DNA of 64,000 bases from a virus, in the IMG/VR virus record IMGVR_UViG_3300042923_000502, positions 1 through 64,000 of that record; one strand, given 5' to 3'. A model generated the notes under the pieces. It was not told the DNA's origin and did not search any database. It saw only the letters and a list, made by a program, of their open reading frames with translations. A program made the position numbers and the translations under genes. Shown here piece after piece: positions 1-64,000 of the stretch (its first letter is position 1; the number at the start of each line of letters is the position of its first letter).

Positions 1-148
1 CTGTACGAAGGTCACGATTACCATCTTTAAGTCCACCCACTTGTGCTACCCATCCATTTTGAAGTTCAGCATTGTGAACTATGGATTCGATGTGACCATT
101 ATAAATTGATTTTACTCTGTCTAAACGAACAATTGATTTTCCTGCCAT
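1..148 (-). CDS. Capsid-region protein, N-terminal fragment (runs off window)
   Basis: Reading leftward from an ATG at 148 the frame stays open to the window edge (49 residues, starting MAGKSIVRLDRVKS). A strong AAGGAGG lies about ten bases upstream. It directly follows the protease/scaffold gene, the usual place of a head decoration or major capsid gene, so a virion role is inferred from position only. I do not recognise the fragment itself. Confidence 0.7.
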   Translation of the reverse strand, partial: MAGKSIVRLDRVKSIYNGHIESIVHNAELQNGWVAQVGGLKDGNRDLRT

Positions 149-168
149 TTCTTTTTTCCTCCTTGAAA

Positions 169-1485
169 TTAATTGATTTGTTTCTTAGCAAAGCTGCTAA
201 GAATATTGCCGTAACCGTCATCTTCTGGTTCATCTTTGTGAATAATTACTTTATTTGGCTCTTTAGTAGTAGTCTTCTTGCTAAAATTCTTCTTGCCTAC
301 TAAAGCATAAAGTTTGAATTCAATTTCCTCTAAAGTGAAATCAGATGCTTCACTTTTTACAGATTCGATATCTTCTTTAGATAATTGCTCTGAGAAGCTT
401 TCGAAAAGAGCTGCTTCCGCACTTTCTCTTTCTTCTGTAAGCTTTGACTCTTTGAATGTGCGAAGCTCAGTAACTTCATCATTTAATGATTGGAACTTTT
501 CATCAACCTCATTCTTTTCACCTTCAAGTGTATTGAATTTGGTTTGAAGTTCTTCAAACTCACCTTTAACCTTCTCTAAATCAGATTCAAGTGAAGTAAT
601 TTTATCAGTAAATTGGCTAGTTACTTCTGATTCTTTTTCTGTCTTAGCAACTTCTAAAGCAATTGAAAATACTTTTGCTTCCAAATCTTCAATAGATGTG
701 AAATCACTAACAATAATTTGAGCTTCAACGCCTTTGTCTGCTAAACCATATTTAGACAAAAACTCAAGAAGTTCTTTTTCCATATTTGCATCCTCCTTAT
801 CTTTATTTGCATCGTCCTCTTGGGACTTTTGATACCTAGAAAAAGCGACTTTTAATTCTTCCATTTTATCTTGCATTTGTACTTGGAAAGATTCTTGTGA
901 GAATGAAAATTCCTTTTCAATAGAAGCTGAATTCATGCCAGGCATTACATTTGAACCTAATATACAAGCTCCAAAGAATTTAAAGTCTGTGAAATGAAAC
1001 AATTGTGTTTCTTCATTCCAATAGCCTTGAAAGTCTTTGTGTAATTCCATACTTTGACTCTTAATAGAATCACGATCCATTATTTCAGTTGGAATGTCCC
1101 ATTTTTGCCAAAGCAAACCTTCACATGTAAGATATTCTCTTTCTATCCCATCGTCACCAACACGGAATTCAAATTTAGCATTATTATCTTCTGGAATTAC
1201 TCCATACGCTTGACCTATGTACTTTTCTTCGAACTTGCCATTCTTACGAGTAAGAATAATTCTATGATCAGAATAATCTAATTCTTCTCCATTGTTCTCA
1301 ATGAATCCAAGTATAGGCGTATTAGCCAAAGACGGAATTGCCTTTTCAACATTCTCTTTCTCAAAAGAACTTCCGTTGTAATTTTGTCCTAAATGCATTA
1401 ACCATATCTTAACACGCATAAACCTATCATCTACTTCTTGTATCTTTTGAAATATAACAGGAATATTTGTATTAACTACCTTCAT
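169..1485 (-). CDS. Prohead protease/scaffold-like protein
   Basis: 438 residues. The first ~200 are globular (repeated WxxxDIPTEI, ELHKDFQGYW and FFGACILGS-type segments, as in phage head-maturation proteases). Residues ~200-390 are highly charged and predicted coiled coil (runs of E, K and S), followed by a basic, lysine-rich tail. A protease-like head with a coiled-coil scaffold, between portal and capsid genes, is the usual arrangement in tailed phages. I could not place the catalytic residues with certainty. An in-frame ATG six codons upstream exists, but the GGTGGTG site is best spaced for the start at 1485. Confidence 0.6.
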   Translation of the reverse strand: MKVVNTNIPVIFQKIQEVDDRFMRVKIWLMHLGQNYNGSSFEKENVEKAIPSLANTPILGFIENNGEELDYSDHRIILTRKNGKFEEKYIGQAYGVIPEDNNAKFEFRVGDDGIEREYLTCEGLLWQKWDIPTEIMDRDSIKSQSMELHKDFQGYWNEETQLFHFTDFKFFGACILGSNVMPGMNSASIEKEFSFSQESFQVQMQDKMEELKVAFSRYQKSQEDDANKDKEDANMEKELLEFLSKYGLADKGVEAQIIVSDFTSIEDLEAKVFSIALEVAKTEKESEVTSQFTDKITSLESDLEKVKGEFEELQTKFNTLEGEKNEVDEKFQSLNDEVTELRTFKESKLTEERESAEAALFESFSEQLSKEDIESVKSEASDFTLEEIEFKLYALVGKKNFSKKTTTKEPNKVIIHKDEPEDDGYGNILSSFAKKQIN

Positions 1486-1513
1486 TTTCTCACCACCTTT
1501 CAAAGCCTAATAT

Positions 1514-2971
1514 TTATTTATCTCTACTCTTTGAGCCTTCATCTGTAAGCTTAGAAGCTTTCTTTGTAGGCGCTCCACCTTCATCTTCGCTTGGAAGCGT
1601 ATGAGCGGATTGTAGAGGAATAAACTTATCAACCAAACCAAGCATTTCATTCTCAAGGAATGTCATAGTAATAACCGATGTAGGAGACATGCCCAACGCA
1701 GCTAATGCTAACATCTTTGTTGGCATTCCAAACTCTGCTGCACTTTTTGCTGAATCGTGTACTTCTAAATGATTGTTCTCTGTAAGATTCGGCATAGAGA
1801 TTCTGAAATTAGCATTTTTCATGAAGAATTTAATTCTACGGTTAATCCACCTTTCAATTTGTCTCAATACCGCAAACACTATTGTTTCATCATTCTTAAT
1901 AGAAGCTTCAAGTCCTGCACTACCATTTATTCCATCAAATAACGTAACACCTGTATTGCTCCAAAACTCCGATGTTGCCTTTTGAACATTATCCGAATCA
2001 ACTGAATCTTTTTCAAAGTTGATATCCGTAATATCCATTGGAGTAGTAATTAATGCAACTTGATCAGGCAATGCTTCTGCAGCCTTATTGTGGAACATCA
2101 TCATATTATCAAAGTCAATCATGAAGTCATTATTGTCTTCACTATCTTCACGAATTGGAAGCTTTTGAATCAACACTTTATAGTTTTGAATCTCTTGCTT
2201 ATCTTTTCGCAATGCCTTGAAATCTGAAATATCAAACAATCCTTCGAATACAGATGCAAACGGTGGCAAGTTGTAATCTAAGTCTTCATTTATCTTTATA
2301 CAAATGGTCTTAGTCGAATCTAACTCTTGCCATCTTAAAGCGCTATCGTTAAGATACTTATTGTACTTAGATTTAAACTCTTTTGGGAATGTTTCAAGCT
2401 TCTCTAAGTTATTTGCAAAATATGAAAAATCATATGCAAAATTGAAACATCCATCTTCAATACTTGAAATCATACAATAATCTGGATTTAACTTCTGAAT
2501 GAAATATGTATCATTAGCATAATGTTCATATCCAAAGAAAACGTCTTCACGAAAAGCTATATTTAATATCTTAGAAAATTCATGCTTTATATTCATAGTA
2601 TCTAAGAAATTCAATATCTTAAAGTATTGCGATAACAATGTTTTCTTATTTACCTTTGATGGATCAATGTTGTATGGTTCAACAACATAATCCAATCTCA
2701 ACATTCCAGAGAAGTATTGAACAAGTCTTTTATACAAAGTGCTCTTACCATAAAGTGTGATACTAATGTCGCGCAATTGCTTTTCATTCTTGGATGGATT
2801 TTCCATGAATGAATTTACCTGTTCTCTAGTATAATTTCTAAGCATTTTATTGTCTGTCTTTAACTTCTTTAAATCTTTTAATTTTAATTGATTAAATGCT
2901 GCGAAGTTAAGGATCATAGCGCTTTTTCTACCTTGTGAATCAGTTATTTCTCCTACAATATTTTCGCTCAA
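1514..2971 (-). CDS. Portal protein
   Basis: 485 residues, TTG start behind AGAGGTGATG. Length, position directly downstream of the large terminase, and the helical acidic middle section fit the dodecameric portal through which DNA enters the head. The C-terminus is charged (GGAPTKKASKLTDEGSKSRDK region) and probably disordered. The call rests mainly on gene order (terminase, portal, protease/scaffold) and overall size; no short motif is diagnostic. Confidence 0.7.
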   Translation of the reverse strand: MSENIVGEITDSQGRKSAMILNFAAFNQLKLKDLKKLKTDNKMLRNYTREQVNSFMENPSKNEKQLRDISITLYGKSTLYKRLVQYFSGMLRLDYVVEPYNIDPSKVNKKTLLSQYFKILNFLDTMNIKHEFSKILNIAFREDVFFGYEHYANDTYFIQKLNPDYCMISSIEDGCFNFAYDFSYFANNLEKLETFPKEFKSKYNKYLNDSALRWQELDSTKTICIKINEDLDYNLPPFASVFEGLFDISDFKALRKDKQEIQNYKVLIQKLPIREDSEDNNDFMIDFDNMMMFHNKAAEALPDQVALITTPMDITDINFEKDSVDSDNVQKATSEFWSNTGVTLFDGINGSAGLEASIKNDETIVFAVLRQIERWINRRIKFFMKNANFRISMPNLTENNHLEVHDSAKSAAEFGMPTKMLALAALGMSPTSVITMTFLENEMLGLVDKFIPLQSAHTLPSEDEGGAPTKKASKLTDEGSKSRDK

Positions 2972-2986
2972 TTTGCATCACCTCTC

Positions 2987-4747
2987 TTATCTTTGATATC
3001 TTGTCTTTGGAACTTTTACCGCAAAGAATTGCGATACGTCCACTTTCTCTTTTTTGCGTCTTTGATTTTTCATTTCAAGTGTATAAATATAATAAAGTCC
3101 GTATTGAAATGCTGAGAACTTATCCTTATTTATTGATCTTGAAATTTGTTTTATCTTAGTCTTGTTACCCTCTTGTTTGTGTTCAAGATTCATTATCTCT
3201 TCGCAAAGAAGATCACACATAACATATGGTAACAATTCGCGGCTAATCTCTTCTGTGTTAGATTCTTTACCGCTTCTCTTTCCCTTTACCTTAGCGGTTA
3301 CATCTGCTTTAGCTTCCGATTCTGATCTAAGTATCTTCACCTTTTTATTGGTAATCATATTGATAAATACGTTATGAATGTCGCTTGCGCTATTTTCTTT
3401 TGTATTTGAACTTAATGCATATACCATTGGAATACTATTTTCGGTTTTGTACTTGTCGAATCTATCATCATTAACAACTGAGTAAGATGGATTTTCATCA
3501 CATTCTGTAACAAGTATATCAACTAATCCCTTACCCGGACCATTACTGTCAACAATTAACATACTTGCCTTAAATTCATTAACTTTCTTCTTTAAGAAAA
3601 TAGCTTGACTCAAGAAGTGTGTTCCTTCAAAGCTATACAAGTTAACCAAATGTTTTTGATATGTTCCATCACCGCGAGGTATGATCTTGATGACTACCAA
3701 TGCACAGTTAGCGTTTTGCGACCCTTCTGAACGAGCTACGTCATACGCTAAGATATACTCTACATTCTTTTCTCCACTATGCTTGTGTTCCGCTTTAGAA
3801 ATTGTACGACACTCTTGCAAGTCTTCCAATTGAACCAACGAGTTATCACTTGTTCCAGTCCAAATTGATTCATACTCTCTTGCGAATGACAATGGATTGA
3901 ATGTTGGGCGATTTTTCAAATCATTGATGAACGTTTCACTCAATTGTCCATGCATACATGCTAATTCAAAACCAGCACCTAAATTGAAAGCGCTTTTACC
4001 TTGTGCCATCTCTCCTAAGACTTCTTTCATTTTTTCAAATGCAAAGCTTTGTCTTGTTCCAGATGTTGTAATATACCACTCAAATTTATGTATTTCATTT
4101 TCATCACGCTTACCTTGGAATGAACTTAATCTGTCGTTAGCCATACGAGGAATAATAGCTTCATTCAAGATATCTTTTTTCATCTTGTCATCTACAATCT
4201 CTTCTATAGCTCCACCATTATTACGTCCACCACGCGCACGTTCTGAAACAGGTACAACTTCAAGTGTTGATCCATTGTGAAACCTAAGTTCCGTATAATC
4301 ACTTTGAAACCACTTTTCCTTAATTTCATCTTTAAGAATAGGGAAGAAGCTCCAAATTTTTTCAATATTTGCTTGACTAATATCAGCGGCTTGTGCTTTA
4401 CCAGGTGCGCAGATGAACAATTCTGTACCAGGATACATAATACATTTAAGATACAATGCTAATATTTGTGTAAATGACTTTGCTGTACCACGCGTAAATG
4501 TGAAGAACACTTTTTGATATCTAAATAATACTCTAAGCATTATTCTTTGATAAAAATATAAGTCAATCTTACAATCCGCTGGTCTTATAAAATCAATAAA
4601 TCTATCTGGATAAAGTCTCCAATACTCGCAATATTTTCTCCAATCAACTTTAGTTTCTTTGAAGGATTTTACATTTGCTATTTTCTTGGTGACATCTCTA
4701 TCAAGACCATCATCTGGACGTTTATAATTTAATCCCTTTACCGTCAT
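2987..4747 (-). CDS. terL: Terminase large subunit
   Basis: 586 residues. The N-terminal ATPase has a phage-type Walker A variant (FTFTRGTAKSF, residues ~81-91) and an acidic strand (AIEEIVDD) as Walker B candidate. The C-terminal RNase H-like nuclease has the expected acidic strands (LAYDVARSEGS, ~330; LIVDSNGPGKG, ~400). The enzyme packages DNA into the prohead by ATP hydrolysis and cuts concatemers. Its start overlaps the stop of the upstream zinc-protein gene by four bases, so they are translationally coupled; the portal gene follows 15 bases later. Confidence 0.92.
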   Translation of the reverse strand: MTVKGLNYKRPDDGLDRDVTKKIANVKSFKETKVDWRKYCEYWRLYPDRFIDFIRPADCKIDLYFYQRIMLRVLFRYQKVFFTFTRGTAKSFTQILALYLKCIMYPGTELFICAPGKAQAADISQANIEKIWSFFPILKDEIKEKWFQSDYTELRFHNGSTLEVVPVSERARGGRNNGGAIEEIVDDKMKKDILNEAIIPRMANDRLSSFQGKRDENEIHKFEWYITTSGTRQSFAFEKMKEVLGEMAQGKSAFNLGAGFELACMHGQLSETFINDLKNRPTFNPLSFAREYESIWTGTSDNSLVQLEDLQECRTISKAEHKHSGEKNVEYILAYDVARSEGSQNANCALVVIKIIPRGDGTYQKHLVNLYSFEGTHFLSQAIFLKKKVNEFKASMLIVDSNGPGKGLVDILVTECDENPSYSVVNDDRFDKYKTENSIPMVYALSSNTKENSASDIHNVFINMITNKKVKILRSESEAKADVTAKVKGKRSGKESNTEEISRELLPYVMCDLLCEEIMNLEHKQEGNKTKIKQISRSINKDKFSAFQYGLYYIYTLEMKNQRRKKEKVDVSQFFAVKVPKTRYQR

Positions 4748-5610
4748 TCTTCTTCCTCTCCTTCATAACCCTCATAAGGAGCGTCATCTGGAGGCTCTAT
4801 TAACGATTCCATATGTAGCAATTTACGCTGATAATTCAACATATAAACAATTGTCTTATCTACTATGTCTTGCGGAAATTGCAATGGATCAGGAGTTATA
4901 AATCCGTCTCTCTCAACTTCTTCAAATATAACAGAAAAGCTTCTTATTCCAGCAGATTCACTACCTGACTTTCTGTCAATTGGTCTAAATCCTGAATTCT
5001 TCTGGATTTCTGTGAATTGCTTATTAAGTGCTTCAAACGTCTTAATGTCATTTTCCTCTAATGCTCTATCAATTAAAACTGATAGTTTGCAATAGTTTTT
5101 CAATTGCTGCTTATGCTGTGGTGTTGAAATGTCATTTGCTCTATCCATTTCTTCCCAAAGCTTCTCTAATTCATAATACTCCTTGTTAGAGAAGTTTGTT
5201 CCCCATTTACGCAACACATCAATTGTAGGCTTTTCGAAAATGTCATCTTCTGTAAGTTGATCATTATCATATTTGTATTGTCTACTGTCTATCTTTTCAT
5301 CTGTGTCTCTACTATCATTAAAACCTAATTTATTGTGTTGAGTAAGACCAGATATCTTTCTTAGATACCACCCAAAAGGCTCTCTACCAGAATTTAAACA
5401 TGATTGCCATTCTTTGGCTATGTATGGTCTATCAATTCTACTAAGCATCCTCTTAACTGAATCAACATCTGTTACATCAACACTAGCTTTGATACAAGAC
5501 TTGCAAATTGTCACTCTTCCGTCCGCAAACATTGGACTATTTGAAGCGTAAAAATTTGAAGAAGTAGCTTTCACTTTCTTGCATTCGACGCATTTCTTTC
5601 TATCCGACAT
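4744..5610 (-). CDS. Zinc-binding protein next to TerL, possible small terminase subunit
   Basis: 288 residues. The N-terminus carries two CxxC pairs (CVECKK at ~8-13 and CKSC at ~36-39), a zinc ribbon like those of host-encoded recognition proteins. The middle is helical and charged, and the C-terminus is very acidic (DDAPYEGYEGEEEE). Position immediately upstream of, and overlapping, terL suggests a small terminase subunit that recognises the packaging site, but this is inferred from context. Strong AAGGAGAG site before the ATG. Confidence 0.6.
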   Translation of the reverse strand: MSDRKKCVECKKVKATSSNFYASNSPMFADGRVTICKSCIKASVDVTDVDSVKRMLSRIDRPYIAKEWQSCLNSGREPFGWYLRKISGLTQHNKLGFNDSRDTDEKIDSRQYKYDNDQLTEDDIFEKPTIDVLRKWGTNFSNKEYYELEKLWEEMDRANDISTPQHKQQLKNYCKLSVLIDRALEENDIKTFEALNKQFTEIQKNSGFRPIDRKSGSESAGIRSFSVIFEEVERDGFITPDPLQFPQDIVDKTIVYMLNYQRKLLHMESLIEPPDDAPYEGYEGEEEE

Positions 5611-5650
5611 AAAATTCTCTCCTTATTATCTATGAAAAGAACTTTATAAA

Positions 5651-5690
5651 GAGCCTAAATATTTTAGACTCTATGAAAAGCTCTTTTCAT
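5651..5690 (-). terminator. Paired hairpins, possible terminator
   Basis: Two adjacent stems: GAGCCTAAA (5651-5659) with TTTAGACTC (5663-5671), and the palindrome ATGAAAAG-CT-CTTTTCAT (5673-5690). They separate the 66-residue gene from the packaging operon. The second arm is followed leftward only by a short U-rich stretch, so termination is plausible but may be partial. Confidence 0.45.
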
Positions 5691-5692
5691 TT

Positions 5693-5893
5693 CTATAATA
5701 GATTTCTCATATAATTTATTGTTAAAATATCATTCTCAATTCTTTCTTCCAAGGCTGATGAAAAACCGTGAATGTAACCTTCATTAAATAAGAATAATAA
5801 AATTTCTTCAACATCTTCGTCAGTTTGAGCGTTATAAATTTCATCTAAATAACGACTGACTTTTTCTTGAATAGTTTCTTCCACATTTATCAT
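5693..5893 (-). CDS. Small acidic helical protein, unknown
   Basis: 66 residues starting MINVEETIQEKVSR, behind AAGGAGATGATAA. This start leaves four bases between it and the end of the phosphoesterase gene. A longer frame to 5917 would overlap that gene and lacks a ribosome site. It is helical and acidic with no motif I recognise; its position suggests an early packaging or head-morphogenesis accessory. Confidence 0.6.
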   Translation of the reverse strand: MINVEETIQEKVSRYLDEIYNAQTDEDVEEILLFLFNEGYIHGFSSALEERIENDILTINYMRNLL

Positions 5894-5897
5894 CTCC

Positions 5898-7160
5898 TTA
5901 TACAACCTGTAAATCAATTCTTAATGGAATCATTTCTCCATCTTCTCTCACAATTAACATCATTTGAGAAGCATTTGTAGCCGCTGAAAAGTGTTTTCCG
6001 TAATCGTTTCTACCTGACATACATCCAACACCAATTGCCAATCTACCATGATCAGAGTCTTCAACATGATAGTGATGCAAGTGACCATATACAAGACAAT
6101 CAAAGAAGTCATTTTGCATTGAAATGTAACCCTTCATCTTGTCTTTCTTATTACCATTATCTAAATGACCATGAACCAATTTGATTTTTCTTCCATTTGT
6201 TTCAATGTTCATTTCGGTTGCTCCGTCTTCAATGTCAATAAACTTCAATTTGTTGGGTTTGTCGATGAATTGAATAGCGGTTTTAATATTGTAATTGATA
6301 ATAACATTTGCATTGTCTTCATCAAAGTTAACATCTTTGTCTCCTTGTAATCTATCATGATTACCAGCAATACCACAATACTCAACTTGAACCTTATCAG
6401 ATAATGTGATTAAGAATTCAATAATTAATTCGCTTGCTTTGAGAATTTGTTGAGCTAAACCAAATTCGGCATGTCTACTTTGCTTTGCTCTCATGTAAAG
6501 ATGCTCTACAAAGTCTCCTAAACCTGCAACAAATACTTTGCTAATATTAAATGCTTTGCAATGAGAAATAATTTTTTGTGCATACGCTCTCATTCTTTTT
6601 TGAGCGATTTCGTAATTATAACTATTGCCATACACATTATTAATAACTTCTCCAATATGAAGATCAGTAAGAGTAACAATAGCACTATTCTTGTAGCTAG
6701 TGTAGTAAGTATTGCTATTTTGAGGAAGTTCAATTTTGAAATTCTTGAACTCTTTAACAATTTCTTCTGCTACTACCTTACTAAGATGAAAATCTCTTTT
6801 AAACTTATTAATTTCCGCTAAGACAAGTTGATTATCTCTTTTCTCGGAATACAATTCACCAAGCAGATTGTTTAATGATTCTAACTTGTTAGTTTTAACC
6901 ATATCCACGTGCTTAGATAAAGGTGTAAGTAAACCAATTTGTTTTTGATAATCTTTAACCAAGATGCGATATCCTTCATTAGTATCAGAGTTTTCAAATC
7001 CTTCTTCCTCCATCATTTTCTTGTGTCTTTTCCAGTCACACCGTAAGGAAGGAGACATTTTTTGAAGTTCAATCTTCAATGTTACCGCTTTTTCAAGATG
7101 ATCTTGAGTAACTTCAACGATAAGTCCCTCTCTGTTGGTGTAGAATCTATTTTTACTCAT
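5898..7160 (-). CDS. Mre11/SbcD-like metallophosphoesterase
   Basis: 420 residues. Residues ~1-150 are helical, possibly DNA-binding. The C-terminal part has the calcineurin-type metal motifs in order: TDLHIGE (DxH), GLGDFVEH, GIAGNHDR, LVHGHLD and YGHLHHYH. Such proteins coordinate two metal ions and cut DNA or phosphodiesters; phage versions resemble SbcD/gp47 nuclease subunits. No partner ATPase (SbcC) is visible in the window, so it may act alone or with a gene elsewhere. The AGGAGTTGG site is well placed. Confidence 0.8.
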   Translation of the reverse strand: MSKNRFYTNREGLIVEVTQDHLEKAVTLKIELQKMSPSLRCDWKRHKKMMEEEGFENSDTNEGYRILVKDYQKQIGLLTPLSKHVDMVKTNKLESLNNLLGELYSEKRDNQLVLAEINKFKRDFHLSKVVAEEIVKEFKNFKIELPQNSNTYYTSYKNSAIVTLTDLHIGEVINNVYGNSYNYEIAQKRMRAYAQKIISHCKAFNISKVFVAGLGDFVEHLYMRAKQSRHAEFGLAQQILKASELIIEFLITLSDKVQVEYCGIAGNHDRLQGDKDVNFDEDNANVIINYNIKTAIQFIDKPNKLKFIDIEDGATEMNIETNGRKIKLVHGHLDNGNKKDKMKGYISMQNDFFDCLVYGHLHHYHVEDSDHGRLAIGVGCMSGRNDYGKHFSAATNASQMMLIVREDGEMIPLRIDLQVV

Positions 7161-7171
7161 TACACCAACTC

Positions 7172-7381
7172 CTATTCTTCGTCATCAACTTCAATGTTTT
7201 CTTCTGCTTGTTGAACGATATCTTCCTCTTTTATTGAAAATGTAACACTCTTTCCAATAAACTCTTCCATCAAATCAATCAAATTGTAAAACTCGCTAGG
7301 TTCATCTTTCTTACCAAGGACTTCTAAAATAAAATCTTCATGAAGTATACCTTTACCAGCGATTGAATGCATTCTCTTCAT
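7172..7381 (-). CDS. Small acidic protein, unknown
   Basis: 69 residues (MKRMHSIAGKGILHEDF start), with an acidic C-terminus ending in EENIEVDDEE. The ATG at 7381 sits six bases after AAGGTG; a GTG three codons earlier is an alternative. It is the first gene of the operon that runs into the phosphoesterase and is preceded by a promoter and a long leader hairpin. No family recognised. Confidence 0.55.
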   Translation of the reverse strand: MKRMHSIAGKGILHEDFILEVLGKKDEPSEFYNLIDLMEEFIGKSVTFSIKEEDIVQQAEENIEVDDEE

Positions 7382-7450
7382 CTTATTCACCTTTTCCTCA
7401 TTATAAATTTTTACTCTATGTATTCCTCAGAGTGCCTGAATGCACTTAAA

Positions 7451-7507
7451 GACTAAGAAATAAACCTTCCACTTAGGGAGTAGTGGTGAAAGGCTTATTT
7501 CTTAGTC
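7451..7507 (-). promoter_or_regulatory. Long leader hairpin
   Basis: The arms GACTAAGAAATAA.. and ..TTATTTCTTAGTC pair over about 18 bases with one G-U pair, and an inner CCAC/GTGG stem caps them. The element lies between the promoter at 7533-7561 and the gene at 7381, so it is transcribed in the 5' leader. There is no U-tract, so an RNA stability, processing or protein-binding role is more likely than termination. Confidence 0.6.
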
Positions 7508-7532
7508 TGTCTTCTTCCCTCATTACAATCAT

Positions 7533-7561
7533 ATTATACCATTTTATCTTACACTTGTCAA
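7533..7561 (-). promoter_or_regulatory. Promoter, conserved-spacer family
   Basis: TTGACA at 7561-7556 and TATAAT at 7538-7533, 17-base spacer containing AGATAAAATG. Drives the 69-residue gene and probably the phosphoesterase operon. Confidence 0.8.
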
Positions 7562-7617
7562 GTGTTTTGTAATCCCTTACAATAGTTGGTATTTGAATGT
7601 GTGATAAAAATTAATAC

Positions 7618-7688
7618 GGTTCTAGGGAGAATCGAACTCCCGTTTTTGCGCTGACAACGCATCGTAATAACCACTATACGATAGAACC
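7618..7688 (-). tRNA. tRNA-Asp(GUC)
   Basis: Acceptor GGTTCTA/TAGAACC, T-loop TTCGATT, anticodon loop TTGTCAG, discriminator G. CCA is not encoded. Confidence 0.9.
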
Positions 7689-7694
7689 ATATAC

Positions 7695-7765
7695 GCGCCT
7701 ACCAAGAATCGAACTTGGAACGAGAGGTTAGAAATCTCTTATGATATCCTTTTCACCATAGACGC
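7695..7765 (-). tRNA. tRNA-Arg(UCU)
   Basis: Acceptor GCGTCTA/TAGGCGC, T-arm CCAAG-TTCGATT-CTTGG, anticodon loop TTTCTAA. One A-C mismatch closes the anticodon stem. Confidence 0.85.
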
Positions 7766-7771
7766 ATGTAT

Positions 7772-7845
7772 ACGTAGTGTGAGAATCGAACTCAACCAAT
7801 AGTGGCATATAAGACCACCTCCACCCACCAGATGGAATACTACGC
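7772..7845 (-). tRNA. tRNA-Ile(UAU)
   Basis: Acceptor GCGTAGT/ACTACGT, anticodon loop CTTATAT in stem GTGGT/GCCAC, A73. It reads the rare AUA codon directly with U34, a job bacteria usually give to a lysidine-modified CAU tRNA. The T-stem has one mismatch. Confidence 0.8.
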
Positions 7846-7856
7846 ATATTTAAAAT

Positions 7857-7927
7857 GGACTCTAGTGGTAACGCACCACTCTCTATACCGTTTCAAGGTA
7901 TCGCTAATCTATCTCAGCTAAGAGTCC
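7857..7927 (-). tRNA. tRNA-Phe(GAA)
   Basis: Acceptor GGACTCT/AGAGTCC, anticodon arm ATACC-TTGAAAC-GGTAT. The T-loop reads TGCGTTA rather than TTCRANY. Confidence 0.85.
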
Positions 7928-7934
7928 ATAGGAT

Positions 7935-8015
7935 GGGTAAGGTGGGATTCGAACCCACTCAGCCGAAGCACTAGATTTACAGTCTAGCATAACTCTCCAA
8001 CGTTACCGCTCACCC
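7935..8015 (-). tRNA. tRNA-Tyr(GUA)
   Basis: 81 bases, anticodon arm CTAGA-CTGTAAA-TCTAG, long variable arm, T-loop TTCGAAT. Normal bacterial type II tRNA-Tyr. Confidence 0.9.
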
Positions 8016-8041
8016 ATAATAGCTGAACAAGTCAGCTAAAA

Positions 8042-8326
8042 TTATTTCCAATAATATGTTTTGTACCAATACCGCATTGCATCGTGAAAAGACTTGTCTT
8101 TTATCCAAAACCAACGATGTGCATCATATCTATGTTCCCATCGTCTAATGAAAGCTCTTTTACTCCATCCAGAACTCCAATCACATATATCCCATTGTGG
8201 ATAAAACTTTTTGTATGACCCACCATTTGGAACATCTTTACTTCTTCTTACTTTGTGATTAGCATTCTTCTTTTCACCTTTATTATGATCTTTGATAATA
8301 GGTGTCTTCTTGAAACTTCTACTCAT
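8042..8326 (-). CDS. Basic aromatic-rich phage/plasmid protein
   Basis: 94 residues starting MSRSFKKTPIIKDHNKG. The N-terminus (MSRSxKKTPxxKD) is a pattern I know from many uncharacterised phage and plasmid proteins. The C-terminal half is rich in W, Y, R and H (DWSSGWSKR, RYDAHRWFW) and very basic, so nucleic-acid binding is plausible. It lies inside the tRNA array with its own promoter at 8402-8430. Confidence 0.7.
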   Translation of the reverse strand: MSRSFKKTPIIKDHNKGEKKNANHKVRRSKDVPNGGSYKKFYPQWDICDWSSGWSKRAFIRRWEHRYDAHRWFWIKDKSFHDAMRYWYKTYYWK

Positions 8327-8401
8327 ATTCTACAACTCCTTTCGGTAATTATAGAACGTTAAATGAAACTTTCATTTCCTCACCTCTTTGACTATACAAG
8401 T

Positions 8402-8430
8402 ATTATATCATTTTATATCTCATTTGTCAA
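8402..8430 (-). promoter_or_regulatory. Promoter, conserved-spacer family
   Basis: TTGACA (8430-8425) and TATAAT (8407-8402), 17-base spacer ending ATATAAAATGA. Upstream of the 94-residue basic protein gene. Confidence 0.8.
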
Positions 8431-8451
8431 GAATTTTCTTTAATAAAAATA

Positions 8452-8521
8452 GGGCTACTTGGATTTGAACCAAGGATGATGGATTAAAAATCCACTGTGT
8501 TACCTCTACACCATAACCCCA
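8452..8521 (-). tRNA. tRNA-Lys(UUU)
   Basis: Acceptor GGGGTTA/TAGCCCT, anticodon loop TTTTTAA in stem GTGGA/TCCAT, T-arm CTTGG-TTCAAAT-CCAAG. Confidence 0.85.
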
Positions 8522-8587
8522 AACTTTCAGCTACTCAACGGAGAGCCACTCCGATCCTTTTTTGAGGTTAAGTATTAACTCAATATA

Positions 8588-8693
8588 GAGTCTTTCAGGA
8601 CTTAAACCTGAACTACGTCCCTTCAACCTGTTGCAAGCATATGCAGAGCAGTTACTTTTGGGGTACATGTGCTACACTTAACACTAAAGACTC
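8588..8693 (-). tRNA. tRNA-like gene, about 106 bases, anticodon not resolvable
   Basis: Perfect acceptor GAGTCTT/AAGACTC, D-stem GTGT/GCAC and T-arm TCAGG-TTTAAGT-CCTGA. However 57 bases lie between D- and T-arms, against about 24 (type I) or 38 (type II) normally, and no ordinary anticodon arm can be drawn. A small inner hairpin (TGCA..TGCA) sits there. It may be a pseudogene, a tRNA with an insertion, or another tRNA-derived RNA. Confidence 0.35.
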
Positions 8694-8699
8694 ATGGCA

Positions 8700-8768
8700 G
8701 AGGAATACGGACTTGAACCGTAACAATCTCCTTCAAAGGGAGATATGCTAACCATTACATCATTCCCC
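8700..8768 (-). tRNA. tRNA-Gln(UUG)
   Basis: Acceptor GGGGAAT/ATTCCTC, anticodon arm TCTCC-CTTTGAA-GGAGA, T-loop TTCAAGT. Confidence 0.88.
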
Positions 8769-8774
8769 GATGGC

Positions 8775-8849
8775 TCAGACTATTGGACTTGCACCAATGA
8801 CACCTCTCGAAAAAGAGAGATAAGCTTTAGCTAGTTAAGCTAAGTCTGA
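8775..8849 (-). tRNA. tRNA-like gene with aberrant anticodon arm
   Basis: Acceptor TCAGACT/AGTCTGA, D-stem GCTT/AAGC and T-arm ATTGG-TGCAAGT-CCAAT are good, with G73. The anticodon arm folds as a 7-bp stem (ATCTCTC/GAGAGGT) with a 6-base TTTTTC loop, so no standard 7-base loop exists. By sequence it might derive from Glu(UUC) or Lys(UUU). Confidence 0.5.
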
Positions 8850-8854
8850 AAAGC

Positions 8855-8925
8855 TTACTCGACGGTAATCGAAACCGCGACCACCAATTTAACAGATTGG
8901 CGCTCTGCCACTGAGCTACGAGCAA
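8855..8925 (-). tRNA. tRNA-Asn(GUU)
   Basis: Anticodon arm CCAAT-CTGTTAA-ATTGG, acceptor TTGCTCG/CGAGTAA, T-arm GCGG-TTTCGATTA-CCG. Standard type I. Confidence 0.85.
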
Positions 8926-8937
8926 GATAATAAAAAC

Positions 8938-9019
8938 AGGCTAAAGAGGGTTCGAACCTCTACGGAATTTCACCACATGGGTAACAACCATGCGCGTCTA
9001 CCAGTTTCGCCACTAGCCT
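8938..9019 (-). tRNA. tRNA with Asn anticodon (GUU) on a Leu-like type II body
   Basis: Acceptor AGGCTAG/TTAGCCT, T-arm AGAGG-TTCGAAC-CCTCT, anticodon arm CATGG-TTGTTAC-CCATG, so the anticodon is clearly GUU. The D-arm (GGCGAAACTGGTAGACGCG) and the 14-base variable arm are typical of tRNA-Leu, while G73 fits Asn. A normal tRNA-Asn lies next to it, so this looks like a remolded copy. Confidence 0.75.
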
Positions 9020-9028
9020 AAAATATAA

Positions 9029-9114
9029 GGAGAATGTGGGATTCGAACCCACGGTTCCCCTAAAGGAACTACGGTTTTCAAGACCGTTGCAATCGTCCAC
9101 TCTGCCAACTCTCC
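9029..9114 (-). tRNA. tRNA-Ser(UGA)
   Basis: 86 bases, acceptor GGAGAGT/ATTCTCC, anticodon arm ACGGT-CTTGAAA-ACCGT, long variable arm, T-loop TTCGAAT. Confidence 0.92.
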
Positions 9115-9119
9115 ATATT

Positions 9120-9254
9120 TTATTCAAGACAATCTTTTACAATCTCATGTTTCTCTTCGCATCTTGTGCAAAAATAGTAATAATAAGCATCTGTATCAAT
9201 ATAAGTTGGAACTCCTAAAGAAGACATTTCAGATTTGCAATTTGGACACTCCAT
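9120..9254 (-). CDS. Short zinc-finger protein
   Basis: 44 residues beginning MECPNCKSEM and containing CTRCEEKHE, so CPNC and CTRC form a four-cysteine zinc site. GGAGG stands seven bases before the ATG. It lies between tRNA-Ser and tRNA-Gly, co-oriented with both. Function unknown; such mini zinc ribbons are common in phages. Confidence 0.7.
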   Translation of the reverse strand: MECPNCKSEMSSLGVPTYIDTDAYYYYFCTRCEEKHEIVKDCLE

Positions 9255-9279
9255 TAAAGTCCTCCATTGTAAAAGATAA

Positions 9280-9349
9280 GCGGTCTACGGGAATCGAACC
9301 CGTTTCTGTGGATTGGAAATCCACGACACAACCAATATACCAAGACCGC
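9280..9349 (-). tRNA. tRNA-Gly(UCC)
   Basis: Acceptor GCGGTCT/AGACCGC, anticodon arm GTGGA-TTTCCAA-TCCAC, T-loop TTCGATT, U73. Confidence 0.92.
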
Positions 9350-9357
9350 AAAACTAC

Positions 9358-9585
9358 TTATTTAATTCCATCAAACTCATTCCATTTGTCATATAAATCT
9401 TGTCTAATAAGATACTCTTTACCACCATAAAAATAAACATATGCAATACAATTTAACGTACCAAGCTCATAGTAATTATATCTATCGGCAACGGTTACAC
9501 TATGACTATCATAGTCGCCTACATGGTCAATGTACCATTGAAGAAATGTGTAAAATATATTCTCATGAACAACTTGTTTAAACAT
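9358..9585 (-). CDS. Small protein, unknown
   Basis: 75 residues starting MFKQVVHENIFYTF, behind AAGGGAGA. A longer frame to 9639 runs into the upstream tRNA-Ser and has no ribosome site, so I reject it. Aromatic-rich (YNYYELG, YVYFYGG), probably a small alpha/beta fold. No family recognised. Confidence 0.65.
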   Translation of the reverse strand: MFKQVVHENIFYTFLQWYIDHVGDYDSHSVTVADRYNYYELGTLNCIAYVYFYGGKEYLIRQDLYDKWNEFDGIK

Positions 9586-9610
9586 ATCACATTCTCCCTT
9601 AAAAGAATAA

Positions 9611-9695
9611 GGAGCGTAAGAGATTCGAACTCTTGCCACTGTTACGTGCTACTTGTTTAGCAAACAAGTCCCTTTGACCGCTTGGGTAACGCTCC
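9611..9695 (-). tRNA. tRNA-Ser(GCU)
   Basis: Acceptor GGAGCGT/ACGCTCC, anticodon arm CTTGT-TTGCTAA-ACAAG, long variable arm, T-loop TTCGAAT. Confidence 0.92.
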
Positions 9696-9764
9696 ATTTA
9701 AATCTATTAAATATCTAACAAATTCTCAATCTTATCTGAAACTCTTTTTAATCTTTCCTTAGTA

Positions 9765-9866
9765 TCAGTTATTATTCAACTCACTATCACTAATAATCAT
9801 TTTCAAAAGATTGCTTTGATAATCCAAGAGTTGCATTACTAACTTGTGCTTCTCTACGAAATCCAC
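9765..9866 (-). CDS. Very short helical peptide, possible
   Basis: 33 residues from a GTG (VDFVEKHKLVMQLLDYQSNL start) preceded by GGGGTGGTG. It is the only frame with a ribosome site between the promoter at 9929-9957 and the tRNA array, so it may be the first gene of that transcript. Nothing else is visible in 9696-9928. Confidence 0.4.
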   Translation of the reverse strand: MDFVEKHKLVMQLLDYQSNLLKMIISDSELNNN

Positions 9867-9928
9867 TTTTTCACCACCCCATAGATAAAACCTTTATTTT
9901 ATCTTACTCTTGTGTTCTTATAGTCCTT

Positions 9929-9957
9929 ATTATACCACTTTATCTTGCACTTGTCAA
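9929..9957 (-). promoter_or_regulatory. Promoter, conserved-spacer family (tRNA array)
   Basis: TTGACA (9957-9952) and TATAAT (9934-9929), 17-base spacer with AGATAAAGTG. Best candidate to drive the 9.7-7.6 kb tRNA array. Confidence 0.8.
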
Positions 9958-9967
9958 CAGTTATTTT

Positions 9968-10165
9968 TTAGTAAGCCAATCTGTACCTTTTTTCTACCTC
10001 TGAGTAACATACGTTATACATCAAGCTCCATCTTGTCATCTCATTTAAGATTTGAGTTTCGGTAGGATAGGTCTTAAATTCCTCTTTGCTAAACACATCA
10101 GCAAATTCATTCCTACCATCTCTTACTCTTGTCTTAATTACGAATAGTGTTTGTAAGTCTTTCAC
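9968..10165 (-). CDS. Small protein, unknown
   Basis: 65 residues, GTG start about ten bases behind AGGGAGATGAT, with its own promoter at 10196-10224. Sequence KDLQTLFVIKTRVRDGRNEF onward; mixed charge, no motif recognised. Confidence 0.6.
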   Translation of the reverse strand: MKDLQTLFVIKTRVRDGRNEFADVFSKEEFKTYPTETQILNEMTRWSLMYNVCYSEVEKRYRLAY

Positions 10166-10195
10166 TTTTTTATCATCTCCCTTTGATATGTCCTT

Positions 10196-10224
10196 ATTAT
10201 ATCATTTTATCTTTCATTTGTCAA
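10196..10224 (-). promoter_or_regulatory. Promoter, conserved-spacer family
   Basis: TTGACA (10224-10219), TATAAT (10201-10196), spacer AAAGATAAAATGA region. Drives the 65-residue gene. Confidence 0.8.
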
Positions 10225-10304
10225 TAGGAAATGCGGAAAGACTTGAAGAAAGTCTCCGCACTTCCGTAGCAGATAAAACGGTTCACTAATGTCAAATCCT
10301 TACG
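10225..10304 (-). ncRNA. Candidate small structured RNA
   Basis: The promoter at 10311-10339 would start a leftward transcript here with no reading frame. The segment folds into a ~16-bp hairpin: GGAAGTGCGGA pairs with TCCGCATTTCC (one G-U), inner GACTT/AAGTC. It ends against the next promoter. It could equally be the 3' structure of the nrdG message, though it has no U-tract. Confidence 0.4.
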
Positions 10305-10310
10305 AGTTAT

Positions 10311-10339
10311 ATAATACCACAATATAACTACATTGTCAA
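10311..10339 (-). promoter_or_regulatory. Promoter upstream of candidate small RNA
   Basis: TTGACA (10339-10334), 17 bases, TATTAT (10316-10311). Its spacer lacks the AGATAAAATG element. Confidence 0.6.
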
Positions 10340-10828
10340 TAGTGTTGCACAATTATTTTTTAAACTAGCCGGAATATCAATAATTCTTTGGTTTTTACTT
10401 CCTCTAAACAGAAGTGTTGTATCTTTTTCTTCTATTATAAATCGACCATCAATGAGTACGTCACACATCTCAAGGAGCTGCTTTAGCAATTTACTTCTTA
10501 TAATTTCTTCATACGTAAAGCCACTATATGTCCACACATTGATATTAGGAATATGTTGTTTGCATAGTGTCAAAAATTCGATTACTTCTTTTGCTGAAAA
10601 GAATGGATCACCACCACATAAAGTTATTCCATCAATTAAAGGGTTGTTTTTTATGTCATTGATTACTTCCAATTGTTTGTCAATCGTAAATTCTTCACCA
10701 TGTTTGAAATTCCAAGCGGCTTCATTAAAACATCCTTTACATGCATGAAAACAACCGCTAATAAATATCACTGACCTTAATCCATATCCCTCATTTATAC
10801 TTTCCTTATAGTAACCTGAAATATACAT
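10328..10828 (-). CDS. nrdG: Anaerobic ribonucleotide reductase activating protein
   Basis: 166 residues. Radical-SAM CxxxCxxC motif CFHACKGC (residues ~26-33) binds the 4Fe-4S cluster; LCGGDPF (~70) is the GGDP-type SAM motif. The enzyme uses SAM to place the glycyl radical on NrdD. It lies 14 bases downstream of nrdD. Full length for the family. The last bases of the gene overlap a promoter for the downstream candidate RNA. Confidence 0.93.
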   Translation of the reverse strand: MYISGYYKESINEGYGLRSVIFISGCFHACKGCFNEAAWNFKHGEEFTIDKQLEVINDIKNNPLIDGITLCGGDPFFSAKEVIEFLTLCKQHIPNINVWTYSGFTYEEIIRSKLLKQLLEMCDVLIDGRFIIEEKDTTLLFRGSKNQRIIDIPASLKNNCATLLTM

Positions 10829-10842
10829 TTTAACATGCTCCC

Positions 10843-12702
10843 TTACTTAGTATGCTTCACTCTATCTCTTTCTTCCGCACGTTTTCCTGAGTTGAACCTA
10901 GTCATCAGATTGCCCACTAGGTAGCCTGTGATACGTCTAATTTTGACGATACGACCGCTCTCTTCTAGTTCTCCACACTGAGGACAAGACGCCCCTATCG
11001 TGCCGTCATAGCCGCAGGAATTGCACTTGTCAATTGGGTGGTTAATGCTAAAGTATCCAACATTTTGTGATAATGCATATTGTACAATCTTTTTGAATGC
11101 TTCTGGATTATTTTTCATGTTTCCATCAACTTCAACGTAGCAAATATGACCTGCATTTGTTAATTCATGGAATGGAGCTTCACGTGCAATTTTTTCATGT
11201 GCTGGAATATCATAGTACACAGGAATGTGATTGGAGTTTGTAATATATTCTCTATCCGTAACTCCTTCAATAACTCCAAATTGTTTCTGATTAATCTTTG
11301 CGAACTTTCCAGCAAGTGATTCAGCAGGAGTTGCAAAAAGAGTGAGATTCATGTCCAAATCATCAGACCATCTATCACAAAATTCTCTCATGAAGGAAAT
11401 GATATTATATCCCAAATCCCAAGCTTCTTTACTTTCTCCATGATGTTTTCCTACAAGCGCTTTAAGACACTCTGCAAGACCAACAAAACCAATAGAAATA
11501 CTACCATGTTTTAAAATTTCTCCAACTTTCTCTTCTGGATCAAGCTTTTCTCCATCCATCCATGTTCCATTAGCCATCATAAAATCACTTGCTTTAGCTG
11601 GTTGATTGTATTGAATTTTATATCTGTGAATCAAACCTTCTAAACAGATTGTCATTACTTCTTCAAGTCTGTCATAAAATGCTTTAATGTCACCTTTAGA
11701 CTCAATGCCAATCTTAGGAAGATTGATACTATTGAAGCTCAAATTACCTCTACCTGATTGGTGATTATCTCCATGACGATTTGAAATAATTCTTGTACGA
11801 CATCCCATTGTACCAATAATAGTATCTGGATCATTTTCTTTATAATATTGAAGATTGTAAGTTGCATCAACATTAACAAAGTTAGGGAATAAGCGTTTAC
11901 TTGAACATTCGATTGCTTTCAAGAATAAATCGTAATTTGCTTCACCTTCATTTTGATTGATCCCTTGTTTACATTGGAAAATCAATTGTGGGAAGATTGC
12001 CGTTTCTCCATGACCAAGACCATTAATTGAAGCTTGAAGAATACATTCGCTTACAAGTCTTCCTTCCCATGATGTATCCAATCCAAAGCAAATACTTGAG
12101 AATGGAACTTGACCACCAGCGCGAGAAGCCATTGTATTCAAGTTGTGGATCATACTTTCTGCTGCTTGAAGTGTCTCAGCTTTTGTTTCTCTTTCTGCGA
12201 ATAATTTTGCACTTGCATGAGTGCCTAAAAAATACTCTAAACCCTTTTTATAATGCTTATTATAAGACTTCTTTACGTATGGTGCTAAATCCCAATCAAT
12301 CTTACTTGCACCGCATCCACCATATTGTGAGTTTTGTTGAGCTTGGAATATGATAGCAACTTGTGCCATAGCCGTAGAAATACTATTTGGCGTTCTTACA
12401 CTACCCTTATCTCCTACGTAAAATCCACTCGCTAGGATTTTTCCAAATGGAATGAAAAGACAATTGTGTGTTCCAAGAGCATAAAAATCTAAATCATGAA
12501 TATGCATATATCCTTCATCCATATATTTCATTATTTCCTCTGGAATAACATATCTCTTTGCATACTCTTTACATGCTTCGCTTCCCATCTTTCCCATTTT
12601 GCCGCTAAACGACTCTCCGTTGACATTTGCGTTTTCTCTAATAATGTCCAAATTCCTAGTGTCGATAATATCTTTGCCAAGCTTTAAAAATGTGTCTGTC
12701 AT
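10843..12702 (-). CDS. nrdD: Anaerobic ribonucleoside-triphosphate reductase
   Basis: 619 residues from the ATG behind AAAAGGAGAG. An upstream in-frame ATG (MVGDYLFKRR) lacks a ribosome site. Near the C-terminus are the four zinc cysteines (CNSCGYDG, SCPQCG) and the glycyl-radical motif RITGYLV. Active-site region contains GCRTRIISNRHG. It makes dNTPs without oxygen, which suggests replication in an anaerobic or facultative host. No ATP-cone is present at the N-terminus, so the protein is shorter than most cellular NrdD and probably lacks allosteric activity control. Forms a unit with nrdG. Confidence 0.95.
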   Translation of the reverse strand: MTDTFLKLGKDIIDTRNLDIIRENANVNGESFSGKMGKMGSEACKEYAKRYVIPEEIMKYMDEGYMHIHDLDFYALGTHNCLFIPFGKILASGFYVGDKGSVRTPNSISTAMAQVAIIFQAQQNSQYGGCGASKIDWDLAPYVKKSYNKHYKKGLEYFLGTHASAKLFAERETKAETLQAAESMIHNLNTMASRAGGQVPFSSICFGLDTSWEGRLVSECILQASINGLGHGETAIFPQLIFQCKQGINQNEGEANYDLFLKAIECSSKRLFPNFVNVDATYNLQYYKENDPDTIIGTMGCRTRIISNRHGDNHQSGRGNLSFNSINLPKIGIESKGDIKAFYDRLEEVMTICLEGLIHRYKIQYNQPAKASDFMMANGTWMDGEKLDPEEKVGEILKHGSISIGFVGLAECLKALVGKHHGESKEAWDLGYNIISFMREFCDRWSDDLDMNLTLFATPAESLAGKFAKINQKQFGVIEGVTDREYITNSNHIPVYYDIPAHEKIAREAPFHELTNAGHICYVEVDGNMKNNPEAFKKIVQYALSQNVGYFSINHPIDKCNSCGYDGTIGASCPQCGELEESGRIVKIRRITGYLVGNLMTRFNSGKRAEERDRVKHTK

Positions 12703-12780
12703 GTGAACTCTCCTTTTAAATAAGTAATCCCCCACCATTCGTAAATAGTGAGGGAATTTCTGAAAATGATGTTTTATTAA

Positions 12781-12809
12781 ATTATATCATTTTATCTTAC
12801 ACTTGTCAA
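12781..12809 (-). promoter_or_regulatory. Promoter of nrdDG, conserved-spacer family
   Basis: TTGACA (12809-12804) and TATAAT (12786-12781), spacer AGTGTAAGATAAAATGA. The leader carries a hairpin TCCCTCAC/GTGGGGGA (about 12726-12755) before the nrdD start. Confidence 0.85.
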
Positions 12810-12819
12810 CAGTATTATT

Positions 12820-15800
12820 TTACCATGTAGCAATTGGAACTCTACTCCATGTGTTGGTAGCGTAACAACTATAAAAGTAATTGGCATCACTTGCGTAATC
12901 TCCAACTTTACCCGGAGAAGTTGCTGTGGCTGGAACGGCAACTACTTGTGTGTCAACCGGAACATAAGTTGCACCCCAATCTGTCGATCTTTCCAATCTT
13001 CCACTTGCTTCTCTATAGATTGTACCACCTACCAAGAACTTGCTAACCCAAGAATCTCTCCAATGGGCATGACCCAAGTTGCATTTTGATTGAACAAGTA
13101 ACGGTTGAGAAGTCCATGCAACATTGTTAAATTTAACATTTGATTCGTACAAAGTACCTCTCTCATGAATTTCAATTAAGCTGCCGTGTCCTTCAACGTT
13201 GATTGCTTTAGCGTTTTTCCAATATCCCTTGATTCCATTGTTTTCAAAAATAACTTTAGATTGTTGAGCGCCAGTAGCTTTCCATACGGAAAGAGTAGCC
13301 GCTAATAATCCATTTTGAGAAGAATCCGTTTGAAGGAAACTAGAGTTACGAATAGTCATACTTACTTGACCAAATGAACGAATGGTATGCATATAACGAA
13401 TACCTTCAAAGTCAATTCCATCAAAGATAATGTTAGCCGAAGTTCCTGTTGCTCCTGTAATATAGTCTTTACCAATTATAATCGCACCAGCATTGTCATC
13501 ATCTACCGTTCTCGCATTACCTCCACCAAGTTGACCTCCGAAGAAGTGCCAACCTCCACCATCAGGTGAAATGTGAACTGCAGCAATATTTCCGGCAAAC
13601 CAACAATTGTAGAAGTTCATATCACTTCCAGAAACTGCTCCAGCACGTAAATTAATACCTACAGAAACGCGTTCTGTTCTACAATTGTAATATACTGTTC
13701 CGTAACAATTGTCAATCATATCAAAGCCAATTGGCATTCTCTTTACGGTGACATTCTTAACTTCAAATTGTCTCATACCTCTTAAAAGAAGACCTTTTGC
13801 ATTGTTTGTTGTTGCGTTATTAGTAGTTCCTTCGATATAAATATCTCTAATGAATCCAGATGGCGCTACTCCAGAACCAGCTCCAGAACTTCCGTTCTGA
13901 ATTGTAATTGCGTCGAAAGCGTAACTTGTAGGAAGCAACTTAGTTGAAGTTCCACCTGCACCATAAATCATTACATTTGTATCTCCACCACCAGTGTACT
14001 TCGAGCTATCCGCAACTAATCCGAATGTAAGCTTGTAGCTACCAGCAGGAATAAACAATGGCAATCTTAATTCTGTTGCTTTGTTCAATGCGTTTTGAAG
14101 TTTGGTATCGTCTCCATCACTTCCATCTCCAATTGTACCATAGTCAATTGCAGCATGTACGTAGCCACGACTTTGAGGTGTCAATGCTGCTGAACCTACG
14201 CCGTTTGCAATAAGTTCTGCTAAAGCGCTAATACTAACTTCGTTACTTTTACTAGCAACAGAACCTATTTGTTGGAATCCAGTAGAAGTAATTCCGACTA
14301 CACCAGCCCAACTTCCGATAATTGTATTGTATCCGTCTCCTACCTCTAAATCTTTGAATTGGTAGTTTTTACGGCATCCATCAAAGCTTGAAAGAGTAAT
14401 AAAGAATGTAGAACCAGGATTTTCAGCTTTTAATCCAATATCAAAGTTAAAGAATTTGGCGTTTTGCAATTCAAATCCAATTACACGATTTAATTTAATT
14501 GCGCATTCTGGCTTTGTAGGCTGCCAATTCTTAAAGCTACAATTTCTAAAGCTAATATTAGAAGGTGCTATTCCTTCAACGGTTCCAACTTCAACTTGAT
14601 ATCCACCATTTTCTTCGATGTTAATACCTTCAAATACAAGTGAACGTGTTGCTCCACCATATATTATTATTCCACCTTTTGTATTACGTTCTACTGCTCC
14701 ACCAAACCAAGCGAATACGTCAGGTGAGTTCTCAATAAACATACCATATCCACTATTGTCAGCAATGACAATATTGAATCTTGAACTTGGAGAATTAGAA
14801 GGATGAAACTCAGGATAATACCATCCATCAACACATCTATTAATATAGATGTTTTCAAATTGTGTATACCATACGCATTTTTCATATACACCTATACCAT
14901 GTCGAATTACTTGAAGATTTCTAATCGTTACAGAGTGACAGAATAATAAGTCTACACCTATTTGAGTCTTACTAAGAACACCATAAGGCGCATTAGTTGT
15001 CAATGTAAAGTCTCTAATTTCCCATTTGTCCAAGAATCCAGCTTCATTGGCAACGTCTCCACCAATACCTTGAACATATAAAGATGACCATAGTTTAGAG
15101 TGGTTTACAAGAATAGTTCTAGACATAGAATTACCAATAAAGCTAACTTTATCTTTCATGTATAATCCTGTATGTCTATATGTTCCATCTGGAACAACTA
15201 CCTTTCCTCCACCTAAAGCCCACATATCATCCAATGCTTTTTGAATAGCTCTAGTGTCATCGTGTCGAATCTCAACATTTGTTACTGTGTAGTATGCATT
15301 TTTATCAATAGTAATTCTCTTGTTCGCAGAATCAATACTTACTATTGTACCAATGATTTCTCCTACTCCATTCACTTGCTCTTGAATGTTAAGCTCTACG
15401 CCAGTACCATTTGCATTGTATGTAACCGCAGGAGCCAATCCAACGGCTTCTCTTGTCAATCTAATGACTTTACTTGGGGCTACAACCTTTTGGCGATATC
15501 CTGTGATTTTAAGTACATCAGCAATTTGATTGATAACGTAATTAATATCACCTGTTCCTACTTGCTTAGTTGTCATTACACCACTAAATCCAGTGTAATC
15601 AAATACTTGCGAATTCCATTGTCTAGCTCCAGCATATCTAGATGTGAAACTGACAACGTTAGTATCTGCAACTCCACCAATAGTCCACGTTGACCACATA
15701 TCAGTAAAGTATCCATCTGTTCTCAATCTATTTGCAAATGCAACTGCTGTCTCTCCTTGATAAACGGTTATATAATGAGTTACACCATCTAACACGATAC

Positions 15801-16209
15801 CAAATTGTCTTTCGCTTGGAGAAGTTCCAGAGAACGTTACTTCAAAGATTTGAGGAAGAGGATTTAAAGGCAATGAATATGTATTCCCACCAATTATAAA
15901 GTCTAAATTTCCTGCCGTTGTAGGAGCTTTTGTTACTTCTATGTAGTTAATCCCACTTACCGCAGCAGCGTTAGATATTGCAATGTCTTGACCAACTTCG
16001 AATGAACTTACGGATGCAACGGTTAAAACTTTAGAGCCAGAGTTTATACTTCCTGTGGTTGTAGTTGCTGATCCACTTGCTCCATACTTCTTAACATTAA
16101 TCCCAAGATCATCAATTTTCTTTCTAAGCACACTATCGTCAAATGGATTTTGAATTATAGTAGTGCCACCGCCACCACCAGGTGGTTTCCATGGATTAAA
16201 GCGCGACAT
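12820..16209 (-). CDS. Tail spike with two pectate-lyase-type beta-helix domains
   Basis: 1129 residues from MSRFNPWKPPGGGGG, the start best placed after GAAGGTG. An upstream in-frame ATG would overlap the 112-residue gene by 65 bases. Two pectate_lyase_3-like openings are visible: DDTRAIQKALDDMWALGGGK (~residue 320) and DGDDTKLQNALNKATELRLP (~705), each followed by glycine- and asparagine-rich right-handed helix repeats. The C-terminus (PATATSPGKVGDYASDANYF..ATNTWSRVPIATW) is a common tail-fibre end domain. Probable receptor-binding, polysaccharide-degrading spike; the catalytic residues are not assignable. It is isolated from the packaging genes and sits between nrdDG and tRNAs. Confidence 0.85.
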   Translation of the reverse strand: MSRFNPWKPPGGGGGTTIIQNPFDDSVLRKKIDDLGINVKKYGASGSATTTTGSINSGSKVLTVASVSSFEVGQDIAISNAAAVSGINYIEVTKAPTTAGNLDFIIGGNTYSLPLNPLPQIFEVTFSGTSPSERQFGIVLDGVTHYITVYQGETAVAFANRLRTDGYFTDMWSTWTIGGVADTNVVSFTSRYAGARQWNSQVFDYTGFSGVMTTKQVGTGDINYVINQIADVLKITGYRQKVVAPSKVIRLTREAVGLAPAVTYNANGTGVELNIQEQVNGVGEIIGTIVSIDSANKRITIDKNAYYTVTNVEIRHDDTRAIQKALDDMWALGGGKVVVPDGTYRHTGLYMKDKVSFIGNSMSRTILVNHSKLWSSLYVQGIGGDVANEAGFLDKWEIRDFTLTTNAPYGVLSKTQIGVDLLFCHSVTIRNLQVIRHGIGVYEKCVWYTQFENIYINRCVDGWYYPEFHPSNSPSSRFNIVIADNSGYGMFIENSPDVFAWFGGAVERNTKGGIIIYGGATRSLVFEGINIEENGGYQVEVGTVEGIAPSNISFRNCSFKNWQPTKPECAIKLNRVIGFELQNAKFFNFDIGLKAENPGSTFFITLSSFDGCRKNYQFKDLEVGDGYNTIIGSWAGVVGITSTGFQQIGSVASKSNEVSISALAELIANGVGSAALTPQSRGYVHAAIDYGTIGDGSDGDDTKLQNALNKATELRLPLFIPAGSYKLTFGLVADSSKYTGGGDTNVMIYGAGGTSTKLLPTSYAFDAITIQNGSSGAGSGVAPSGFIRDIYIEGTTNNATTNNAKGLLLRGMRQFEVKNVTVKRMPIGFDMIDNCYGTVYYNCRTERVSVGINLRAGAVSGSDMNFYNCWFAGNIAAVHISPDGGGWHFFGGQLGGGNARTVDDDNAGAIIIGKDYITGATGTSANIIFDGIDFEGIRYMHTIRSFGQVSMTIRNSSFLQTDSSQNGLLAATLSVWKATGAQQSKVIFENNGIKGYWKNAKAINVEGHGSLIEIHERGTLYESNVKFNNVAWTSQPLLVQSKCNLGHAHWRDSWVSKFLVGGTIYREASGRLERSTDWGATYVPVDTQVVAVPATATSPGKVGDYASDANYFYSCYATNTWSRVPIATW

Positions 16210-16534
16210 ATGAAACACCTTCTCCAGAAACACTTGCGTCGATGTATAACATGTTTGCATTGCTCACAGCGAAAGTGTAACTATCACGTTCAGATAAGTC
16301 AATTCCGTAACTCAATGAGCTTGTATTTGCATCACCTACATAAATAACTCCAGTAGTACCTGTTTTTGCAATCAAGGTAATCTCACGACATGGAATATCT
16401 GGAAGTTGCACTCTAGTACCAGAGGTTGTTACATTTACAATTCCGGTAACTAACATTGAACTTCCCAATGATGTAATAGGAAGCGGATTACTTCTACTTA
16501 CATATCCATCATCTTGTGTACGAATTAAAGTCAT
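16196..16534 (-). CDS. Small beta-rich tail-associated protein
   Basis: 112 residues (MTLIRTQDDGYVSRSNPLPI start), rich in T, S, V and G, with the alternating pattern of phage virion proteins. It overlaps the spike start by 14 bases, so the two are coupled; a spike anchor or assembly partner is inferred from this. Confidence 0.65.
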   Translation of the reverse strand: MTLIRTQDDGYVSRSNPLPITSLGSSMLVTGIVNVTTSGTRVQLPDIPCREITLIAKTGTTGVIYVGDANTSSLSYGIDLSERDSYTFAVSNANMLYIDASVSGEGVSYVAL

Positions 16535-16580
16535 TTTACCATCTCCTTATTTTGATATTTAAAAATTGAAATACTATATA

Positions 16581-16607
16581 TAAAAAAAGATGTCATAATA
16601 GACATCT
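16581..16607 (-). terminator. Intrinsic terminator of the second tRNA array
   Basis: On the minus strand AGATGTC-TATTAT-GACATCT is followed by seven T residues. It stands just after the last tRNA (16631) and before the spike genes. Confidence 0.8.
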
Positions 16608-16630
16608 CCCTTATATTACTTTATTAAATT

Positions 16631-16700
16631 GCTTCGCCTTAGAATTGAACTAAGTTTCAAAGGGATATGAACCCTTCCGTGATCCAACCACGCCGCCAGC
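16631..16700 (-). tRNA. tRNA-Met(CAU)-like, poor acceptor stem
   Basis: Anticodon arm AAGGG-TTCATAT-CCCTT, T-arm CTTAG-TTCAATT-CTAAG, D-stem CGTG/CACG and A73 are good. The acceptor (GCTGGCG against GCGAAGC) pairs at only three positions, so the gene may be decaying or its 5' end is unusual. Confidence 0.6.
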
Positions 16701-16708
16701 TATAGAAT

Positions 16709-16779
16709 AGGGATAAGGAGAATCGAACTCCTGTCTAGTCCTTATCAGAGACTAATAATAACCACTATAAGATATCCCA
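16709..16779 (-). tRNA. tRNA-Ile(GAU)
   Basis: Anticodon arm AGTCT-CTGATAA-GGACT, T-arm AGGAG-TTCGATT-CTCCT. First acceptor pair is T-T. Confidence 0.82.
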
Positions 16780-16787
16780 TCATTGGT

Positions 16788-16877
16788 GGCAAGGGATAGA
16801 ATTGAACTACCAAATGTGTCTGTATTACACAACCCCCATTACGCGGGAGCGCGACTCAGCATCTTCGCCGCCTTGCC
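16788..16877 (-). tRNA. Type II tRNA with Tyr anticodon (GUA) and C33
   Basis: 90 bases. Acceptor GGCAAGG/CCTTGCC, D-stem GCGA/TCGC, long variable arm TGTGT/ACACA, T-arm GGTAG-TTCAATT-CTATC. The best anticodon arm is CTCCC-GCGTAAT-GGGGG, giving GUA, but position 33 is C instead of the near-universal U, and the D-loop lacks GG. A73 is followed by CCA in the gene. It is a second Tyr tRNA. Confidence 0.6.
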
Positions 16878-16885
16878 ATATTAAA

Positions 16886-17140
16886 TTACTTATTCACACA
16901 TCTTTCATCAACAATTACCCAATCTTTAGGATTAATGTCTTCATCAATGAAAAAGAACATTGGTGTTTCGTCATTCATAAACTCTACAATTAGCAATCTT
17001 CCTTTTTCATGCTCAGGACAATCTTCTGAACGAACATATGTTGTCTCTGCAAGATGTACATGATACTTTCCACCAAAAGCTATTGAATCACCAATATACT
17101 CAATTTTCATTCCTTCTTTTACATCGGAAACGTTTAACAT
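16886..17140 (-). CDS. Small acidic protein, unknown
   Basis: 84 residues (MLNVSDVKEGMKIEYIGDSI start). The opening resembles small beta-barrel proteins that bind or modify other proteins, with conserved-looking DVKEGMKIEY. It is first in order after the tRNA-Tyr copy, and neighbours on both sides run the same way. Confidence 0.65.
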   Translation of the reverse strand: MLNVSDVKEGMKIEYIGDSIAFGGKYHVHLAETTYVRSEDCPEHEKGRLLIVEFMNDETPMFFFIDEDINPKDWVIVDERCVNK

Positions 17141-17159
17141 GTTAAGACCTCCCTAAAGT

Positions 17160-17432
17160 TTAAATTGAAACAATTCCATCATCAAAAGGAAAAATATAAT
17201 AATCTCTGTCATTTGCTACGAAGTCGAAACGATAATGACCTTTGACATATTCAAATTCAACACTTTCAAATATTTCAATAATAAATTCTTCTGTATTTAT
17301 CCCTTCTGATTCAATTTCATCCACTCTCAAAATGGTGAAGTGATTCTTTAAATCAGTTAACATGTAGTATTGTGACGGATTACTAGCAAAAAATCCTTCT
17401 AATGCTTGTAACAATGTAATGTCTTGATCCAT
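17160..17432 (-). CDS. Small acidic protein, unknown
   Basis: 90 residues starting MDQDITLLQALEGF, acidic with alternating aromatic residues toward the C-terminus. Follows the 68-residue gene by ten bases in the same transcript. No family recognised. Confidence 0.62.
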   Translation of the reverse strand: MDQDITLLQALEGFFASNPSQYYMLTDLKNHFTILRVDEIESEGINTEEFIIEIFESVEFEYVKGHYRFDFVANDRDYYIFPFDDGIVSI

Positions 17433-17442
17433 ATTTCACCTC

Positions 17443-17649
17443 TTAAAGTTTTTGTCTTCTTGGATTTTCTGCGGTTGAAGTTTTTTCAGCTAAATCATCT
17501 TCATTTTCAACGCTTACAACAAAGCTAATGTCTACATATCCATTTTCATAGGTTGCATTTGTGATGTGAATATTATTTTCATCAATATCAAAGTCAAGTT
17601 TCTCCATGATAAACTGTTTGTCAATATAAACTTTTCCATGCTTTAACAT
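17443..17649 (-). CDS. Small acidic protein, unknown
   Basis: 68 residues (MLKHGKVYIDKQFIMEKLDF start), AAGGAGG site ahead of the ATG. First of three small genes placed between tRNAs; nothing recognisable. Confidence 0.62.
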   Translation of the reverse strand: MLKHGKVYIDKQFIMEKLDFDIDENNIHITNATYENGYVDISFVVSVENEDDLAEKTSTAENPRRQKL

Positions 17650-17676
17650 GATTTACCTCCTTGAATAAAGGATTAT

Positions 17677-17748
17677 GCCCAAGAGAGGATTTGAACCTCC
17701 ACTGTATGGCTTCTTAGACCACTTTCTCTGCCGTTGGAATACTTGGGC
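17677..17748 (-). tRNA. tRNA with Leu anticodon (AAG) on a type I body
   Basis: Clean 72-base cloverleaf: acceptor GCCCAAG/CTTGGGC, anticodon arm GTGGT-CTAAGAA-GCCAT, five-base variable loop, T-arm GGAGG-TTCAAAT-CCTCT, A73. Bacterial tRNA-Leu normally has a long variable arm, and AAG is a rare anticodon. Confidence 0.75.
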
Positions 17749-17756
17749 TTGCATAT

Positions 17757-17829
17757 ACCCACTATCAGACTCGAACTGATAACTATGAAATTTTAAGTTT
17801 CATTCCTCTGCCAATTGGGACAAGCGGGC
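17757..17829 (-). tRNA. tRNA with Leu anticodon (UAA) on a type I body
   Basis: Acceptor GCCCGCT/AGTGGGT, anticodon arm TGAAA-CTTAAAA-TTTCA, five-base variable loop, T-arm ATCAG-TTCGAGT-CTGAT, A73. Lacks the long variable arm expected of bacterial tRNA-Leu. Confidence 0.78.
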
Positions 17830-17836
17830 AAGATAT

Positions 17837-17911
17837 CTGAACGGTTGGATTTGAACCAACATGCTCCTACTTCCAAGGTAGGCGAGATAAACCAAGTTCC
17901 TCTACGTCCAG
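17837..17911 (-). tRNA. tRNA-Pro(UGG)
   Basis: Acceptor CTGGACG/CGTTCAG, anticodon arm CCTAC-CTTGGAA-GTAGG, T-loop TTCAAAT. Confidence 0.88.
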
Positions 17912-18014
17912 TTATAAGCATCGTTTTAATGCATCATCCCTTCGATATGGACTCTTGGGGATATAACACGGATAACGATAAACCGGAATCATTTACGTGA
18001 AATGATTGGGAGAT

Positions 18015-18085
18015 GACGCGTAGGAGAGTCGAACTCCTGTCTTCGCAGTGAAAGTGCGATGTCTTTGCCACTTGACTAACGCGCC
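18015..18085 (-). tRNA. tRNA-Glu(UUC)
   Basis: Acceptor GGCGCGT/ACGCGTC, anticodon arm TCGCA-CTTTCAC-TGCGA, T-loop TTCGACT. Confidence 0.9.
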
Positions 18086-18091
18086 ATATTG

Positions 18092-18340
18092 ACTAGGTTT
18101 TTTATTCGAAAGGGAAAACCGCTACCAAACCCTTGCACAGCGCTATGCGTTTTTTGGTAAACTCGATACCTCTACATCTTATGGCTCAACCGCCACCCAT
18201 GTTAAGCGGTTAATGTAGTAAACCTCTACTAATCTCGCTAATAGTATGCGTCCAAAAACTTTTCACACTTGTTGGAGGAAGCGCCTATCATTTTTTGGAT
18301 CAGATAGAATCACCACCACTTTTTCGGGATGTGGTCAACC
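18092..18340 (-). ncRNA. Structured non-coding segment inside the tRNA array
   Basis: No gene fits here. The minus strand can form at least five stems in series: ACCAC/GTGGT (18331-18319), CCAAAAA/TTTTTGG (18298-18252), TAGTA/TACTA (18231-18216), AACCGC/GCGGTT (18211-18188) and TACCAAA/TTTGGTA (18159-18123). Co-directional with the flanking tRNA genes. Could be a phage small RNA or a degenerated tRNA group. Confidence 0.45.
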
Positions 18341-18344
18341 TCAA

Positions 18345-18419
18345 GCCCTTCGACAGAATTGAACTGCCACCTGCGGAATACGATTTTTGTCCGCTATTCT
18401 ACCATTAAACTAAAAGGGC
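18345..18419 (-). tRNA. Gly-type tRNA body with 12-base anticodon loop
   Basis: Acceptor GCCCTTT/GAAGGGC, Gly-like D-arm (TAGTTTAATGGTAGA), T-arm with TTCAATT and U73, as in bacterial tRNA-Gly. The anticodon stem GCGGA/TCCGC encloses twelve bases (CAAAAATCGTAT) with no Gly anticodon in register. Five extra bases point to a pseudogene or a non-decoding tRNA-like RNA. Confidence 0.5.
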
Positions 18420-18426
18420 ATATAAG

Positions 18427-18511
18427 GGTGCGCGACGAGACTCGAACTCGCAAGGGAATTACTCCCACCAGATTCACAATCTGACGTGTTTACCTTTCCA
18501 CCACGCGCAAC
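18427..18511 (-). tRNA. tRNA-His(GUG) with long variable arm
   Basis: Anticodon arm TCAGA-TTGTGAA-TCTGG, T-arm GCGAG-TTCGAGT-CTCGT, acceptor TTGCGCG/CGCGCAC. G at -1 can pair with C73, the His identity element. The variable arm is 16 bases (GGGA/TCCC), which is not normal for tRNA-His. Confidence 0.75.
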
Positions 18512-18521
18512 ATATTAAATC

Positions 18522-18713
18522 TTAAAATCTTTCGCATTCAACTAACGTTTCATGGTCAGCAATGTCAAAAATAAATTTTCCCATTTCATAAAATGTTTTT
18601 ATTACATAGCTTTGAAATCCATTTGAATCAACTTCTGGAATTACAGCTACCACTTCACAAACAATATTATATGGCGATCTGAATCTACTTCCTACTTCAA
18701 AAATTTCCGTCAC
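18522..18713 (-). CDS. Small beta-rich protein, unknown
   Basis: 63 residues from GTG at 18713, eight bases after GGAG; an upstream GTG at 18731 has no ribosome site. Sequence VTEIFEVGSRFRSPYNIVCE suggests a small barrel (ASCH/SH3-like) but no family is certain. Confidence 0.55.
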   Translation of the reverse strand: MTEIFEVGSRFRSPYNIVCEVVAVIPEVDSNGFQSYVIKTFYEMGKFIFDIADHETLVECERF

Positions 18714-19163
18714 TAAAACATCTCCATTCACGTTAATAAAAACAATATTTCTGACATAGCAGCCATGTACAAACCATCAAGCGCAATTCACAACCCGCTA
18801 TGAAACTAAACCATGGATTTTATCGAATGGGCTAGTTAGGACTTACATGCCTAACTTCTTAGCCCTGAATTTTGCACCTTCATCTTTGACTCTGCACTCT
18901 TGGCAGACAATAAGAGTCTTGAGTCTTCACAGTTGATCACTTGAGCTTTAAGCTTTGATCTTTATATCCCAATTTTCTAATTAGATAGAAGTAATTTGAT
19001 ATATCCATCAAATATCTTTTATTTGCTCGTAATAAGCACTGTATTAACAATGTTAACCTACATTGTAAGAAAAGGTGTGAAAGTTCGACGGTTTTCGCTA
19101 TGCCAGAAATAGGTAGTTTTATTTATTTAACGTGCATGATCTACCAAACAAACACATCATACA
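18714..19163 (-). other. Gene-poor, hairpin-rich stretch
   Basis: No convincing gene. Stems seen: CATAGC (18755) with GCTATG (18797); GGGCTA-GTTAGG (18829-18840) with CCTAAC..TAGCCC (18850-18865); ATTTGAT/ATATCAAAT near 19000. A frameshifted zinc-peptide frame lies at 18843-18930. A 23-codon frame beginning MDISNYFYLIRKLG is visible on the minus strand but has only a weak ribosome site. Confidence 0.45.
18843..18930 (-). pseudogene. Possible frameshifted small CxxC protein
   Basis: From GTG at 18930 the frame breaks at a 7-base tandem duplication (gagtctt twice, plus strand 18914-18927). Without one copy it would encode a 26-residue peptide MKTLIVCQECRVKDEG..KKLGM with a CxxC. The 3' part overlaps a strong hairpin, so coincidence is possible. 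Confidence 0.3.
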
Positions 19164-19802
19164 TTATTCCGAAACTTCGATGTCTGTGCGCGTATTGCTC
19201 TCACTCAGCAAAAAGTCTGCTTCGTTTTCAAACTCTTCAATCTTTTCTTGAAGTTCATCAATTACGACTTTAAGTCCGATTGGATCAACAAGGGTTGTGA
19301 GATTATCTTTGTTGAATAGTGCCGTGATGTTTTCAATCTCACTCTTCTTGCTTTCATCCTTCTTGGCATCTTTGCCCAAGATATTCTCAATACGCTTTTC
19401 AAGAGTAGCTTCCGCTTCTCGATTAGCACGTTCAAGTGAAGTTACCGCTTGATTGTACTGGTATTTCAACGTTTGAAGAAGTGTCTTTTCATAGACAATT
19501 GAACTTTTACGTTCGATCACTTCTGCAACCGTATATTCAACGCCACTAGGAAATTTAACTACCGTAATAGCATTAGAAGCAACAATTGCCGATTTGATTT
19601 TATTTCTACGTTCAACAAGAGCATTTACCTTGTCGATAGAAGCTTTTGCCAAAACTTCAAAATCTTTCAATGTAATGTGACCATTGATAAGTTTTTGACC
19701 AAGTTGAGTAGTAATGAACTTACCCTCACTAATTGCACGATTGATCCGACCATCCAGAAGTTTCAATTCGCTCAAAGCTCTTGTAATAGAAATATTTGCC
19801 AT
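19164..19802 (-). CDS. Coiled-coil protein, possible virion component
   Basis: 212 residues (MANISITRALSELKLLDGRI start). A GTG two codons earlier is less well spaced from AAGGAG. It is helical throughout with long heptad-like stretches (QLGQKLINGHITLKDFEVLA; ELQEKIEEFENEADFLLSES). The opening 'ISITRALxELKLLDxRI' resembles phage proteins annotated near head or tail genes, function unknown. Expressed from a promoter at 19935-19963 through a leader with an attenuator-like hairpin. Confidence 0.65.
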   Translation of the reverse strand: MANISITRALSELKLLDGRINRAISEGKFITTQLGQKLINGHITLKDFEVLAKASIDKVNALVERRNKIKSAIVASNAITVVKFPSGVEYTVAEVIERKSSIVYEKTLLQTLKYQYNQAVTSLERANREAEATLEKRIENILGKDAKKDESKKSEIENITALFNKDNLTTLVDPIGLKVVIDELQEKIEEFENEADFLLSESNTRTDIEVSE

Positions 19803-19845
19803 TTGCACATTTCTCCTTTTTATCTTTGAATTTTATTATTTTATC

Positions 19846-19903
19846 AAAAAGCTTGACGAGACTAACGAGGATGATGTGGGATCAACATCGTCAAGCTTTT
19901 TCA
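19846..19903 (-). terminator. Attenuator-like hairpin in leader
   Basis: AAAAAGCTTGACGA (plus-strand left arm) and TCGTCAAGCTTTTT (right arm) pair perfectly over 14 bases. On the minus strand the stem is followed by a U-run and then AU-rich leader. It lies between promoter and gene, the arrangement of a conditional terminator. Confidence 0.6.
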
Positions 19904-19934
19904 TAAAATATCTTGTTCTCAACTTTACTTCTAT

Positions 19935-19963
19935 ATTATATCATTTTATCTTTCATTTGTCAA
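19935..19963 (-). promoter_or_regulatory. Promoter, conserved-spacer family
   Basis: TTGACA (19963-19958), TATAAT (19940-19935), spacer with AAGATAAAATGA. Drives the 212-residue gene. Confidence 0.82.
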
Positions 19964-19989
19964 GCTGTTTTTTAATTTATTTTTTTGGC

Positions 19990-20059
19990 AGGAGCAACAG
20001 GAATTTAACCCATACCCTTGAGGTTGGAACTCAAGATGCTAACATTACACCATACTCCC
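19990..20059 (-). tRNA. tRNA-Trp(CCA)
   Basis: Acceptor GGGAGTA/TGCTCCT, anticodon arm TTGAG-TTCCAAC-CTCAA, T-loop TTAAATT. Stands alone with its own promoter 15 bases upstream. Confidence 0.85.
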
Positions 20060-20073
20060 AAAGTGATAATCAT

Positions 20074-20102
20074 ATTATATCATTTTATCTTGTACTTGTC
20101 AA
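20074..20102 (-). promoter_or_regulatory. Promoter of tRNA-Trp, conserved-spacer family
   Basis: TTGACA (20102-20097), TATAAT (20079-20074), spacer with CAAGATAAAATGA. Confidence 0.82.
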
Positions 20103-20103
20103 G

Positions 20104-20284
20104 CATTATTTTTGTCATAGCAACCACCTTCCACAACTATGACACGTTAGGTTGATCAATTCTAACGTTCCTCACTTCAATTCCTCACCCTCTTCTTAGG
20201 GGATTGTATTGTACTATGAAGCTATTACTTTCGCCTACTTACCGTAGATGCTAACAAATAATGAATCTAACGAATCACCTTACA
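20104..20284 (-). ncRNA. Candidate non-coding RNA behind an orphan promoter
   Basis: The promoter at 20291-20319 transcribes leftward into 180 bases with no gene. Stems seen: ACGTTAG/CTAACGT (20146-20169 region) and GTCATAG/CTATGAC (20115-20143), plus a GGGG/CCCC-type pairing near 20195. A 12-codon frame (MTKIMLDKYKIK) overlaps the tRNA-Trp promoter and is not credible alone. Confidence 0.4.
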
Positions 20285-20290
20285 TAAAGA

Positions 20291-20319
20291 ATTATATCAC
20301 ACTTACAGTACAATGTCAA
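20291..20319 (-). promoter_or_regulatory. Promoter of candidate ncRNA
   Basis: TTGACA (20319-20314), 17 bases, TATAAT (20296-20291). Spacer differs from the AGATAAAATG family. Confidence 0.7.
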
Positions 20320-20338
20320 GCACAATATAAAATTAATT

Positions 20339-20533
20339 TTATTCTTTTGTTGAACGAAGGGGATTCAATGGAGTTAATTCATATTTTACGGTAGCGCCTT
20401 GAAAGCTAACTGTTTGACCACGATAATGAATAGAATCAGTAATTGCCTTAACACCGTACTTGCGTTCTACATATTGTTGAATAGCGTCATGCACTTCATC
20501 CATACTAATTTTAACCGTTCCAACATTAGACAT
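20339..20533 (-). CDS. Small protein downstream of PIN-PhoH
   Basis: 64 residues starting MSNVGTVKISMDEVHDAIQQ, ATG behind AAAGGAGATG. A longer frame to 20680 overlaps the PhoH gene and is rejected. Thirteen bases after the PhoH stop, so co-transcribed. Mixed alpha/beta, no family recognised. Confidence 0.62.
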   Translation of the reverse strand: MSNVGTVKISMDEVHDAIQQYVERKYGVKAITDSIHYRGQTVSFQGATVKYELTPLNPLRSTKE

Positions 20534-20546
20534 TGTTACATCTCCT

Positions 20547-21752
20547 TTAAATAAGTTCAGCAAGTTCCGCTGTTCTACTACGTTCGGTTTTATCAAGTGT
20601 AACTTGAGCATAAAGCTCATGACCTTTAAGCTTAGAAATAGCTTGAATACCAGAATTGTGTCTAAATGAATCTTTATCAATTTGTTTTAAGTCTCCATTC
20701 AACCACAATTCTGAGCCTTCGCCAATACGACCAAGAAGTAATTTAACATGTTCTTCGGTATTGTTTTGAGCTTCCGTAACATATACAATACTATTGCGCA
20801 AATCCCGTCCTCTAATGCGTGACAAGTCTTGCAATTCAACCATTCCGGCTTCAACCATTTTACGCAACATTTCCACTCCACCAACATGATCCGCTAAAGG
20901 CATTGCAAATTCGATCATCTTGTCGAATAAGTCGCCTTTTCTAAATCCACTTTCAGGTGCATCTTTCAATGGAATTTGGTTTCTAATAAAAACAATTTTT
21001 TGGAACTTTTGATTTTCTATTAGGTGAACTGCATGAGATATCATACAGAAGTCTTTACCTGTGCCAAATTTGCCGAAACAAGATTTAACGGTTGTCTTTC
21101 TGTCTTGGAGCATATTGAACAAAAGTTCTTGTTTCATATTTCTAGGTCTAATTTCACCTAAATACTTGCTACTAATTCTATTGTATTTAACAGCAATATA
21201 ACCATGTTCATCTGACCATCTATACTTGTCTACATACTTTCCAGATTTATCTATAATGACAACATACTCATTGTCAAACAATTCGAACATGTTAGTATCC
21301 AAGTTCTCATAAAACTCAGCAAGTTCTTCGTCGCTTAAAACGACTTCATATACGCCAGTATAATCATCTTCATCACTTTCATATGATTCCGCTTCAATAA
21401 ACTCGATTCCAAATCCTAATGCTTTAAACTTCAAAAGCTTGTCATTTGTAATTAAACCATATCCTCTTTCTAAGCAAGCTTTGACAATAAGATTGTCAAC
21501 GTAATCATTTTCATATGGATCACTAGAATTCCAAGTATAATCATGTAGATCAAAATGAACAAGATCATCTTCCATGTGATCATCAATCCATCTTACCGCT
21601 TTTCTTGCTCCATAAGCCAAATCTTTCTTATCTCTATTGCTCTTATGCTTTTCCAATTCACGCAAAACGTGACTTAAAATTACAATCTCCTTTCCTTCAA
21701 GAACTGACAAATCATTAACAAGAACGTTAGTATCTACCACGTATTTTGTCAT
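20547..21752 (-). CDS. phoH2-like: PIN-domain/PhoH ATPase fusion
   Basis: 401 residues. The N-terminal PIN ribonuclease domain shows the acidic residues in YVVDTNVLVND (~4-14) and LERGYGLITNDK (~95-106). The C-terminal PhoH ATPase has Walker A FGKFGTGKDF (~225), Walker B IVYVTEAQN (~325) and NGDLKQID sensor region. PIN-PhoH (PhoH2) proteins are RNA helicase-ribonucleases; phage copies are widespread but their role is unsettled. Encoded between HU and a 64-residue gene on one strand. Confidence 0.9.
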   Translation of the reverse strand: MTKYVVDTNVLVNDLSVLEGKEIVILSHVLRELEKHKSNRDKKDLAYGARKAVRWIDDHMEDDLVHFDLHDYTWNSSDPYENDYVDNLIVKACLERGYGLITNDKLLKFKALGFGIEFIEAESYESDEDDYTGVYEVVLSDEELAEFYENLDTNMFELFDNEYVVIIDKSGKYVDKYRWSDEHGYIAVKYNRISSKYLGEIRPRNMKQELLFNMLQDRKTTVKSCFGKFGTGKDFCMISHAVHLIENQKFQKIVFIRNQIPLKDAPESGFRKGDLFDKMIEFAMPLADHVGGVEMLRKMVEAGMVELQDLSRIRGRDLRNSIVYVTEAQNNTEEHVKLLLGRIGEGSELWLNGDLKQIDKDSFRHNSGIQAISKLKGHELYAQVTLDKTERSRTAELAELI

Positions 21753-21789
21753 AGCCTACACCCTTTCAGTAGCGTCTATTTTTTGTATA

Positions 21790-21825
21790 AGAAAAAGGGC
21801 AGGGATTTCAAGACTCCCTGCCCTT
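21790..21825 (-). terminator. Terminator of HU gene
   Basis: Perfect 11-bp stem AAGGGCAGGGA/TCCCTGCCCTT followed on the minus strand by TTTTTCTT. Separates HU from the PhoH gene. Confidence 0.85.
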
Positions 21826-21851
21826 AGACTTTATATATTTTGTTGATTTGA

Positions 21852-22151
21852 TTACTGTACTGCGGATTTCAGACCAGTTACACGAAGACCAACTGTTTTA
21901 GTTTCTGGAACTTCAATTGCTTCGCCTGTCTGTGGGTTGCGACCAGTGTGAGCCTTACGTGTACGAACTTCATATACACCATGACCTTGCAGTGCTACAT
22001 CATCACCATTAGCAAGTGCTGTGTGAATTGCGGTAAGAACTGCATCAAGTGCGCGAGCTGCTTCTTTCTTATTAGGTTTCTTAGAACCTTCTTCTACTTC
22101 AAACGATGCCTGTACAACCTCAATAAATTCTTTTTTGTTCAATACTGCCAT
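21852..22151 (-). CDS. hup: HU/IHF-family DNA-binding protein
   Basis: 99 residues. Typical HU layout: N-terminal helices (MAVLNKKEFIEVV), then the beta-arm with the signature GRNPQTGEAIEVPE. Binds and bends DNA as a dimer; likely compacts phage DNA or helps replication and recombination complexes. Strong AAAAGGAGA site. Followed by a perfect terminator. Confidence 0.95.
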   Translation of the reverse strand: MAVLNKKEFIEVVQASFEVEEGSKKPNKKEAARALDAVLTAIHTALANGDDVALQGHGVYEVRTRKAHTGRNPQTGEAIEVPETKTVGLRVTGLKSAVQ

Positions 22152-22218
22152 TTTAACATTCTCCTTTTTCTCTTCTTTAGATTTTTTTATTATTAGTCAA
22201 GCGATTTTATATATCACT

Positions 22219-22247
22219 TGTATACTACTTAAATCATTTTGTCTTAA
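22219..22247 (-). promoter_or_regulatory. Possible promoter of HU gene
   Basis: TTAAGA (22247-22242), 17 bases containing AAAATGAT, TATACA (22224-22219). Weak -35 but correct spacing and position. Confidence 0.45.
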
Positions 22248-22545
22248 TCTTAACTTTATCTGTAATATCTACGAAGTTTTCATCAAAAAATTTGACTTCA
22301 CTTACAACATCAACATACAAAATCCTAGTCATTAGAGCGGCATTTGTCCAATCATTTAGTACACCATTTTTAACTTTCGGTTTATTAAAAACCATGTATT
22401 GCTTAACTGATTCGTCAATTACATATGTCCAATCTGGAACACCATAATTAAACTCATTTTCTGTATTAACAGTACACCACTTGTAAAAAATAGCTTTACT
22501 TAGAATTTCATCAAGAACTGATGTCTTAGACTTTTTCTTTGTCAT
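22234..22545 (-). CDS. Hypothetical protein
   Basis: 103 residues (MTKKKSKTSVLDEILSKAIF start) with AGGTG before the ATG; its 5' end overlaps the upstream 72-residue gene by 20 bases. Lysine-rich start, mixed alpha/beta body (WCTVNTENEFNYGVPDWTYV). No family recognised. Confidence 0.6.
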   Translation of the reverse strand: MTKKKSKTSVLDEILSKAIFYKWCTVNTENEFNYGVPDWTYVIDESVKQYMVFNKPKVKNGVLNDWTNAALMTRILYVDVVSEVKFFDENFVDITDKVKIKTK

Positions 22546-22744
22546 CCTTATCACCTACTTCTTTGCTTTCATGACAAAGATAGCTTGAAAGAACTTCTAA
22601 ACAAACTTTAGTTTTATTGGTTCTAAACCTAGTAAAGTAGTCATTCCATTCGTCCAGTATCTTATCAACAACAACTCTCTTGTCTTCTAAAGGAAGTGTA
22701 TTGTCTAATTCAACCTTCTCTCCATTCGGTAGTATTAGCTTCAT
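22526..22744 (-). CDS. Hypothetical protein
   Basis: 72 residues (MKLILPNGEKVELDNTLPLE start), acidic, with a ubiquitin-like opening strand. First gene of a two-gene unit driven from 22772-22800. Confidence 0.6.
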   Translation of the reverse strand: MKLILPNGEKVELDNTLPLEDKRVVVDKILDEWNDYFTRFRTNKTKVCLEVLSSYLCHESKEVGDKDDKEKV

Positions 22745-22771
22745 GATGTGTTTTCCTTCCTTACATTGATT

Positions 22772-22800
22772 ATTATACCATTTTATCTTACATTTGTCAA
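22772..22800 (-). promoter_or_regulatory. Promoter, conserved-spacer family
   Basis: TTGACA (22800-22795), TATAAT (22777-22772), spacer with TAAGATAAAATGG. Confidence 0.82.
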
Positions 22801-22853
22801 GAACTTTTTTCTGATTTAAAAGTTTCTGACTTATTTCCCCTTAACATGTTACT

Positions 22854-22882
22854 ATTATACCATTTTATAGTCAACTTGTCAA
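22854..22882 (-). promoter_or_regulatory. Promoter, conserved-spacer family (tandem)
   Basis: TTGACA (22882-22877), TATAAT (22859-22854), spacer ends CTATAAAATGG. Lies 54 bases behind the previous promoter, so the two act in tandem. Confidence 0.75.
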
Positions 22883-22884
22883 GT

Positions 22885-23005
22885 ACTTTTTTGTATTTAA
22901 TTTTCAAAGAGCGATAATACTATAGTTATTATAGAGAAAGTCTGTGAACCGCTTGGTTTTGTGTAGCTCCTTTTGAATAAGGACTTGCTTTCCTCTCTCT
23001 TAACT
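22885..23005 (-). other. Short transcribed gap without gene
   Basis: Downstream of the promoter at 23012-23040. An AAAGGAG at about 22970 is not followed by a start codon. May be a small RNA or an untranslated leader for the 22.2-22.7 kb genes. Confidence 0.3.
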
Positions 23006-23011
23006 AACTAT

Positions 23012-23040
23012 AGTATACCACTTTATCTGTCATTTGTCAA
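23012..23040 (-). promoter_or_regulatory. Promoter, conserved-spacer family (orphan)
   Basis: TTGACA (23040-23035), TATACT (23017-23012), spacer with CAGATAAAGTGG. Points into a 120-base gene-free stretch. Confidence 0.75.
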
Positions 23041-23074
23041 TACTTATTTTTATAACACCCTTAAATCATCCCGA

Positions 23075-25396
23075 TCAAGCCACAGAGTCATTATGCACCC
23101 CATTGTACTCGAAAAGCAAATCGTCAATAATATCCCTAAGCCCAGCGTCACTATTATACATCTCCTCTATTATATATTTTTGATACATTTCAAATGGAAT
23201 TGTTCCGTCTAATATGTCACACAAGAACGTATTGCGTCTCAAGTTCTCAAATTTCTTCAACGCAGCGTTAATAGTTCTTGCTTGACCTATAATAACCAAA
23301 AATTCCTCAGCTCTCGTCCATGCTACATATAATAGATTGGCATTAAGTTGGTGTGTATGAGCCTTATCACTAATAGATATTACTCCTTTAGCAGCAGAGC
23401 CTTGACTCTTATGCATCGTCATACATGCCGACAACAACAACTTGGCAAGCTCCGAACTCTTAAATTGTACAACATCTCTTTCAAATTGAATGGTTAGAAT
23501 TCTACTCTCAACATTGATATCAATAATGGTTCCTGTGTCTCCATTCATAATATCAACCTCTTGTTCGTATTGATTTATTACTCTATACGTATTAACATTG
23601 TTTAGAACTCTATCTCCAACTCTAAAGAATATTTCATTTCCCTCTTTAATTATTTTAATCTCACTTGTTAATTCATCCATCTTAGGATTAAGAATCTCTT
23701 GCAATATATTGTTAATATGGAATGTTCCCAAATCTCCCTTTTTAGTAGGAGAAAGAACCATTAACTCTTCTGCTGTGTAGGTCTTAATCATTCTATTGAA
23801 GTAATGCAAGTAAGCTTCTTCTACTTGATGTTGTGGACAAGAAACAAAAATACAATTCTTACCAAACTTCTTAACACCAACAAAATTGTCTTCAATGAAC
23901 TTTTCACCTAAGCGTGTCTTTGTTGCAATATCAAGTATTCCACCCTCTTTTTGACGGAACACAATATCAAGTAACGTAATAGGGAATACTCCACTTTGTT
24001 GACAATCAAATAAGAAGTTTCCTGCGGATACACTTGGTATTTGAAAGCTATCACCAATGAATAAGATTCTAACATTTGGATTGACAAGTTTGTAAAGTAG
24101 AATCTTAGCTAATTTAACGTCACACATAGAGCTTTCATCTACAATTACAAAGTCTTCATCAACTACCATTGCACCAAATCCTTCTTCATCCATACCTACA
24201 CCTACTTTTTTGTGAATCGTAAAAGCATCTCTCTTAGTGTACTTCTTCAATACTTTAGACGCTTTACCTGTAGGAGCAAGTAGTGCGAAACTTAACATAA
24301 GTTCTTCTGCAAGTTCAATTACCAACTTTTGCAAGAAGCTTTTACCAGTTCCCGCATAACCAATTAGGAATCCGACAGAGTTTTTCTTAATATTGTAGAA
24401 TAAATCTTTTTGTTGAGAAGTCAATGTTACATCGTATTTCTTTTCCATTCTTTCAATAAAGTCTTCAACATCAAAATTCAATTCTTTCGAATTTTCTTGA
24501 AGTTGTTTCAATTTATGTGACACTTGTACTTCCAATTTGAAATTGCTCTCAAGTGCATATTTGCCATCAATCTCTATGATGTCTTCAACTTTAGGCAACT
24601 CATTAGATATAAGATTCTTTTTAAGCTTTAATAGCTTATAAGATTCTGAGATCAATTTGTCTTTGAGGATGTAGGTGTCTCCATTGTTCTCCACTTCTCT
24701 TATGACAAACCTTATTGCTGCATGAATTCTAAATTGACTATCCTCTTCTATACCCATTAGAAGTGCAATTTCATCTGCCGTTTTAAACCCTATTCCTGCG
24801 AAGTCTGTCATGATGTAAGGATTTTCTCTTAGCTTTTCCGCTAATGTTTTAGCATTAGCATATCTACCAAGCAATTTACGAAGCATACTATAGTCCAACA
24901 TTGGAAACTCATTGTGAAGCTCAAGCAGCTCAAGGTTCTTTAGAATTTTTTCTCTAAATATAGGATATGTGATTTCTCCAAACCCATACACCTTCTTGTA
25001 TTCAAACGTATCATCTTTCAACATTTGAATGATGTCCTGACCTTCGTATACATCCATTATGGAACGATATTGCAAGTCAGTTACAAGCATTTTAATAAAT
25101 GCCGCTTGTTGTTCAGGAGTAGATGGAGTGTCTTGGTGCATTCTATTAATTTTGTAGCTCCATCCCCACTTGGGATCATTTTTATCAAGAGTAGCTGTCA
25201 TAAGGTAAATTGCACCAATATTAAGCCTATGAATAACTCCATTTACAGACAAGTTCCCATACTTGTTTACATGAATATTATCCAATGCATAGTCTTCATC
25301 GTTTACAAGACTTACACCGTAACTTCCCCACCCGCTCTCTTCTCTATAAGCTATTTCGCGGTCTATTCTTACTTCAACTTGGATTTTCTCGCTCAT
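23075..25396 (-). CDS. recD2: RecD2-type superfamily 1B DNA helicase
   Basis: 773 residues from the ATG behind GGAAGGGAGGAATC; 16 earlier in-frame codons lack a site. N-terminal helix-hairpin-helix-like region (DFAGIGFKTADEIALLMGIE, ~170). Helicase motifs in order: GYAGTGKSFL (I), VIVDESSMCD (II), FIGDSFQIPSV (III), LSACMTMHKSQGSA (V) and LLYVAWTRAEEFL (VI). A 5'-3' helicase without RecBC; likely works in replication fork or recombination processing. Driven by a promoter 49 bases upstream. Confidence 0.93.
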   Translation of the reverse strand: MSEKIQVEVRIDREIAYREESGWGSYGVSLVNDEDYALDNIHVNKYGNLSVNGVIHRLNIGAIYLMTATLDKNDPKWGWSYKINRMHQDTPSTPEQQAAFIKMLVTDLQYRSIMDVYEGQDIIQMLKDDTFEYKKVYGFGEITYPIFREKILKNLELLELHNEFPMLDYSMLRKLLGRYANAKTLAEKLRENPYIMTDFAGIGFKTADEIALLMGIEEDSQFRIHAAIRFVIREVENNGDTYILKDKLISESYKLLKLKKNLISNELPKVEDIIEIDGKYALESNFKLEVQVSHKLKQLQENSKELNFDVEDFIERMEKKYDVTLTSQQKDLFYNIKKNSVGFLIGYAGTGKSFLQKLVIELAEELMLSFALLAPTGKASKVLKKYTKRDAFTIHKKVGVGMDEEGFGAMVVDEDFVIVDESSMCDVKLAKILLYKLVNPNVRILFIGDSFQIPSVSAGNFLFDCQQSGVFPITLLDIVFRQKEGGILDIATKTRLGEKFIEDNFVGVKKFGKNCIFVSCPQHQVEEAYLHYFNRMIKTYTAEELMVLSPTKKGDLGTFHINNILQEILNPKMDELTSEIKIIKEGNEIFFRVGDRVLNNVNTYRVINQYEQEVDIMNGDTGTIIDINVESRILTIQFERDVVQFKSSELAKLLLSACMTMHKSQGSAAKGVISISDKAHTHQLNANLLYVAWTRAEEFLVIIGQARTINAALKKFENLRRNTFLCDILDGTIPFEMYQKYIIEEMYNSDAGLRDIIDDLLFEYNGVHNDSVA

Positions 25397-25444
25397 TGAT
25401 TCCTCCCTTCCTTCTTGTCTACTCACGCTCAAGAATATAATCAT

Positions 25445-25473
25445 ATTATATCATTTTATCTTGCACTTGTCAA
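25445..25473 (-). promoter_or_regulatory. Promoter of recD2, conserved-spacer family
   Basis: TTGACA (25473-25468), TATAAT (25450-25445), spacer with CAAGATAAAATGA. Confidence 0.85.
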
Positions 25474-25487
25474 CCTGTTTATGTAAA

Positions 25488-25550
25488 AGCGGCGACATTT
25501 ATTTTTCATAGGGAAAGGGGTTTGGTCGGTAGCTATTAGAGGTCGCCGCT
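25488..25550. repeat. Inverted repeat between divergent recD2 and tubRZ
   Basis: AGCGGCGAC (25488-25496) and GTCGCCGCT (25542-25550), perfect 9-bp arms, unusually GC-rich for this genome. Could be a terminator-like structure, an operator or part of the centromere. Confidence 0.5.
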
Positions 25551-25591
25551 CTTACTTTCCCATTGTTCTCTTTGATTGGTTTTTTAATACA

Positions 25592-25660
25592 TATAATGAA
25601 GAAAAAATATTTTCGTCTACAAAGGAATATACCCGTCCATACTCTAATATTATGGAGTAT
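25592..25660 (+). promoter_or_regulatory. tubRZ control region
   Basis: TATAAT at 25592-25597 with only a weak -35 upstream, followed by the dyad ATACTC (25639-25644)/GAGTAT (25655-25660). The dyad is a candidate operator for the TubR-like protein, which in known type III systems binds its own promoter region. No obvious iteron array is present. Confidence 0.4.
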
Positions 25661-25692
25661 AAACAAAAATCCTCAAGAATGGAGGACGCAAG

Positions 25693-25977
25693 GTGGATCA
25701 ATACTTTAATGAAGTTGTCAAAAGCCTTACTATCGAAGATACAATGATTTTAGGCATCCTCAAGGACAATGACGCAATATCTAAACAACGCTCCATCAAG
25801 GTTAATATGGTTCAAAAAATGAGTGAATCAACCGAAGCAAAATTCAGGAAGTCTATTGATAGGCTTACCGCTTTGCAATTTGTTGTTCCTAACAAAGACT
25901 ACAAGGAACATGGTCTATTCATTTCTCACTACGGCTTACATGCATTACAAAATATATTAACTAATATGGGAGAGTGA
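25693..25977 (+). CDS. tubR-like: TubR-like winged-helix DNA-binding protein
   Basis: 94 residues, GTG start behind GGAGG. The sequence fits a winged helix: DTMILGILKDNDA, then SESTEAKFRKSIDRL as recognition-helix region, then QFVVPNKDYKEHGLFISHYG as wing. Four bases separate it from the TubZ gene. In type III partition systems TubR binds centromere DNA (tubC) and links it to TubZ filaments. Identification rests on fold pattern plus adjacency to TubZ; tubC itself was not found. Confidence 0.65.
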   Translation: MDQYFNEVVKSLTIEDTMILGILKDNDAISKQRSIKVNMVQKMSESTEAKFRKSIDRLTALQFVVPNKDYKEHGLFISHYGLHALQNILTNMGE

Positions 25978-25981
25978 AATA

Positions 25982-27106
25982 ATGTCCATTGCTGTTATTG
26001 GGTTAGGTGGTGCTGGTGGTAATATTGCTAACGAATCATCGTTACTTGGTATTCCGTCTGGTGCAATTAATTTTTCAAGCAAAGATTTGGACTCTATTGA
26101 CGTTAAACACAAACTTAAAGTTATGGGTTCGGAAGGTGTTGGTCACGATAGAAACTTGGCGATTTCACTTATGCACGAACACTACCCTATGGTTATCAAA
26201 TTTGTTAAAGATAACTTCTCTAATCCAGCAATTGAAATTATATTCCTTCCCTTCGCTTCCGGCGGTGGCAGCGGATCAGGTATCGCGCCAATGTTAGCGG
26301 AAATACTTATGTATGAAATGACAGATAAAGTAATAGTGCCTATGCCGATAATCCCAGACGAATCAGAAGTGCTAACATTCCAAGAAAACTCATATAATGC
26401 ACTTAGCGAATTGTCAAAGTTAAACCTTTGCATATTGCCTATTGATAATAATGAGGTCAAGAAACACAATAAGGCATTTAAAAGTCAAGTCTTTGACATT
26501 ACGAACAAGACATCTGTATCATTGTTGCACAAGCTTGTTTCTTATACCGAAAAGGCTTCTAAGAATGGTAACTTTGATAATCGTGACTTACTTTCAGTAT
26601 TCTCTCAAAAAGGCATGTCAATAATATCGGAAGTTGACATTACATCTCTTCCTAAAGCAAATATAACATCTACTGGAATAGCGGAATCAATTTTTGAATC
26701 ATGGGAAACATCTATATTCGCTCCTATTGAATATGATCAAGTTGCTAAGTGCGCATTCATATTCGATGGTCAGGAATCCATTATCGAACATATTAACTAC
26801 GAAAAGATTTTCTCAAAGTTTGATCATGGTGTACCAATTGATATATTGGAAGGATATTATGAAGAACACAATGGTAAAATTATTACCGCTCTTACAGGAC
26901 TTCCGTGGTGCGTTTCTCGTATGAATACCATGGATTCCCTTATTGAAAGTAGCAAAGTCAAAGCGGAAGCTATTATCAAAACAATGGAAAATGAGCATCA
27001 ATTCGTACCAAAAACACATGATTTTAGCCAAAAATTGCGACAAAATTCTTCAAAAAGTGATAAAAATGTCGCAGTTTTAGATATTTTAAGCAAATATAAA
27101 AGATAA
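25982..27106 (+). CDS. tubZ: TubZ-like tubulin/FtsZ-family GTPase
   Basis: 374 residues. IGLGGAGGN (6-14) is the first nucleotide loop and FASGGGSGSG (~91-100) the tubulin signature, followed by a long helix-rich C-terminal half. It is diverged from cell-division FtsZ and ends in a short basic tail (KLRQNSSKSDKNVAVLDILS), as TubZ proteins do for TubR binding. It probably forms treadmilling filaments that segregate a circular low-copy replicon, implying a plasmid-like prophage state; the alternative is a PhuZ-like role in positioning DNA in infected cells. Confidence 0.85.
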   Translation: MSIAVIGLGGAGGNIANESSLLGIPSGAINFSSKDLDSIDVKHKLKVMGSEGVGHDRNLAISLMHEHYPMVIKFVKDNFSNPAIEIIFLPFASGGGSGSGIAPMLAEILMYEMTDKVIVPMPIIPDESEVLTFQENSYNALSELSKLNLCILPIDNNEVKKHNKAFKSQVFDITNKTSVSLLHKLVSYTEKASKNGNFDNRDLLSVFSQKGMSIISEVDITSLPKANITSTGIAESIFESWETSIFAPIEYDQVAKCAFIFDGQESIIEHINYEKIFSKFDHGVPIDILEGYYEEHNGKIITALTGLPWCVSRMNTMDSLIESSKVKAEAIIKTMENEHQFVPKTHDFSQKLRQNSSKSDKNVAVLDILSKYKR

Positions 27107-27121
27107 AGGAGAGATTTTCTT

Positions 27122-27268
27122 ATGAAAACAACCGAAATGATTCCAAATGTTAGTGAAAAAACGATGAAATCATTGGCTGAAGCGGTAATTAGCAAGAAAT
27201 TGTTCTTGACGAAAGATGGAAGCAATTTGTTATTATCAATGAATATTCTCCAATATAATCAAGGATAA
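27122..27268 (+). CDS. Small protein downstream of tubZ
   Basis: 48 residues (MKTTEMIPNVSEKTMKSLAE start) with AAAGGAGAG ahead of the ATG and 15 bases after tubZ. Helical, unknown. Its place suggests an accessory to partition (some systems have a third gene), but nothing in the sequence proves that. Confidence 0.6.
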   Translation: MKTTEMIPNVSEKTMKSLAEAVISKKLFLTKDGSNLLLSMNILQYNQG

Positions 27269-27279
27269 ACCTTTATAAT

Positions 27280-27313
27280 GTTTGGAGAGACGGACACTCA
27301 CCTCTCTCCAAAC
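27280..27313 (+). terminator. Hairpin ending the tub operon
   Basis: GTTTGGAGAGA/TCTCTCCAAAC, perfect 11 bp, but followed by C-rich sequence rather than U, so it may act as an RNA 3' stabiliser. Confidence 0.55.
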
Positions 27314-27350
27314 CTCCCCTCCCCTACCGAAAATGACCTCCCTCAAGTGA

Positions 27351-27370
27351 ATGTCATGATGTCATGACAT
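27351..27370 (+). promoter_or_regulatory. Operator-like palindrome
   Basis: ATGTCATGA-TG-TCATGACAT: perfect 9-base arms, 20-38 bases ahead of the RHH-like gene. A natural autoregulation site for that protein. Confidence 0.55.
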
Positions 27371-27407
27371 CGAACATACAATTGTTTTAAAGGCGGTGAA
27401 AGATAAT

Positions 27408-27695
27408 ATGGGGAAGAGTGGGAACACAAAACAACTAAGAATTGATGCCAAACATAGATTCCCGTTAAGGGTTAGTGAAGTGACTCACCAAGAGGTTGAA
27501 GCAATTTCTTTTCGACAAAATGTGTCATTGAATCTTTTGTATTGTGAAGCTATTGAATTCGCTATTACCAATCAATTATTTTTAAACCATCTTCAGGAAA
27601 AATATAAAAGAGACGAACGTAGAGGTCACTTTGTTTATCACCAAGATACTTCTACTCTTCGTAGAGGAAGGATGATTGATACATGGGATTCTTAG
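27408..27695 (+). CDS. Ribbon-helix-helix-like DNA-binding protein
   Basis: 95 residues from ATG nine bases after AGGCGGTG (a GTG at 27396 is an alternative). Residues ~17-50 (RFPLRVSEVTHQEVEAISF then QNVSLNLLYCEAIEFAI) show the strand-helix-helix pattern of Arc/CopG repressors. The tail is basic. It sits behind a 20-base palindrome, so it may be an autoregulated repressor, possibly plasmid copy-control. Overlaps the next gene by 13 bases. Confidence 0.55.
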   Translation: MGKSGNTKQLRIDAKHRFPLRVSEVTHQEVEAISFRQNVSLNLLYCEAIEFAITNQLFLNHLQEKYKRDERRGHFVYHQDTSTLRRGRMIDTWDS

Positions 27696-28003
27696 GTCAA
27701 TTCTTTTTTGGAAAGAAAGAAAAAGAAGCTTTGCTTGTTCACATCCCTTTTCGTCTTGTTAGTAGTATGGATGCCATGATCTACTTGCACAACTCCAACT
27801 CTCTTGAGATGGATCACATCAACTATGATGACATTGTAGAAGCTGGAGTGGAATTCATCGTTCGTCAATCATTGACGGTTCATCCACCAGAGCCACCTAC
27901 TACTCCAGAGCCTACTAGAAAACCGAAGAAACAAAATTCTACTCCTGTCTATTACGTCGAGGATCATATCGCCACTTCCAGAGGACGTAGCCAAATGAGA
28001 TGA
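27683..28003 (+). CDS. Partner of RHH-like gene, unknown
   Basis: 106 residues (MGFLGQFFFGKKEKEALLVH start). The N-terminal half resembles the upstream RHH gene in pattern (HIPFRLVSSMDAMIYLHNSN..); the C-terminal half is proline-rich and basic (PPEPPTTPEPTRKPKKQN), probably disordered. Overlapping genes imply coupled translation. Confidence 0.55.
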   Translation: MGFLGQFFFGKKEKEALLVHIPFRLVSSMDAMIYLHNSNSLEMDHINYDDIVEAGVEFIVRQSLTVHPPEPPTTPEPTRKPKKQNSTPVYYVEDHIATSRGRSQMR

Positions 28004-28028
28004 TCCTCACCTCTCAATTTCAAATGAG

Positions 28029-28081
28029 ACGAACGCTAGTATTGTCAGAATCAATTTGACTGGCATATGTGGAACGTTCGT
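28029..28081 (+). repeat. Two-tier hairpin after the RHH pair
   Basis: Outer ACGAACG (28029-28035)/CGTTCGT (28075-28081), inner GTCA/TGAC. The outer-plus-inner design resembles the intergenic family at 36-48 kb. Confidence 0.5.
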
Positions 28082-28089
28082 ACCCCCTG

Positions 28090-28139
28090 AATCTCCACAC
28101 GCTTACAACCTCTCCTAGAGCGTGTGGAGATTATTTTTC
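28090..28139 (+). terminator. Intrinsic terminator
   Basis: AATCTCCACACGC/GCGTGTGGAGATT, 13 bp, followed by TATTTTTCT. Confidence 0.9.
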
Positions 28140-28186
28140 TATTCTCCTATGAAAATATATAAATAAAAAATAAAACAATAAACATA

Positions 28187-28215
28187 TTGACATTTCTATC
28201 ATCATGTCGTATAAT
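28187..28215 (+). promoter_or_regulatory. Promoter of the recombinase gene, with embedded dyad
   Basis: TTGACA (28187-28192), 17 bases, TATAAT (28210-28215). The arms ATGTCGTA (28204-28211) and TACGACAT (28226-28233) flank -10 and the start site, so a bound protein would block initiation. Confidence 0.85.
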
Positions 28216-28254
28216 TAAGAAAAAATACGACATCGGCTAAAGGAGAGATTAAAT

Positions 28255-29334
28255 ATGGGTAGACCATTAATCAATGATAATGTAGTGATTTTGAATGAGC
28301 GGAATAAAGGCAAAAAAGAATTTAGAAATGTAGGCAAAGACATCTATCACTTCCTCTATCGCATCAATATTGGTCATGGCGAAGAACTTCAAAGTACCGC
28401 AGAAGCTTATGAGAGAGACATTAAGAGATTCTTTAAATTGATGTGGGGTAAAAATTTGGATCAACTAGAGATTGAAGACTTATACATCCTTCCATCCGAT
28501 ATTGAGAAGTATCAAACATATCTTGTTAACATGGGATTGAAGAGTAATACCGTAGACCGCAATATTAATGCGGTCAGATCATTGTACAACTACTTTGAAG
28601 AGAACGAATATCGTTACAAGTATGAAGATGAATGGGTATACATCACATCAAAGATTTTCAAGGGAATAAAAAGAGTTGATATTGATGACAAATCATCTTA
28701 CGGAACATTTGCACATGACGAAATGATGGAAATGATCGAATTAGCAAAAACTCTTGACAATGGTGAAACTAAGTCATTAGCTATTGAATTGGCAAGTGTA
28801 ACCTCTTTCCGACTTGAAGCTATTGCAAACATAAATAAGTCAGATTTTTTCTTTAAAAACAATACATGGGTTGCACGTGTATTTGATAAGAAAGTTGAAA
28901 ATGTTAAGGCTATACGCACAGACTTATATGATAGACTTATGGCTAATGCCGAAGGTAGAGAGAACTTGTTTGATTGTACAGCAAGAACATTGCAACGTAC
29001 CGTTGATCAATTGATTGATATGATGGGACTCGACAAAAAGGAAAGAAATCTTACCTTCCACTCTATCAAGAAGTATGGTATCAATGAAGTTGCCATGATG
29101 ACAAAAGGCGATATGAAAGCTATTTCCCTTCAAGGTAATCACTCGTCATTTGAAACTACCATGAAGTACTACCTTGCATATACAGAAGATTATTCAAAGA
29201 TGCCTTGTCTACAGATCGGTCAACCAATTGACACTACACCTCTCAATTCCTTGACAAAGGAACAATTGATTGAACTAATCAATTCAAGTAGTAGATCAAC
29301 ACAATACGAACTACTCAATAGTATCGGTCAATAG
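28255..29334 (+). CDS. Tyrosine recombinase
   Basis: 359 residues. N-terminal SAM-like core-binding domain (~35-120), C-terminal catalytic domain with Arg in VTSFRLEAI (~188), HSIKKYGINE (~271, HxxK in place of the usual HxxR), GNHSSFETTMKYYLAY (~295) giving the His and the nucleophilic Tyr. It may resolve multimers, integrate the phage, or act on the nearby inverted repeat. AAAGGAGAG stands seven bases before the start. Own promoter and terminator make it a single-gene unit. Confidence 0.88.
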   Translation: MGRPLINDNVVILNERNKGKKEFRNVGKDIYHFLYRINIGHGEELQSTAEAYERDIKRFFKLMWGKNLDQLEIEDLYILPSDIEKYQTYLVNMGLKSNTVDRNINAVRSLYNYFEENEYRYKYEDEWVYITSKIFKGIKRVDIDDKSSYGTFAHDEMMEMIELAKTLDNGETKSLAIELASVTSFRLEAIANINKSDFFFKNNTWVARVFDKKVENVKAIRTDLYDRLMANAEGRENLFDCTARTLQRTVDQLIDMMGLDKKERNLTFHSIKKYGINEVAMMTKGDMKAISLQGNHSSFETTMKYYLAYTEDYSKMPCLQIGQPIDTTPLNSLTKEQLIELINSSSRSTQYELLNSIGQ

Positions 29335-29342
29335 CACACAAA

Positions 29343-29375
29343 AAATAAGCCCTTCGAATGAAGGGTTTATTTTAC
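29343..29375 (+). terminator. Terminator of recombinase gene
   Basis: AAATAAGCCCTTC-GAAT-GAAGGGTTTATTTT, 13 bp with a U-rich right arm. Confidence 0.85.
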
Positions 29376-29381
29376 GTTTTC

Positions 29382-29511
29382 CGACAGGTTACATTTTTTG
29401 CGCTAATTAAAATAGTATTACTGAACTCTGTTAAATTTATTATATTCAGACTAAATTATATTCAGATAACAGTAATACTATTTTAATTAGCTAAACTTTT
29501 GTAACCTGTCG
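29382..29511. repeat. 130-base composite inverted repeat
   Basis: Outer arms CGACAGGTTACA (29382-29393)/TGTAACCTGTCG (29500-29511), inner arms of 21 perfect bases (29403-29423 with 29470-29490). The centre carries direct repeats TTATATTCAGA at 29440 and 29456. GGTTACATTTTTT recurs at 30294, just before the neighbouring gene's start. Candidates: recombination site, origin/resolution site or operator. Confidence 0.8.
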
Positions 29512-29524
29512 TGAAAATAATTTT

Positions 29525-30274
29525 TTACTCGATAATCGAATACCCATTGGCTTCGCCGTTTTTACCTGAAAACTTAACCCGGTATATTTTTATTAGTCCG
29601 TGTTGCTCTAGTGCATCCGTATACCTTCTAAAAGTTGGATCAGACATTATCAATTCCTCTTTTACATTTCTTGATGCCATTCGATACGTGTTGAGCGTTC
29701 CCTGTTTATGCTTAATGTATCCGTAAATGTAAAATGCATTTGTTCCTAAGTCCTTCTCGCTCATGCATTTATCAAATACGTCATAGTAAATCTTGTGCGT
29801 GTTTGCTACTTCGTAAAACGTTCCATCTAGCAATCCCTCTATCTCTGAGTCGGGATTCCTAAAAAAACTTTTCACAGGGTACTTGACTTTATAGTTCAAA
29901 TCCTGTATAATAGTCTTATATCCAAGTTCACTTTTTCTATCACTTATTGTCTCGAATTCAAGAAATCCACTATCTATTGTCCATGATAACGGATAGTCCG
30001 ATGTTGTACGTGTATATCCCATTGTATCAAGTACTCCATTGTTTTTGATAATATAATCTACGTTCTTGTCAATCGGTGACTTCTGCAACTTCTCTTTCAT
30101 CATTGCTTGCGTGATCTTCTCGTTTCTATAGTATTCACAATATCTATACAAATAGGTTGCGTAATAGTAATATGAATACGTAAATGCGTTATGTTTAGAT
30201 GATTTAAGATTATCACGTAAATCTTTGAAAATCTCGTTTGGTACGTAAATGTGATTTTTAATACGTGACTTCAT
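29525..30274 (-). CDS. Winged-helix-like protein, possible replication initiator
   Basis: 249 residues (MKSRIKNHIYVPNEIFKDLR start). The N-terminal third is tyrosine-rich and helical, the C-terminal ~60 residues (SRNVKEELIMSDPTFRRYTDALEQHGLIKIYRVKFSGK split across two helices and a wing) look like a winged helix. Plasmid Rep and DnaD-like initiators share this look, and the adjacent inverted repeat and TubZR fit a replicon module, but the assignment is inference. A copy of GGTTACATTTTTT lies in its own promoter region. Confidence 0.55.
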   Translation of the reverse strand: MKSRIKNHIYVPNEIFKDLRDNLKSSKHNAFTYSYYYYATYLYRYCEYYRNEKITQAMMKEKLQKSPIDKNVDYIIKNNGVLDTMGYTRTTSDYPLSWTIDSGFLEFETISDRKSELGYKTIIQDLNYKVKYPVKSFFRNPDSEIEGLLDGTFYEVANTHKIYYDVFDKCMSEKDLGTNAFYIYGYIKHKQGTLNTYRMASRNVKEELIMSDPTFRRYTDALEQHGLIKIYRVKFSGKNGEANGYSIIE

Positions 30275-30316
30275 ACATTACCTCTCTCCCTGTGGTTACA
30301 TTTTTTTGATATCATT

Positions 30317-30345
30317 AGTGTAATACAAAATTGATCGGTTGTCAA
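30317..30345 (-). promoter_or_regulatory. Promoter of the winged-helix gene
   Basis: TTGACA (30345-30340), 17 bases, TACACT (30322-30317). On the other strand the same place reads TTGTCA-AGTGTAAGATAAAAT, the conserved spacer motif, so a rightward promoter for 30381 may overlap it. Confidence 0.6.
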
Positions 30346-30380
30346 GTGTAAGATAAAATAAATTTAAGGAGCGTGTACTT

Positions 30381-30710
30381 ATGTCAACAGAATTAACAAG
30401 AATTATTGAATTCGTTCACAAGAACATTGAAAACTTTTACGGTGTCGAATTGACTGACCGCGAAAAACAGTTTATGCATGTTTACTACGTTATGCTTGAA
30501 CTAGCACTAGAAACAGAAAAGGAAGACGATGAAAGTGATTCGCAAATTATTGTCGATGAACTAGAGGAATCTTGGAATGAATTGATGGGTAGTGAAGATG
30601 GCTACACACTTGAAGATGTTTGTGGATGGGCTGAAAACAATGTTGATACTCTATTCGCTTTGTATCGTCAAGAAAAAGAAGTTGCAGATATGTATAGGGG
30701 GTTAGAGTGA
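30381..30710 (+). CDS. Acidic helical protein, unknown
   Basis: 109 residues (MSTELTRIIEFVHKNIENFY start), AAGGAGCG site. Strongly acidic middle (EKEDDESDSQIIVDELEESW). It overlaps the next gene (TGATG), so they are coupled. Confidence 0.65.
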   Translation: MSTELTRIIEFVHKNIENFYGVELTDREKQFMHVYYVMLELALETEKEDDESDSQIIVDELEESWNELMGSEDGYTLEDVCGWAENNVDTLFALYRQEKEVADMYRGLE

Positions 30711-30925
30711 TGTTCATTGTTATACAATATGACTTTAACAACATGGAAGATGATCTTGGTTTCGCTAAATGTTCCAATATTCTTGGCTACAAAAAGAGTT
30801 ACAATGAAGCATATCAATACATCTGTGAATTAGACAGCAATTACTATAAAGGATGGGACGGAATGACTTATCCTCATTATGACATTAAAGAAATTAAGGA
30901 GATACAAAATGAAAGTATACAATAA
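30710..30925 (+). CDS. Small protein, unknown
   Basis: 71 residues (MFIVIQYDFNNMEDDLGFAK start), tyrosine-rich. Start shares bases with the previous stop; its 3' end overlaps the pyrophosphohydrolase gene by 17 bases. No family recognised. Confidence 0.62.
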   Translation: MFIVIQYDFNNMEDDLGFAKCSNILGYKKSYNEAYQYICELDSNYYKGWDGMTYPHYDIKEIKEIQNESIQ

Positions 30926-31235
30926 ACTTGTACGTGATAAGATTCCTTTTATTGTTGAGGAAGATGGAAATAAATGTGGTATTGTCGTTCTTGAAAATGA
31001 TTTGGAGTATCTTCATGAGTTAAAAGTTAAGATGCAAGAAGAATTAGATGAATTCTTTTACACTGACGAAGAAGGTCAATTAGAAGAATTGGCTGATCTA
31101 ATTGAAGTCATCTATTCTTTCGTTGAAGCTAAAGGAGCTACGATTCACGAATTAGAGAAGATTAGACAGGAAAAAAGGATTGAACGTGGTAGTTTCAAGG
31201 ATAGAATTTTTCTGTTGTATGTAGATAAATTATAA
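30909..31235 (+). CDS. MazG-like nucleotide pyrophosphohydrolase
   Basis: 108 residues from MKVYNKLVRDKIPF, behind AAGGAGATAC. The pattern is that of the phosphoribosyl-ATP pyrophosphohydrolase/MazG superfamily: KLVRDKIP, KMQEELDEFF, EELADLIEVIYSF (acidic metal ligands) and the KRIERGSFKDRI tail. It likely hydrolyses nucleoside triphosphates, cleaning nucleotide pools or altering signalling nucleotides during infection. Confidence 0.82.
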   Translation: MKVYNKLVRDKIPFIVEEDGNKCGIVVLENDLEYLHELKVKMQEELDEFFYTDEEGQLEELADLIEVIYSFVEAKGATIHELEKIRQEKRIERGSFKDRIFLLYVDKL

Positions 31236-31249
31236 AGGAGGAAAATAAA

Positions 31250-31795
31250 ATGAAGCTATTCTTTGATATGGAATTTACTGGATTGCATCAAAACACTACA
31301 CCTATCTCTATTGGCTTGATTGATGAACAAGGTAAAATGTTCTATGCAGAATTTAATGACTACAAACAGAATCAAGTCGATGAATGGATTGAAGAAAATG
31401 TTATAAAATATCTACTCTACAACCACACTCTATTCCACTTGCATAAGTCACAATACAATGATATTTCCATGAAAGGAACCGTTGATACAGTTGCATCAGA
31501 ACTACGTGCTTGGTTATCTCAATATGATTCCGTTGAAATGTGGAGCGATTGTCTAGCATATGATTGGGTATTATTTAATCAATTGTTTGGTCATGCATTT
31601 AAGATTCCATCGAATGTTTACTACATTCCATTTGATTTATCAACTTTACTTTGGACTAAAGGAATTAATCCAGATATTAATCGTGAAGAGTTCGCTGGGT
31701 ATGTGTGGAGTTCAGATAATCATTATCCAAAACATTCTGCTCTATGGGATGCCAAAATCATTCGTGAATGTTATTGTAAGCTTGTAGAAATGTGA
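31250..31795 (+). CDS. DEDDh-type 3'-5' exonuclease
   Basis: 181 residues. FFDMEFTGL (D6, E8) is exonuclease motif I, SDCLAYDWVLF (~100) motif II, and HYPKHSALWDAKI (His and Asp, ~165) motif III. Short single-domain enzymes of this type resemble the Rv2179c-like exoribonucleases. RNA or DNA as substrate cannot be decided. AAAGGAGG site. Confidence 0.8.
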   Translation: MKLFFDMEFTGLHQNTTPISIGLIDEQGKMFYAEFNDYKQNQVDEWIEENVIKYLLYNHTLFHLHKSQYNDISMKGTVDTVASELRAWLSQYDSVEMWSDCLAYDWVLFNQLFGHAFKIPSNVYYIPFDLSTLLWTKGINPDINREEFAGYVWSSDNHYPKHSALWDAKIIRECYCKLVEM

Positions 31796-31799
31796 TTTA

Positions 31800-31949
31800 A
31801 TGAAGTATGACAAAACTAAAAAATATTATGTATATTGTTATAAGGAAGTTATTGTAAAAGGTGTAACATATTCATCCATAACAGAAGCATCTATCAAGTT
31901 AGGTGTATCAAGAACAACTATTGGAAGATGGTTGGGAATATATAAATAA
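31800..31949 (+). CDS. Small NUMOD-like helix-turn-helix protein
   Basis: 49 residues. YSSITEASIKLGVSRTTIGR is the modular DNA-binding motif (NUMOD1/IENR1) of homing endonucleases, here without a nuclease domain. Starts four bases after the exonuclease stop with no clear ribosome site, so translation may be coupled. Possibly a remnant of a homing nuclease. Confidence 0.6.
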   Translation: MKYDKTKKYYVYCYKEVIVKGVTYSSITEASIKLGVSRTTIGRWLGIYK

Positions 31950-31959
31950 TACCTAAAGA

Positions 31960-31993
31960 GAAAGCGCTGGAATTATCCAGCGCTTCTTTTTGT
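31960..31993. terminator. Convergent terminator
   Basis: AAGCGCTGG-AATTAT-CCAGCGCTT, with T-rich tail to the right and A-rich flank to the left, between convergent genes. Confidence 0.85.
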
Positions 31994-32509
31994 ATCTACT
32001 ACATTGCCAGTATTGTCTACTTTGTGTACGACTTCCTTCATTTCATCTTCCGCAAACATTTTACGCGCTTTCTCCATTACCCTTAATATATAGACGTAGC
32101 TTTCTTTCAAATCTTTACTTTCCTCTGCCATATCCCTCATGATCCGTTGTTGCTCAACTAACCGCTTATCTTGCTCAATTACTTTTTGCTCCAACATTTT
32201 ATTTTTCTTTTGTAAGGCTACCATTGTTTCAATAAAGTCATCCATTAACCCTTTTACTTGTGAACTCATGTTAGGAGTATCGGACATATTGTAAATTGGA
32301 TCATGTTCCAATGGTTCGTTGCTCTCAAGCTTAGGCAATAGGTGCTTATGCCATCTATTCCGACACATATAGAAGGTTACATTTAAAAGGGTTGCCGCTT
32401 CTTCCAATCTCTTTCTAACACTACCTTTGCTAGTAGTCATATGTTCCATCAGAATTGAATCTTCCGCATCTGTCCATTCGTGATTCGCACTCTTCTTTTT
32501 AATCTCCAA
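31973..32509 (-). CDS. SANT/RsfA-like regulator with coiled coil
   Basis: 178 residues. Residues ~10-60 (HEWTDAEDSILMEHM, RLEEAATLLNVTFYMCRNRW) match the Myb/SANT-like domain of the Bacillus RsfA family; the rest is a long coiled coil (ALQKKNKMLEQKVIEQDKRL). RsfA-type proteins regulate transcription in sporulating bacilli, so a phage role in late or host gene control is plausible. Promoter at 32564-32592. Confidence 0.75.
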   Translation of the reverse strand: MEIKKKSANHEWTDAEDSILMEHMTTSKGSVRKRLEEAATLLNVTFYMCRNRWHKHLLPKLESNEPLEHDPIYNMSDTPNMSSQVKGLMDDFIETMVALQKKNKMLEQKVIEQDKRLVEQQRIMRDMAEESKDLKESYVYILRVMEKARKMFAEDEMKEVVHKVDNTGNVVDTKRSAG

Positions 32510-32563
32510 GATAGATCACCTCATAGTGTTTTGTTATTTTATTTGGTGCTTGATCCTATTTTT

Positions 32564-32592
32564 ATCATACCGACTATTAGATCATAAGTCAA
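32564..32592 (-). promoter_or_regulatory. Promoter of the RsfA-like gene
   Basis: TTGACT (32592-32587), 17 bases, TATGAT (32569-32564). Confidence 0.7.
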
Positions 32593-33306
32593 CATTATTG
32601 GTAAACTTTTTGGTATTTTCTATAGTAGTGTACCAATATTTTCGCAGGGGTTCAGAAATGGGGTATAGGTCTATATATGAAAACACAGGAATTAGTTGAA
32701 ACATAGCCCCCCTTCTAGGTGTGATGAAATAGATGGGATTGTGTGATTTTATCTTTGAGACGTAGACATATGATTAAATGTGGAATTTGTGTGAGAGGTG
32801 TGTTTTACGACAACGCTGAAAATTGAGATATAGATAAGCGATACTGTATATAATCGGCTGACATTTGCGTTAACGAGTTTTTCCTTCTGCGTTAACAAAT
32901 TAGACGTCAGAGTGTGATGATGGTGATTAGGTTGGGTGTAGAAATAGGGTTGATAATGTGTTGAAAATATTGCGACTGCGCGGAGTTGCAGTGCCCTGGG
33001 GGTATTGGAAATTAAAACCATCTTTTCCGGTTTTTACTAACCCCGCCTATGTCGCGGAATTAGCGTTCTACGACACGGAACCGGATTCACCTCATAAATG
33101 GTAAAAAGTGGGTAAAAATATGAATTTAGTGATATTATGAATAATTGGTAAATATTTACTTTTTTAAAAAATTTTTGATTTTTAAAAATTTCCCTTTTTT
33201 TGGCATCGTAGAAACGCGCGACCATAACACTAACCGCACGATGTAAGACACACCTATCACCTTAGCGACCATCTAGCGACCTCTATCCATCCAATCATCC
33301 ATCCAA

Positions 33307-33315
33307 TCATCCACA
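33307..33315 (+). promoter_or_regulatory. DnaA-box-like site
   Basis: TCATCCACA, one mismatch from TTATCCACA, at the edge of the G-poor AT-rich block. Confidence 0.35.
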
Positions 33316-33786
33316 TAATCGCATACAACTATATTCAATCCTATCTTATGACCTCACATATTATCACCTCACATACAATCATATAAAACTATATTGCGCA
33401 CAATATAATAGCTTAACACTATATTGCACTATATTCTCTAGTTCTAAATATATCCAATATTCACCTATTAACCTACAATCTAATATCATCCTATCTAGTA
33501 TCATACTATTCAATTGCAAACAATATAATTTAACCCTATATAATGCAATCCTATCTAATAGCACACATTTAAATAGTTAACCTTTATATTAATCACTATT
33601 CTATCATGTAAAACTATATAGCTTCTCACTATATCATACAAAACTATATTGTACGCAATTTAATTCTATAATATATAATTGCATATCATTAATATAAATG
33701 TTAACTAATTGTATCCCAATAAATAGCCTACAATACTAACATACTAACATACTATACTAACATTATGCTAACATATGAATAAAAAG

Positions 33787-33805
33787 TTATCCACATATCC
33801 ACACA
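33787..33805 (+). promoter_or_regulatory. DnaA box pair
   Basis: Perfect TTATCCACA at 33787-33795 followed at once by TATCCACACA. Lies at the right edge of the AT-rich, G-poor segment. Confidence 0.55.
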
Positions 33806-34205
33806 CGTAAAAACGTGCATACATTGCATACAATCTAATTTTATCCTATTCAATATCATGAAATATAATTGTAATCAATAATATAGTAATCAATATGTTA
33901 GTGATCATGATATATTCTCCTTTCAAATAAATGTAAATATATACTAAATAATGCAATAGTATACTATATCCATAATATACCAATATGCCATTATATACCA
34001 TATGATATTGTCATTATGATATGATTTAAATGTTATTATCTATATGTTAATATCTACACGATATTATTAATATGTATATATCAATATCCAATTATATCCA
34101 ATATATAAAAGTCAATAGGGAACACATGTTGCCCATTCTAAGCCCTTAAATCAATTGGAATGACCTAGTGTATGTAAGTAAGTTTATACATCGCTTAGAA
34201 ACGAT

Positions 34206-35230
34206 AGAAAGCGCTTTCTTGGGAAATAAGTTGATTTGACGCCATTTGCAAACGCTTACATTTTAAAAAAGAGCGATTATTTCCCAAAACGCATGAATAA
34301 ATATGCATAAAAGTAGCATATGTAATCGCTTACATGCATACTTATTCATCCATACACACAAATGAGTGATAAAATGAGGATAAATCGCACATATCTAATA
34401 AATAGATGAATTATCATTTTCCAATCTAAATATGATATAGATTCAAAATCACTGATTGAAAACGCTTTCATTATACATATATATCCATATTAGTAATATA
34501 AAGTGTTATCTGACAAATAATGTTTAAATGGATATATATGTAAGCAAAACATACCCATAATGACTTACATTGTCTAGGGAATAGAGAATCATAAAAACGT
34601 TGTCACAAGGATTGTAAGCCGCTTTAATCACGTTCAATAGTGCATCTAATACCCATGTTAGGGTACACATATTGAACGTCTTAGAAGGGCAAATAAAGCG
34701 CTTACATTTCAATCGTATGTAAGCCATAAAAAATGTAAATATTTTCAAAATGAATATTTATGCATAAAAATGTTTCGGATGCATACCCGAAAATTTTTCC
34801 GAACATTAAAAAAGTCTTATGTATCAAGGCTTTGTGGCACTTACTTTCTGATAGTGACATTCATAAGCAAAAGTTATCACTATGATAAAAAAATCAAAAG
34901 TCCTTATGTAGCAAGGGATTGCGTTATTTTTACCAATATATGTATATACATTAAAAAATCTAATTGTGTCAATATTGTGAACGAATTTTAAAATTTATTG
35001 AAATACGATATTGACATTTTAGAATCATTTGATCCATCATTTTTAAAACACGAACATTATGACCGATTATGGCACAATATATAGTCAAAATCCGAACATT
35101 AAGCCATTTTAGCCTTTTTAGCTTAAAAAATGAACTATAATGCGAACATAAATTCTCATATTGACACCTAAAATATGGATATTGTAAGCGCTTACTTTCT
35201 ACTAAAAATTGTCAATTGTAAACGCTTACA
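34206..35230. repeat. Seven cre-like palindromes
   Basis: 14-base sites close to TGTAANCGNTTACA at 34206 (AGAAAGCGCTTTCT), 34247 (TGCAAACGCTTACA), 34321 (TGTAATCGCTTACA), 34457 (TGAAAACGCTTTCA), 34693 (ATAAAGCGCTTACA), 35183 (TGTAAGCGCTTACT) and 35217 (TGTAAACGCTTACA). This is the consensus of Firmicutes CcpA/LacI-family operators, but no gene lies nearby. Confidence 0.75.
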
Positions 35231-35261
35231 TGCAAAATAATACGAACATATGGGAACATAA
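34800..35261 (+). repeat. Direct repeats CGAACATWA
   Basis: Same-orientation copies at 34800, 35051, 35093, 35143, 35243 and a variant at 35253 (GGAACATAA). Interleaved with the cre-like sites. Half of a Gram-positive LexA box (CGAAC) or iterons for a Rep/partition protein. Confidence 0.55.
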
Positions 35262-35304
35262 TGTGTACATTTTGTGAAAACGGGCTTTTCAATGCTTTAT
35301 ACAT

Positions 35305-35333
35305 TTGCATACATTCCTATTACTTTGTAATAT
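35305..35333 (+). promoter_or_regulatory. Promoter of the large candidate RNA
   Basis: TTGCAT (35305-35310), 17 bases, TAATAT (35328-35333). The GC content jumps right after the expected start near 35340. Confidence 0.6.
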
Positions 35334-35339
35334 GGACAT

Positions 35340-36110
35340 ATCAACACGGCAACACGGCAACGAGAGCAACGAACGAACAACCCAACATTAAAAGAGGTTG
35401 AGCGTAGCAAGTGCGGACGACGGAAGCTACCCACACGCGAATAAGTGAGCAAAAGTAAGTCGCTAACTTATGGTAAGTGTGAGATAAAACGAATCAAAAA
35501 TGCTCACAAGGCTTGTACTTAGCGCAATGCCTAATACATGCTAAGGTGAAGTAATCACGGTTTAATGGGACTAGAAAGGGGAATGCAACCCAATAAGGGA
35601 TGTATGAGGAAAACAAGGTTTTGCTAAGTCTCACCTATCCTCACTAATACATGTGATGCAAAAAGATGGTTCTTTGAAAACTTAAAAGGTTTATGCCATA
35701 CCCAAAAAGGCATACATTGTATGAATTTAATCTCTAGTCTAATCGAATGGTTAAGACAATGAGGTAAGAAAATTTCTAGTAATAGTGAAGCGAATTGTCC
35801 AATGGAGACAATGAGCGCACATGAGCGGAAAAGCGTAACGCATTGCATACGTGAAGTGTTCATAAACTAGGAAAAGATTATTGCCTTATATGTATGAGAA
35901 TCTTAGACGAATTGGTTAACATTTATGTTAGCCAAGTGCGATTAAATAGCGTGTCAACGTTGGTCATACAATGTAAAAATCATCCTTTAATCATCCTAAA
36001 GGCGTTGCCTAAGATGCTATGGAGTACATATGTATTGTGTAGCATCTTGGACAACGTTGTAAGCAACTTACAAATAGTAGGTTACTTACAACGTTGTACA
36101 TACAACGAAT
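35340..36110 (+). ncRNA. Candidate large structured non-coding RNA
   Basis: About 770 bases without a credible gene, near 45-50% GC at its start against ~25% just upstream. Stems in order: GTAGC/GCTAC (35404, 35426), TAAGT/ACTTA (35456), CTTAGC/GCTAAG (35518, 35540), ATGTAT-GAGG/CCTC..ATACAT (35600-35652), TATGCC/GGCATA (35692), ATTGTC/GACAAT (35794), TTGGTTAAC/GTTAGCCAA (35912), AAGATGCTA/TAGCATCTT (36011, 36040), then the 13-bp hairpin at 36051. Size, setting (phage with tRNA arrays) and density of stems recall GOLLD/ROOL-type RNAs, though I cannot show homology. Confidence 0.55.
36051..36097 (+). repeat. Hairpin 0, ahead of the small-gene cassette
   Basis: ACAACGTTGTAAG (36051-36063)/CTTACAACGTTGT (36085-36097), perfect 13 bp. 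Could be the 3' end of the large RNA or the first intergenic hairpin. Confidence 0.75.
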
Positions 36111-36132
36111 AAAAAAATGGAGTGATTAAATT

Positions 36133-36792
36133 ATGCACCTTCCACAAATTAAAGTACCCGATATGAAAACGGTTATCAATGTTCCGATTCTTTTGTCCAC
36201 TAAAGAATTTCCGATTTTGTCGGAATATAACTCTTTCAAGGCTACCGGAGAAGTATTCAAGAATGCCGGAGACAATAGCGCCTATAATCTAGCACCTATT
36301 CACGCATGGGTTAACATTGATCAATTACAAGGTGAAATGGGAGCGGCATCACGGTTAGGTTTTGGTATGTATGATTCCGACTTGGACAAAAAGAACGGGT
36401 TGTATTACACAATGAAGCTAGATGAAAAGGGAGAAGGTCGGCACGTAAACGGCACAATAACATATACTATTGTGGCGGTTATGGTTAAAGGCAAAAAATA
36501 TTCCGTGAAGAAAGATCACAAGTTACCGAACGGAACAACAATTCAAACCAAATTCGAGTTCTCTTACAATGGTAAGAGCGCGAAAAATTCCACACTTTTT
36601 AAGCTTTTGCGCAAGCTCATTGCAAACGGGTTGTTACAATTTGACAAAACAACTCACTTGGAATTGCTTGGAAAAGTTGACAAAGAAAAGAAAGACGAAA
36701 AGCCCGCAAGTGTGGACATTCCGCAAGCCCCAAAAGGTAAGAGACGTAACAAAAGCGCAAGCGCGGAAGAATCAAAAGCCGCAAATGCTTAA
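36133..36792 (+). CDS. Unknown protein opening the rightward cassette
   Basis: 219 residues (MHLPQIKVPDMKTVINVPIL start), ATG behind ATGGAGTGAT. The first ~170 residues look like a compact beta-rich domain, with a basic, lysine- and alanine-rich tail (APKGKRRNKSASAEESKAAN). The acidic/basic layout would suit a nucleic-acid-binding protein, but I recognise no family. It is the largest of the early cassette genes. Confidence 0.7.
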   Translation: MHLPQIKVPDMKTVINVPILLSTKEFPILSEYNSFKATGEVFKNAGDNSAYNLAPIHAWVNIDQLQGEMGAASRLGFGMYDSDLDKKNGLYYTMKLDEKGEGRHVNGTITYTIVAVMVKGKKYSVKKDHKLPNGTTIQTKFEFSYNGKSAKNSTLFKLLRKLIANGLLQFDKTTHLELLGKVDKEKKDEKPASVDIPQAPKGKRRNKSASAEESKAANA

Positions 36793-36799
36793 TTTAAAA

Positions 36800-36864
36800 T
36801 TTAAAAATGATAGTAGTTAACAATTAGTAACTATGCTAATTGTTAACTATTCTTGATTTTTAAA
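36800..36864 (+). repeat. Intergenic two-tier hairpin 1
   Basis: Outer TTTAAAAAT (36800)/ATTTTTAAA (36856), inner TAGTTAACAATTA (36814)/TAATTGTTAACTA (36837). Followed by GTAAAGGATGG and the next ATG. Confidence 0.8.
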
Positions 36865-36887
36865 TTAAATGTAAAGGATGGTAAAAA

Positions 36888-36971
36888 ATGGAAATTAAAA
36901 AATGGAAATTAAAAAATGACAAGCCATGCCGCAAATGTGGCAAGCCGGGTTGCCGTTGTTCTTTACTCTAA
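36888..36971 (+). CDS. 27-residue zinc-knuckle peptide
   Basis: MEIKKWKLKNDKPCRKCGKP then GCRCSLL: four cysteines as CxxC..CxC, likely one zinc site. AAAGGATGG stands nine bases upstream. Flanked on both sides by members of the hairpin family, which supports it as a real cassette gene despite its size. Confidence 0.6.
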   Translation: MEIKKWKLKNDKPCRKCGKPGCRCSLL

Positions 36972-37031
36972 TTTTTGTAAGATATGGTATATAACACAAC
37001 TATTGTTATATACCAAATTGTTACAAAAATT
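36970..37031 (+). repeat. Intergenic two-tier hairpin 2
   Basis: Outer AATTTTTGTAA (36970, overlapping the stop)/TTACAAAAATT (37021), inner TGGTATATAAC (36985)/GTTATATACCA (37005). Confidence 0.85.
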
Positions 37032-37052
37032 TACAAAAAAGGATGATAAAAA

Positions 37053-37328
37053 ATGGAAAAAATTATCAAAATTGGAAATATTGTTATTTATGAGAAACTT
37101 TGTATGATAGATTTTTGGGTTGAATCTTCTATCGGTCGAAAAGATATGACACATAGCGAACTATACAACTTGCTAGTTGATTGCGACCAATGGAAAGTAA
37201 GAGATACAAGCGGCTTCATAACCTTTTGGCATGGAAAAATAGAAGTAACCGCATTTGTTAAGGAACGCGCAACAAGGGCATATTTTAACCCGGAATTAGT
37301 AGAAACAAATGCCGATTTTGCGGTATAA
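37053..37328 (+). CDS. Cassette gene, unknown
   Basis: 91 residues (MEKIIKIGNIVIYEKLCMID start), ATG behind AAAAGGATGATAAAA. Alpha/beta with a tryptophan-rich middle (DQWKVRDTSGFITFWHG). No family recognised. Confidence 0.68.
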   Translation: MEKIIKIGNIVIYEKLCMIDFWVESSIGRKDMTHSELYNLLVDCDQWKVRDTSGFITFWHGKIEVTAFVKERATRAYFNPELVETNADFAV

Positions 37329-37329
37329 C

Positions 37330-37391
37330 AATTTTTGGAAGAACTAGCATATAACATTAATTAAGTTATATGCTAACTTGTTTCAAAAATT
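37330..37391 (+). repeat. Intergenic two-tier hairpin 3
   Basis: Outer AATTTTTGGAA (37330)/TTTCAAAAATT (37381) with one G-U, inner TAGCATATAAC (37345)/GTTATATGCTA (37365). Confidence 0.85.
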
Positions 37392-37412
37392 TAACAAAAG
37401 GATGATAAAAAA

Positions 37413-37796
37413 ATGGAAATAAATCTAAGTTTTAGCGAGTTTCAACAAAAAGCGAGCATTTCCCAATTAATGGAAATTTTCAAAAAATTGGAAGAAAAAC
37501 AAAGTTTTTTAAACTTTCCATTTGAAACAATGAGAATTGAAATAACACTTTCCTTTAATTATTACAATTACATAAAAAAAGGAAAAAAAGTTATATCTAG
37601 TAACATTTCTTTGTTAGTCGATTTGCATCATAGAATAAATAACAATTCTTGGCACATGGATTGGATAAGATTGGATAATATTACATTAACTAGTTCACAA
37701 GTAGAATATTTTAACAATCTTGGCTTTACATTTGAGAATGAAGTTAAACAAGTCGCTAACAATGAAAATAGTCTATCAATAATTGTAAAAGATTGA
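37413..37796 (+). CDS. Cassette gene, unknown
   Basis: 127 residues (MEINLSFSEFQQKASISQLM start), ATG after AAAGGATGATAAAAAA. Asparagine- and aromatic-rich, no motif. Its 3' end forms part of hairpin 4. Confidence 0.68.
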   Translation: MEINLSFSEFQQKASISQLMEIFKKLEEKQSFLNFPFETMRIEITLSFNYYNYIKKGKKVISSNISLLVDLHHRINNNSWHMDWIRLDNITLTSSQVEYFNNLGFTFENEVKQVANNENSLSIIVKD

Positions 37797-37837
37797 AAAC
37801 ACGAATATTAGTTCGTGTTTTTTCTTGTTTTACAATT
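37781..37837 (+). repeat. Intergenic two-tier hairpin 4
   Basis: Outer AATTGTAAAA (37781, inside the gene end)/TTTTACAATT (37828), inner AAACACGAA (37797)/TTCGTGTTT (37812), loop TATTAG. Confidence 0.8.
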
Positions 37838-37858
37838 AAACTAAAAAGGATGATAAAA

Positions 37859-38350
37859 ATGGAAATTATGAAACAATATGCTAATTTAAAAATTGCTTAT
37901 GAAAGAGCGAAAGAAGAAGATAAAAATAGTATTAAGGATGAATTAAGGACGTTTCTTTATAACAATCCAAGCATATTATTTCCAATGATTGGTAATAAAT
38001 TATGGGAATATATAGGTGACTATGATCACATAAAAGAGGTTTTACAAGGTGAAGAGGAAAGGGACAAAGAAGAGGGAATAAACGAAGGCATGGTCTATTA
38101 TGATGCTACTATCGACTATACCGCAAAAGCTTTAGAAGCGGTTTTACGAATGGTTTTAGAATGGCACATCGAAAGCAATTTTAAATATGTTTCTTTTGGG
38201 CAAACTTACGTGAGCTTTTGGATTTATGCCGAAAAAGAAAATAAAACAAGATTTAACATTGAAACGGATATTTTACACATCATGGAAAATGAAATAAATG
38301 GTAAAAATGATTATGAAATGGTAATTGATGAAAGTGAATATATAGTATAA
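37859..38350 (+). CDS. Cassette gene, unknown
   Basis: 163 residues from MEIMKQYANLKIAYERAKEE, behind AAAGGATGATAAAA; an upstream in-frame ATG lies inside hairpin 4. Acidic helical N-terminus; the C-terminal part contains YVSFGQTYVSFWI, which resembles YACYGETYVELHF in the gene at 39109, so the two may share a domain. Confidence 0.66.
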   Translation: MEIMKQYANLKIAYERAKEEDKNSIKDELRTFLYNNPSILFPMIGNKLWEYIGDYDHIKEVLQGEEERDKEEGINEGMVYYDATIDYTAKALEAVLRMVLEWHIESNFKYVSFGQTYVSFWIYAEKENKTRFNIETDILHIMENEINGKNDYEMVIDESEYIV

Positions 38351-38410
38351 TTTTTGTAAGATAGGCAATATAAGTAAAATTTACTTATATTGCTAATTGT
38401 TACAAAAATT
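38349..38410 (+). repeat. Intergenic two-tier hairpin 5
   Basis: Outer AATTTTTGTAA (38349)/TTACAAAAATT (38400), identical to hairpin 2; inner GCAATATAAGTAAA (38365)/TTTACTTATATTGC (38380), different from hairpin 2. Confidence 0.85.
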
Positions 38411-38430
38411 TAAAAAAAGGATGATTGCAC

Positions 38431-39021
38431 ATGAGAGAAGTTAAACCATTTGAAAAAGTCGGAGAAATTAGGAATTCTTATGTAACATACAAATATTACG
38501 ATTATACCCAATATTCTAATCATAAAGATGAAATGTTAAAAAATGGGTATAGAGAAATAAACCAAATGTCATTAGAAGAAAATGACATTTGGTGCAAATT
38601 TGTAGAATACAAGGAAATTCCATTCCATGAAAGAAATTTTTCTAATTTAGATTGGGATAATAACGAAAGTGAATTGCAAGAAATTATGGATACTATGGCA
38701 AGCAATCCGCTTCAATGGGTAATCCCAAGATTTGGAGCAAAAGCGCGGCAAACAATGGGCGAATTATTTAAATACAATTACAAAGTATTTTATGAAGTAT
38801 GCGACTTATTAATAACACCAATTATGGAATCACATGGAGACTATGAAATATTTGGTGAAAATTTATTTAATGTCATTTTGTCAAATGTTAACAAATACGG
38901 TATTTTAGAAAATGACAATTATAAAATGCATCTTTCTAATGAATACGGTGTAACCGTCGAAACCGATTATTATAGAGGTGGTACTTGGGGAAGCTTTACA
39001 ATTGACGAAAGCGGATACTAA
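38431..39021 (+). CDS. Cassette gene, unknown
   Basis: 196 residues (MREVKPFEKVGEIRNSYVTY start) behind AAAAGGATGATTGCAC. Tyrosine- and asparagine-rich; C-terminus ETDYYRGGTWGSFTIDESGY echoes the ends of several neighbours. Unrecognised. Confidence 0.66.
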   Translation: MREVKPFEKVGEIRNSYVTYKYYDYTQYSNHKDEMLKNGYREINQMSLEENDIWCKFVEYKEIPFHERNFSNLDWDNNESELQEIMDTMASNPLQWVIPRFGAKARQTMGELFKYNYKVFYEVCDLLITPIMESHGDYEIFGENLFNVILSNVNKYGILENDNYKMHLSNEYGVTVETDYYRGGTWGSFTIDESGY

Positions 39022-39022
39022 C

Positions 39023-39082
39023 AATTTTTGAAAGAAAGAGCATATAACACAAACGGTTATATGCTCCATTGTTTCAAAAATT
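39023..39082 (+). repeat. Intergenic two-tier hairpin 6
   Basis: Outer AATTTTTGAAA (39023)/TTTCAAAAATT (39072), inner GAGCATATAAC (39038)/GTTATATGCTC (39056). Confidence 0.85.
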
Positions 39083-39108
39083 TAATAAGTAAAAGGAATG
39101 ATTGTAAA

Positions 39109-39372
39109 ATGATGGTAGTAATAGAGAGACAGGAAAGAGTAGAAGTCAAGTCAGTGATTGGTGCAAGATTACGTAAGATGATTAAAAAGTTGCCGCAATA
39201 CATCAAAACTGATATTTTTAAAATGATACATAATACATCAGGTGATTATGCTTGTTACGGTGAGACATATGTTGAACTACATTTCAGCAAGCAATGCCTG
39301 TCAGCAATTACATTGGATGCTATAAATATTGATGATAATACATCAAAACGTTTTACGCTTATCATCGAATAA
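39109..39372 (+). CDS. Cassette gene, unknown
   Basis: 87 residues (MMVVIERQERVEVKSVIGAR start), behind AAAAGGAATGATTG. The longer frame from 39028 would start inside hairpin 6. Contains SGDYACYGETYVELHF, similar to a segment of the 163-residue gene. Confidence 0.65.
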   Translation: MMVVIERQERVEVKSVIGARLRKMIKKLPQYIKTDIFKMIHNTSGDYACYGETYVELHFSKQCLSAITLDAINIDDNTSKRFTLIIE

Positions 39373-39378
39373 GACATA

Positions 39379-39439
39379 AAATTTGAAAAGATAGAAAGAT
39401 ACGAATATAAATTCGTATCTTTTAATTGTTTTCAAATTT
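39379..39439 (+). repeat. Intergenic two-tier hairpin 7
   Basis: Outer AAATTTGAAAA (39379)/TTTTCAAATTT (39429), inner AAAGATACGAA (39395)/TTCGTATCTTT (39412). Confidence 0.85.
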
Positions 39440-39462
39440 AACAAAAAAAGGATGATAACACA

Positions 39463-39699
39463 ATGGGAAATAGAGAAGTTATTGCTTGCTGGGGAATTTC
39501 AAATGTTGCGTCATTAAACGTATGGGAAATGAGATCAGATGAAGCAATGTTGGTGGGAATTAATGACGATGAACCTGAGTGGTGCGAAATTGAATTTATA
39601 CCAAATGAAGAATCTTTAAGTGATGATTACGAAACAGTTAATGTAATTAATTTCCATGGAAATATATACCGACTTGACGAATGTATGAGAGTTAGATAA
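39463..39699 (+). CDS. Cassette gene, unknown
   Basis: 78 residues (MGNREVIACWGISNVASLNV start), acidic. Leader AAAGGATGATAACACA. No family recognised. Confidence 0.66.
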   Translation: MGNREVIACWGISNVASLNVWEMRSDEAMLVGINDDEPEWCEIEFIPNEESLSDDYETVNVINFHGNIYRLDECMRVR

Positions 39700-39761
39700 T
39701 TCAGTGACTCATAGTGCCATCTATACAACTATATATAGATGGTATTATTGATTTACCGAAT
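39699..39761 (+). repeat. Intergenic two-tier hairpin 8 (ATTCAG subfamily)
   Basis: Outer ATTCAGTGA (39699)/TTACCGAAT (39753), inner TGCCATCTATA (39714)/TATAGATGGTA. First member of the second outer-stem subfamily. Confidence 0.82.
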
Positions 39762-39801
39762 AACACAAAATCATATAACGCTTGAAAGGATGTATACCAA
39801 C

Positions 39802-40113
39802 ATGAAAACTTATGCAATACATGTAAGAATGAAGCCTATTCAAATTGTAGAAGCTTCTAACCGCGCTGACGCTATTGAAATTATCCGTAAAAAGTTTGTC
39901 AATGCTTTTATTACAAAGGTAGAAAAGACACAGAAAAAAGCGCTTTGGTGTGATCGTATTGTCCTTGTAACGCCTAATAACACAAAGTACAAGCCTTTCA
40001 CAGTTACATATTTTGAATATTGTGACGAGAATGCTTTACAAGTTGCCAGAGACAATGGATATGACAAAATCGGCACAATAGAAATTTTTAATTCGGTTAC
40101 AAATGTCATATAA
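39802..40113 (+). CDS. Cassette gene, unknown
   Basis: 103 residues (MKTYAIHVRMKPIQIVEASN start), behind AAAGGATGTATACCAAC. The opening (YAIHVRxKPIxIVEASxRADA) looks like a small ferredoxin-like fold domain seen in phage hypotheticals. Function unknown. Confidence 0.66.
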   Translation: MKTYAIHVRMKPIQIVEASNRADAIEIIRKKFVNAFITKVEKTQKKALWCDRIVLVTPNNTKYKPFTVTYFEYCDENALQVARDNGYDKIGTIEIFNSVTNVI

Positions 40114-40139
40114 AATAACATCATGAAGGAGAATTTCAC

Positions 40140-40346
40140 ATGAAAAAAATCCAAATCAGAAATTTGTTTGATGTTGCCGTTGAAATGAAATTGTCAGCGA
40201 AATATTATGCGGTTATCTTATTTCAACTTAACAAAGAAATGGCAATAAAACTTAGACGGCAATGGATAACCGGACGTATAACACAAATTGAATATAGTGA
40301 CAGATTGGTTGATTCCATTTTAAGAGAAGTACAGTCTATCAGTTAG
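40140..40346 (+). CDS. Cassette gene, unknown
   Basis: 68 residues (MKKIQIRNLFDVAVEMKLSA start), basic, helical. GAAGGAGAATTTCAC before ATG. No hairpin precedes it, so it is coupled to the 103-residue gene. Confidence 0.64.
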   Translation: MKKIQIRNLFDVAVEMKLSAKYYAVILFQLNKEMAIKLRRQWITGRITQIEYSDRLVDSILREVQSIS

Positions 40347-40418
40347 TGAATGACAATGACATTAAGCCATAACACGGCTATATATGTAAGGCTTAATGTT
40401 ATTAGTGAGTTACTAACT
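40341..40418 (+). repeat. Intergenic two-tier hairpin 9
   Basis: Outer AGTTAGTGA (40341, containing the stop)/TTACTAACT (40410), inner ACATTAAGCC (40359)/GGCTTAATGT (40390). A unique outer-stem sequence that still pairs. Confidence 0.8.
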
Positions 40419-40452
40419 ACAAATTATCAATATATAAAAAGGATGGTTAAAT

Positions 40453-40746
40453 ATGGAAATGAAGAAGAATTCTGATGTGATTAAGGCGTTTCTCATGGGA
40501 TACAAGGAAGGACAGGCAAACAATCTTAGAATTGAAGAAAGAGCAGGAAGAACAGCTTTATTAAACTTTGATACAGTTTTGGCAGAAATTATGGATCACG
40601 GCAAAGATATTCATATTAACAAGAGTAATTACGGCAGAAGCACTACACGAATTCAGAACGAATTGATCCGCAAGGTTGAAGAAGACAAGAGTATCAGAGT
40701 ATTTTACTACTTTGGTATTGACAAGCACAGCAAAATATTGGTTTAA
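40453..40746 (+). CDS. Cassette gene, unknown
   Basis: 97 residues (MEMKKNSDVIKAFLMGYKEG start), helical and charged; ends ..YYFGIDKHSKILV. AAAAGGATGGTTAAAT leader. Confidence 0.66.
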   Translation: MEMKKNSDVIKAFLMGYKEGQANNLRIEERAGRTALLNFDTVLAEIMDHGKDIHINKSNYGRSTTRIQNELIRKVEEDKSIRVFYYFGIDKHSKILV

Positions 40747-40758
40747 GGAGAGAAGACA

Positions 40759-40914
40759 ATGACAAAACGAACTCAGAAAGAATTATTGGAATGGGACTTG
40801 GAAAATGCGCGTGAATCATGGACAAAATCAGAAACTCAAGAACAATCAGCAATGTGGTATTCAGAGATGAAGAAAATTGAATCTCAGATTGATGAAATGG
40901 AGACACAGAAATGA
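40759..40914 (+). CDS. Short helical protein
   Basis: 51 residues (MTKRTQKELLEWDLENARES start), almost wholly helical, AAGGAGAGAAG ahead. Its stop overlaps the next start (ATGA). Confidence 0.6.
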   Translation: MTKRTQKELLEWDLENARESWTKSETQEQSAMWYSEMKKIESQIDEMETQK

Positions 40915-41072
40915 CAGAAAAATATTATCAAATACAAGCTGATCTAAGGGAAGCAAATAAAAGCGGAGACTTAAAAAAGATTAAGCGACTCAGAAACAAG
41001 TTAACAAAGTGGCAGATTGCTTATGGAGCGTATGCACCTATAACACAAGAAAATTGCCACAAGTATGATTGA
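40911..41072 (+). CDS. Short basic helical protein
   Basis: 53 residues (MTEKYYQIQADLREANKSGD start). Four-base overlap with the previous gene shows coupling. Unknown. Confidence 0.6.
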   Translation: MTEKYYQIQADLREANKSGDLKKIKRLRNKLTKWQIAYGAYAPITQENCHKYD

Positions 41073-41131
41073 TTCAGTGAATGATAGTCCTCTATAACAT
41101 ACAAGTATAGAGGACAATTGATTTATTGAAT
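41072..41131 (+). repeat. Intergenic two-tier hairpin 10
   Basis: Outer ATTCAGTGAAT (41072)/ATTTATTGAAT (41121) with G-U pairs, inner GTCCTCTATA (41087)/TATAGAGGAC (41106). Confidence 0.85.
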
Positions 41132-41163
41132 TACAAATAATATAAAAAAGGATGATAACACGA

Positions 41164-41361
41164 ATGTCAATGACCAAACGAGAGATCAAAAAAGCATCAG
41201 AATTAGTTCCAAACTTCATTAAAGTATTTGAGAACGATGTGCAAGAAGACATTCATACAGACGCAAAAGAAATGACATATGAAGAATTTGAACTGATTTG
41301 CCGATTGCATGAAAAGCTAACACATGCTATAAACTATGTTGACCAGAGTATTTTCAAATAA
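41164..41361 (+). CDS. Cassette gene, unknown
   Basis: 65 residues (MSMTKREIKKASELVPNFIK start); leader AAAGGATGATAACACGA. The ATG inside GGATGATAA (41152) is in frame but is part of the ribosome site. Helical, acidic. Confidence 0.64.
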   Translation: MSMTKREIKKASELVPNFIKVFENDVQEDIHTDAKEMTYEEFELICRLHEKLTHAINYVDQSIFK

Positions 41362-41423
41362 TTCAGTGATTCAAAGTGCGTTCTATAATACATATTATAG
41401 AGCGTATTATTGTTTTACCGAAT
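41361..41423 (+). repeat. Intergenic two-tier hairpin 11
   Basis: Outer ATTCAGTGA (41361)/TTACCGAAT (41415), inner TGCGTTCTATAAT/ATTATAGAGCGTA. Confidence 0.85.
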
Positions 41424-41451
41424 TACACTAAATTAAAAAGGATGATAACAC

Positions 41452-41739
41452 ATGAGCAAACTTTATAAAGGAAATGTAAAAACATCGGACGTACATTATC
41501 AAGAGGTTATTCTTACAGCACAAAGAAATGGTAATGACATAAACGGAAATAGCAAGTACAAGGTTCAGGTTTGGATGATTGTAAAAGATGATCACAATAT
41601 GGAATCAGGTACTCTATGGAGTCCTGTGGTAAAAGGATATAGAAAAAATAAGTATGACGAATACACATTAGTATCATCTGACCTTGATCATGATGTTACA
41701 CGCTTTATTGAAGCTTTTGAAAAAACGGTTAGAGCTTAA
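41452..41739 (+). CDS. Cassette gene, unknown
   Basis: 95 residues (MSKLYKGNVKTSDVHYQEVI start), leader AAAAGGATGATAACAC. Beta-rich, unrecognised. Confidence 0.66.
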   Translation: MSKLYKGNVKTSDVHYQEVILTAQRNGNDINGNSKYKVQVWMIVKDDHNMESGTLWSPVVKGYRKNKYDEYTLVSSDLDHDVTRFIEAFEKTVRA

Positions 41740-41799
41740 TCAGTGATAAAAAGTGTCTTACATGATCATATTATGTAAGGCATTATTGTATTACTGATT
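41738..41799 (+). repeat. Intergenic two-tier hairpin 12
   Basis: Outer AATCAGTGAT (41738)/ATTACTGATT (41790), inner TGTCTTACAT/ATGTAAGGCA. Confidence 0.85.
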
Positions 41800-41828
41800 T
41801 TAAATTACAATGAAAAGGATGATATAAC

Positions 41829-42257
41829 ATGACAACAAAACCATTTACAACCAGAGGGCAAATTGTAGCGGTAACACTTGACAACAATGGTAAAGAGCTT
41901 GCAGTAAGTGTATGCATGAATCCAGACAATATCAGCGAAGCCATTTTGGAAGCTTCAAACGGTGATACGCTTATAGTCAAGTGGGAACGTATTACATTTT
42001 GCAGAGACTATAAACCTTTTGAATTGAATCGCCTTAACAAAGGAGATAATGTTCAAGGCAGAGAAGTTTTGAAAGTAAAAAACTTTCCGCATGATCATCA
42101 CTTACAACTTGTTCTGTGCAAGTGGAAAGAGTTCAGATTCGTTGTATGGCAATACAACATAGAATCAGAAGGTTTTAACTTCGGATACTATTACACATCA
42201 ATAGAAGATGCTGAGGAAAAATTTAAAGAACGTATGGAATACTATGACATCAAGTAA
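41829..42257 (+). CDS. Cassette gene, unknown
   Basis: 142 residues (MTTKPFTTRGQIVAVTLDNN start), leader AAAGGATGATATAAC. Two beta-rich halves joined near residue 75; a small-molecule or nucleic-acid binding barrel is possible but unproven. Confidence 0.67.
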   Translation: MTTKPFTTRGQIVAVTLDNNGKELAVSVCMNPDNISEAILEASNGDTLIVKWERITFCRDYKPFELNRLNKGDNVQGREVLKVKNFPHDHHLQLVLCKWKEFRFVVWQYNIESEGFNFGYYYTSIEDAEEKFKERMEYYDIK

Positions 42258-42320
42258 ATTCAGTGATTCAAAATGCCTTATATAAACCATATTATATAAG
42301 GCATCATTGCTTTACTGAAT
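42258..42320 (+). repeat. Intergenic two-tier hairpin 13
   Basis: Outer ATTCAGTGA (42258)/TTACTGAAT (42312), inner ATGCCTTATATA/TATATAAGGCAT, perfect 12 bp. Confidence 0.87.
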
Positions 42321-42349
42321 AACATTACATTACAAAAGGATGATAAGTT

Positions 42350-42553
42350 ATGTACAAATATGAAAAAGAACTGATCAAGATTGTGGAGAGTGTAGGTGAT
42401 GGCAGAACTATTGCTGATCTTTCGGAAAAAAGCTTTAGAAACCGCGAATTTGAAAGCTTTGAAGCTCATGAAATTTATGATATTGCAAGAGGTTCCAGTC
42501 ATTTCAGATACGATGAACGGACTCAGAAGGTTTACTTAGTTAAAAATTCATAA
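42350..42553 (+). CDS. Cassette gene, unknown
   Basis: 67 residues (MYKYEKELIKIVESVGDGRT start), leader AAAGGATGATAAGTT. C-terminal FRYDERTQKVYLVKNS looks like a wing, so a winged-helix fold is possible. Confidence 0.64.
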   Translation: MYKYEKELIKIVESVGDGRTIADLSEKSFRNREFESFEAHEIYDIARGSSHFRYDERTQKVYLVKNS

Positions 42554-42605
42554 TTCATATGTTGCCTTTTACATATAGTAAAGGGCAAAAATGTATTATG
42601 AATTA
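42551..42605 (+). repeat. Intergenic two-tier hairpin 14
   Basis: Outer TAATTCATA (42551, includes the stop)/TATGAATTA (42597), inner TTGCCTTTTAC/GTAAAGGGCAA. Confidence 0.85.
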
Positions 42606-42626
42606 TATAAGAAAGGATGATATTAA

Positions 42627-43016
42627 ATGTCAGATAGAAAAAAATATAGCTTCAATTATAGCTATGATGAAGTTGTATCGTTTAATCATAAATTGTTGAA
42701 CGACATTTCAGATCCAGAGTATGACTACAAATTGACAACTGACTTCAAAGATGCAATTTATCTTTTGCATGATGCCAAAATGATTTCAGGCGGCAAAGCA
42801 GAAGCAGGTTTTCGGCATATTGATCATCGTATGATTGAATGCACAATGGAGATTGACAGATACAATGACAATTTTTGGGATGAAGTCCATGCCAGATTTA
42901 AAATTGTACGCCTTGTACCAGAAAGTGAATATGCATTGATCAAAAAAGGTCAGGTTTTAACACGCATTCAGGAATATTTAATTAAAGAAAATGGGTATAT
43001 AATAGAAGAATATTAA
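42627..43016 (+). CDS. Cassette gene, unknown
   Basis: 129 residues (MSDRKKYSFNYSYDEVVSFN start), leader AAAGGATGATATTAA. Mixed alpha/beta, ends KENGYIIEEY. Unrecognised. Confidence 0.66.
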   Translation: MSDRKKYSFNYSYDEVVSFNHKLLNDISDPEYDYKLTTDFKDAIYLLHDAKMISGGKAEAGFRHIDHRMIECTMEIDRYNDNFWDEVHARFKIVRLVPESEYALIKKGQVLTRIQEYLIKENGYIIEEY

Positions 43017-43034
43017 AAGAGAGGAAGATATAAA

Positions 43035-43241
43035 ATGGCAATGATTCAGTCACACTATGAGATCAACGTTTCACTTAATGGTAGGCACTTATTTGCGACA
43101 GCGGAGAGAAGTTGCGTAACACAGGACGATTTAAATAAGGTATTAGACATATTTGTTGCCAAGTTTCCAAAATCAGAAGGATATAAAATATCTTACTCTC
43201 ACATTAAATGTGAAGGAAGATCAAAGGAAGTCAGAAACTAA
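43035..43241 (+). CDS. Cassette gene, unknown
   Basis: 68 residues (MAMIQSHYEINVSLNGRHLF start) with AAGAGAGGAAGATATAAA upstream. No hairpin precedes it, so it shares a unit with the 129-residue gene. Confidence 0.63.
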   Translation: MAMIQSHYEINVSLNGRHLFATAERSCVTQDDLNKVLDIFVAKFPKSEGYKISYSHIKCEGRSKEVRN

Positions 43242-43303
43242 TTCGGTCAATGATAGCACCTTGTATAAACATATTATATAAGGTGTAATTGATTCACTGA
43301 ATT
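43240..43303 (+). repeat. Intergenic two-tier hairpin 15
   Basis: Outer AATTCGGTCAAT (43240)/ATTCACTGAATT (43292), inner CACCTTGTATA/TATATAAGGTG. Confidence 0.83.
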
Positions 43304-43333
43304 AACAAATAAATTAAAAAAGGATGATTAAAT

Positions 43334-43993
43334 ATGTTTATGACAAAACAATATCCGACAGTTTACGAGAAGTTTGGTGATGTCAATCCTATTGAACATG
43401 GCGGAGGTCTTTACACAGAAATTTCCGATGGCGTATTCGATATTATTCATATCGAACCAGATCAAAACAGATGTGATCTTGGTTGGTTTAATGTGGTTCA
43501 AGTTGACACAAACGATTCTTGGATTCAGGAGAAGAAAGAAGGCTTGTTTTCGACTTATGATATGAACGAATCACAGAATAATAGCATCGACTTTGCTCTT
43601 GCCTGCATCGGATATTTTGGAATCGAAAATTTTGGTGGAGATCAAAGTTACGAAATGCTGATTGACAAAAGGGATATTGAAGAGTCATTGAATGAAGTTA
43701 TTACAGAAAACTTTATCCAAGATGATAACACTATCAGATGCAAGGTTATCAATTATTTCGATGTATGGGGCAATCAGAAAGATGGTTATCAAGTTAATAA
43801 CATGTGCAATGAAGGTGAAATCACAGTTCCTAAAGATGCATCCAACAGAGATGTTGTCGATGCATTAAAGAAAATGGGATTCTTCAAAAAACATGTTCGT
43901 ATGAATATGTGTCAGTTTGAAAGTGCATATATCGACGTATGGGTAATTAACGATTCAAAAGGAAAACCTGTTTGTTGCGTTGAGCCACTATAA
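43334..43993 (+). CDS. Cassette gene, unknown
   Basis: 219 residues (MFMTKQYPTVYEKFGDVNPI start), acidic, with DLGWFNVVQVDTNDSWIQEK in the first half and YFDVWGNQKDGYQVNN in the second. The second half may be a separate small domain. No family recognised. Confidence 0.67.
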   Translation: MFMTKQYPTVYEKFGDVNPIEHGGGLYTEISDGVFDIIHIEPDQNRCDLGWFNVVQVDTNDSWIQEKKEGLFSTYDMNESQNNSIDFALACIGYFGIENFGGDQSYEMLIDKRDIEESLNEVITENFIQDDNTIRCKVINYFDVWGNQKDGYQVNNMCNEGEITVPKDASNRDVVDALKKMGFFKKHVRMNMCQFESAYIDVWVINDSKGKPVCCVEPL

Positions 43994-43994
43994 C

Positions 43995-44058
43995 ATTCAG
44001 AACTAAATACTATGTCTTTCTACTCATATAGTAGGAAGACATAAATTGTTTTCTGAAT
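43995..44058 (+). repeat. Intergenic two-tier hairpin 16 (ATTCAGAA subfamily)
   Basis: Outer ATTCAGAA (43995)/TTCTGAAT (44051), inner TATGTCTTTCTAC/GTAGGAAGACATA. Confidence 0.85.
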
Positions 44059-44087
44059 AAAAATAATATTGCAAAGGATGATAAACA

Positions 44088-44303
44088 ATGCGTATAACAC
44101 CCGAATACAGAAACCACTTGAAAGTTGAAGGACATAAAGGCACATGGTATGTTGTCGATGAAACTAATCACAATGACCAACAGGTTTATCTGTTGGAGCA
44201 TGAGAAATACGGTGAAGATGTTGCCTGTCTTATTGTTGACAAGGATTTGAATGTTCTGGTTGACGATGTTTGGAATGGATTCGATGATTTAGAGTATTTG
44301 TAA
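44088..44303 (+). CDS. Cassette gene, unknown
   Basis: 71 residues (MRITPEYRNHLKVEGHKGTW start), acidic C-terminus (DDVWNGFDDLEYL). Leader AAAGGATGATAAACA. Confidence 0.65.
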   Translation: MRITPEYRNHLKVEGHKGTWYVVDETNHNDQQVYLLEHEKYGEDVACLIVDKDLNVLVDDVWNGFDDLEYL

Positions 44304-44329
44304 AATCAAACATCAAAGGAGAATAACAG

Positions 44330-44488
44330 ATGAAATCACTAAAAAGAAGATATTATTGTTCAGCTAAGGACAACAAAGGTCAATTGACACAATTTGAGTT
44401 AGTTGCTGAGAGCAAGAAAGAAGCAGTGCAGAGATGCAAAGATGAATGCAAAAGACTTGATTATGTATTCATGGAAGTAAGCTTATAG
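44330..44488 (+). CDS. Short basic protein
   Basis: 52 residues (MKSLKRRYYCSAKDNKGQLT start), AAAGGAGAATAACAG upstream. Three cysteines but no clear metal site. Follows the 71-residue gene without a hairpin. Confidence 0.62.
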   Translation: MKSLKRRYYCSAKDNKGQLTQFELVAESKKEAVQRCKDECKRLDYVFMEVSL

Positions 44489-44493
44489 CAGGT

Positions 44494-44560
44494 AGTTTCA
44501 GAATTGATTGTGCCTTACATTACAACATTATATGTAAGGCATTAATGAGTTATTGAAACT
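44494..44560 (+). repeat. Intergenic two-tier hairpin 17
   Basis: Outer AGTTTCA (44494)/TGAAACT (44554), inner TGCCTTACAT/ATGTAAGGCA. Confidence 0.8.
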
Positions 44561-44579
44561 CAAGAAAGGATGATAAACA

Positions 44580-44798
44580 GTGATTGTTGGATATTATTGT
44601 CACAAAGAAGACAAGGAATTAACAGGATTAAATGTAATGGTAGTATTGAAACATGATAATGGACAATTAGAAGCGTATTGTCCATCAGAACAACACTTTC
44701 CATTGACAGAAGAATATTTTAATGAATGTGTTAGAATAACAAAAGAGCAATATGTCAATGCCAGCTCGTTGTGGACTCCGGCTGAATACTTAAACTAA
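44580..44798 (+). CDS. Cassette gene, unknown
   Basis: 72 residues from GTG (VIVGYYCHKEDKELTGLNVM), leader AAAGGATGATAAACA. No family recognised. Confidence 0.64.
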   Translation: MIVGYYCHKEDKELTGLNVMVVLKHDNGQLEAYCPSEQHFPLTEEYFNECVRITKEQYVNASSLWTPAEYLN

Positions 44799-44821
44799 AT
44801 TAGAAAAGAGGATGATAACAT

Positions 44822-45238
44822 ATGACAAGTCAAAGAAGTGTTGCTGTAGAAAGATTTGAAAAGTTGGAAGAAATGGGATATTCTCACACGGATATTCTTA
44901 ATTACATTCTTTTCAATTGGATGAACGCTGATGATGCATGTGAAAGCCTTGAAGGATTCGCAGGAGACATGGACTTCTCCTTTGAAGAAGATGAAGCAGA
45001 AGAAGGCACAGAAAATGAAATTGAACCTACCTATGAAGTAGGCGACACCGTAACAATAGCAAGTGACAATGAAAATTATTTTGAATACTTAGGAAAAGAC
45101 CTTACAGTAGCCAAAGTTTCAACAAGTATTGAAGATCATCCTGGTTTTGATGACTCAGTAGGAGAAGCCTTGTATGACCTTGAGACGGAAGATGGCGAAC
45201 CTGTACCATTTTCGGTGTATGAATATGAATTGAATTGA
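44822..45238 (+). CDS. Cassette gene, acidic two-part protein
   Basis: 138 residues. N-terminal three-helix segment (VERFEKLEEMGYSHTDILNY), an acidic linker (EEDEAEEGTENEIE), then a beta-rich SH3-like part (YEVGDTVTIASDNENYFEYL). The layout suggests a small adaptor protein; function unknown. Confidence 0.66.
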   Translation: MTSQRSVAVERFEKLEEMGYSHTDILNYILFNWMNADDACESLEGFAGDMDFSFEEDEAEEGTENEIEPTYEVGDTVTIASDNENYFEYLGKDLTVAKVSTSIEDHPGFDDSVGEALYDLETEDGEPVPFSVYEYELN

Positions 45239-45302
45239 TTCAGAATAATATACTATGCTCTTTACTCTATATATAGTAGAGAGCATAAATACTTTTCTGA
45301 AT
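45238..45302 (+). repeat. Intergenic two-tier hairpin 18
   Basis: Outer ATTCAGAA (45238)/TTCTGAAT (45295), inner TATGCTCTTTACT/AGTAGAGAGCATA. Confidence 0.86.
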
Positions 45303-45334
45303 AGAAAAGAATAACATTAAAAGGATGATAACAC

Positions 45335-45715
45335 ATGAGAACAACGAAAAAAGAATTTGTAGCTCAGATTCAAGAACATATTGCAAATAGATTGTCGGAA
45401 GATGAAACAACGGTATTGAGCGAACAGCTGCAAAATGTTATGGATGACTTTAAAGATTGGTATAATCCATATGAGAAGAAATTGACACCAAACAGGCATG
45501 ATGCTCTTAAACATTGGCTGTGGGGTCTTCCATCGTCATTATCTCTTGAGTATCAACACTACAATATCAGTAAGATTCTTAAAAAATGGTTTAATGAGTG
45601 TGGGGAAGAATATAAGGAAATTGGAGATGGCAGAAAAGAAGCTGATTTTTATATGAATTTGGTAATACGCGAATTTAACAAAATGTATAACAAGCATTGC
45701 AAGCAAACGAATTAA
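45335..45715 (+). CDS. Cassette gene, unknown
   Basis: 126 residues (MRTTKKEFVAQIQEHIANRL start), helical, leader AAAAGGATGATAACAC. Unrecognised. Confidence 0.67.
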   Translation: MRTTKKEFVAQIQEHIANRLSEDETTVLSEQLQNVMDDFKDWYNPYEKKLTPNRHDALKHWLWGLPSSLSLEYQHYNISKILKKWFNECGEEYKEIGDGRKEADFYMNLVIREFNKMYNKHCKQTN

Positions 45716-45777
45716 TTCAGAATTTTATTATACCTTTTATATTGCAATATATAAAAGGTATAAATACTTTTCTGAAT
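45715..45777 (+). repeat. Intergenic two-tier hairpin 19
   Basis: Outer ATTCAGAA (45715)/TTCTGAAT (45770), inner TATACCTTTTATAT/ATATAAAAGGTATA. Confidence 0.86.
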
Positions 45778-45810
45778 GGAAAGTAAATTTAACGGATAAG
45801 GATGATCATA

Positions 45811-46155
45811 ATGGCATATACTATGCTTACACCAGAAGTTGTTGAATTTCTCTCAAAAGAGGAATTAAAAGGTAAATTAATGACGTTGCGCATGTCTTCC
45901 GTTGCAGACAAGAGAAATACTATTCAATTGTCGGAAGGATTCATTGAATCTGTAAGAGTAAACGAAGAAACAGAAGTTGAAAGAGAAGGATTCAGCATTC
46001 AATTAATGAACAAAAAAGGAGAATTGTATTATAGACCAGAGTGCTTCTTTGGCACATTTGACAATTTTGAAATTAATTCTTATGAAACATCAACAGTACT
46101 TAGAATTAATTACAAAGATCAAAGCTACTTTATTATTAAGATTTACGGCATATAA
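45811..46155 (+). CDS. Cassette gene, paralog of the next gene
   Basis: 114 residues (MAYTMLTPEVVEFLSKEELK start). Shares with the following gene the pattern (L/I)TPE(V/I)(V/I)xx-LS, a central F(I/V)(E/D)S(V/I)(R/K)V strand and the ending xIxIYG(I/V), so the pair arose by tandem duplication. Function unknown. Confidence 0.68.
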   Translation: MAYTMLTPEVVEFLSKEELKGKLMTLRMSSVADKRNTIQLSEGFIESVRVNEETEVEREGFSIQLMNKKGELYYRPECFFGTFDNFEINSYETSTVLRINYKDQSYFIIKIYGI

Positions 46156-46179
46156 CACATTAAAAAAAGGGGAATGAAA

Positions 46180-46494
46180 ATGACAGAAAACATAATAACA
46201 CCAGAGATAATTGACTTACTCTCTAGTAAAGATGTAAATGACAAATTAATTACAGTGAGTACATCAACGAATAGATCAAATAGTGTAATTTCAGGATTTG
46301 TTGATAGTATCAAGGTAATTGATGGTAAGGAAATAGTAATTCAGATTGGTGATAAAAATGAAAATCTGATGGGTGAACCGCTTATCTTTAAAGATTTTGA
46401 CAAGATATTTATAGGTACTGATAGCATATGTACCAAACTAAGACTTCAACATTTAAATGGTGATTATTCATTTATTCAAATTTACGGAGTATAA
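46180..46494 (+). CDS. Cassette gene, paralog of the previous gene
   Basis: 104 residues (MTENIITPEIIDLLSSKDVN start). ATG chosen seven bases after AAAAGGGG; an ATG two codons earlier is too close to it. No hairpin separates it from its paralog. Confidence 0.67.
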   Translation: MTENIITPEIIDLLSSKDVNDKLITVSTSTNRSNSVISGFVDSIKVIDGKEIVIQIGDKNENLMGEPLIFKDFDKIFIGTDSICTKLRLQHLNGDYSFIQIYGV

Positions 46495-46555
46495 TTCAGA
46501 ATAACATATGATGCCTTTTACTTGTAATAAGTAGAAGGCATAAATGCTCTTCTGA
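46495..46555 (+). repeat. Intergenic two-tier hairpin 20
   Basis: Outer TCAGAA (46496)/TTCTGA (46550), inner ATGCCTTTTACTT/AAGTAGAAGGCAT. Confidence 0.84.
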
Positions 46556-46591
46556 GCAACAAATAACACCAAGAAAAGGGGAATGATAACC

Positions 46592-46771
46592 ATGACAAAA
46601 GTAGCGACATCAGGAAAAATTAAGACACGAAAAGAGCATACTGTGTCGGGACGTTCCAACGTCACAAACGAAGTATACAAAAGAATATTTACAAGCTATT
46701 CAGAAATGAACAAGTGGGCTGAAAAGAATGATCTTGTAATATTCAACGTTGTTACAAAGGTTATCAAATAA
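46592..46771 (+). CDS. Short basic protein
   Basis: 59 residues (MTKVATSGKIKTRKEHTVSG start), leader AAAAGGGGAATGATAACC. Very basic N-terminus. Unrecognised. Confidence 0.62.
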   Translation: MTKVATSGKIKTRKEHTVSGRSNVTNEVYKRIFTSYSEMNKWAEKNDLVIFNVVTKVIK

Positions 46772-46792
46772 CAGATAAAAGGAGATTGAGCA

Positions 46793-47188
46793 ATGACAAA
46801 ACACATTAAATTGAACATTAAGGTAATGCTTAATACGAATTTCGGAAAAGTTCAGATTGGTGAAATTTCATTAAATCCAAGTGTAATGGGAAGCATATCA
46901 GAAGAGTATATTGTAGAGCAATGGTTCAAAAATGTTAATGTAAATGTTCAGCAAATTGCTAGAGTATGGACACAGGCGGAAAACCGCTCTTATCTGTATG
47001 GAGTTCATTATCACAATAACGGAAAAGAACTATATGAATTCTATTATGTTTCAAGAGGTATGCTGTATGATGACCATGGATATTTAGAAGAAATTGAAGT
47101 AGGCGAATTTTTAGGAGACTTGACAACACTCGATCAGGCAACGGCTTTGGATGCGTTTATGGTGAAGATCAAAGAAGAATTGAGTTAA
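46793..47188 (+). CDS. Cassette gene, unknown
   Basis: 131 residues (MTKHIKLNIKVMLNTNFGKV start), AAAGGAGATTGAGCA upstream. Mixed fold, acidic C-terminus. No family recognised. Confidence 0.66.
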   Translation: MTKHIKLNIKVMLNTNFGKVQIGEISLNPSVMGSISEEYIVEQWFKNVNVNVQQIARVWTQAENRSYLYGVHYHNNGKELYEFYYVSRGMLYDDHGYLEEIEVGEFLGDLTTLDQATALDAFMVKIKEELS

Positions 47189-47250
47189 TTCAGAATAATA
47201 TACTATGTCTTTTACTTCTAATAGTAGAAGACATAAATACTCTTCTGAGT
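47188..47250 (+). repeat. Intergenic two-tier hairpin 21
   Basis: Outer ATTCAGAA (47188)/TTCTGAGT (47243), inner TATGTCTTTTACT/AGTAGAAGACATA. Confidence 0.85.
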
Positions 47251-47274
47251 AATCATAACAAAGGAGTGGTAACA

Positions 47275-47691
47275 ATGAAATACAAAACGATTGGAACAGT
47301 TAGACTTGCAAAGCGTCTTAAAAACCTTAGCAAAGGTGATGTAATCCTTGACACAGCATTTAACAAATACGCTAACGGTGTAACAAGCTACAGCTTATGC
47401 ATTTGGGAAGTAATCAAGAAACATGTTGATATTAGCCTTATACACAAAGCAGAGATGACTTTCACGCAAAAAGATTGGTATACGTTGACTCTATCTCATA
47501 AAGACGGATACACTTTTAAATTACGCGGTATGTCATCTGGTTATTATGGCGAAGGATCAAGAGCAACAGAAAAAGTTTTGCTTGATTGTGGATTCAGTCA
47601 AAGTGCTATTGATATTATCTTTATCAAAAATAACGAAAATTGGATCATTCGCAAGTTTGCAACAAAGGGAACTAGAGTTCACATCAGATAA
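47275..47691 (+). CDS. Cassette gene, unknown
   Basis: 138 residues (MKYKTIGTVRLAKRLKNLSK start), AAAGGAGTGGTAACA upstream. Basic, with a lysine-rich first half. Unrecognised. Confidence 0.66.
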   Translation: MKYKTIGTVRLAKRLKNLSKGDVILDTAFNKYANGVTSYSLCIWEVIKKHVDISLIHKAEMTFTQKDWYTLTLSHKDGYTFKLRGMSSGYYGEGSRATEKVLLDCGFSQSAIDIIFIKNNENWIIRKFATKGTRVHIR

Positions 47692-47705
47692 AGGAGTGAA
47701 GATAC

Positions 47706-47879
47706 ATGATAAAACAATACGTTTACCATAACACAACAACAGATGAAGTCGTAGGGTTCAATGCTAATAGCCTACACCAATCAAAGATCAGAATGAGAAG
47801 GCTATCCAGAGTTCATTTCATCGGTAGCAAGGCAAGTGATTGGAAGTTTGTTAAAACAGATAAAAAAATGAGACACTGA
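47706..47879 (+). CDS. Short basic protein
   Basis: 57 residues (MIKQYVYHNTTTDEVVGFNA start), AAAGGAGTGAAGATAC upstream. Arginine/lysine-rich C-terminal half. Last gene before an internal promoter. Confidence 0.62.
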   Translation: MIKQYVYHNTTTDEVVGFNANSLHQSKIRMRRLSRVHFIGSKASDWKFVKTDKKMRH

Positions 47880-47888
47880 AAATTATAC

Positions 47889-47916
47889 TTGCATAGTCGG
47901 TAAAATGTGGTATAAT
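47889..47916 (+). promoter_or_regulatory. Promoter
   Basis: TTGCAT (47889-47894), 16 bases, TATAAT (47911-47916); AGATAAAA follows at 47937 in the leader. Confidence 0.65.
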
Positions 47917-47944
47917 AGTAGTTGGCACAAATAAAAGATAAAAC

Positions 47945-48006
47945 ATCAGATTGGAGCTTATGCCTTTCACGCAACATATAGTGAAGGGTATAAATGATTC
48001 ACTGAT
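47945..48006 (+). repeat. Intergenic two-tier hairpin 22 (last copy)
   Basis: Outer ATCAG (47945)/CTGAT (48002), inner TTATGCCTTTCAC/GTGAAGGGTATAA. This copy lies downstream of a promoter, so it is in a 5' leader rather than between co-transcribed genes. Confidence 0.78.
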
Positions 48007-48032
48007 TTAACACAAAGAGAGGATGACAACAA

Positions 48033-48356
48033 ATGGAAGTTTTAGTTATGCCAAACGGTCAAACTGAAATTATCTCCGATGAAAGAGATTTGATTGAATT
48101 TATTGGCAGAGTAATGGGTTATGAAGTAAAGATAATGGTTGAAGAAATTTCCAAGAGAGCAGATAAAGCCGCTATTTTGGCTGATTCGGATTTTAAATCA
48201 TATGAAATGCAAGTTGAAGAAAATCATGATGCCTTTCAGGAATTAGCTGGATTGGTCAATAGGGTTTATGAAGAATTGGATAAGGAAAGAATGAATAAAA
48301 AGAAAATAACATCTATCATTGACAGGATGGATCATGTAGTAAGCAATCAAATCTAA
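48033..48356 (+). CDS. Helical protein, unknown
   Basis: 107 residues (MEVLVMPNGQTEIISDERDL start), acidic, mostly helical, GAGGATGACAACAA leader. First gene of the unit leading to the helicase. Confidence 0.66.
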   Translation: MEVLVMPNGQTEIISDERDLIEFIGRVMGYEVKIMVEEISKRADKAAILADSDFKSYEMQVEENHDAFQELAGLVNRVYEELDKERMNKKKITSIIDRMDHVVSNQI

Positions 48357-48368
48357 GGAGTGAATTAG

Positions 48369-48662
48369 GTGGAAGCAATAAACAAATACGAAATAAGCGC
48401 ACACAATTTCACGGAATTCATCTACATGTATACAGTGGACGATCATTTGTATGACTGTGGCGAAGAAATGTATAGTATGTATGAGCTATCTACAGAAATT
48501 AAAGTGCTGGAGTATATAGAGGTACACGGATATAATGGATACGCATGTACTTTCAGCAAAGAAGTTGATGCTATCTTTAGTGATTACATTGCATTCTTAG
48601 AAGGGAAAAACAATAATTATTTTAGCATAGAATTTCCAGAAAATTTAAAAAATAAGGAGTGA
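48369..48662 (+). CDS. Small protein, unknown
   Basis: 97 residues from GTG (VEAINKYEISAHNFTEFIYM) behind AAGGAGTGAATTAG. Acidic, tyrosine-rich. Six bases ahead of the helicase gene. Confidence 0.63.
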   Translation: MEAINKYEISAHNFTEFIYMYTVDDHLYDCGEEMYSMYELSTEIKVLEYIEVHGYNGYACTFSKEVDAIFSDYIAFLEGKNNNYFSIEFPENLKNKE

Positions 48663-48668
48663 TTATTC

Positions 48669-50921
48669 ATGACAATTCAGTTGCCATTAGACTTTCACAA
48701 ACCACTTTGGGATAAGTTCAATACACAGCAACGTAAGGCGGTTAAACAGATTGATGGAGCGGTGCAAATTTGTGCCGTTGCCGGAAGTGGTAAGACAACG
48801 GTTATTGTACATCGTACAGAACACATGATCAATGATTTGAAGATTGATCCATCTTCTATTGCTTTAATGACATTTACATCTAAGGCAGCGCAAGAAATGG
48901 GTGAGCGACTTCAAAAGCTTATTAGTAAGAAGGATTATGATAACATGTTTTGTGGAACCTCACACAGCTTTGGTTATCGTGTACTTGCAAAGGAGTACAA
49001 GGATATTAATCATCCTCTTGCATCTTTCACACGTAAGGATTTTAAAGACCCAGGATTGCTTACAGGTACTTCATTGAAGTACTTTAGCACATCGGTTAAG
49101 GAAAAGATTCTTCAATTGCCGCTACAAAATGATATTATTAATGAAATTGAAGGAATTGCTGAAAATCAATTCTTGAAAGTTGTTAGTTTATGCAAAAACG
49201 CTGACCTTGATCCTCAACAATATGAGGACATGTGCGTAATGGAAGACCCAAGCGCAAACAGATGGGCTTATATCCATTATTACAAGATGTATGAAAAGAT
49301 GAAAGATGAACGCAGATGCATTGACTTTGATGATATGCTGTTTAAAGCGGTAAGGTTATTCAGATCACATCCAGCTATTTTGAAGAAATATCAAAAGCAA
49401 TACAAGTATGTTGTTATTGACGAAACACAAGACAATAACCCTACACAATATGCACTTGCAGAAATGATTGCCAAGCCAGAAAATAATGTGTATGTTGTTG
49501 GTGACGATGATCAAAGCTTGTATACGTTCCGTGGGGCAGAACCAAATCTTTTCATTGACTTCTGTGAAAAATATGAGAATGCAATTCAAATACCGCTTGA
49601 AGACAATTATCGTAGCAAGCCTGAAATACTAAAAGTTGCAAATTTGCTGATTAACCATAACACCAAACGAATTAAGAAGCATCTTGTGGCTCACAGCAAA
49701 TCAGTTGACAAGTCAGTTTTTTATTCTCATTTCTTGGATGAAATTAAGGAAGCGGAATTTGTTGCAAATGAAATTGACAATATTTGCAATGATCCCGATG
49801 CTGATTTTATGGATAGTATACCTTACAATCGTGTGTTTATCATCTATCGTACAAACGCACAGAATAAGGAAATGGAAGATGCCTTGATTACAAAGGGCAT
49901 ACCATATGTCATTCATGGCGGCATGAGCTTTTATGAGCGCAGAGAAGTGAAGGATATACTAGCATACTTGAGACTTGTGAATGACACTGACGATAACGAT
50001 GCATTCAAGCGGGTATACAATGTTCCTAGTCGCTATCTTGGTAAAGCTTTTCTTAATAAGATTGATGATAATGGAAAAAGTTCATTGTGGGACAGATGTT
50101 CGTCAGTTGTATTGACAAAGAAAGAGCAAGATTCCGTCAATTCATTTAAAGCCATTGTTAATACAATGACTGAACTTAAAAACAAAGGCGGCAAGATTGA
50201 TGAATTGATTGATTGCCTAATGAAAAGCGGATATGAAGAACATCTTAAAAAGGATAACAAAGACGAATCAGAAGATGAAGACAATGAGATTGTTGAAAAG
50301 CTCAAATTCTTTGTTAGAAGATTTGATAACATCGAAAACCTTATCAAGTATGTTGAAGTGATGTCAGGTAAGCGTAAGGAAGATGTGAACGGCGTTCAAC
50401 TTATGACGGTTCATAGAAGCAAAGGACTTGAAGCTCATGCTGTGTTTGGTATTGGTATCAATGAAGGATTGATGCCACATATTAGAAGCAAAGAAGCTTT
50501 TGACTCAGGTGAAAATCCATTTGCCATTGAAGAAGAAAGAAGACTTGCATATGTATTGGTAACACGTGCAGAGACATTTGCATATTTATCCTCAACATCT
50601 TCATTCAATGGTAAGTCATCAGAAAGATCACGCTTCATCGAAGAAATGGAGTTAGTGAAGGTTGATAAAGACGAAGAAGATGTTCAGGAAATTGAAGAAG
50701 AAAAGTATACACCGCCAGTTCGTGAGGTTTACGGATATGCTACAAAGGAAGAATACAAAGGAATAGGTCAACTTCCAGATATTCCTTATGTAACATATGT
50801 AGAAATTAAACCGGAACCAAAGCAAGAACAGAAAACTGAATCTTCTCCACCAGATGGATTCATCTATATTGATGATCCACTTATTGGAAGGATACTTAAA
50901 CCTATTGCAAAAGGCAAATAG
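48669..50921 (+). CDS. UvrD/PcrA-like superfamily 1A helicase
   Basis: 750 residues with all SF1A motifs: AVAGSGKTTV (I), VIDETQDNN (II, DETQD), VVGDDDQSLYTFRGA (III), EDNYRSKPEI (IV), LMTVHRSKGLEAHAV (V) and RRLAYVLVTRAE (VI). A 3'-5' DNA translocase or helicase; probably acts in phage replication or repair alongside the RecD2-type enzyme. The C-terminal ~80 residues are acidic and proline-rich and may dock partners. Followed by two hairpins. Confidence 0.93.
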   Translation: MTIQLPLDFHKPLWDKFNTQQRKAVKQIDGAVQICAVAGSGKTTVIVHRTEHMINDLKIDPSSIALMTFTSKAAQEMGERLQKLISKKDYDNMFCGTSHSFGYRVLAKEYKDINHPLASFTRKDFKDPGLLTGTSLKYFSTSVKEKILQLPLQNDIINEIEGIAENQFLKVVSLCKNADLDPQQYEDMCVMEDPSANRWAYIHYYKMYEKMKDERRCIDFDDMLFKAVRLFRSHPAILKKYQKQYKYVVIDETQDNNPTQYALAEMIAKPENNVYVVGDDDQSLYTFRGAEPNLFIDFCEKYENAIQIPLEDNYRSKPEILKVANLLINHNTKRIKKHLVAHSKSVDKSVFYSHFLDEIKEAEFVANEIDNICNDPDADFMDSIPYNRVFIIYRTNAQNKEMEDALITKGIPYVIHGGMSFYERREVKDILAYLRLVNDTDDNDAFKRVYNVPSRYLGKAFLNKIDDNGKSSLWDRCSSVVLTKKEQDSVNSFKAIVNTMTELKNKGGKIDELIDCLMKSGYEEHLKKDNKDESEDEDNEIVEKLKFFVRRFDNIENLIKYVEVMSGKRKEDVNGVQLMTVHRSKGLEAHAVFGIGINEGLMPHIRSKEAFDSGENPFAIEEERRLAYVLVTRAETFAYLSSTSSFNGKSSERSRFIEEMELVKVDKDEEDVQEIEEEKYTPPVREVYGYATKEEYKGIGQLPDIPYVTYVEIKPEPKQEQKTESSPPDGFIYIDDPLIGRILKPIAKGK

Positions 50922-50933
50922 TTAAATTTTTTA

Positions 50934-50981
50934 AGGAGACTTAACCCGCTTGAGTCTCCTATAAAGGATTTAACATCCTTT
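50934..50981 (+). repeat. Tandem hairpins after the helicase
   Basis: AGGAGACT (50934)/AGTCTCCT (50953) and AAAGGAT (50963)/ATCCTTT (50975). The second arm repeats the AAAGGAT of the ribosome-site leaders, here base-paired. Confidence 0.65.
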
Positions 50982-51004
50982 AACACATTGAAAGGAGAAT
51001 GACC

Positions 51005-51412
51005 ATGGCTGAAAATTACATGAGCTATAACCGCAAGGAATTTGAAGATGGTTTATTGGAAATTGCTGGAAACTTTGGTCTTCAAGTTGGCGATTACACG
51101 GAGAAGATGGGCAAAGCAGGAATGGAGGAACGTGTATATGAAGTTACAACATATGATCCAAGAGTTCGTATTCTGATCTATTCCTCAATTGATCCTAGAA
51201 CCAATGTTTCAAGAGAAGTTGGAGGGGATGCAATCAGAATAAACTTCTACTGCAAAGGAAAAGATGGAAAGCTTTATTATAAAAAATTTAAAAAGCATCA
51301 ACGAATTAATACTATGTTCAATAACATCATGAAGTCAGTATCACTTGTAATGTGTGACATGTTGGTGCAAAAGGATATTGAAAAATGGCTTTACGCAGTA
51401 TCTAAAAACTAA
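51005..51412 (+). CDS. Unknown protein
   Basis: 135 residues (MAENYMSYNRKEFEDGLLEI start) behind AAAGGAGAATGACC. Mixed alpha/beta, basic middle (KFKKHQRINTMFNN). No family recognised. Confidence 0.66.
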   Translation: MAENYMSYNRKEFEDGLLEIAGNFGLQVGDYTEKMGKAGMEERVYEVTTYDPRVRILIYSSIDPRTNVSREVGGDAIRINFYCKGKDGKLYYKKFKKHQRINTMFNNIMKSVSLVMCDMLVQKDIEKWLYAVSKN

Positions 51413-51426
51413 AAGGAGTGAAATTC

Positions 51427-51843
51427 ATGATTAGAAAGTCTATTCATATGGTAGATGAAATATTAGATCAGTCTATTATTCCACTATCTCGTAGAAAGGC
51501 AGATAATAGAAGGGTTATTGATGGTGACTCTATTCGGATGGATTCTCATAGATACTGGACTTTCAAGATGAAAGGTACTCATTGTGTTTGTTGTGGAATT
51601 GAAGGTGTATTCTTTGCAAAGGAAAAACACCTTGAATCAGACAACAGATTCCACTTCAATCTGTATGGATTGGACGAATTCGGCAATGAGGTATTAATGA
51701 CAAAAGATCATATTATGCCCAAGTCTAAAGGCGGCAAAGATCACATCGACAATTATCAGACTATGTGTGTAAGATGTAACGTAGCAAAAGGAGATAAATT
51801 GCCACACGAGTATAACGGAGGTCAGAAAGTAAATTGCAGCTAA
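51427..51843 (+). CDS. HNH endonuclease
   Basis: 138 residues. Zinc cysteines CVCCGIEG (~55) and MCVRCNVAKGD (~120) frame the core MTKDHIMPKSKGGKDHIDN (~100) with the catalytic DH..H. A free-standing HNH enzyme, possibly homing or involved in packaging cleavage. AAGGAGTGAAATTC upstream. Confidence 0.88.
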   Translation: MIRKSIHMVDEILDQSIIPLSRRKADNRRVIDGDSIRMDSHRYWTFKMKGTHCVCCGIEGVFFAKEKHLESDNRFHFNLYGLDEFGNEVLMTKDHIMPKSKGGKDHIDNYQTMCVRCNVAKGDKLPHEYNGGQKVNCS

Positions 51844-51974
51844 GTGTAACTTATCAATGGAAAGATACATCTAAGATTGTAGAAAGAGAATTTAGCTCAG
51901 ATTATTGGGTTAAATTCTACATAACACATTGGAATGAGATAAACATTTTGAAGATTCACAATAACACATTGTAG
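51834..51974 (+). CDS. Short protein with TTG start, possible
   Basis: 46 residues starting LQLSVTYQWKDTSKIVEREF, overlapping the HNH end by ten bases. GGAGGT lies twelve bases before the TTG, a little far. Codon pattern looks protein-like and it fills the gap to the next gene. Confidence 0.42.
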   Translation: MQLSVTYQWKDTSKIVEREFSSDYWVKFYITHWNEINILKIHNNTL

Positions 51975-51986
51975 GAGGAAAATAAC

Positions 51987-52271
51987 ATGTCAGATAACAT
52001 TAATCAAGATACATTGGACGATGTAACATCATGTGTAACATGCGGAGTAGCGGTATTTGGAGAAGGTCATATAGTGTGTGCATCGTGCAGTGAAGAATTT
52101 AAAAGTGATGATCCGATAACTGCACTTCAAAATAAGTGTGACATGCTAGAAGAAATAGTTGAATCATGTGAAGATCAGATATTTTCTTTGAATAAAACGT
52201 TGGAAATGAGAGATTCTAAGATAGAAAGATTGGAGTCAAAGCTGAAAGAGATTCGTGCATTGACAAAATAA
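51987..52271 (+). CDS. Zinc-ribbon coiled-coil protein
   Basis: 94 residues: CVTCGVAVFGEGHIVCASC (16-34) is a four-cysteine zinc ribbon, residues ~45-94 a coiled coil (ALQNKCDMLEEIVESCEDQI). Likely a small adaptor. GTAGGAGGAAAATAAC upstream. Confidence 0.72.
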   Translation: MSDNINQDTLDDVTSCVTCGVAVFGEGHIVCASCSEEFKSDDPITALQNKCDMLEEIVESCEDQIFSLNKTLEMRDSKIERLESKLKEIRALTK

Positions 52272-52292
52272 TAAGTCAAGGGAGTGAATTAT

Positions 52293-52691
52293 ATGTCAAA
52301 ATTTGACAAAGGTGATATTTGCGTCTCTGTTTATGTAAATAAATTTATTGTGGGCAAGGTTGATTATGTAGAATTTGATGCAGAAGATGAAGAATTAAAT
52401 ACTGTTCACTATACTGATGCACAAGGAAAGTCTTGGGTTGGATTCCAAAATCACTTGTTTACATTTGATCAAGCTATGAAAGAAGTAAAAAAATGGATAA
52501 AAATCGGTGAAGAGATAGACTCAATAAGAGTAAAAAAGTCTGTGCAAAGTATTATTAAAACTTTGGAAGAAGACGGAAAAGTTATCGTAACGTCTGGTGA
52601 ATATGAAGCGATTAAAGAATATGTAAAGGATTGCATTGTTATCCCTCTGCCTAATGACAAGGTAGCAATTGAATTAGATATTAAGGAGTGA
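52293..52691 (+). CDS. Unknown acidic protein
   Basis: 132 residues (MSKFDKGDICVSVYVNKFIV start). The opening is beta-rich and SH3-like (KGDICVSVYVNKFIVGKVDY); the rest is alpha/beta. AAGGGAGTGAATTAT upstream. Confidence 0.66.
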   Translation: MSKFDKGDICVSVYVNKFIVGKVDYVEFDAEDEELNTVHYTDAQGKSWVGFQNHLFTFDQAMKEVKKWIKIGEEIDSIRVKKSVQSIIKTLEEDGKVIVTSGEYEAIKEYVKDCIVIPLPNDKVAIELDIKE

Positions 52692-52696
52692 GTGAA

Positions 52697-52828
52697 ATGA
52701 AGAAAATCACTCCTGAAATGATTTATTTGATGAACATGTTCTCTAAGCTTAACAATGGCAAGAAGCTTACAAAGAAAGAGAAAAAGAGAATCAAGAAAAT
52801 TTCAGACAAGAAAAATAATAACACATAG
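52697..52828 (+). CDS. Very basic short protein
   Basis: 43 residues (MKKITPEMIYLMNMFSKLNN start) ending in lysine-rich KKEKKRIKKISDKKNNN, so probably nucleic-acid binding. AAGGAGTGAGTGAA just upstream. Confidence 0.6.
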   Translation: MKKITPEMIYLMNMFSKLNNGKKLTKKEKKRIKKISDKKNNNT

Positions 52829-52852
52829 ATAAAACACATCTTTTATCTACAG
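52827..52852 (+). repeat. AGATAAAA hairpin a
   Basis: TAGATAAA..TTTATCTA around ACACATCT, overlapping the stop of the 43-residue gene and preceding the first 108-residue paralog. Confidence 0.7.
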
Positions 52853-52866
52853 AGAGGAAGAATGAA

Positions 52867-53193
52867 ATGTTAAAAGAAACATGGAAAATTGAACCAGCAA
52901 TAGACGTTTTTGATGATACTAGATGGATATTTCAACAAAAAACAAACTCAGATGTTATGATTTTGGTTGTCGCACCTACAGAATCGGAAGCTTGGGAAAA
53001 GCTAGGTGGATTATTGGGTAAGGAAGACAAGGGAAAAGTTGAGACAGAAGTTTTTGAAGGTGTCGTAAGTGTATATAATAGGCATGGTTACACCAATGCC
53101 GATATTAGTCTGTTCGTAGCTAAAGAGCCTTTGAATTCCCTTAAAAAATATGATGGTCAAACAGTTGAAGTGGAAATCAGAATTCAGCCATAG
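52867..53193 (+). CDS. 108-residue protein, paralog A
   Basis: Starts MLKETWKIEPAIDVFDDTRW. Shares with the gene at 58925 the frame MLKxxWxIE, EAWxKLGxxxG, (V/D)xTEVFEG and the ending QTVEVxxRIxP, at equal length, so the two are paralogs about 6 kb apart. Function unknown. Both are followed by an AGATAAAA hairpin. Confidence 0.72.
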   Translation: MLKETWKIEPAIDVFDDTRWIFQQKTNSDVMILVVAPTESEAWEKLGGLLGKEDKGKVETEVFEGVVSVYNRHGYTNADISLFVAKEPLNSLKKYDGQTVEVEIRIQP

Positions 53194-53215
53194 ATAAAAT
53201 CCGAGTTTTATCTAC
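53191..53215 (+). repeat. AGATAAAA hairpin b
   Basis: TAGATAAAA-TCCGAG-TTTTATCTA, starting in the stop codon of paralog A. Confidence 0.75.
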
Positions 53216-53232
53216 TCATGGAGGTAGTAAAA

Positions 53233-53715
53233 ATGACAAACAATACTAAATTTGATAGACTTGAAATGAAAATTGAAGATATACTCAAACTTGCCTACGA
53301 TAGCGAGGAAGAGGTGTACAGCTTTGGGGAATTGTACATGTTTAACATGATTCAAAATTTGCATGATGAATTATCTGATCAAAATTTTGAATCTCTTAAA
53401 CAATTAAAGGCAAGGAGTTATGTTAAAGATTATTGCAGAGATAGCAGATCAAGAGAGTTATACGTTATGCTCTATAAAAATAGACCGTTTGCAATGTATC
53501 AATATATTGGCAGGGGTAGTGCTGAAAACGAAGAAATCTTTGACAAGGAAGTTTACAGCGAATTTGTTAAAGATTATATTGAAGAATATCTTGAAAAATC
53601 TCAATTTGTCGAGAAATGTTCTCAAGTTGATTCTATTTATACCATTGAAAATTACAATATGGCTTACTTCGAAATAGTTGATAATCAAATTTATGCAAAA
53701 CCTTGGAAGGAGTAA
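53233..53715 (+). CDS. Unknown acidic protein
   Basis: 160 residues (MTNNTKFDRLEMKIEDILKL start), helical first half, GGAGGTAGTAAAA upstream. No family recognised. Confidence 0.66.
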   Translation: MTNNTKFDRLEMKIEDILKLAYDSEEEVYSFGELYMFNMIQNLHDELSDQNFESLKQLKARSYVKDYCRDSRSRELYVMLYKNRPFAMYQYIGRGSAENEEIFDKEVYSEFVKDYIEEYLEKSQFVEKCSQVDSIYTIENYNMAYFEIVDNQIYAKPWKE

Positions 53716-53719
53716 TAAC

Positions 53720-53920
53720 ATGATATTACGTGCCAAGAAAATGAAAAGTATTCACGTAGCACCTCATACAAAATACGGTCATTATTGTGATAAAGCGCGG
53801 CGAATGAGGGTAGAACCTGCAACGTTTGCAATATTCAAGAAAGAGTATGATAAAGACATATATGCTTCTATGCGTTCTATTGTATATAAACTTGAACATG
53901 ATAAACAGAAAGGAGCATGA
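53720..53920 (+). CDS. Small basic protein
   Basis: 66 residues (MILRAKKMKSIHVAPHTKYG start), AAGGAGTAATAAC upstream. Basic, with conserved-looking HYCDKARRMRVEPATF. Unknown. Confidence 0.63.
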   Translation: MILRAKKMKSIHVAPHTKYGHYCDKARRMRVEPATFAIFKKEYDKDIYASMRSIVYKLEHDKQKGA

Positions 53921-53923
53921 CAC

Positions 53924-54220
53924 ATGAACAAAGACAACGGTGTGACAACGATTCAAGCGGCAAGAGCGCTGTTTGATTTATTTTATAGACCAAACACATT
54001 TATCTATACCAAGCTTCAACTAAAATGTTGGATCAATCATTCGGAAAGCAGAAACAACAATGGCAATCCACCTTTCACATTTGGCAATTATTGCATTCAC
54101 ATGAGAGACATTGACATATTGGAACAAGTCAATCTTGATATGATCAACTGCGACGATATCGGCGGTAAAGAAGCGGTAATAAAGTATCTTGAGGGAAAGA
54201 TGTACGATGACAACAATTAA
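53924..54220 (+). CDS. Unknown protein
   Basis: 98 residues (MNKDNGVTTIQAARALFDLF start), AAAGGAGCATGACAC upstream. Helical N-terminus with possible helix-turn-helix (TTIQAARALFDLFYRPNTFI). Confidence 0.62.
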   Translation: MNKDNGVTTIQAARALFDLFYRPNTFIYTKLQLKCWINHSESRNNNGNPPFTFGNYCIHMRDIDILEQVNLDMINCDDIGGKEAVIKYLEGKMYDDNN

Positions 54221-54240
54221 CTTGTAAAGGAAGTCAGAAT

Positions 54241-54321
54241 ATGCTTTCATGTTTTATGCTTTTAGCAATTGGAATATTGGCAGATTATATCGTTGCGAAA
54301 GGGGAAACTAAATATGATTAA
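54241..54321 (+). CDS. Small membrane peptide
   Basis: 26 residues, MLSCFMLLAIGILADYIVAK then GETKYD: one membrane helix. AAAGGAAGTCAGAAT upstream. Overlaps the next gene by eight bases. Confidence 0.55.
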   Translation: MLSCFMLLAIGILADYIVAKGETKYD

Positions 54322-54487
54322 TCGTATCAAGTATCTGTATTATAGGTATCAATATAAGAGGTTTTTGAACAAGGAAATTGTTGATAAAACTCAGCAAAAA
54401 TACTGGTACTATTGGAATAAATGTCACGAATTAGGGAAAGGTGACGAAGTTAGAAGAATGATGTTGATTGCCATTAATAAAAGATAA
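54314..54487 (+). CDS. Short basic protein
   Basis: 57 residues (MINRIKYLYYRYQYKRFLNK start), tyrosine- and arginine-rich, helical. AAAGGGGAAACTAAAT upstream. Confidence 0.62.
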   Translation: MINRIKYLYYRYQYKRFLNKEIVDKTQQKYWYYWNKCHELGKGDEVRRMMLIAINKR

Positions 54488-54512
54488 AGTGAAAAATAAA
54501 TTTACCAGTTTT

Positions 54513-54541
54513 TTGACATCCCCGATTCGTTGGTATATACT
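54513..54541 (+). promoter_or_regulatory. Promoter
   Basis: TTGACA (54513-54518), 17 bases, TATACT (54536-54541). Drives the 73-residue gene. Confidence 0.82.
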
Positions 54542-54575
54542 TGTGTAAGTTAGATCAATCGAAGGGGATGTTAAA

Positions 54576-54797
54576 ATGCCAACTAAATACTACAAAATTA
54601 CGACAAGCATTTTAAAAGGGAAGAAGTATTTTGGTCTGTTTGTGTCGAATGATAGTGAATTTGCATGTGACTTAGGAAGTTTTGTAAGAGGTTGGGAAGC
54701 TGATAAATTTGAAAAGCTTTCTGATGAAGAAAGAGTCGATTTTGAAAAGGGATTGCGTAGGGATGTTTCAGGTGCGGGGTACTCCGAAGTTAAATGA
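54576..54797 (+). CDS. Small protein, unknown
   Basis: 73 residues (MPTKYYKITTSILKGKKYFG start), CGAAGGGGATGTTAAA upstream, its own promoter and terminator: a single-gene unit. Confidence 0.66.
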   Translation: MPTKYYKITTSILKGKKYFGLFVSNDSEFACDLGSFVRGWEADKFEKLSDEERVDFEKGLRRDVSGAGYSEVK

Positions 54798-54810
54798 TTT
54801 GTGTGAATAT

Positions 54811-54841
54811 AGAAACAGGCTCTCATGTGGGAGCCTGTTTT
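54811..54841 (+). terminator. Intrinsic terminator
   Basis: AAACAGGCTC/GAGCCTGTTT with TTTTTG tail. Confidence 0.9.
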
Positions 54842-54869
54842 TGTTATCTACACAAAAAGGAGTGATGAT

Positions 54870-55334
54870 ATGAATGCTTTTGAAGAATTAGAACATTCCA
54901 GAGTAGTTAATGAATTAATGGAAATTCAGGATAAGCTTAAAAATTCATTCTTCATAGAGCATGATGTTATTAAGTGGAATTATGAAAAGGCAAAGAACGA
55001 TGGCAGAGAAAGAGAATCAATGGTTTGGCGTGAACTCATGATTGCGTCATGTAAAGGTCATGAATATGAAGATAGCTTTGATGATCTTGGCAATTATCAG
55101 GGATGTATCTGCATTCATTGTACCGCTAACATTGACATGAGTGAGAGCGAACAAGTGGCTCTTATTGTGAAAAAGAATTGTGAAACATGTATATTCAGAG
55201 GTGGTGCTAACCTGAATGAACTTTTTTGCAATCATCCGACCATTGATACACTTGATAAGAATCAGATTGATGAATGGATGAACAAGTATTTTGAGGACAG
55301 TAAAAATTGCATACATTGGAAAGGTAAAATATAG
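54870..55334 (+). CDS. Cysteine-rich zinc protein, unknown
   Basis: 154 residues (MNAFEELEHSRVVNELMEIQ start). Two cysteine clusters, GCICIHCTANID (~75) and CETCIFRGGANLNELFCNHP (~105), suggest two zinc sites. AAGGAGTGATGAT upstream. Confidence 0.68.
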   Translation: MNAFEELEHSRVVNELMEIQDKLKNSFFIEHDVIKWNYEKAKNDGRERESMVWRELMIASCKGHEYEDSFDDLGNYQGCICIHCTANIDMSESEQVALIVKKNCETCIFRGGANLNELFCNHPTIDTLDKNQIDEWMNKYFEDSKNCIHWKGKI

Positions 55335-55336
55335 TG

Positions 55337-55365
55337 TTGCAATTCTATGTAGTGTATGATAAGAT
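55337..55365 (+). promoter_or_regulatory. Promoter
   Basis: TTGCAA (55337-55342), 17 bases, TAAGAT (55360-55365). Leader contains AGATAAAA at 55378. Confidence 0.6.
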
Positions 55366-55408
55366 GGTGTTAGTGAAAGATAAAACAAAAATAAGGAGTG
55401 ATTAAAAG

Positions 55409-55453
55409 TGGTTAAAATGTTCCTGCAATTAAAAGCTTGCTCCGAAAAGTGAT
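55409..55453 (+). CDS. 14-codon peptide, possible leader or signal peptide
   Basis: VVKMFLQLKACSEK from GTG behind AAGGAGTGATTAAAA. Has promoter and strong ribosome site, followed at once by another promoter. Too short to prove; might be a leader peptide. Confidence 0.4.
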
Positions 55454-55481
55454 TGACTTGTTATTTCTTATATGGTAATAT
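55453..55481 (+). promoter_or_regulatory. Promoter
   Basis: TTGACT (55453-55458), 17 bases, TAATAT (55476-55481). Followed by about 130 bases without a gene. Confidence 0.68.
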
Positions 55482-55611
55482 AGGTACAACTTGGCAAATT
55501 GCTAAAAGTCACCAGAGTTTAGGCAGAAGAATAAAAAAATATTTTTCAAAAACAAGGTTTAACTTTTGGAAAATGTGATTATAATTAAGGTAAGAAGAGT
55601 TGAAAAACACG

Positions 55612-55640
55612 TTGACTTCATTAATCGAAAGTGATATGAT
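55612..55640 (+). promoter_or_regulatory. Promoter of DUF262-type gene
   Basis: TTGACT (55612-55617), 17 bases, TATGAT (55635-55640). Confidence 0.75.
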
Positions 55641-55700
55641 GGAGTCAACAAATTAAACAAGTAGAACAAAAAACTAAAATTTGAAGGGAAAGTGATTAGT

Positions 55701-57194
55701 ATGGCGGCAAGAGGAAATAGAAACCCTAAAAAAGATGTAGTTCCGGCAACTCAAGGCACAAGCGCACTCGCTGTGCTTAACAATGAAGACGAACAAGCGC
55801 TTGATCTTGATATTTTCCACAAGCTTATGACAATCCGTTCTATTCAAGAGCAAAAGCGCATGATTCGCTTTGACTTGGCGATTCAACGTAATGAAGTATG
55901 GAAAGAAAACAAAAACGGCGTGTTCCAACAATCATTGCTGATCGACTCCGTACTTCGCAAATATCCGATTGGTCAAGTGTTTGTCATCCAAATGGGAGAC
56001 GAATTCATGTGGATGGCTGACGGTAAGCAACGTTGGACAACAATCTTCAAATACCTTGACAACGGTTTTCCACTTGCTAAGGGAACTCGTCCCGTCAAAG
56101 CTAAAGACCCGGAAACAGGCGAAGTAAGAATGTACAACATTGAGGGCAAGTTTTTCAAGGACTTGGATAAAGTTCTTCAAAACAAAATCCTCAACTATGA
56201 AATGGATGTTAAGCATTTGACGAATGCTACACCAGCGGAAATCGAAGAAATCTTCTTGCGTCTTAACAATGGTACTCCATTGACCAAGATTGAATTGACT
56301 CGCGTAGAGCTTGGTGAAGAAAATATGGTCAAAGTTGCGAAGATTGCCGACAAGCCATTCTTCAAAGCATTGACCGCAATTTCTGCCGACTCCCGCAATC
56401 GTTTCATTGACCATGAAATGATCTTGCAAACACTTATGATCATTTCTGGAAGAGATACCGACATTTCCGGCAATGAGATTAGAGAATTTGCAAAAGTCGT
56501 CAAGACAAACGGACTTTCCGATGATGTTGTTGAATTGATGATCAAAGTTGCTGACTTCCTTGAAGCTGCATTTAGCCAATTCATTGCTATCAAAGACGGA
56601 AAACCGGATATGAAGATTTTGAAACAAATTCTCAAGAAGGTTCATGTGCCGATTGTGGTCAATACGGCGGTTGAAACAATTTATCGTGAAGGTCAAGAAA
56701 TTGAAGCAGAAGTGTTTGGATTGTGGGCAAAAGACTTCCTTTATGATAGATACAAAACGGGTTCAACCTATGGTCGTGCTTGCGCAGGTGGTTCCGCTAA
56801 GAAGGACAATGTTAAAACTCGTATCAAAGAAATGAGAGCGGATTTTAACAAGCACATTGAAAAAATCAAACAAACGTATGAAGAAAATGCGGATATCCGC
56901 GAACAAATCAAGAAAGAACGCGAAGAAGCGGAAGCCGCAGAAAAGCTTCGCTTGGAAGAAGAAGCGCGTAATGCTGCGGAAAATAATGGTGAGGGCAATG
57001 ACGACAAAGGCAATGATGCCGATGATGTAGTAAACGAAGAAAATAATACACCAGAAGAACCTTCCGGCGACGACTCCGATAAAGATAAAGGCGAAGAAGT
57101 CAATGACTCTGATTCGGATGACAAAGACAAGGTTGAACCGGAAGACAAGGGTTCGGAAGATGATAAGCCGGAAGATGGCAAGGAAGAAGAATAA
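55701..57194 (+). CDS. DUF262/ParB-like nuclease-fold protein
   Basis: 497 residues. DLAIQRNEVWKENKNGVFQQ (~60) and WMADGKQRWTTIFKYLDNGF (~105) are the QR-W and DGxQR-TT motifs of the DUF262 (GmrS-type, ParB-superfamily) fold; NATPAEIEEIFLRLNNGTPL is typical too. The C-terminal ~120 residues are coiled coil then very acidic (DDSDKDKGEEVNDSDSDDKD). It lacks the HNH half of GmrSD restriction enzymes, so it is probably not a complete type IV enzyme. G+C is higher than in neighbours. Function unknown, possibly NTP-dependent DNA processing. Confidence 0.8.
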   Translation: MAARGNRNPKKDVVPATQGTSALAVLNNEDEQALDLDIFHKLMTIRSIQEQKRMIRFDLAIQRNEVWKENKNGVFQQSLLIDSVLRKYPIGQVFVIQMGDEFMWMADGKQRWTTIFKYLDNGFPLAKGTRPVKAKDPETGEVRMYNIEGKFFKDLDKVLQNKILNYEMDVKHLTNATPAEIEEIFLRLNNGTPLTKIELTRVELGEENMVKVAKIADKPFFKALTAISADSRNRFIDHEMILQTLMIISGRDTDISGNEIREFAKVVKTNGLSDDVVELMIKVADFLEAAFSQFIAIKDGKPDMKILKQILKKVHVPIVVNTAVETIYREGQEIEAEVFGLWAKDFLYDRYKTGSTYGRACAGGSAKKDNVKTRIKEMRADFNKHIEKIKQTYEENADIREQIKKEREEAEAAEKLRLEEEARNAAENNGEGNDDKGNDADDVVNEENNTPEEPSGDDSDKDKGEEVNDSDSDDKDKVEPEDKGSEDDKPEDGKEEE

Positions 57195-57206
57195 GCTATA
57201 AGCTAA

Positions 57207-57245
57207 AAAGCGCCATATAGAAATATGTGGCGCTTTCTATTCTTT
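57207..57245 (+). terminator. Intrinsic terminator
   Basis: AAAGCGCCATAT/ATATGTGGCGCTTT followed by CTATTCTTT. Confidence 0.85.
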
Positions 57246-57258
57246 AGTATAGTTTCCC

Positions 57259-57288
57259 TTGACTTTTTGATCTAAGTGAAATTATACT
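57259..57288 (+). promoter_or_regulatory. Promoter
   Basis: TTGACT (57259-57264), 18 bases, TATACT (57283-57288); AGATAAAATGA follows at 57297. Confidence 0.7.
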
Positions 57289-57326
57289 AAGTAATAGATA
57301 AAATGAAAATGAAGGGATTTGACATA

Positions 57327-58022
57327 ATGAAAAAAGAGTCAATCAAAGAAAGCATCCGAAAGTTGCTTGTAAAAGCAGGAGATAGTGGAGCTACACTTGC
57401 GGAGAAAGATGAAGCATATCTGATGGCTCAACGTTTGATGTTGAAGCACAAGATTGATAAAGGTGAGCTAGATGAAAAGACAAGTGCTCAAAAGAGATTA
57501 GAGGAGATATATCACAAGCCAGTGACAGACTATATAACCCTTAATTTTTGGCATAGAGGATTGGCGAGAATTATTTCCAAAAACTTTAAATGCCTACACT
57601 ATATTGATTATTGGCAGGGTGCATGGAATTCCAAAGATGCCAATAAGAAAAGATTGATGATGTTTGGTATAGTAGAGGATGTAGAGATTGCCGCAGATGT
57701 TTATGAGAGTGCATTTAAAGCTATCGAAACACATTCCAAAGATTACATCAACTCTAGAGAAGATGTACCTAAACACTTGAGAACAGGAGTAAAAAATGAC
57801 TTCATTCAAGGATATCTTGACGGACTCGCTGCTAAATTTGAAGATCAAGTTGCCAAGTATCAATTGGTTATTGCGGTGAATGCATTGGTAAAGAAGGAAC
57901 ATGATGACATGGGATTTGGGAAAGCAAGGGCAGCAACAAGATCAAGCGCTCATGATGCTCATGCTACAACTAGCGGATACATTAAAGGAAGAAGCTTTGC
58001 AAGTGGAGAATTAATCAAGTAG
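57327..58022 (+). CDS. DUF2786-like protein
   Basis: 231 residues from MKKESIKESIRKLLVKAGDS. The opening IRKLLxKAxDxGATxxEKDEAYLMAQRLM is the DUF2786 signature seen in many phage proteins; the second half (AADVYESAFKAIETHSKDYI) is also typical. Function unknown. Confidence 0.78.
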   Translation: MKKESIKESIRKLLVKAGDSGATLAEKDEAYLMAQRLMLKHKIDKGELDEKTSAQKRLEEIYHKPVTDYITLNFWHRGLARIISKNFKCLHYIDYWQGAWNSKDANKKRLMMFGIVEDVEIAADVYESAFKAIETHSKDYINSREDVPKHLRTGVKNDFIQGYLDGLAAKFEDQVAKYQLVIAVNALVKKEHDDMGFGKARAATRSSAHDAHATTSGYIKGRSFASGELIK

Positions 58023-58056
58023 TTCTCCACTCTACTTTACTAAAGGAAGTGATAAC

Positions 58057-58122
58057 ATGAAATTTGTAGGTGGAGCTATTGTAGTCATTGCATTTGTTTT
58101 GTTGGCGATTATCACAAAATAG
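58057..58122 (+). CDS. Single-helix membrane peptide
   Basis: 21 residues, MKFVGGAIVVIAFVLLAIIT then K: one membrane span. AAAGGAAGTGATAAC upstream supports translation. Confidence 0.55.
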   Translation: MKFVGGAIVVIAFVLLAIITK

Positions 58123-58149
58123 ACATAAACAAAAGGGTGTGTAAAAGCA

Positions 58150-58359
58150 ATGGTAAGGCTAAATGTGCCAAAAGATGAATCTTTAGAAGTTGTTCTTAGG
58201 AAATTTGAAAAGTCGAAAAAGGGACAGCATGATTACATGGAGTTGTTTGTAGTGTTTTTTCGTTGCATTAGACCTGACAATGGCTTGACTTGGGAGAGAA
58301 TCGAAGAGATTATTGTAAAAGTTCTGAGTGAAAGAGAGGTCAAGTCCGATGATAACTAA
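58150..58359 (+). CDS. Small protein, unknown
   Basis: 69 residues (MVRLNVPKDESLEVVLRKFE start), basic, helical. Overlaps the next gene start by eleven bases. Confidence 0.62.
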   Translation: MVRLNVPKDESLEVVLRKFEKSKKGQHDYMELFVVFFRCIRPDNGLTWERIEEIIVKVLSEREVKSDDN

Positions 58360-58903
58360 GGTTGTAGCAGCATATGGCAGAATGTTGACTCTTACATGTG
58401 ACAATAATTGTGAAAAAGCTTTTGGAATACGAGAAAGACCATATATTCAGTTAGATGGCAATGTTGACAATATCGCTTGGTTATCTGATGATGAAGTTGG
58501 AATTGCTCCGATTGATCCAGGCACAGATGAAGGTGGTCATAGGAAGCCAACATGTGAAAAAGAAAAGTTGAATAAATGGTGCTTTCGTCAGTGTGAAAGA
58601 TGCAGTGAATTCAATCAAGGCGAAGAAGTTATTGTTAAAAGTTTCGACAAAAGAGTTTACAACATTGACAACAATGTAAATAAGATCATGTCCCTATTGG
58701 AAACCTACGACAAAATATTTATTGGAGAATCAGATAACAGGGACGAAGAATTGAAAAAGGAATCAGAACGTATTACTCCTGAATTCAAGTCTTTGATTGA
58801 AAACATGACTCTTGATGAATTAAAAGCACTTCTTCAAAGCGATTTAAAGACAACATATTTCAAGTTTCGCATATTTTGTCAGGCAAAGGAATTAGGTCTT
58901 TAA
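58349..58903 (+). CDS. Cysteine-rich protein, unknown
   Basis: 184 residues from MITKVVAAYGRMLTLTCDNN. Cysteines at ~17, 21, 70, 80, 84 and 87 (CDNNC, WCFRQCERC) suggest metal binding. The ending has an FKSLIENMTLDELKALLQSD helix. AGAGGTCAAGTCCG upstream. Confidence 0.66.
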   Translation: MITKVVAAYGRMLTLTCDNNCEKAFGIRERPYIQLDGNVDNIAWLSDDEVGIAPIDPGTDEGGHRKPTCEKEKLNKWCFRQCERCSEFNQGEEVIVKSFDKRVYNIDNNVNKIMSLLETYDKIFIGESDNRDEELKKESERITPEFKSLIENMTLDELKALLQSDLKTTYFKFRIFCQAKELGL

Positions 58904-58924
58904 TAATTTAAAGGAGAGAATGAA

Positions 58925-59251
58925 ATGCTAAAAGATCAATGGACTATTGAACGTTGTGGAACATATGCCGACAAAAATACATTGTGGCATTTTACTTCAA
59001 AGGAAAATGAATCAGTTTCTCTTTTTCTTAGGGCTATTGATGAAGACGAAGCATGGATTAAACTGGGCAAGATAGTTGGTCAGGAGAATGAAGACGTTGA
59101 TACAGAGGTTTTTGAGGGCAAGATAATCCTAAGAGATATATACGATTTGGTTTTCGTAGATAACTACGAAAATGGTCAGCAAACTTTACACAAACACCTT
59201 ATTGAACAAGGGAATCAAACGGTTGAGGTTTCAGTGAGAATTAAGCCATAG
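58925..59251 (+). CDS. 108-residue protein, paralog B
   Basis: Starts MLKDQWTIERCGTYADKNTL; same length and shared motifs as the gene at 52867 (EAWIKLG, DTEVFEG, QTVEVSVRIKP). AAAGGAGAGAATGAA upstream. Confidence 0.72.
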   Translation: MLKDQWTIERCGTYADKNTLWHFTSKENESVSLFLRAIDEDEAWIKLGKIVGQENEDVDTEVFEGKIILRDIYDLVFVDNYENGQQTLHKHLIEQGNQTVEVSVRIKP

Positions 59252-59275
59252 ATAAAAGCTTACTTTTATCTACAA
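59249..59275 (+). repeat. AGATAAAA hairpin c
   Basis: TAGATAAAAGC..TTTTATCTA starting in the stop codon of paralog B, matching hairpin b after paralog A. Confidence 0.75.
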
Positions 59276-59289
59276 GGAGATGGTGAATA

Positions 59290-59733
59290 ATGGGCAGAGT
59301 GTGGAGAGCGAAGGGTGGCAGGAAGTTAAGAAAATATTCAAAACCGGAAGAAAGAATAATAAAGCAAATTAAAAACACTAGACCTAATATTTGTTATTTT
59401 TGTGATAAGCTGATTGAAGAAGATGAAGACTTGACTATTGATCATCTTCATCCTTATGATGGCACTAACACGACAGAGGAAAACTGTGTAATCTCTTGTA
59501 AGTCATGTAATAATGAAAAAGGTGCAATGAATGAAGAAGAATATATTTTATTCAAATCTTACAAATCAAACATGTCAAGGAAAACGACTGGATTTATTTT
59601 AGCAGAGCAAGAAAGGGTAGTTAATGAACTAAAAAAACGAAACAGAAAGAACAATCTTGCATTGGATGAAGACAATATGCTATTGATGTATAAGGCAAAA
59701 GCAATTAACATACTATTAAAGGAGAGACAATAA
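59290..59733 (+). CDS. HNH endonuclease
   Basis: 147 residues. ICYFCDKLIEEDEDLTIDHL (~35) and NCVISCKSCNNEKGAM (~68) give the zinc cysteines and the catalytic DH; PYDGTNTTEEN lies between. Basic N-terminus (RVWRAKGGRKLRKY) may contact DNA. A second, distinct HNH enzyme in the window. Confidence 0.87.
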   Translation: MGRVWRAKGGRKLRKYSKPEERIIKQIKNTRPNICYFCDKLIEEDEDLTIDHLHPYDGTNTTEENCVISCKSCNNEKGAMNEEEYILFKSYKSNMSRKTTGFILAEQERVVNELKKRNRKNNLALDEDNMLLMYKAKAINILLKERQ

Positions 59734-59734
59734 T

Positions 59735-59995
59735 ATGCATTCATTTCACGGTAAAACGGCTAATTTTCACTTTGATGGAGATATGGGCGGCGATCTGATT
59801 ATTATGCCAAAGAAGGAAAATGGAAATCCTTTACTAGATAAAGATGGAGAGTTGGTAGAGGTTAGAATTGATGCAGAAGATATATTGAAGCTTGTTGCTT
59901 ATCATTATGTGTTGCCGGAAGCTATTGGCAATCTTGAAAACATGGATCATCTGAAACTCCTGAATATACTTAGAACAAATCCGATTGACAAATAA
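59735..59995 (+). CDS. Small protein, unknown
   Basis: 86 residues (MHSFHGKTANFHFDGDMGGD start), AAAGGAGAGACAATAAT upstream inside the HNH end. Acidic. Unrecognised. Confidence 0.64.
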   Translation: MHSFHGKTANFHFDGDMGGDLIIMPKKENGNPLLDKDGELVEVRIDAEDILKLVAYHYVLPEAIGNLENMDHLKLLNILRTNPIDK

Positions 59996-60043
59996 TTCTA
60001 ACCCGATGTAATATAAAATAAAATTCAATAAGGCGGTGTACCA

Positions 60044-60343
60044 ATGGATAGAAGAGTTATCGTGTTAACTCCTAGTGAGTGGGAAGATCGCAAGCCATTG
60101 TCCAAATGCTTATCAGATGCCTATCAGGAATTGCACTATGCTAAAACCTTTGATGCCGTTATAGATGCAAAACTAATTGACTTGTGCCGCGAAGACAAGT
60201 CAAAGGAAGATTTAGAATTGATTGTAGATGAAATAAAGGAAATGAGAAAAGGCATGATGAAGCATATTCATGCATCTCAAGCAATTGTTGGTTCGGTTTC
60301 TACCGTGATTGACTATAAGGAAAGACAAGGAACAGTCTCCTAA
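60044..60343 (+). CDS. Helical protein, unknown
   Basis: 99 residues (MDRRVIVLTPSEWEDRKPLS start), AAGGCGGTGTACCA upstream. Mostly helical. Ends inside a terminator hairpin. Confidence 0.64.
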   Translation: MDRRVIVLTPSEWEDRKPLSKCLSDAYQELHYAKTFDAVIDAKLIDLCREDKSKEDLELIVDEIKEMRKGMMKHIHASQAIVGSVSTVIDYKERQGTVS

Positions 60344-60360
60344 GACTGTTCCCTTTTTTT
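60329..60360 (+). terminator. Intrinsic terminator
   Basis: GGAACAGTCT-CCTA-AGACTGTTCC followed by CTTTTTTT; overlaps the stop codon. Confidence 0.92.
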
Positions 60361-60529
60361 GTTGATAGCCAATCAAAAACGGACAAGCAAAAAATAAAAT
60401 CATAAATGTTTCTAAAACGTGGATAGTCTAAACATCGTATCTGACAAGTATTCTCGGTTCAATAAAATGTCCTTTTTATCAAAAAATGCAGAATTGACCC
60501 AACTAATTCCACATTTTAGGTAAAAAATG
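60361..60529 (+). other. Gene-free gap ahead of the repressor-like operon
   Basis: No gene; AT-rich, holds only the upstream flank of the promoter at 60530. Confidence 0.4.
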
Positions 60530-60558
60530 TTGACTTGAGGATAAATGCAATATATAAT
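60530..60558 (+). promoter_or_regulatory. Promoter
   Basis: TTGACT (60530-60535), 17 bases, TATAAT (60553-60558). Drives the two-gene unit with the recombinase-fold protein; a ~150-base leader follows. Confidence 0.8.
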
Positions 60559-60707
60559 GAAAACACGGAAACAAATTAGTTGTGCGCAATTTATTTATGA
60601 ATCGGCTTAATAAAATTTGATTAAAGTTGGCATGTTTTGGGTAAGATAATCATAGTAGTAAGTGTGCGGGATAAATAAAAGAATAAATGGAAAGAAGGGA
60701 CAAGCAA

Positions 60708-61502
60708 ATGAAAAGTTTAAAAGAATTGTATGCGGTATTAAATGAAAACTTAGCAATGTACAAGCACAACAAAGTCGTGCTGGAAGATGTTAAAGTGCTG
60801 ATGCAAGAATACGGTATCTTTAGAGGTGAAACACAAAAGATTTTTACTAACAAAGTAACATTAGAATCGCTAGACAGAAGAGTTTTAATATTGCTTGTTG
60901 ACTCTTTACATCGTTCCACAAGAGAATATGGCTTAAATCCTTACGGATACTTTACTGACAAGGAAGTAAAGGATGCTAAAACTCAAGAAATAATCATTAA
61001 TAATGAAGCAAATCATTTCCCCGTGAAAATACATAATGTAATCAAAAAGGAAGAGAATAAATTTGTTGCATTTATTAATGCGAAAGAGTTAGTGAGACTT
61101 TACAATTTAAACCTATTAGGCTATAATTACAATATAACCAAGCAATATAAAATGGTTTTAAAGAATGGCACTTTTGTAAAAACGGTTGACATCAACTCAA
61201 AAGATGTTAAAGACATTGCGCAGAAGATTTTAAGAAATGTATATGATATGAAACCAATTGTTCTGAATGTAGTATTAGGAAGCGGAAAAGGCAAGGAGTT
61301 AACATTTGAAAGCAACGAACTGACGATTCACAAAAGTAATATAGAAATAATTAGCGGTCTTCATGATGTTAGCGCTCTTGCTAACATATTGGAAGAGGAT
61401 AGCGACTTGGAGATTAAAGTAGAGCTTGAAATTCTCCATTACAATGAATCTGATGCATTGGATTACTATAACAAATTAAGCTTAAAGGGTGGTGTAAACT
61501 AA
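60708..61502 (+). CDS. Unknown protein cotranscribed with recombinase-fold protein
   Basis: 264 residues from MKSLKELYAVLNENLAMYKH, behind GAAGGGACAAGCAA. Helical first third, beta-rich rest (KSNIEIISGLHDVSALANIL). It overlaps the next start, so the two products are probably made together and may form a complex. Confidence 0.68.
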   Translation: MKSLKELYAVLNENLAMYKHNKVVLEDVKVLMQEYGIFRGETQKIFTNKVTLESLDRRVLILLVDSLHRSTREYGLNPYGYFTDKEVKDAKTQEIIINNEANHFPVKIHNVIKKEENKFVAFINAKELVRLYNLNLLGYNYNITKQYKMVLKNGTFVKTVDINSKDVKDIAQKILRNVYDMKPIVLNVVLGSGKGKELTFESNELTIHKSNIEIISGLHDVSALANILEEDSDLEIKVELEILHYNESDALDYYNKLSLKGGVN

Positions 61503-62479
61503 TGGAAAGTTCAAAACTCTACAATCCAATTGTCAAGGAAGAGTTCTTGTCTCAGGATCATTTCTCAATTGAGACAAGAGATATTTATCGTAGAATATTT
61601 GTTAATAGCAAAGACAGCGAAACAATGTTAGGCAAAGACCTCTATGACTTTACCAGAGAAGAAATTGAAGAAGTTTTGCACAGCCTAAATCCGTTGACAC
61701 CAGCCATTTCTGCTTCTAATGGAAGAATTGTTTCTTCTTATATTAATTGGTGGATTACTTCAAATAATCTCAACAAAATCAATCCGTTGAATTCCGTAGG
61801 TGCAAATTGGTTTAACAAGTTTGTGGACAAGACAAAGAAAATCTACTTCTCTTACAAGGAAATTAAGGAAATCATGGACTTGAGTGAAAATGCACAAGAT
61901 GCCGTTATAGTTGGCATGTATTTTGAGAATATCTCTGGCAAGGATGGAAGCGAAATCAGAAACTTGCAAATTGGTGATATTGACCAAGAAAAGAATCTTG
62001 TTATTTTGCGCGAAGATGGGTCAAGCCCAAGAGTGCAAGAAATCAGTGAATCTTTGAAAAAATTAATGATAAGTGCTTACAAGCAGAACACATATATAAA
62101 GAAAAACGGAGAAATGATTGAGGTTGACAATATTAGAAACTATACTGATCTTGTGCGCAATCAATATATTGTTAGAAACTCTATAACAAGAACGGACTCA
62201 GATAATTCGGCGGTTCATTCATCATTAATTTACCGTAGATTGAAGATACTTAGTGAATCTTTCGGCTATCCATATTTGACGGGCAAAAACATAACAAGAT
62301 CAGCAATGATCTATTATGCTTATCAATTGTTGCAAAAAGAACACGTGCTTGGAAAGGAACAATATGAGAAGATTGCCAACAAATTTGGTTTGAAAAATTG
62401 GTACACCTTAAAAGACTTTTGCAACCTTGAGACAATTAATAAGTTATACAATGAAACCGCCGCAACATATAGTGCGTAA
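61502..62479 (+). CDS. Recombinase-fold protein without catalytic residues, putative repressor
   Basis: 325 residues with the tyrosine-recombinase layout: SAM-like N-domain (~15-95) and C-domain (~120-310). At the HxxR box it reads NITRSAMIYYAY (R kept, H lost), the first Arg region reads ENISGKDGSEIRN, and no Tyr follows a GH box (the end is YTLKDFCNLETINKLY). So cleavage is unlikely and DNA binding more likely. The 325-residue SPbeta master repressor MrpR (YopR) is described as such a protein; the parallel is from memory. Confidence 0.65.
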   Translation: MESSKLYNPIVKEEFLSQDHFSIETRDIYRRIFVNSKDSETMLGKDLYDFTREEIEEVLHSLNPLTPAISASNGRIVSSYINWWITSNNLNKINPLNSVGANWFNKFVDKTKKIYFSYKEIKEIMDLSENAQDAVIVGMYFENISGKDGSEIRNLQIGDIDQEKNLVILREDGSSPRVQEISESLKKLMISAYKQNTYIKKNGEMIEVDNIRNYTDLVRNQYIVRNSITRTDSDNSAVHSSLIYRRLKILSESFGYPYLTGKNITRSAMIYYAYQLLQKEHVLGKEQYEKIANKFGLKNWYTLKDFCNLETINKLYNETAATYSA

Positions 62480-62487
62480 AGAAACAA

Positions 62488-62551
62488 AATAGAAACAGAA
62501 GCAAAGAAGGAGTTTTAATTAACAAATTCCTTTTTTGTTTCTGTTTCTATT
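62488..62551 (+). terminator. Terminator after the repressor-like operon
   Basis: AATAGAAACAG (62488)/CTGTTTCTATT (62541) extended inward by AAGGA../TCCTTTTTT pairs. Confidence 0.75.
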
Positions 62552-62577
62552 CTCACAAAAGGGGATGATATAAATAG

Positions 62578-62706
62578 ATGAATTCAGAAAAGTATAATTA
62601 TGGTAGTATAATATCTGAATGTAAGAAAAAGGAATTTTTCACATGTGACAATCTTATACATAAACGCGCAAAAAAATACCCGAATTTACTATTTTTGTCG
62701 GGATAA
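62578..62706 (+). CDS. Short protein, unknown
   Basis: 42 residues (MNSEKYNYGSIISECKKKEF start), AAAAGGGGATGATATAAATAG upstream. Basic; between a terminator and a promoter. Confidence 0.52.
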   Translation: MNSEKYNYGSIISECKKKEFFTCDNLIHKRAKKYPNLLFLSG

Positions 62707-62709
62707 GCC

Positions 62710-62780
62710 TTGACAAACTATGGGTATTTACCTATACTAAGATGGTAAAGATGTTTACCCATTATTAACCACATAAATTG
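62710..62780 (+). promoter_or_regulatory. Promoter with operator-like dyads
   Basis: TTGACA (62710-62715), 17 bases, TATACT (62733-62738). Dyads GGTATTTACC (in the spacer) and GGTAAA-GATG-TTTACC (after -10), and TGGGTA/TACCCA pair across them. Two repressor sites covering the promoter are suggested. Confidence 0.7.
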
Positions 62781-62845
62781 TTTTTGAAACAAAGATATTA
62801 AAATTTTTATGATTTATATCTTGTTATATAATAGGGAGGAATAAT

Positions 62846-63262
62846 ATGTATAGAAAAAAATATCAAGTTGCTCCATCTTTGCTTGAGGAATTTGATTTGA
62901 CAAAAGCTCAAGTCCCTTTGCTTTCTTTCCTTATCGAATCCCCTCAAGACCTAAATCTATTCCGAACAAAATTTTGGAATGGTCAACGTAACTCACAAAC
63001 CTCTGCCATATCGGATTTTCGTTTGTGGAAGATACAAAATAAAATAAAAAAACGACTATCTTTCACAAGATTCGAACGTTTGTTCGGGTGTGATGCTCAG
63101 TATGCACTTGAGAAGCTAACTCAAAGACCTGTAGGAGCAATTACCACAAATGCAATACTAAACGATATAAAGGAATCAAAATACCAATTGCATACAATAT
63201 TCGACATTTGTATGGACAATCCGCAATTGAGCATTAATAGAGTGCGTGTAGACGCACAATAA
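62846..63262 (+). CDS. Basic protein, unknown
   Basis: 138 residues (MYRKKYQVAPSLLEEFDLTK start) behind AGGGAGGAATAAT. Basic, helical, with LWKIQNKIKKRLSFTRFERL. Its promoter carries operator-like dyads, so it may be a regulated early gene. Confidence 0.66.
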   Translation: MYRKKYQVAPSLLEEFDLTKAQVPLLSFLIESPQDLNLFRTKFWNGQRNSQTSAISDFRLWKIQNKIKKRLSFTRFERLFGCDAQYALEKLTQRPVGAITTNAILNDIKESKYQLHTIFDICMDNPQLSINRVRVDAQ

Positions 63263-63289
63263 ATAAAATCATTAATCATCTTAGGGGGT

Positions 63290-63321
63290 TCGGGTTTACT
63301 TATATCGTAGAGTAGACCCGA
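63290..63321 (+). terminator. Hairpin, likely terminator
   Basis: TCGGGTTTAC (63290)/GTAGACCCGA (63312), 10 bp, then TTTTTTC after eleven bases. Confidence 0.65.
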
Positions 63322-63346
63322 TGCGGAAATTTTTTCAAAAAATGTA

Positions 63347-63376
63347 TTGACAACACGGATATCGGGATGATATCTT
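63347..63376 (+). promoter_or_regulatory. Promoter
   Basis: TTGACA (63347-63352), 18 bases, TATCTT (63371-63376); GATATC palindromes flank it and AGATAAAATGA follows at 63396. Confidence 0.62.
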
Positions 63377-63423
63377 TTAATTGTAAACAAACGCAAGATA
63401 AAATGAAAAGGAGTAACACATAA

Positions 63424-63633
63424 ATGACACAATACACAGAAGTATATGTAGAATGCAAAAAAGAATTGTTGGGAAGAAACGATGTCGTTCTGTTTGCGAA
63501 AGGCGAAAAGTACTTGGCTAGAGTATGGACGAATAGCGCTGTTGTAAAAGATGCAACCGGATGCTTTCGCTCTCTGTATGAATTGAAAAGCGACAAGTTT
63601 TACAAGGAGTATTTTGAACAAATACAAATGTAA
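63424..63633 (+). CDS. Small basic protein, unknown
   Basis: 69 residues (MTQYTEVYVECKKELLGRND start), AAAAGGAGTAACACATAA upstream. First gene before the kinase-like gene, 23 bases apart. Confidence 0.65.
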   Translation: MTQYTEVYVECKKELLGRNDVVLFAKGEKYLARVWTNSAVVKDATGCFRSLYELKSDKFYKEYFEQIQM

Positions 63634-63656
63634 GATAAAACAAAGGAGTGATAAAA

Positions 63657-64000
63657 ATGGGACTTACCTTAAATGAAAATGGTCTTATTATTGGTGTCGA
63701 TGTAGCAAAAAAAGTAGAAGAAAGAAAAGCTGGAGTCACTTCTTATCGTATGCACGTTGTCAATAAAATGAGTGGAGAAGGAGATTTTCAGAAATTAAAT
63801 CGTATTTTGCTTGAAGCAAATGATAGTCCGCTTAGAGTTAATGATGACTACTTTCTGGAAAATGGAATGACTATCATTGGGTGTGGTCACTTTGGAAGAG
63901 TGTTCGAATATATTGGAAGTGATGGATACGCATATGCAGTAAAAGTTGCAAGATATGATAGTCAATCATACTTAGAACATGATGGACAAATTTTGCACAA
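63657..64000 (+). CDS. Protein kinase-like gene, N-terminal part (runs off window)
   Basis: 114 codons visible (MGLTLNENGLIIGVDVAKKV start), AAAGGAGTGATAAAA upstream. After ~75 residues comes TIIGCGHFGRVFEYIGSDGY, a glycine-rich loop (GxGxFGxV), and YAYAVKVARYD with the VAVK-type lysine, followed by an EHDGQIL helix. This is the N-lobe of a eukaryotic-like Ser/Thr kinase; the catalytic HRD and DFG parts lie beyond the window, so activity is unproven. Confidence 0.72.
   Translation, partial: MGLTLNENGLIIGVDVAKKVEERKAGVTSYRMHVVNKMSGEGDFQKLNRILLEANDSPLRVNDDYFLENGMTIIGCGHFGRVFEYIGSDGYAYAVKVARYDSQSYLEHDGQILH

Follow-up and report, generated by a model that had tools for sequence, protein, structure and literature searches.

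Our analysis identifies 23 copies of an interrupted hairpin, about two helical turns long (20-30 bp by folding), one in every gap of at least 45 nt within an array of small viral genes. The pairing of these hairpins, rather than their sequence, is under selection, and we put the probability that they are intergenic processing signals working like the RNase III sites of phage T7, with a second role as exchange joints, at roughly 55%. The window, i.e. the whole stretch of DNA analysed, comprises bases 1-64,000 of a virus record (here G000) of 170,562 bases.

The array and its hairpins

G000 is probably a large virus infecting Firmicutes, a phylum-level placement that rests on its protein relatives. 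Its portal shares 35-44% identity with the portals of large Firmicutes siphophages (Bacillus vB_BcoS-136, FADO and PJN02, Brevibacillus Sundance and the Lactococcus 949 group), and for its UvrD-type helicase the identity to the enzyme of SPO1-like phages is 43%. Queries of IMG/VR with the helicase, the portal, two array proteins and two DNA patterns returned a single relative, G001 (166,838 bases), which has a matching array and is 73% (helicase) and 78% (portal) identical. Neither the bacterial genomes searched nor, by megablast, the named phages gave a match, and the array comparisons reported here take in these two genomes, G000 and G001. FADO and BcoS-136 (150 kb of each) are without such an array; they have scattered hairpins, a few of which are two-tiered. 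At the curated cut-off of Rfam the only families found in the window were tRNAs, and the hairpins matched no family.

The array comprises about 31 small genes (36133..48356, plus strand) called by a simple script. Family searches with the array proteins returned no function, and the genes are mutually unrelated save for one pair (45811 and 46174). Promoters that combine a TTG -35 box with a good -10 box number more than 25 in the plus-strand gaps outside the array; none of this type was found in the array gaps. The only promoter recognised there is an extended -10 promoter (TTGCAT ... TGGTATAAT; 47889..47916, plus strand) within a stretch (47868-47956) that is 93% identical in G001. The array gaps also hold no canonical terminators, which G000 has elsewhere. 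Because promoters and terminators are nearly absent inside it, we read the array as one that would be transcribed into a long polycistronic message.

The hairpins were located by sequence and local folding between 36,050 and 48,008. A strict energy and shape filter is passed by 19 of the 20 tandem array gaps of 45-220 nt, by 1 of 400 shuffled array gaps and, in the rest of the 170.6-kb genome, by 12 of 59 gaps, several of which are terminators or a tRNA. The twentieth array gap (45,713-45,777) still folds into two tiers. The repeated two-tier design between tiny genes, of which a preliminary description made from the letters of the sequence had counted 22 copies, is thereby confirmed.

In the typical copy a small internal loop or a cluster of bulges lies between an outer stem (mostly 8-12 bp) and an inner stem (mostly 10-15 bp), about one helical turn from the hairpin base and from the apical loop alike; the copies at 36050 and 41737 are among those with little or differently placed interruption. 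The 5' arm usually begins at the upstream stop codon, and the end of the 3' arm lies 18-37 nt before the next start codon. One larger distance arises because the gene-calling script had missed a frame of 27 codons at about 36,888-36,971. An ATTG or AATRC stretch is conserved 3' of the inner stem.

By reading, the outer arms are of three types, AATTTTTG, ATTCAGTGA or ATTCAGAA, which succeed one another along the array, neighbours being most similar (Mantel r = -0.61; 0 of 5000 permutations as extreme). All copies lie on the plus strand. Hairpin 1 (36050..36107; -26.0 kcal/mol; G001 counterpart at 56746) is of its own type and precedes the first array gene, and hairpin 2 (36798..36866; -26.5 kcal/mol), with 2 compensatory changes in G001 (57519-57587), is related to type A. 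Type A (AATTTTTGTAA in hairpin 3) includes hairpins 3 (36969..37032; -22.5), 4 (37329..37392; -21.3), 5 (37780..37838; -21.8), which starts within the end of the upstream gene, 6 (38348..38412; -24.2), 7 (39022..39085; -23.9) and 8 (39378..39441). Type B (ATTCAGTGA) begins with hairpin 9 (39697..39764; -24.9) and continues with hairpins 11 (41070..41132), 12 (41359..41427), 13 (41737..41801), 14 (42256..42320; -26.2) and 16 (43239..43306), while hairpin 15 (42543..42606; -23.8) is of an intermediate type. To type C (ATTCAGAA) belong hairpins 17 (43994..44060), 19 (45237..45304), 20 (45713..45777; -22.9), 21 (46493..46558; -24.0) and 22 (47187..47252; -22.8). Hairpins 10 (40341..40420) and 18 (44493..44561) are each of their own type, and hairpin 23 (47944..48008) lies between the conserved promoter and the gene at 48033.

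As the preliminary description had suggested, a covariance model was built and searched with. This model (R1), derived from 11 type B copies, also recovers type C and several further copies in the two phages, hairpin 15 among them, so that the types look like a single family. With E values up to 1 it found no match in the rest of G000, in FADO, BcoS-136, T7 or the other contigs searched; beyond both arrays its sole match, at another place in G001, is marginal (E 0.42). The hairpins are also linked to a variant ribosome site. A site of GGATGA type precedes 18 of the 22 genes that follow a hairpin, against 1 of the 9 array genes without one (p = 5e-4); outside the array it is found at 4 of 200 genes, and GGAG predominates there. 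The link is weaker in G001 (8 of 13 versus 5 of 18).

Selection acts on RNA pairing

Covariation is significant within hairpin types B and C and between the two phages. In type B, 96% of cells are paired and both partners have changed in 9 pairs; none of the observed measures was reached in 500 shuffles. Type C gives a similar picture except for the count of further pair types, which 46 of 500 shuffles reach. Since the type B and type C structures were derived from the same alignments as were tested, the comparison of matched G000 and G001 hairpins is the more independent test. It covers 11 hairpin pairs, some of them between different genes and one (50,921-50,975) outside the array, and shows 224 base pairs unchanged, 18 changed on one side yet still paired, 20 with compensatory changes and 9 broken. 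When the 3' letters were dealt anew 5000 times, compensatory changes averaged 2.6 (maximum 8) and broken pairs 32.7 (minimum 25). The claim of the preliminary description that structure and not sequence is selected is confirmed by these results.

It had left the choice between RNA and a DNA cruciform open, and here the data speak for RNA. Selection for a cruciform would leave G-T and A-C mismatches about equally frequent in the stems; we counted 51 and 16, respectively (p = 2e-5), where a ratio of 1.07 is expected from composition. The sense (transcribed) strand folds better than the antisense strand in 34 of 38 copies, for example in hairpins 12 (-26.6 versus -15.0 kcal/mol) and 13 (-27.5 versus -12.4 kcal/mol). 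Because the hairpin limits had come from sense folding, the strand test was redone on whole gaps, where the sense-antisense difference has a mean of -4.1 kcal/mol, compared with -0.45 kcal/mol in shuffles (none of 20,000 resamplings reached so low a value). Taken together, the surplus of G-U relative to A-C and the asymmetry between the strands favour RNA of the transcribed strand, and not a DNA cruciform, as the selected form.

Gene exchange at the hairpin units

The arrays of G000 and G001 differ in the order and content of their genes. The units of hairpin and ribosome site at 39,380, 41,072, 44,492 and 45,237 (hairpins 8, 11, 18 and 19) are 85, 90, 93 and 85% identical in G001, and at all four neither adjoining gene matches; where stretches of array genes do match, their identity is about 67-80%. 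At 43,240 G001 carries one extra gene and two hairpins, one on either side of it, both of which match the single hairpin 16 of G000. The G000 genes on either side of hairpin 17 (43,994-44,060) match opposite ends of a single 348-aa G001 gene, and at hairpin 10 both flanking genes are conserved in G001.

The four units that are 85-93% identical between different genes show that the hairpin units also act as exchange joints in this pair of phages, which gives independent support to the recombination-joint idea of the preliminary description. As the hairpin with its ribosome site is self-contained and its copies are alike, it could serve as a homology joint at which genes are gained, lost or swapped, homologous recombination then being the presumed route.

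Proposed processing signals and the alternatives

By anatomy, RNA processing is the best fit. The T7 sites R0.5, R1 and R1.3, folded with the same program, take the same kind of shape as the array hairpins, from which we infer cutting by host RNase III; family searches recognised no phage-encoded RNase III in G000, and Firmicutes controls did show the enzyme. The array gap RNA would fold into two stacked helices, together about two RNA helix turns, with the small internal loop between them, and host RNase III would cut at or near this loop. After such a cut the upstream message would carry the hairpin at its 3' terminus, and the downstream message would keep a short A-rich leader and its own ribosome site, so that each tiny gene might become a separately stable and separately translated unit. 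The early message of SP82, a Firmicutes phage, reportedly has a comparable order, an RNase III site and, after it, a purine-rich stabiliser at the ribosome site; it differs from the array in having few sites.

T7 itself has five RNase III sites (R0.3, R0.5, R1, R1.1 and R1.3) in an early message of about 7 kb (PMC4858673). Like these, the array hairpins are intergenic and irregular, with a helix above and below an internal loop, in what would be a polycistronic message of early type. Unlike the five T7 sites, they number 23 in 12 kb, are AT-rich, fall into three families by their outer stems and are linked to a variant ribosome site. For the T7 sites cleavage is an established property, for the array hairpins a predicted one; the assignment is by shape, and the form of a two-turn hairpin with an internal loop is no signature.

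That the hairpins stabilise message ends and are not themselves specifically cleaved is an unlikely alternative; they would then block exonucleases from either side after cuts made elsewhere, e.g. by RNase Y in the A-rich leader. Such stabilisers would agree with strong AT-rich hairpins placed right after the stop codon and ahead of an A-rich leader, and also with SP82, whose message half-life in B. subtilis is shortened by ribosome-site mutations according to the account of Hue 1995 given in PMC7509114. For this purpose, however, a plain stable stem would be enough, and the constant interruption and the bounded length of 20-30 bp would need another reason.

We regard it as decidedly unlikely that the hairpins are bound by an RNA-binding protein, of the phage or its host, which co-regulates the array genes, such as a translational repressor or an anti-decay factor, possibly with the GGATGA ribosome site acting jointly with the hairpin. 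The conserved outer-stem families, the conserved ATTG or AATRC stretch and the linked ribosome site would all suit a protein ligand, but with at least three outer-stem types and freely variable inner stems its recognition would have to be mostly by shape. G001 shows a weaker ribosome-site link, and no candidate protein was identified.

Recombination joints that are kept primarily as DNA for gene swapping, with the RNA fold secondary, are a still poorer prospect. Units that are highly identical although different genes flank them, gain or loss of one gene together with one hairpin, and the likeness of neighbouring hairpins are what such joints would produce. Homologous recombination, however, requires identity and not compensatory change, and both the mismatch excess and the strand asymmetry indicate RNA. 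A mechanism like that of integron attC sites would be expected to rely on one strand of DNA that folds and carries conserved core boxes; no such boxes (GTTRRRY and its partner) were seen by eye, and it is the sense strand that folds better, so that an attC identity is rejected.

Least probable of all are weak or conditional terminators tuning downstream gene levels: a mildly T-rich stretch comes after many of the inner stems and a simple scan lists several of the hairpins (22 terminator-like structures versus 5.4 expected in the region, both strands), but the inner stems average 31% GC, the T residues after them (mean 4.1 in 8 positions) are interrupted by A or G in a stretch that itself belongs to the outer helix, canonical terminators are at hand elsewhere in the phage, hairpin 23 stands about 30 nt downstream of the conserved promoter, where a terminator makes little sense, and full termination at every hairpin would silence the array. 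The outer stems are followed by a mean of 1.3 T in 8, and the GC-rich stem with an immediate T tract that marks intrinsic terminators is absent at both places. The preliminary description was right that these are not ordinary terminators, while its statement that no U-tract follows has to be corrected for the T-rich stretch after the inner stems.

Two further elements of phage genomes invite comparison. PeSL cassettes of T4-like phages, according to the passage of PMC4503421 that cites Arbiol 2010 and Comeau 2014, combine an early promoter with a terminator, and as described there they are small repeated intergenic stem-loop units that mark points of exchange in regions with many small genes. 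What the array shares with them is that related phages, here G000 and G001, have exchanged genes at the units. In contrast to PeSLs, the array units are without promoter or terminator and their pairing covaries as RNA; the one gap with a promoter, that of hairpin 23, has it upstream of the hairpin and not within the unit, and a PeSL identity is therefore not supported. SPBRE of the Bacillus phage SPbeta, which belongs to a distantly related group, is likewise a repeated intergenic element, but it consists of a 15-bp DNA motif in promoters to which the repressor MrpR binds (PMC10516654), and is no hairpin array. We do not accept this identity either; the description of SPBRE sets it apart, since the hairpins sit in promoterless gaps. 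By analogy, the array is best likened to the T7 RNase III sites, with exchange resembling that at PeSLs.

A more far-reaching proposal, which we put forward tentatively, is that the hairpin and its variant ribosome site form a promoterless, transferable boundary of gene cassettes that makes accessory genes modular. If so, any reading frame placed between two units would yield a separately processed and translated message, and modularity would come from RNA processing signals rather than from promoters or site-specific recombination sites. Large phages carry rapidly turning-over runs of tiny genes, which raises the question of how acquired genes get expressed at once. An array with almost no promoters and a covarying RNA unit at each longer boundary offers a testable rule for expression and exchange. 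The covariance model can be used to seek the same design elsewhere, and the phage may depend on the RNase III of its host.

A possible gene split or fusion at a hairpin

In G001, the IMG/VR relative that carries a matching array, a single gene of 348 aa (61667-62713) matches, with its two ends, two genes of the window (43334-44303) that are separated by a hairpin (hairpin 17, type C, 43994-44060, plus strand). Judged from this sequence comparison, the difference between the two genomes is a split or fusion at a hairpin unit. Interrupted hairpins also occur outside the array, at 5611-5692 (minus strand) and at 50921-50975 of the window; the latter has a counterpart in G001 at 70151-70203, and five compensatory changes distinguish the two copies.

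Other genes of the window

The stretch 25982-27106 weakly matches the phage tubulin PhuZ (phrog_4733, E 3e-6), and the phage gene at 55701-57194 encodes the N-terminal domain of a GmrSD-type restriction nuclease (PF03235). About 20 tRNA genes lie in two main clusters on the minus strand (7616-20059).

Promoters and the stretch upstream of the array

In contrast to the promoter-poor array, operons elsewhere in the complete virus record are preceded by strong, near-identical promoters that form one family (TTGACA ... GATAAAATGATATAAT; 81849-132046). Directly upstream of the array, called genes are almost absent from nearly 4 kb (window 32140-36000), and long palindromes are numerous (34018, 34464, 34612, 34950). 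This palindrome-rich stretch possibly serves in regulation or replication.
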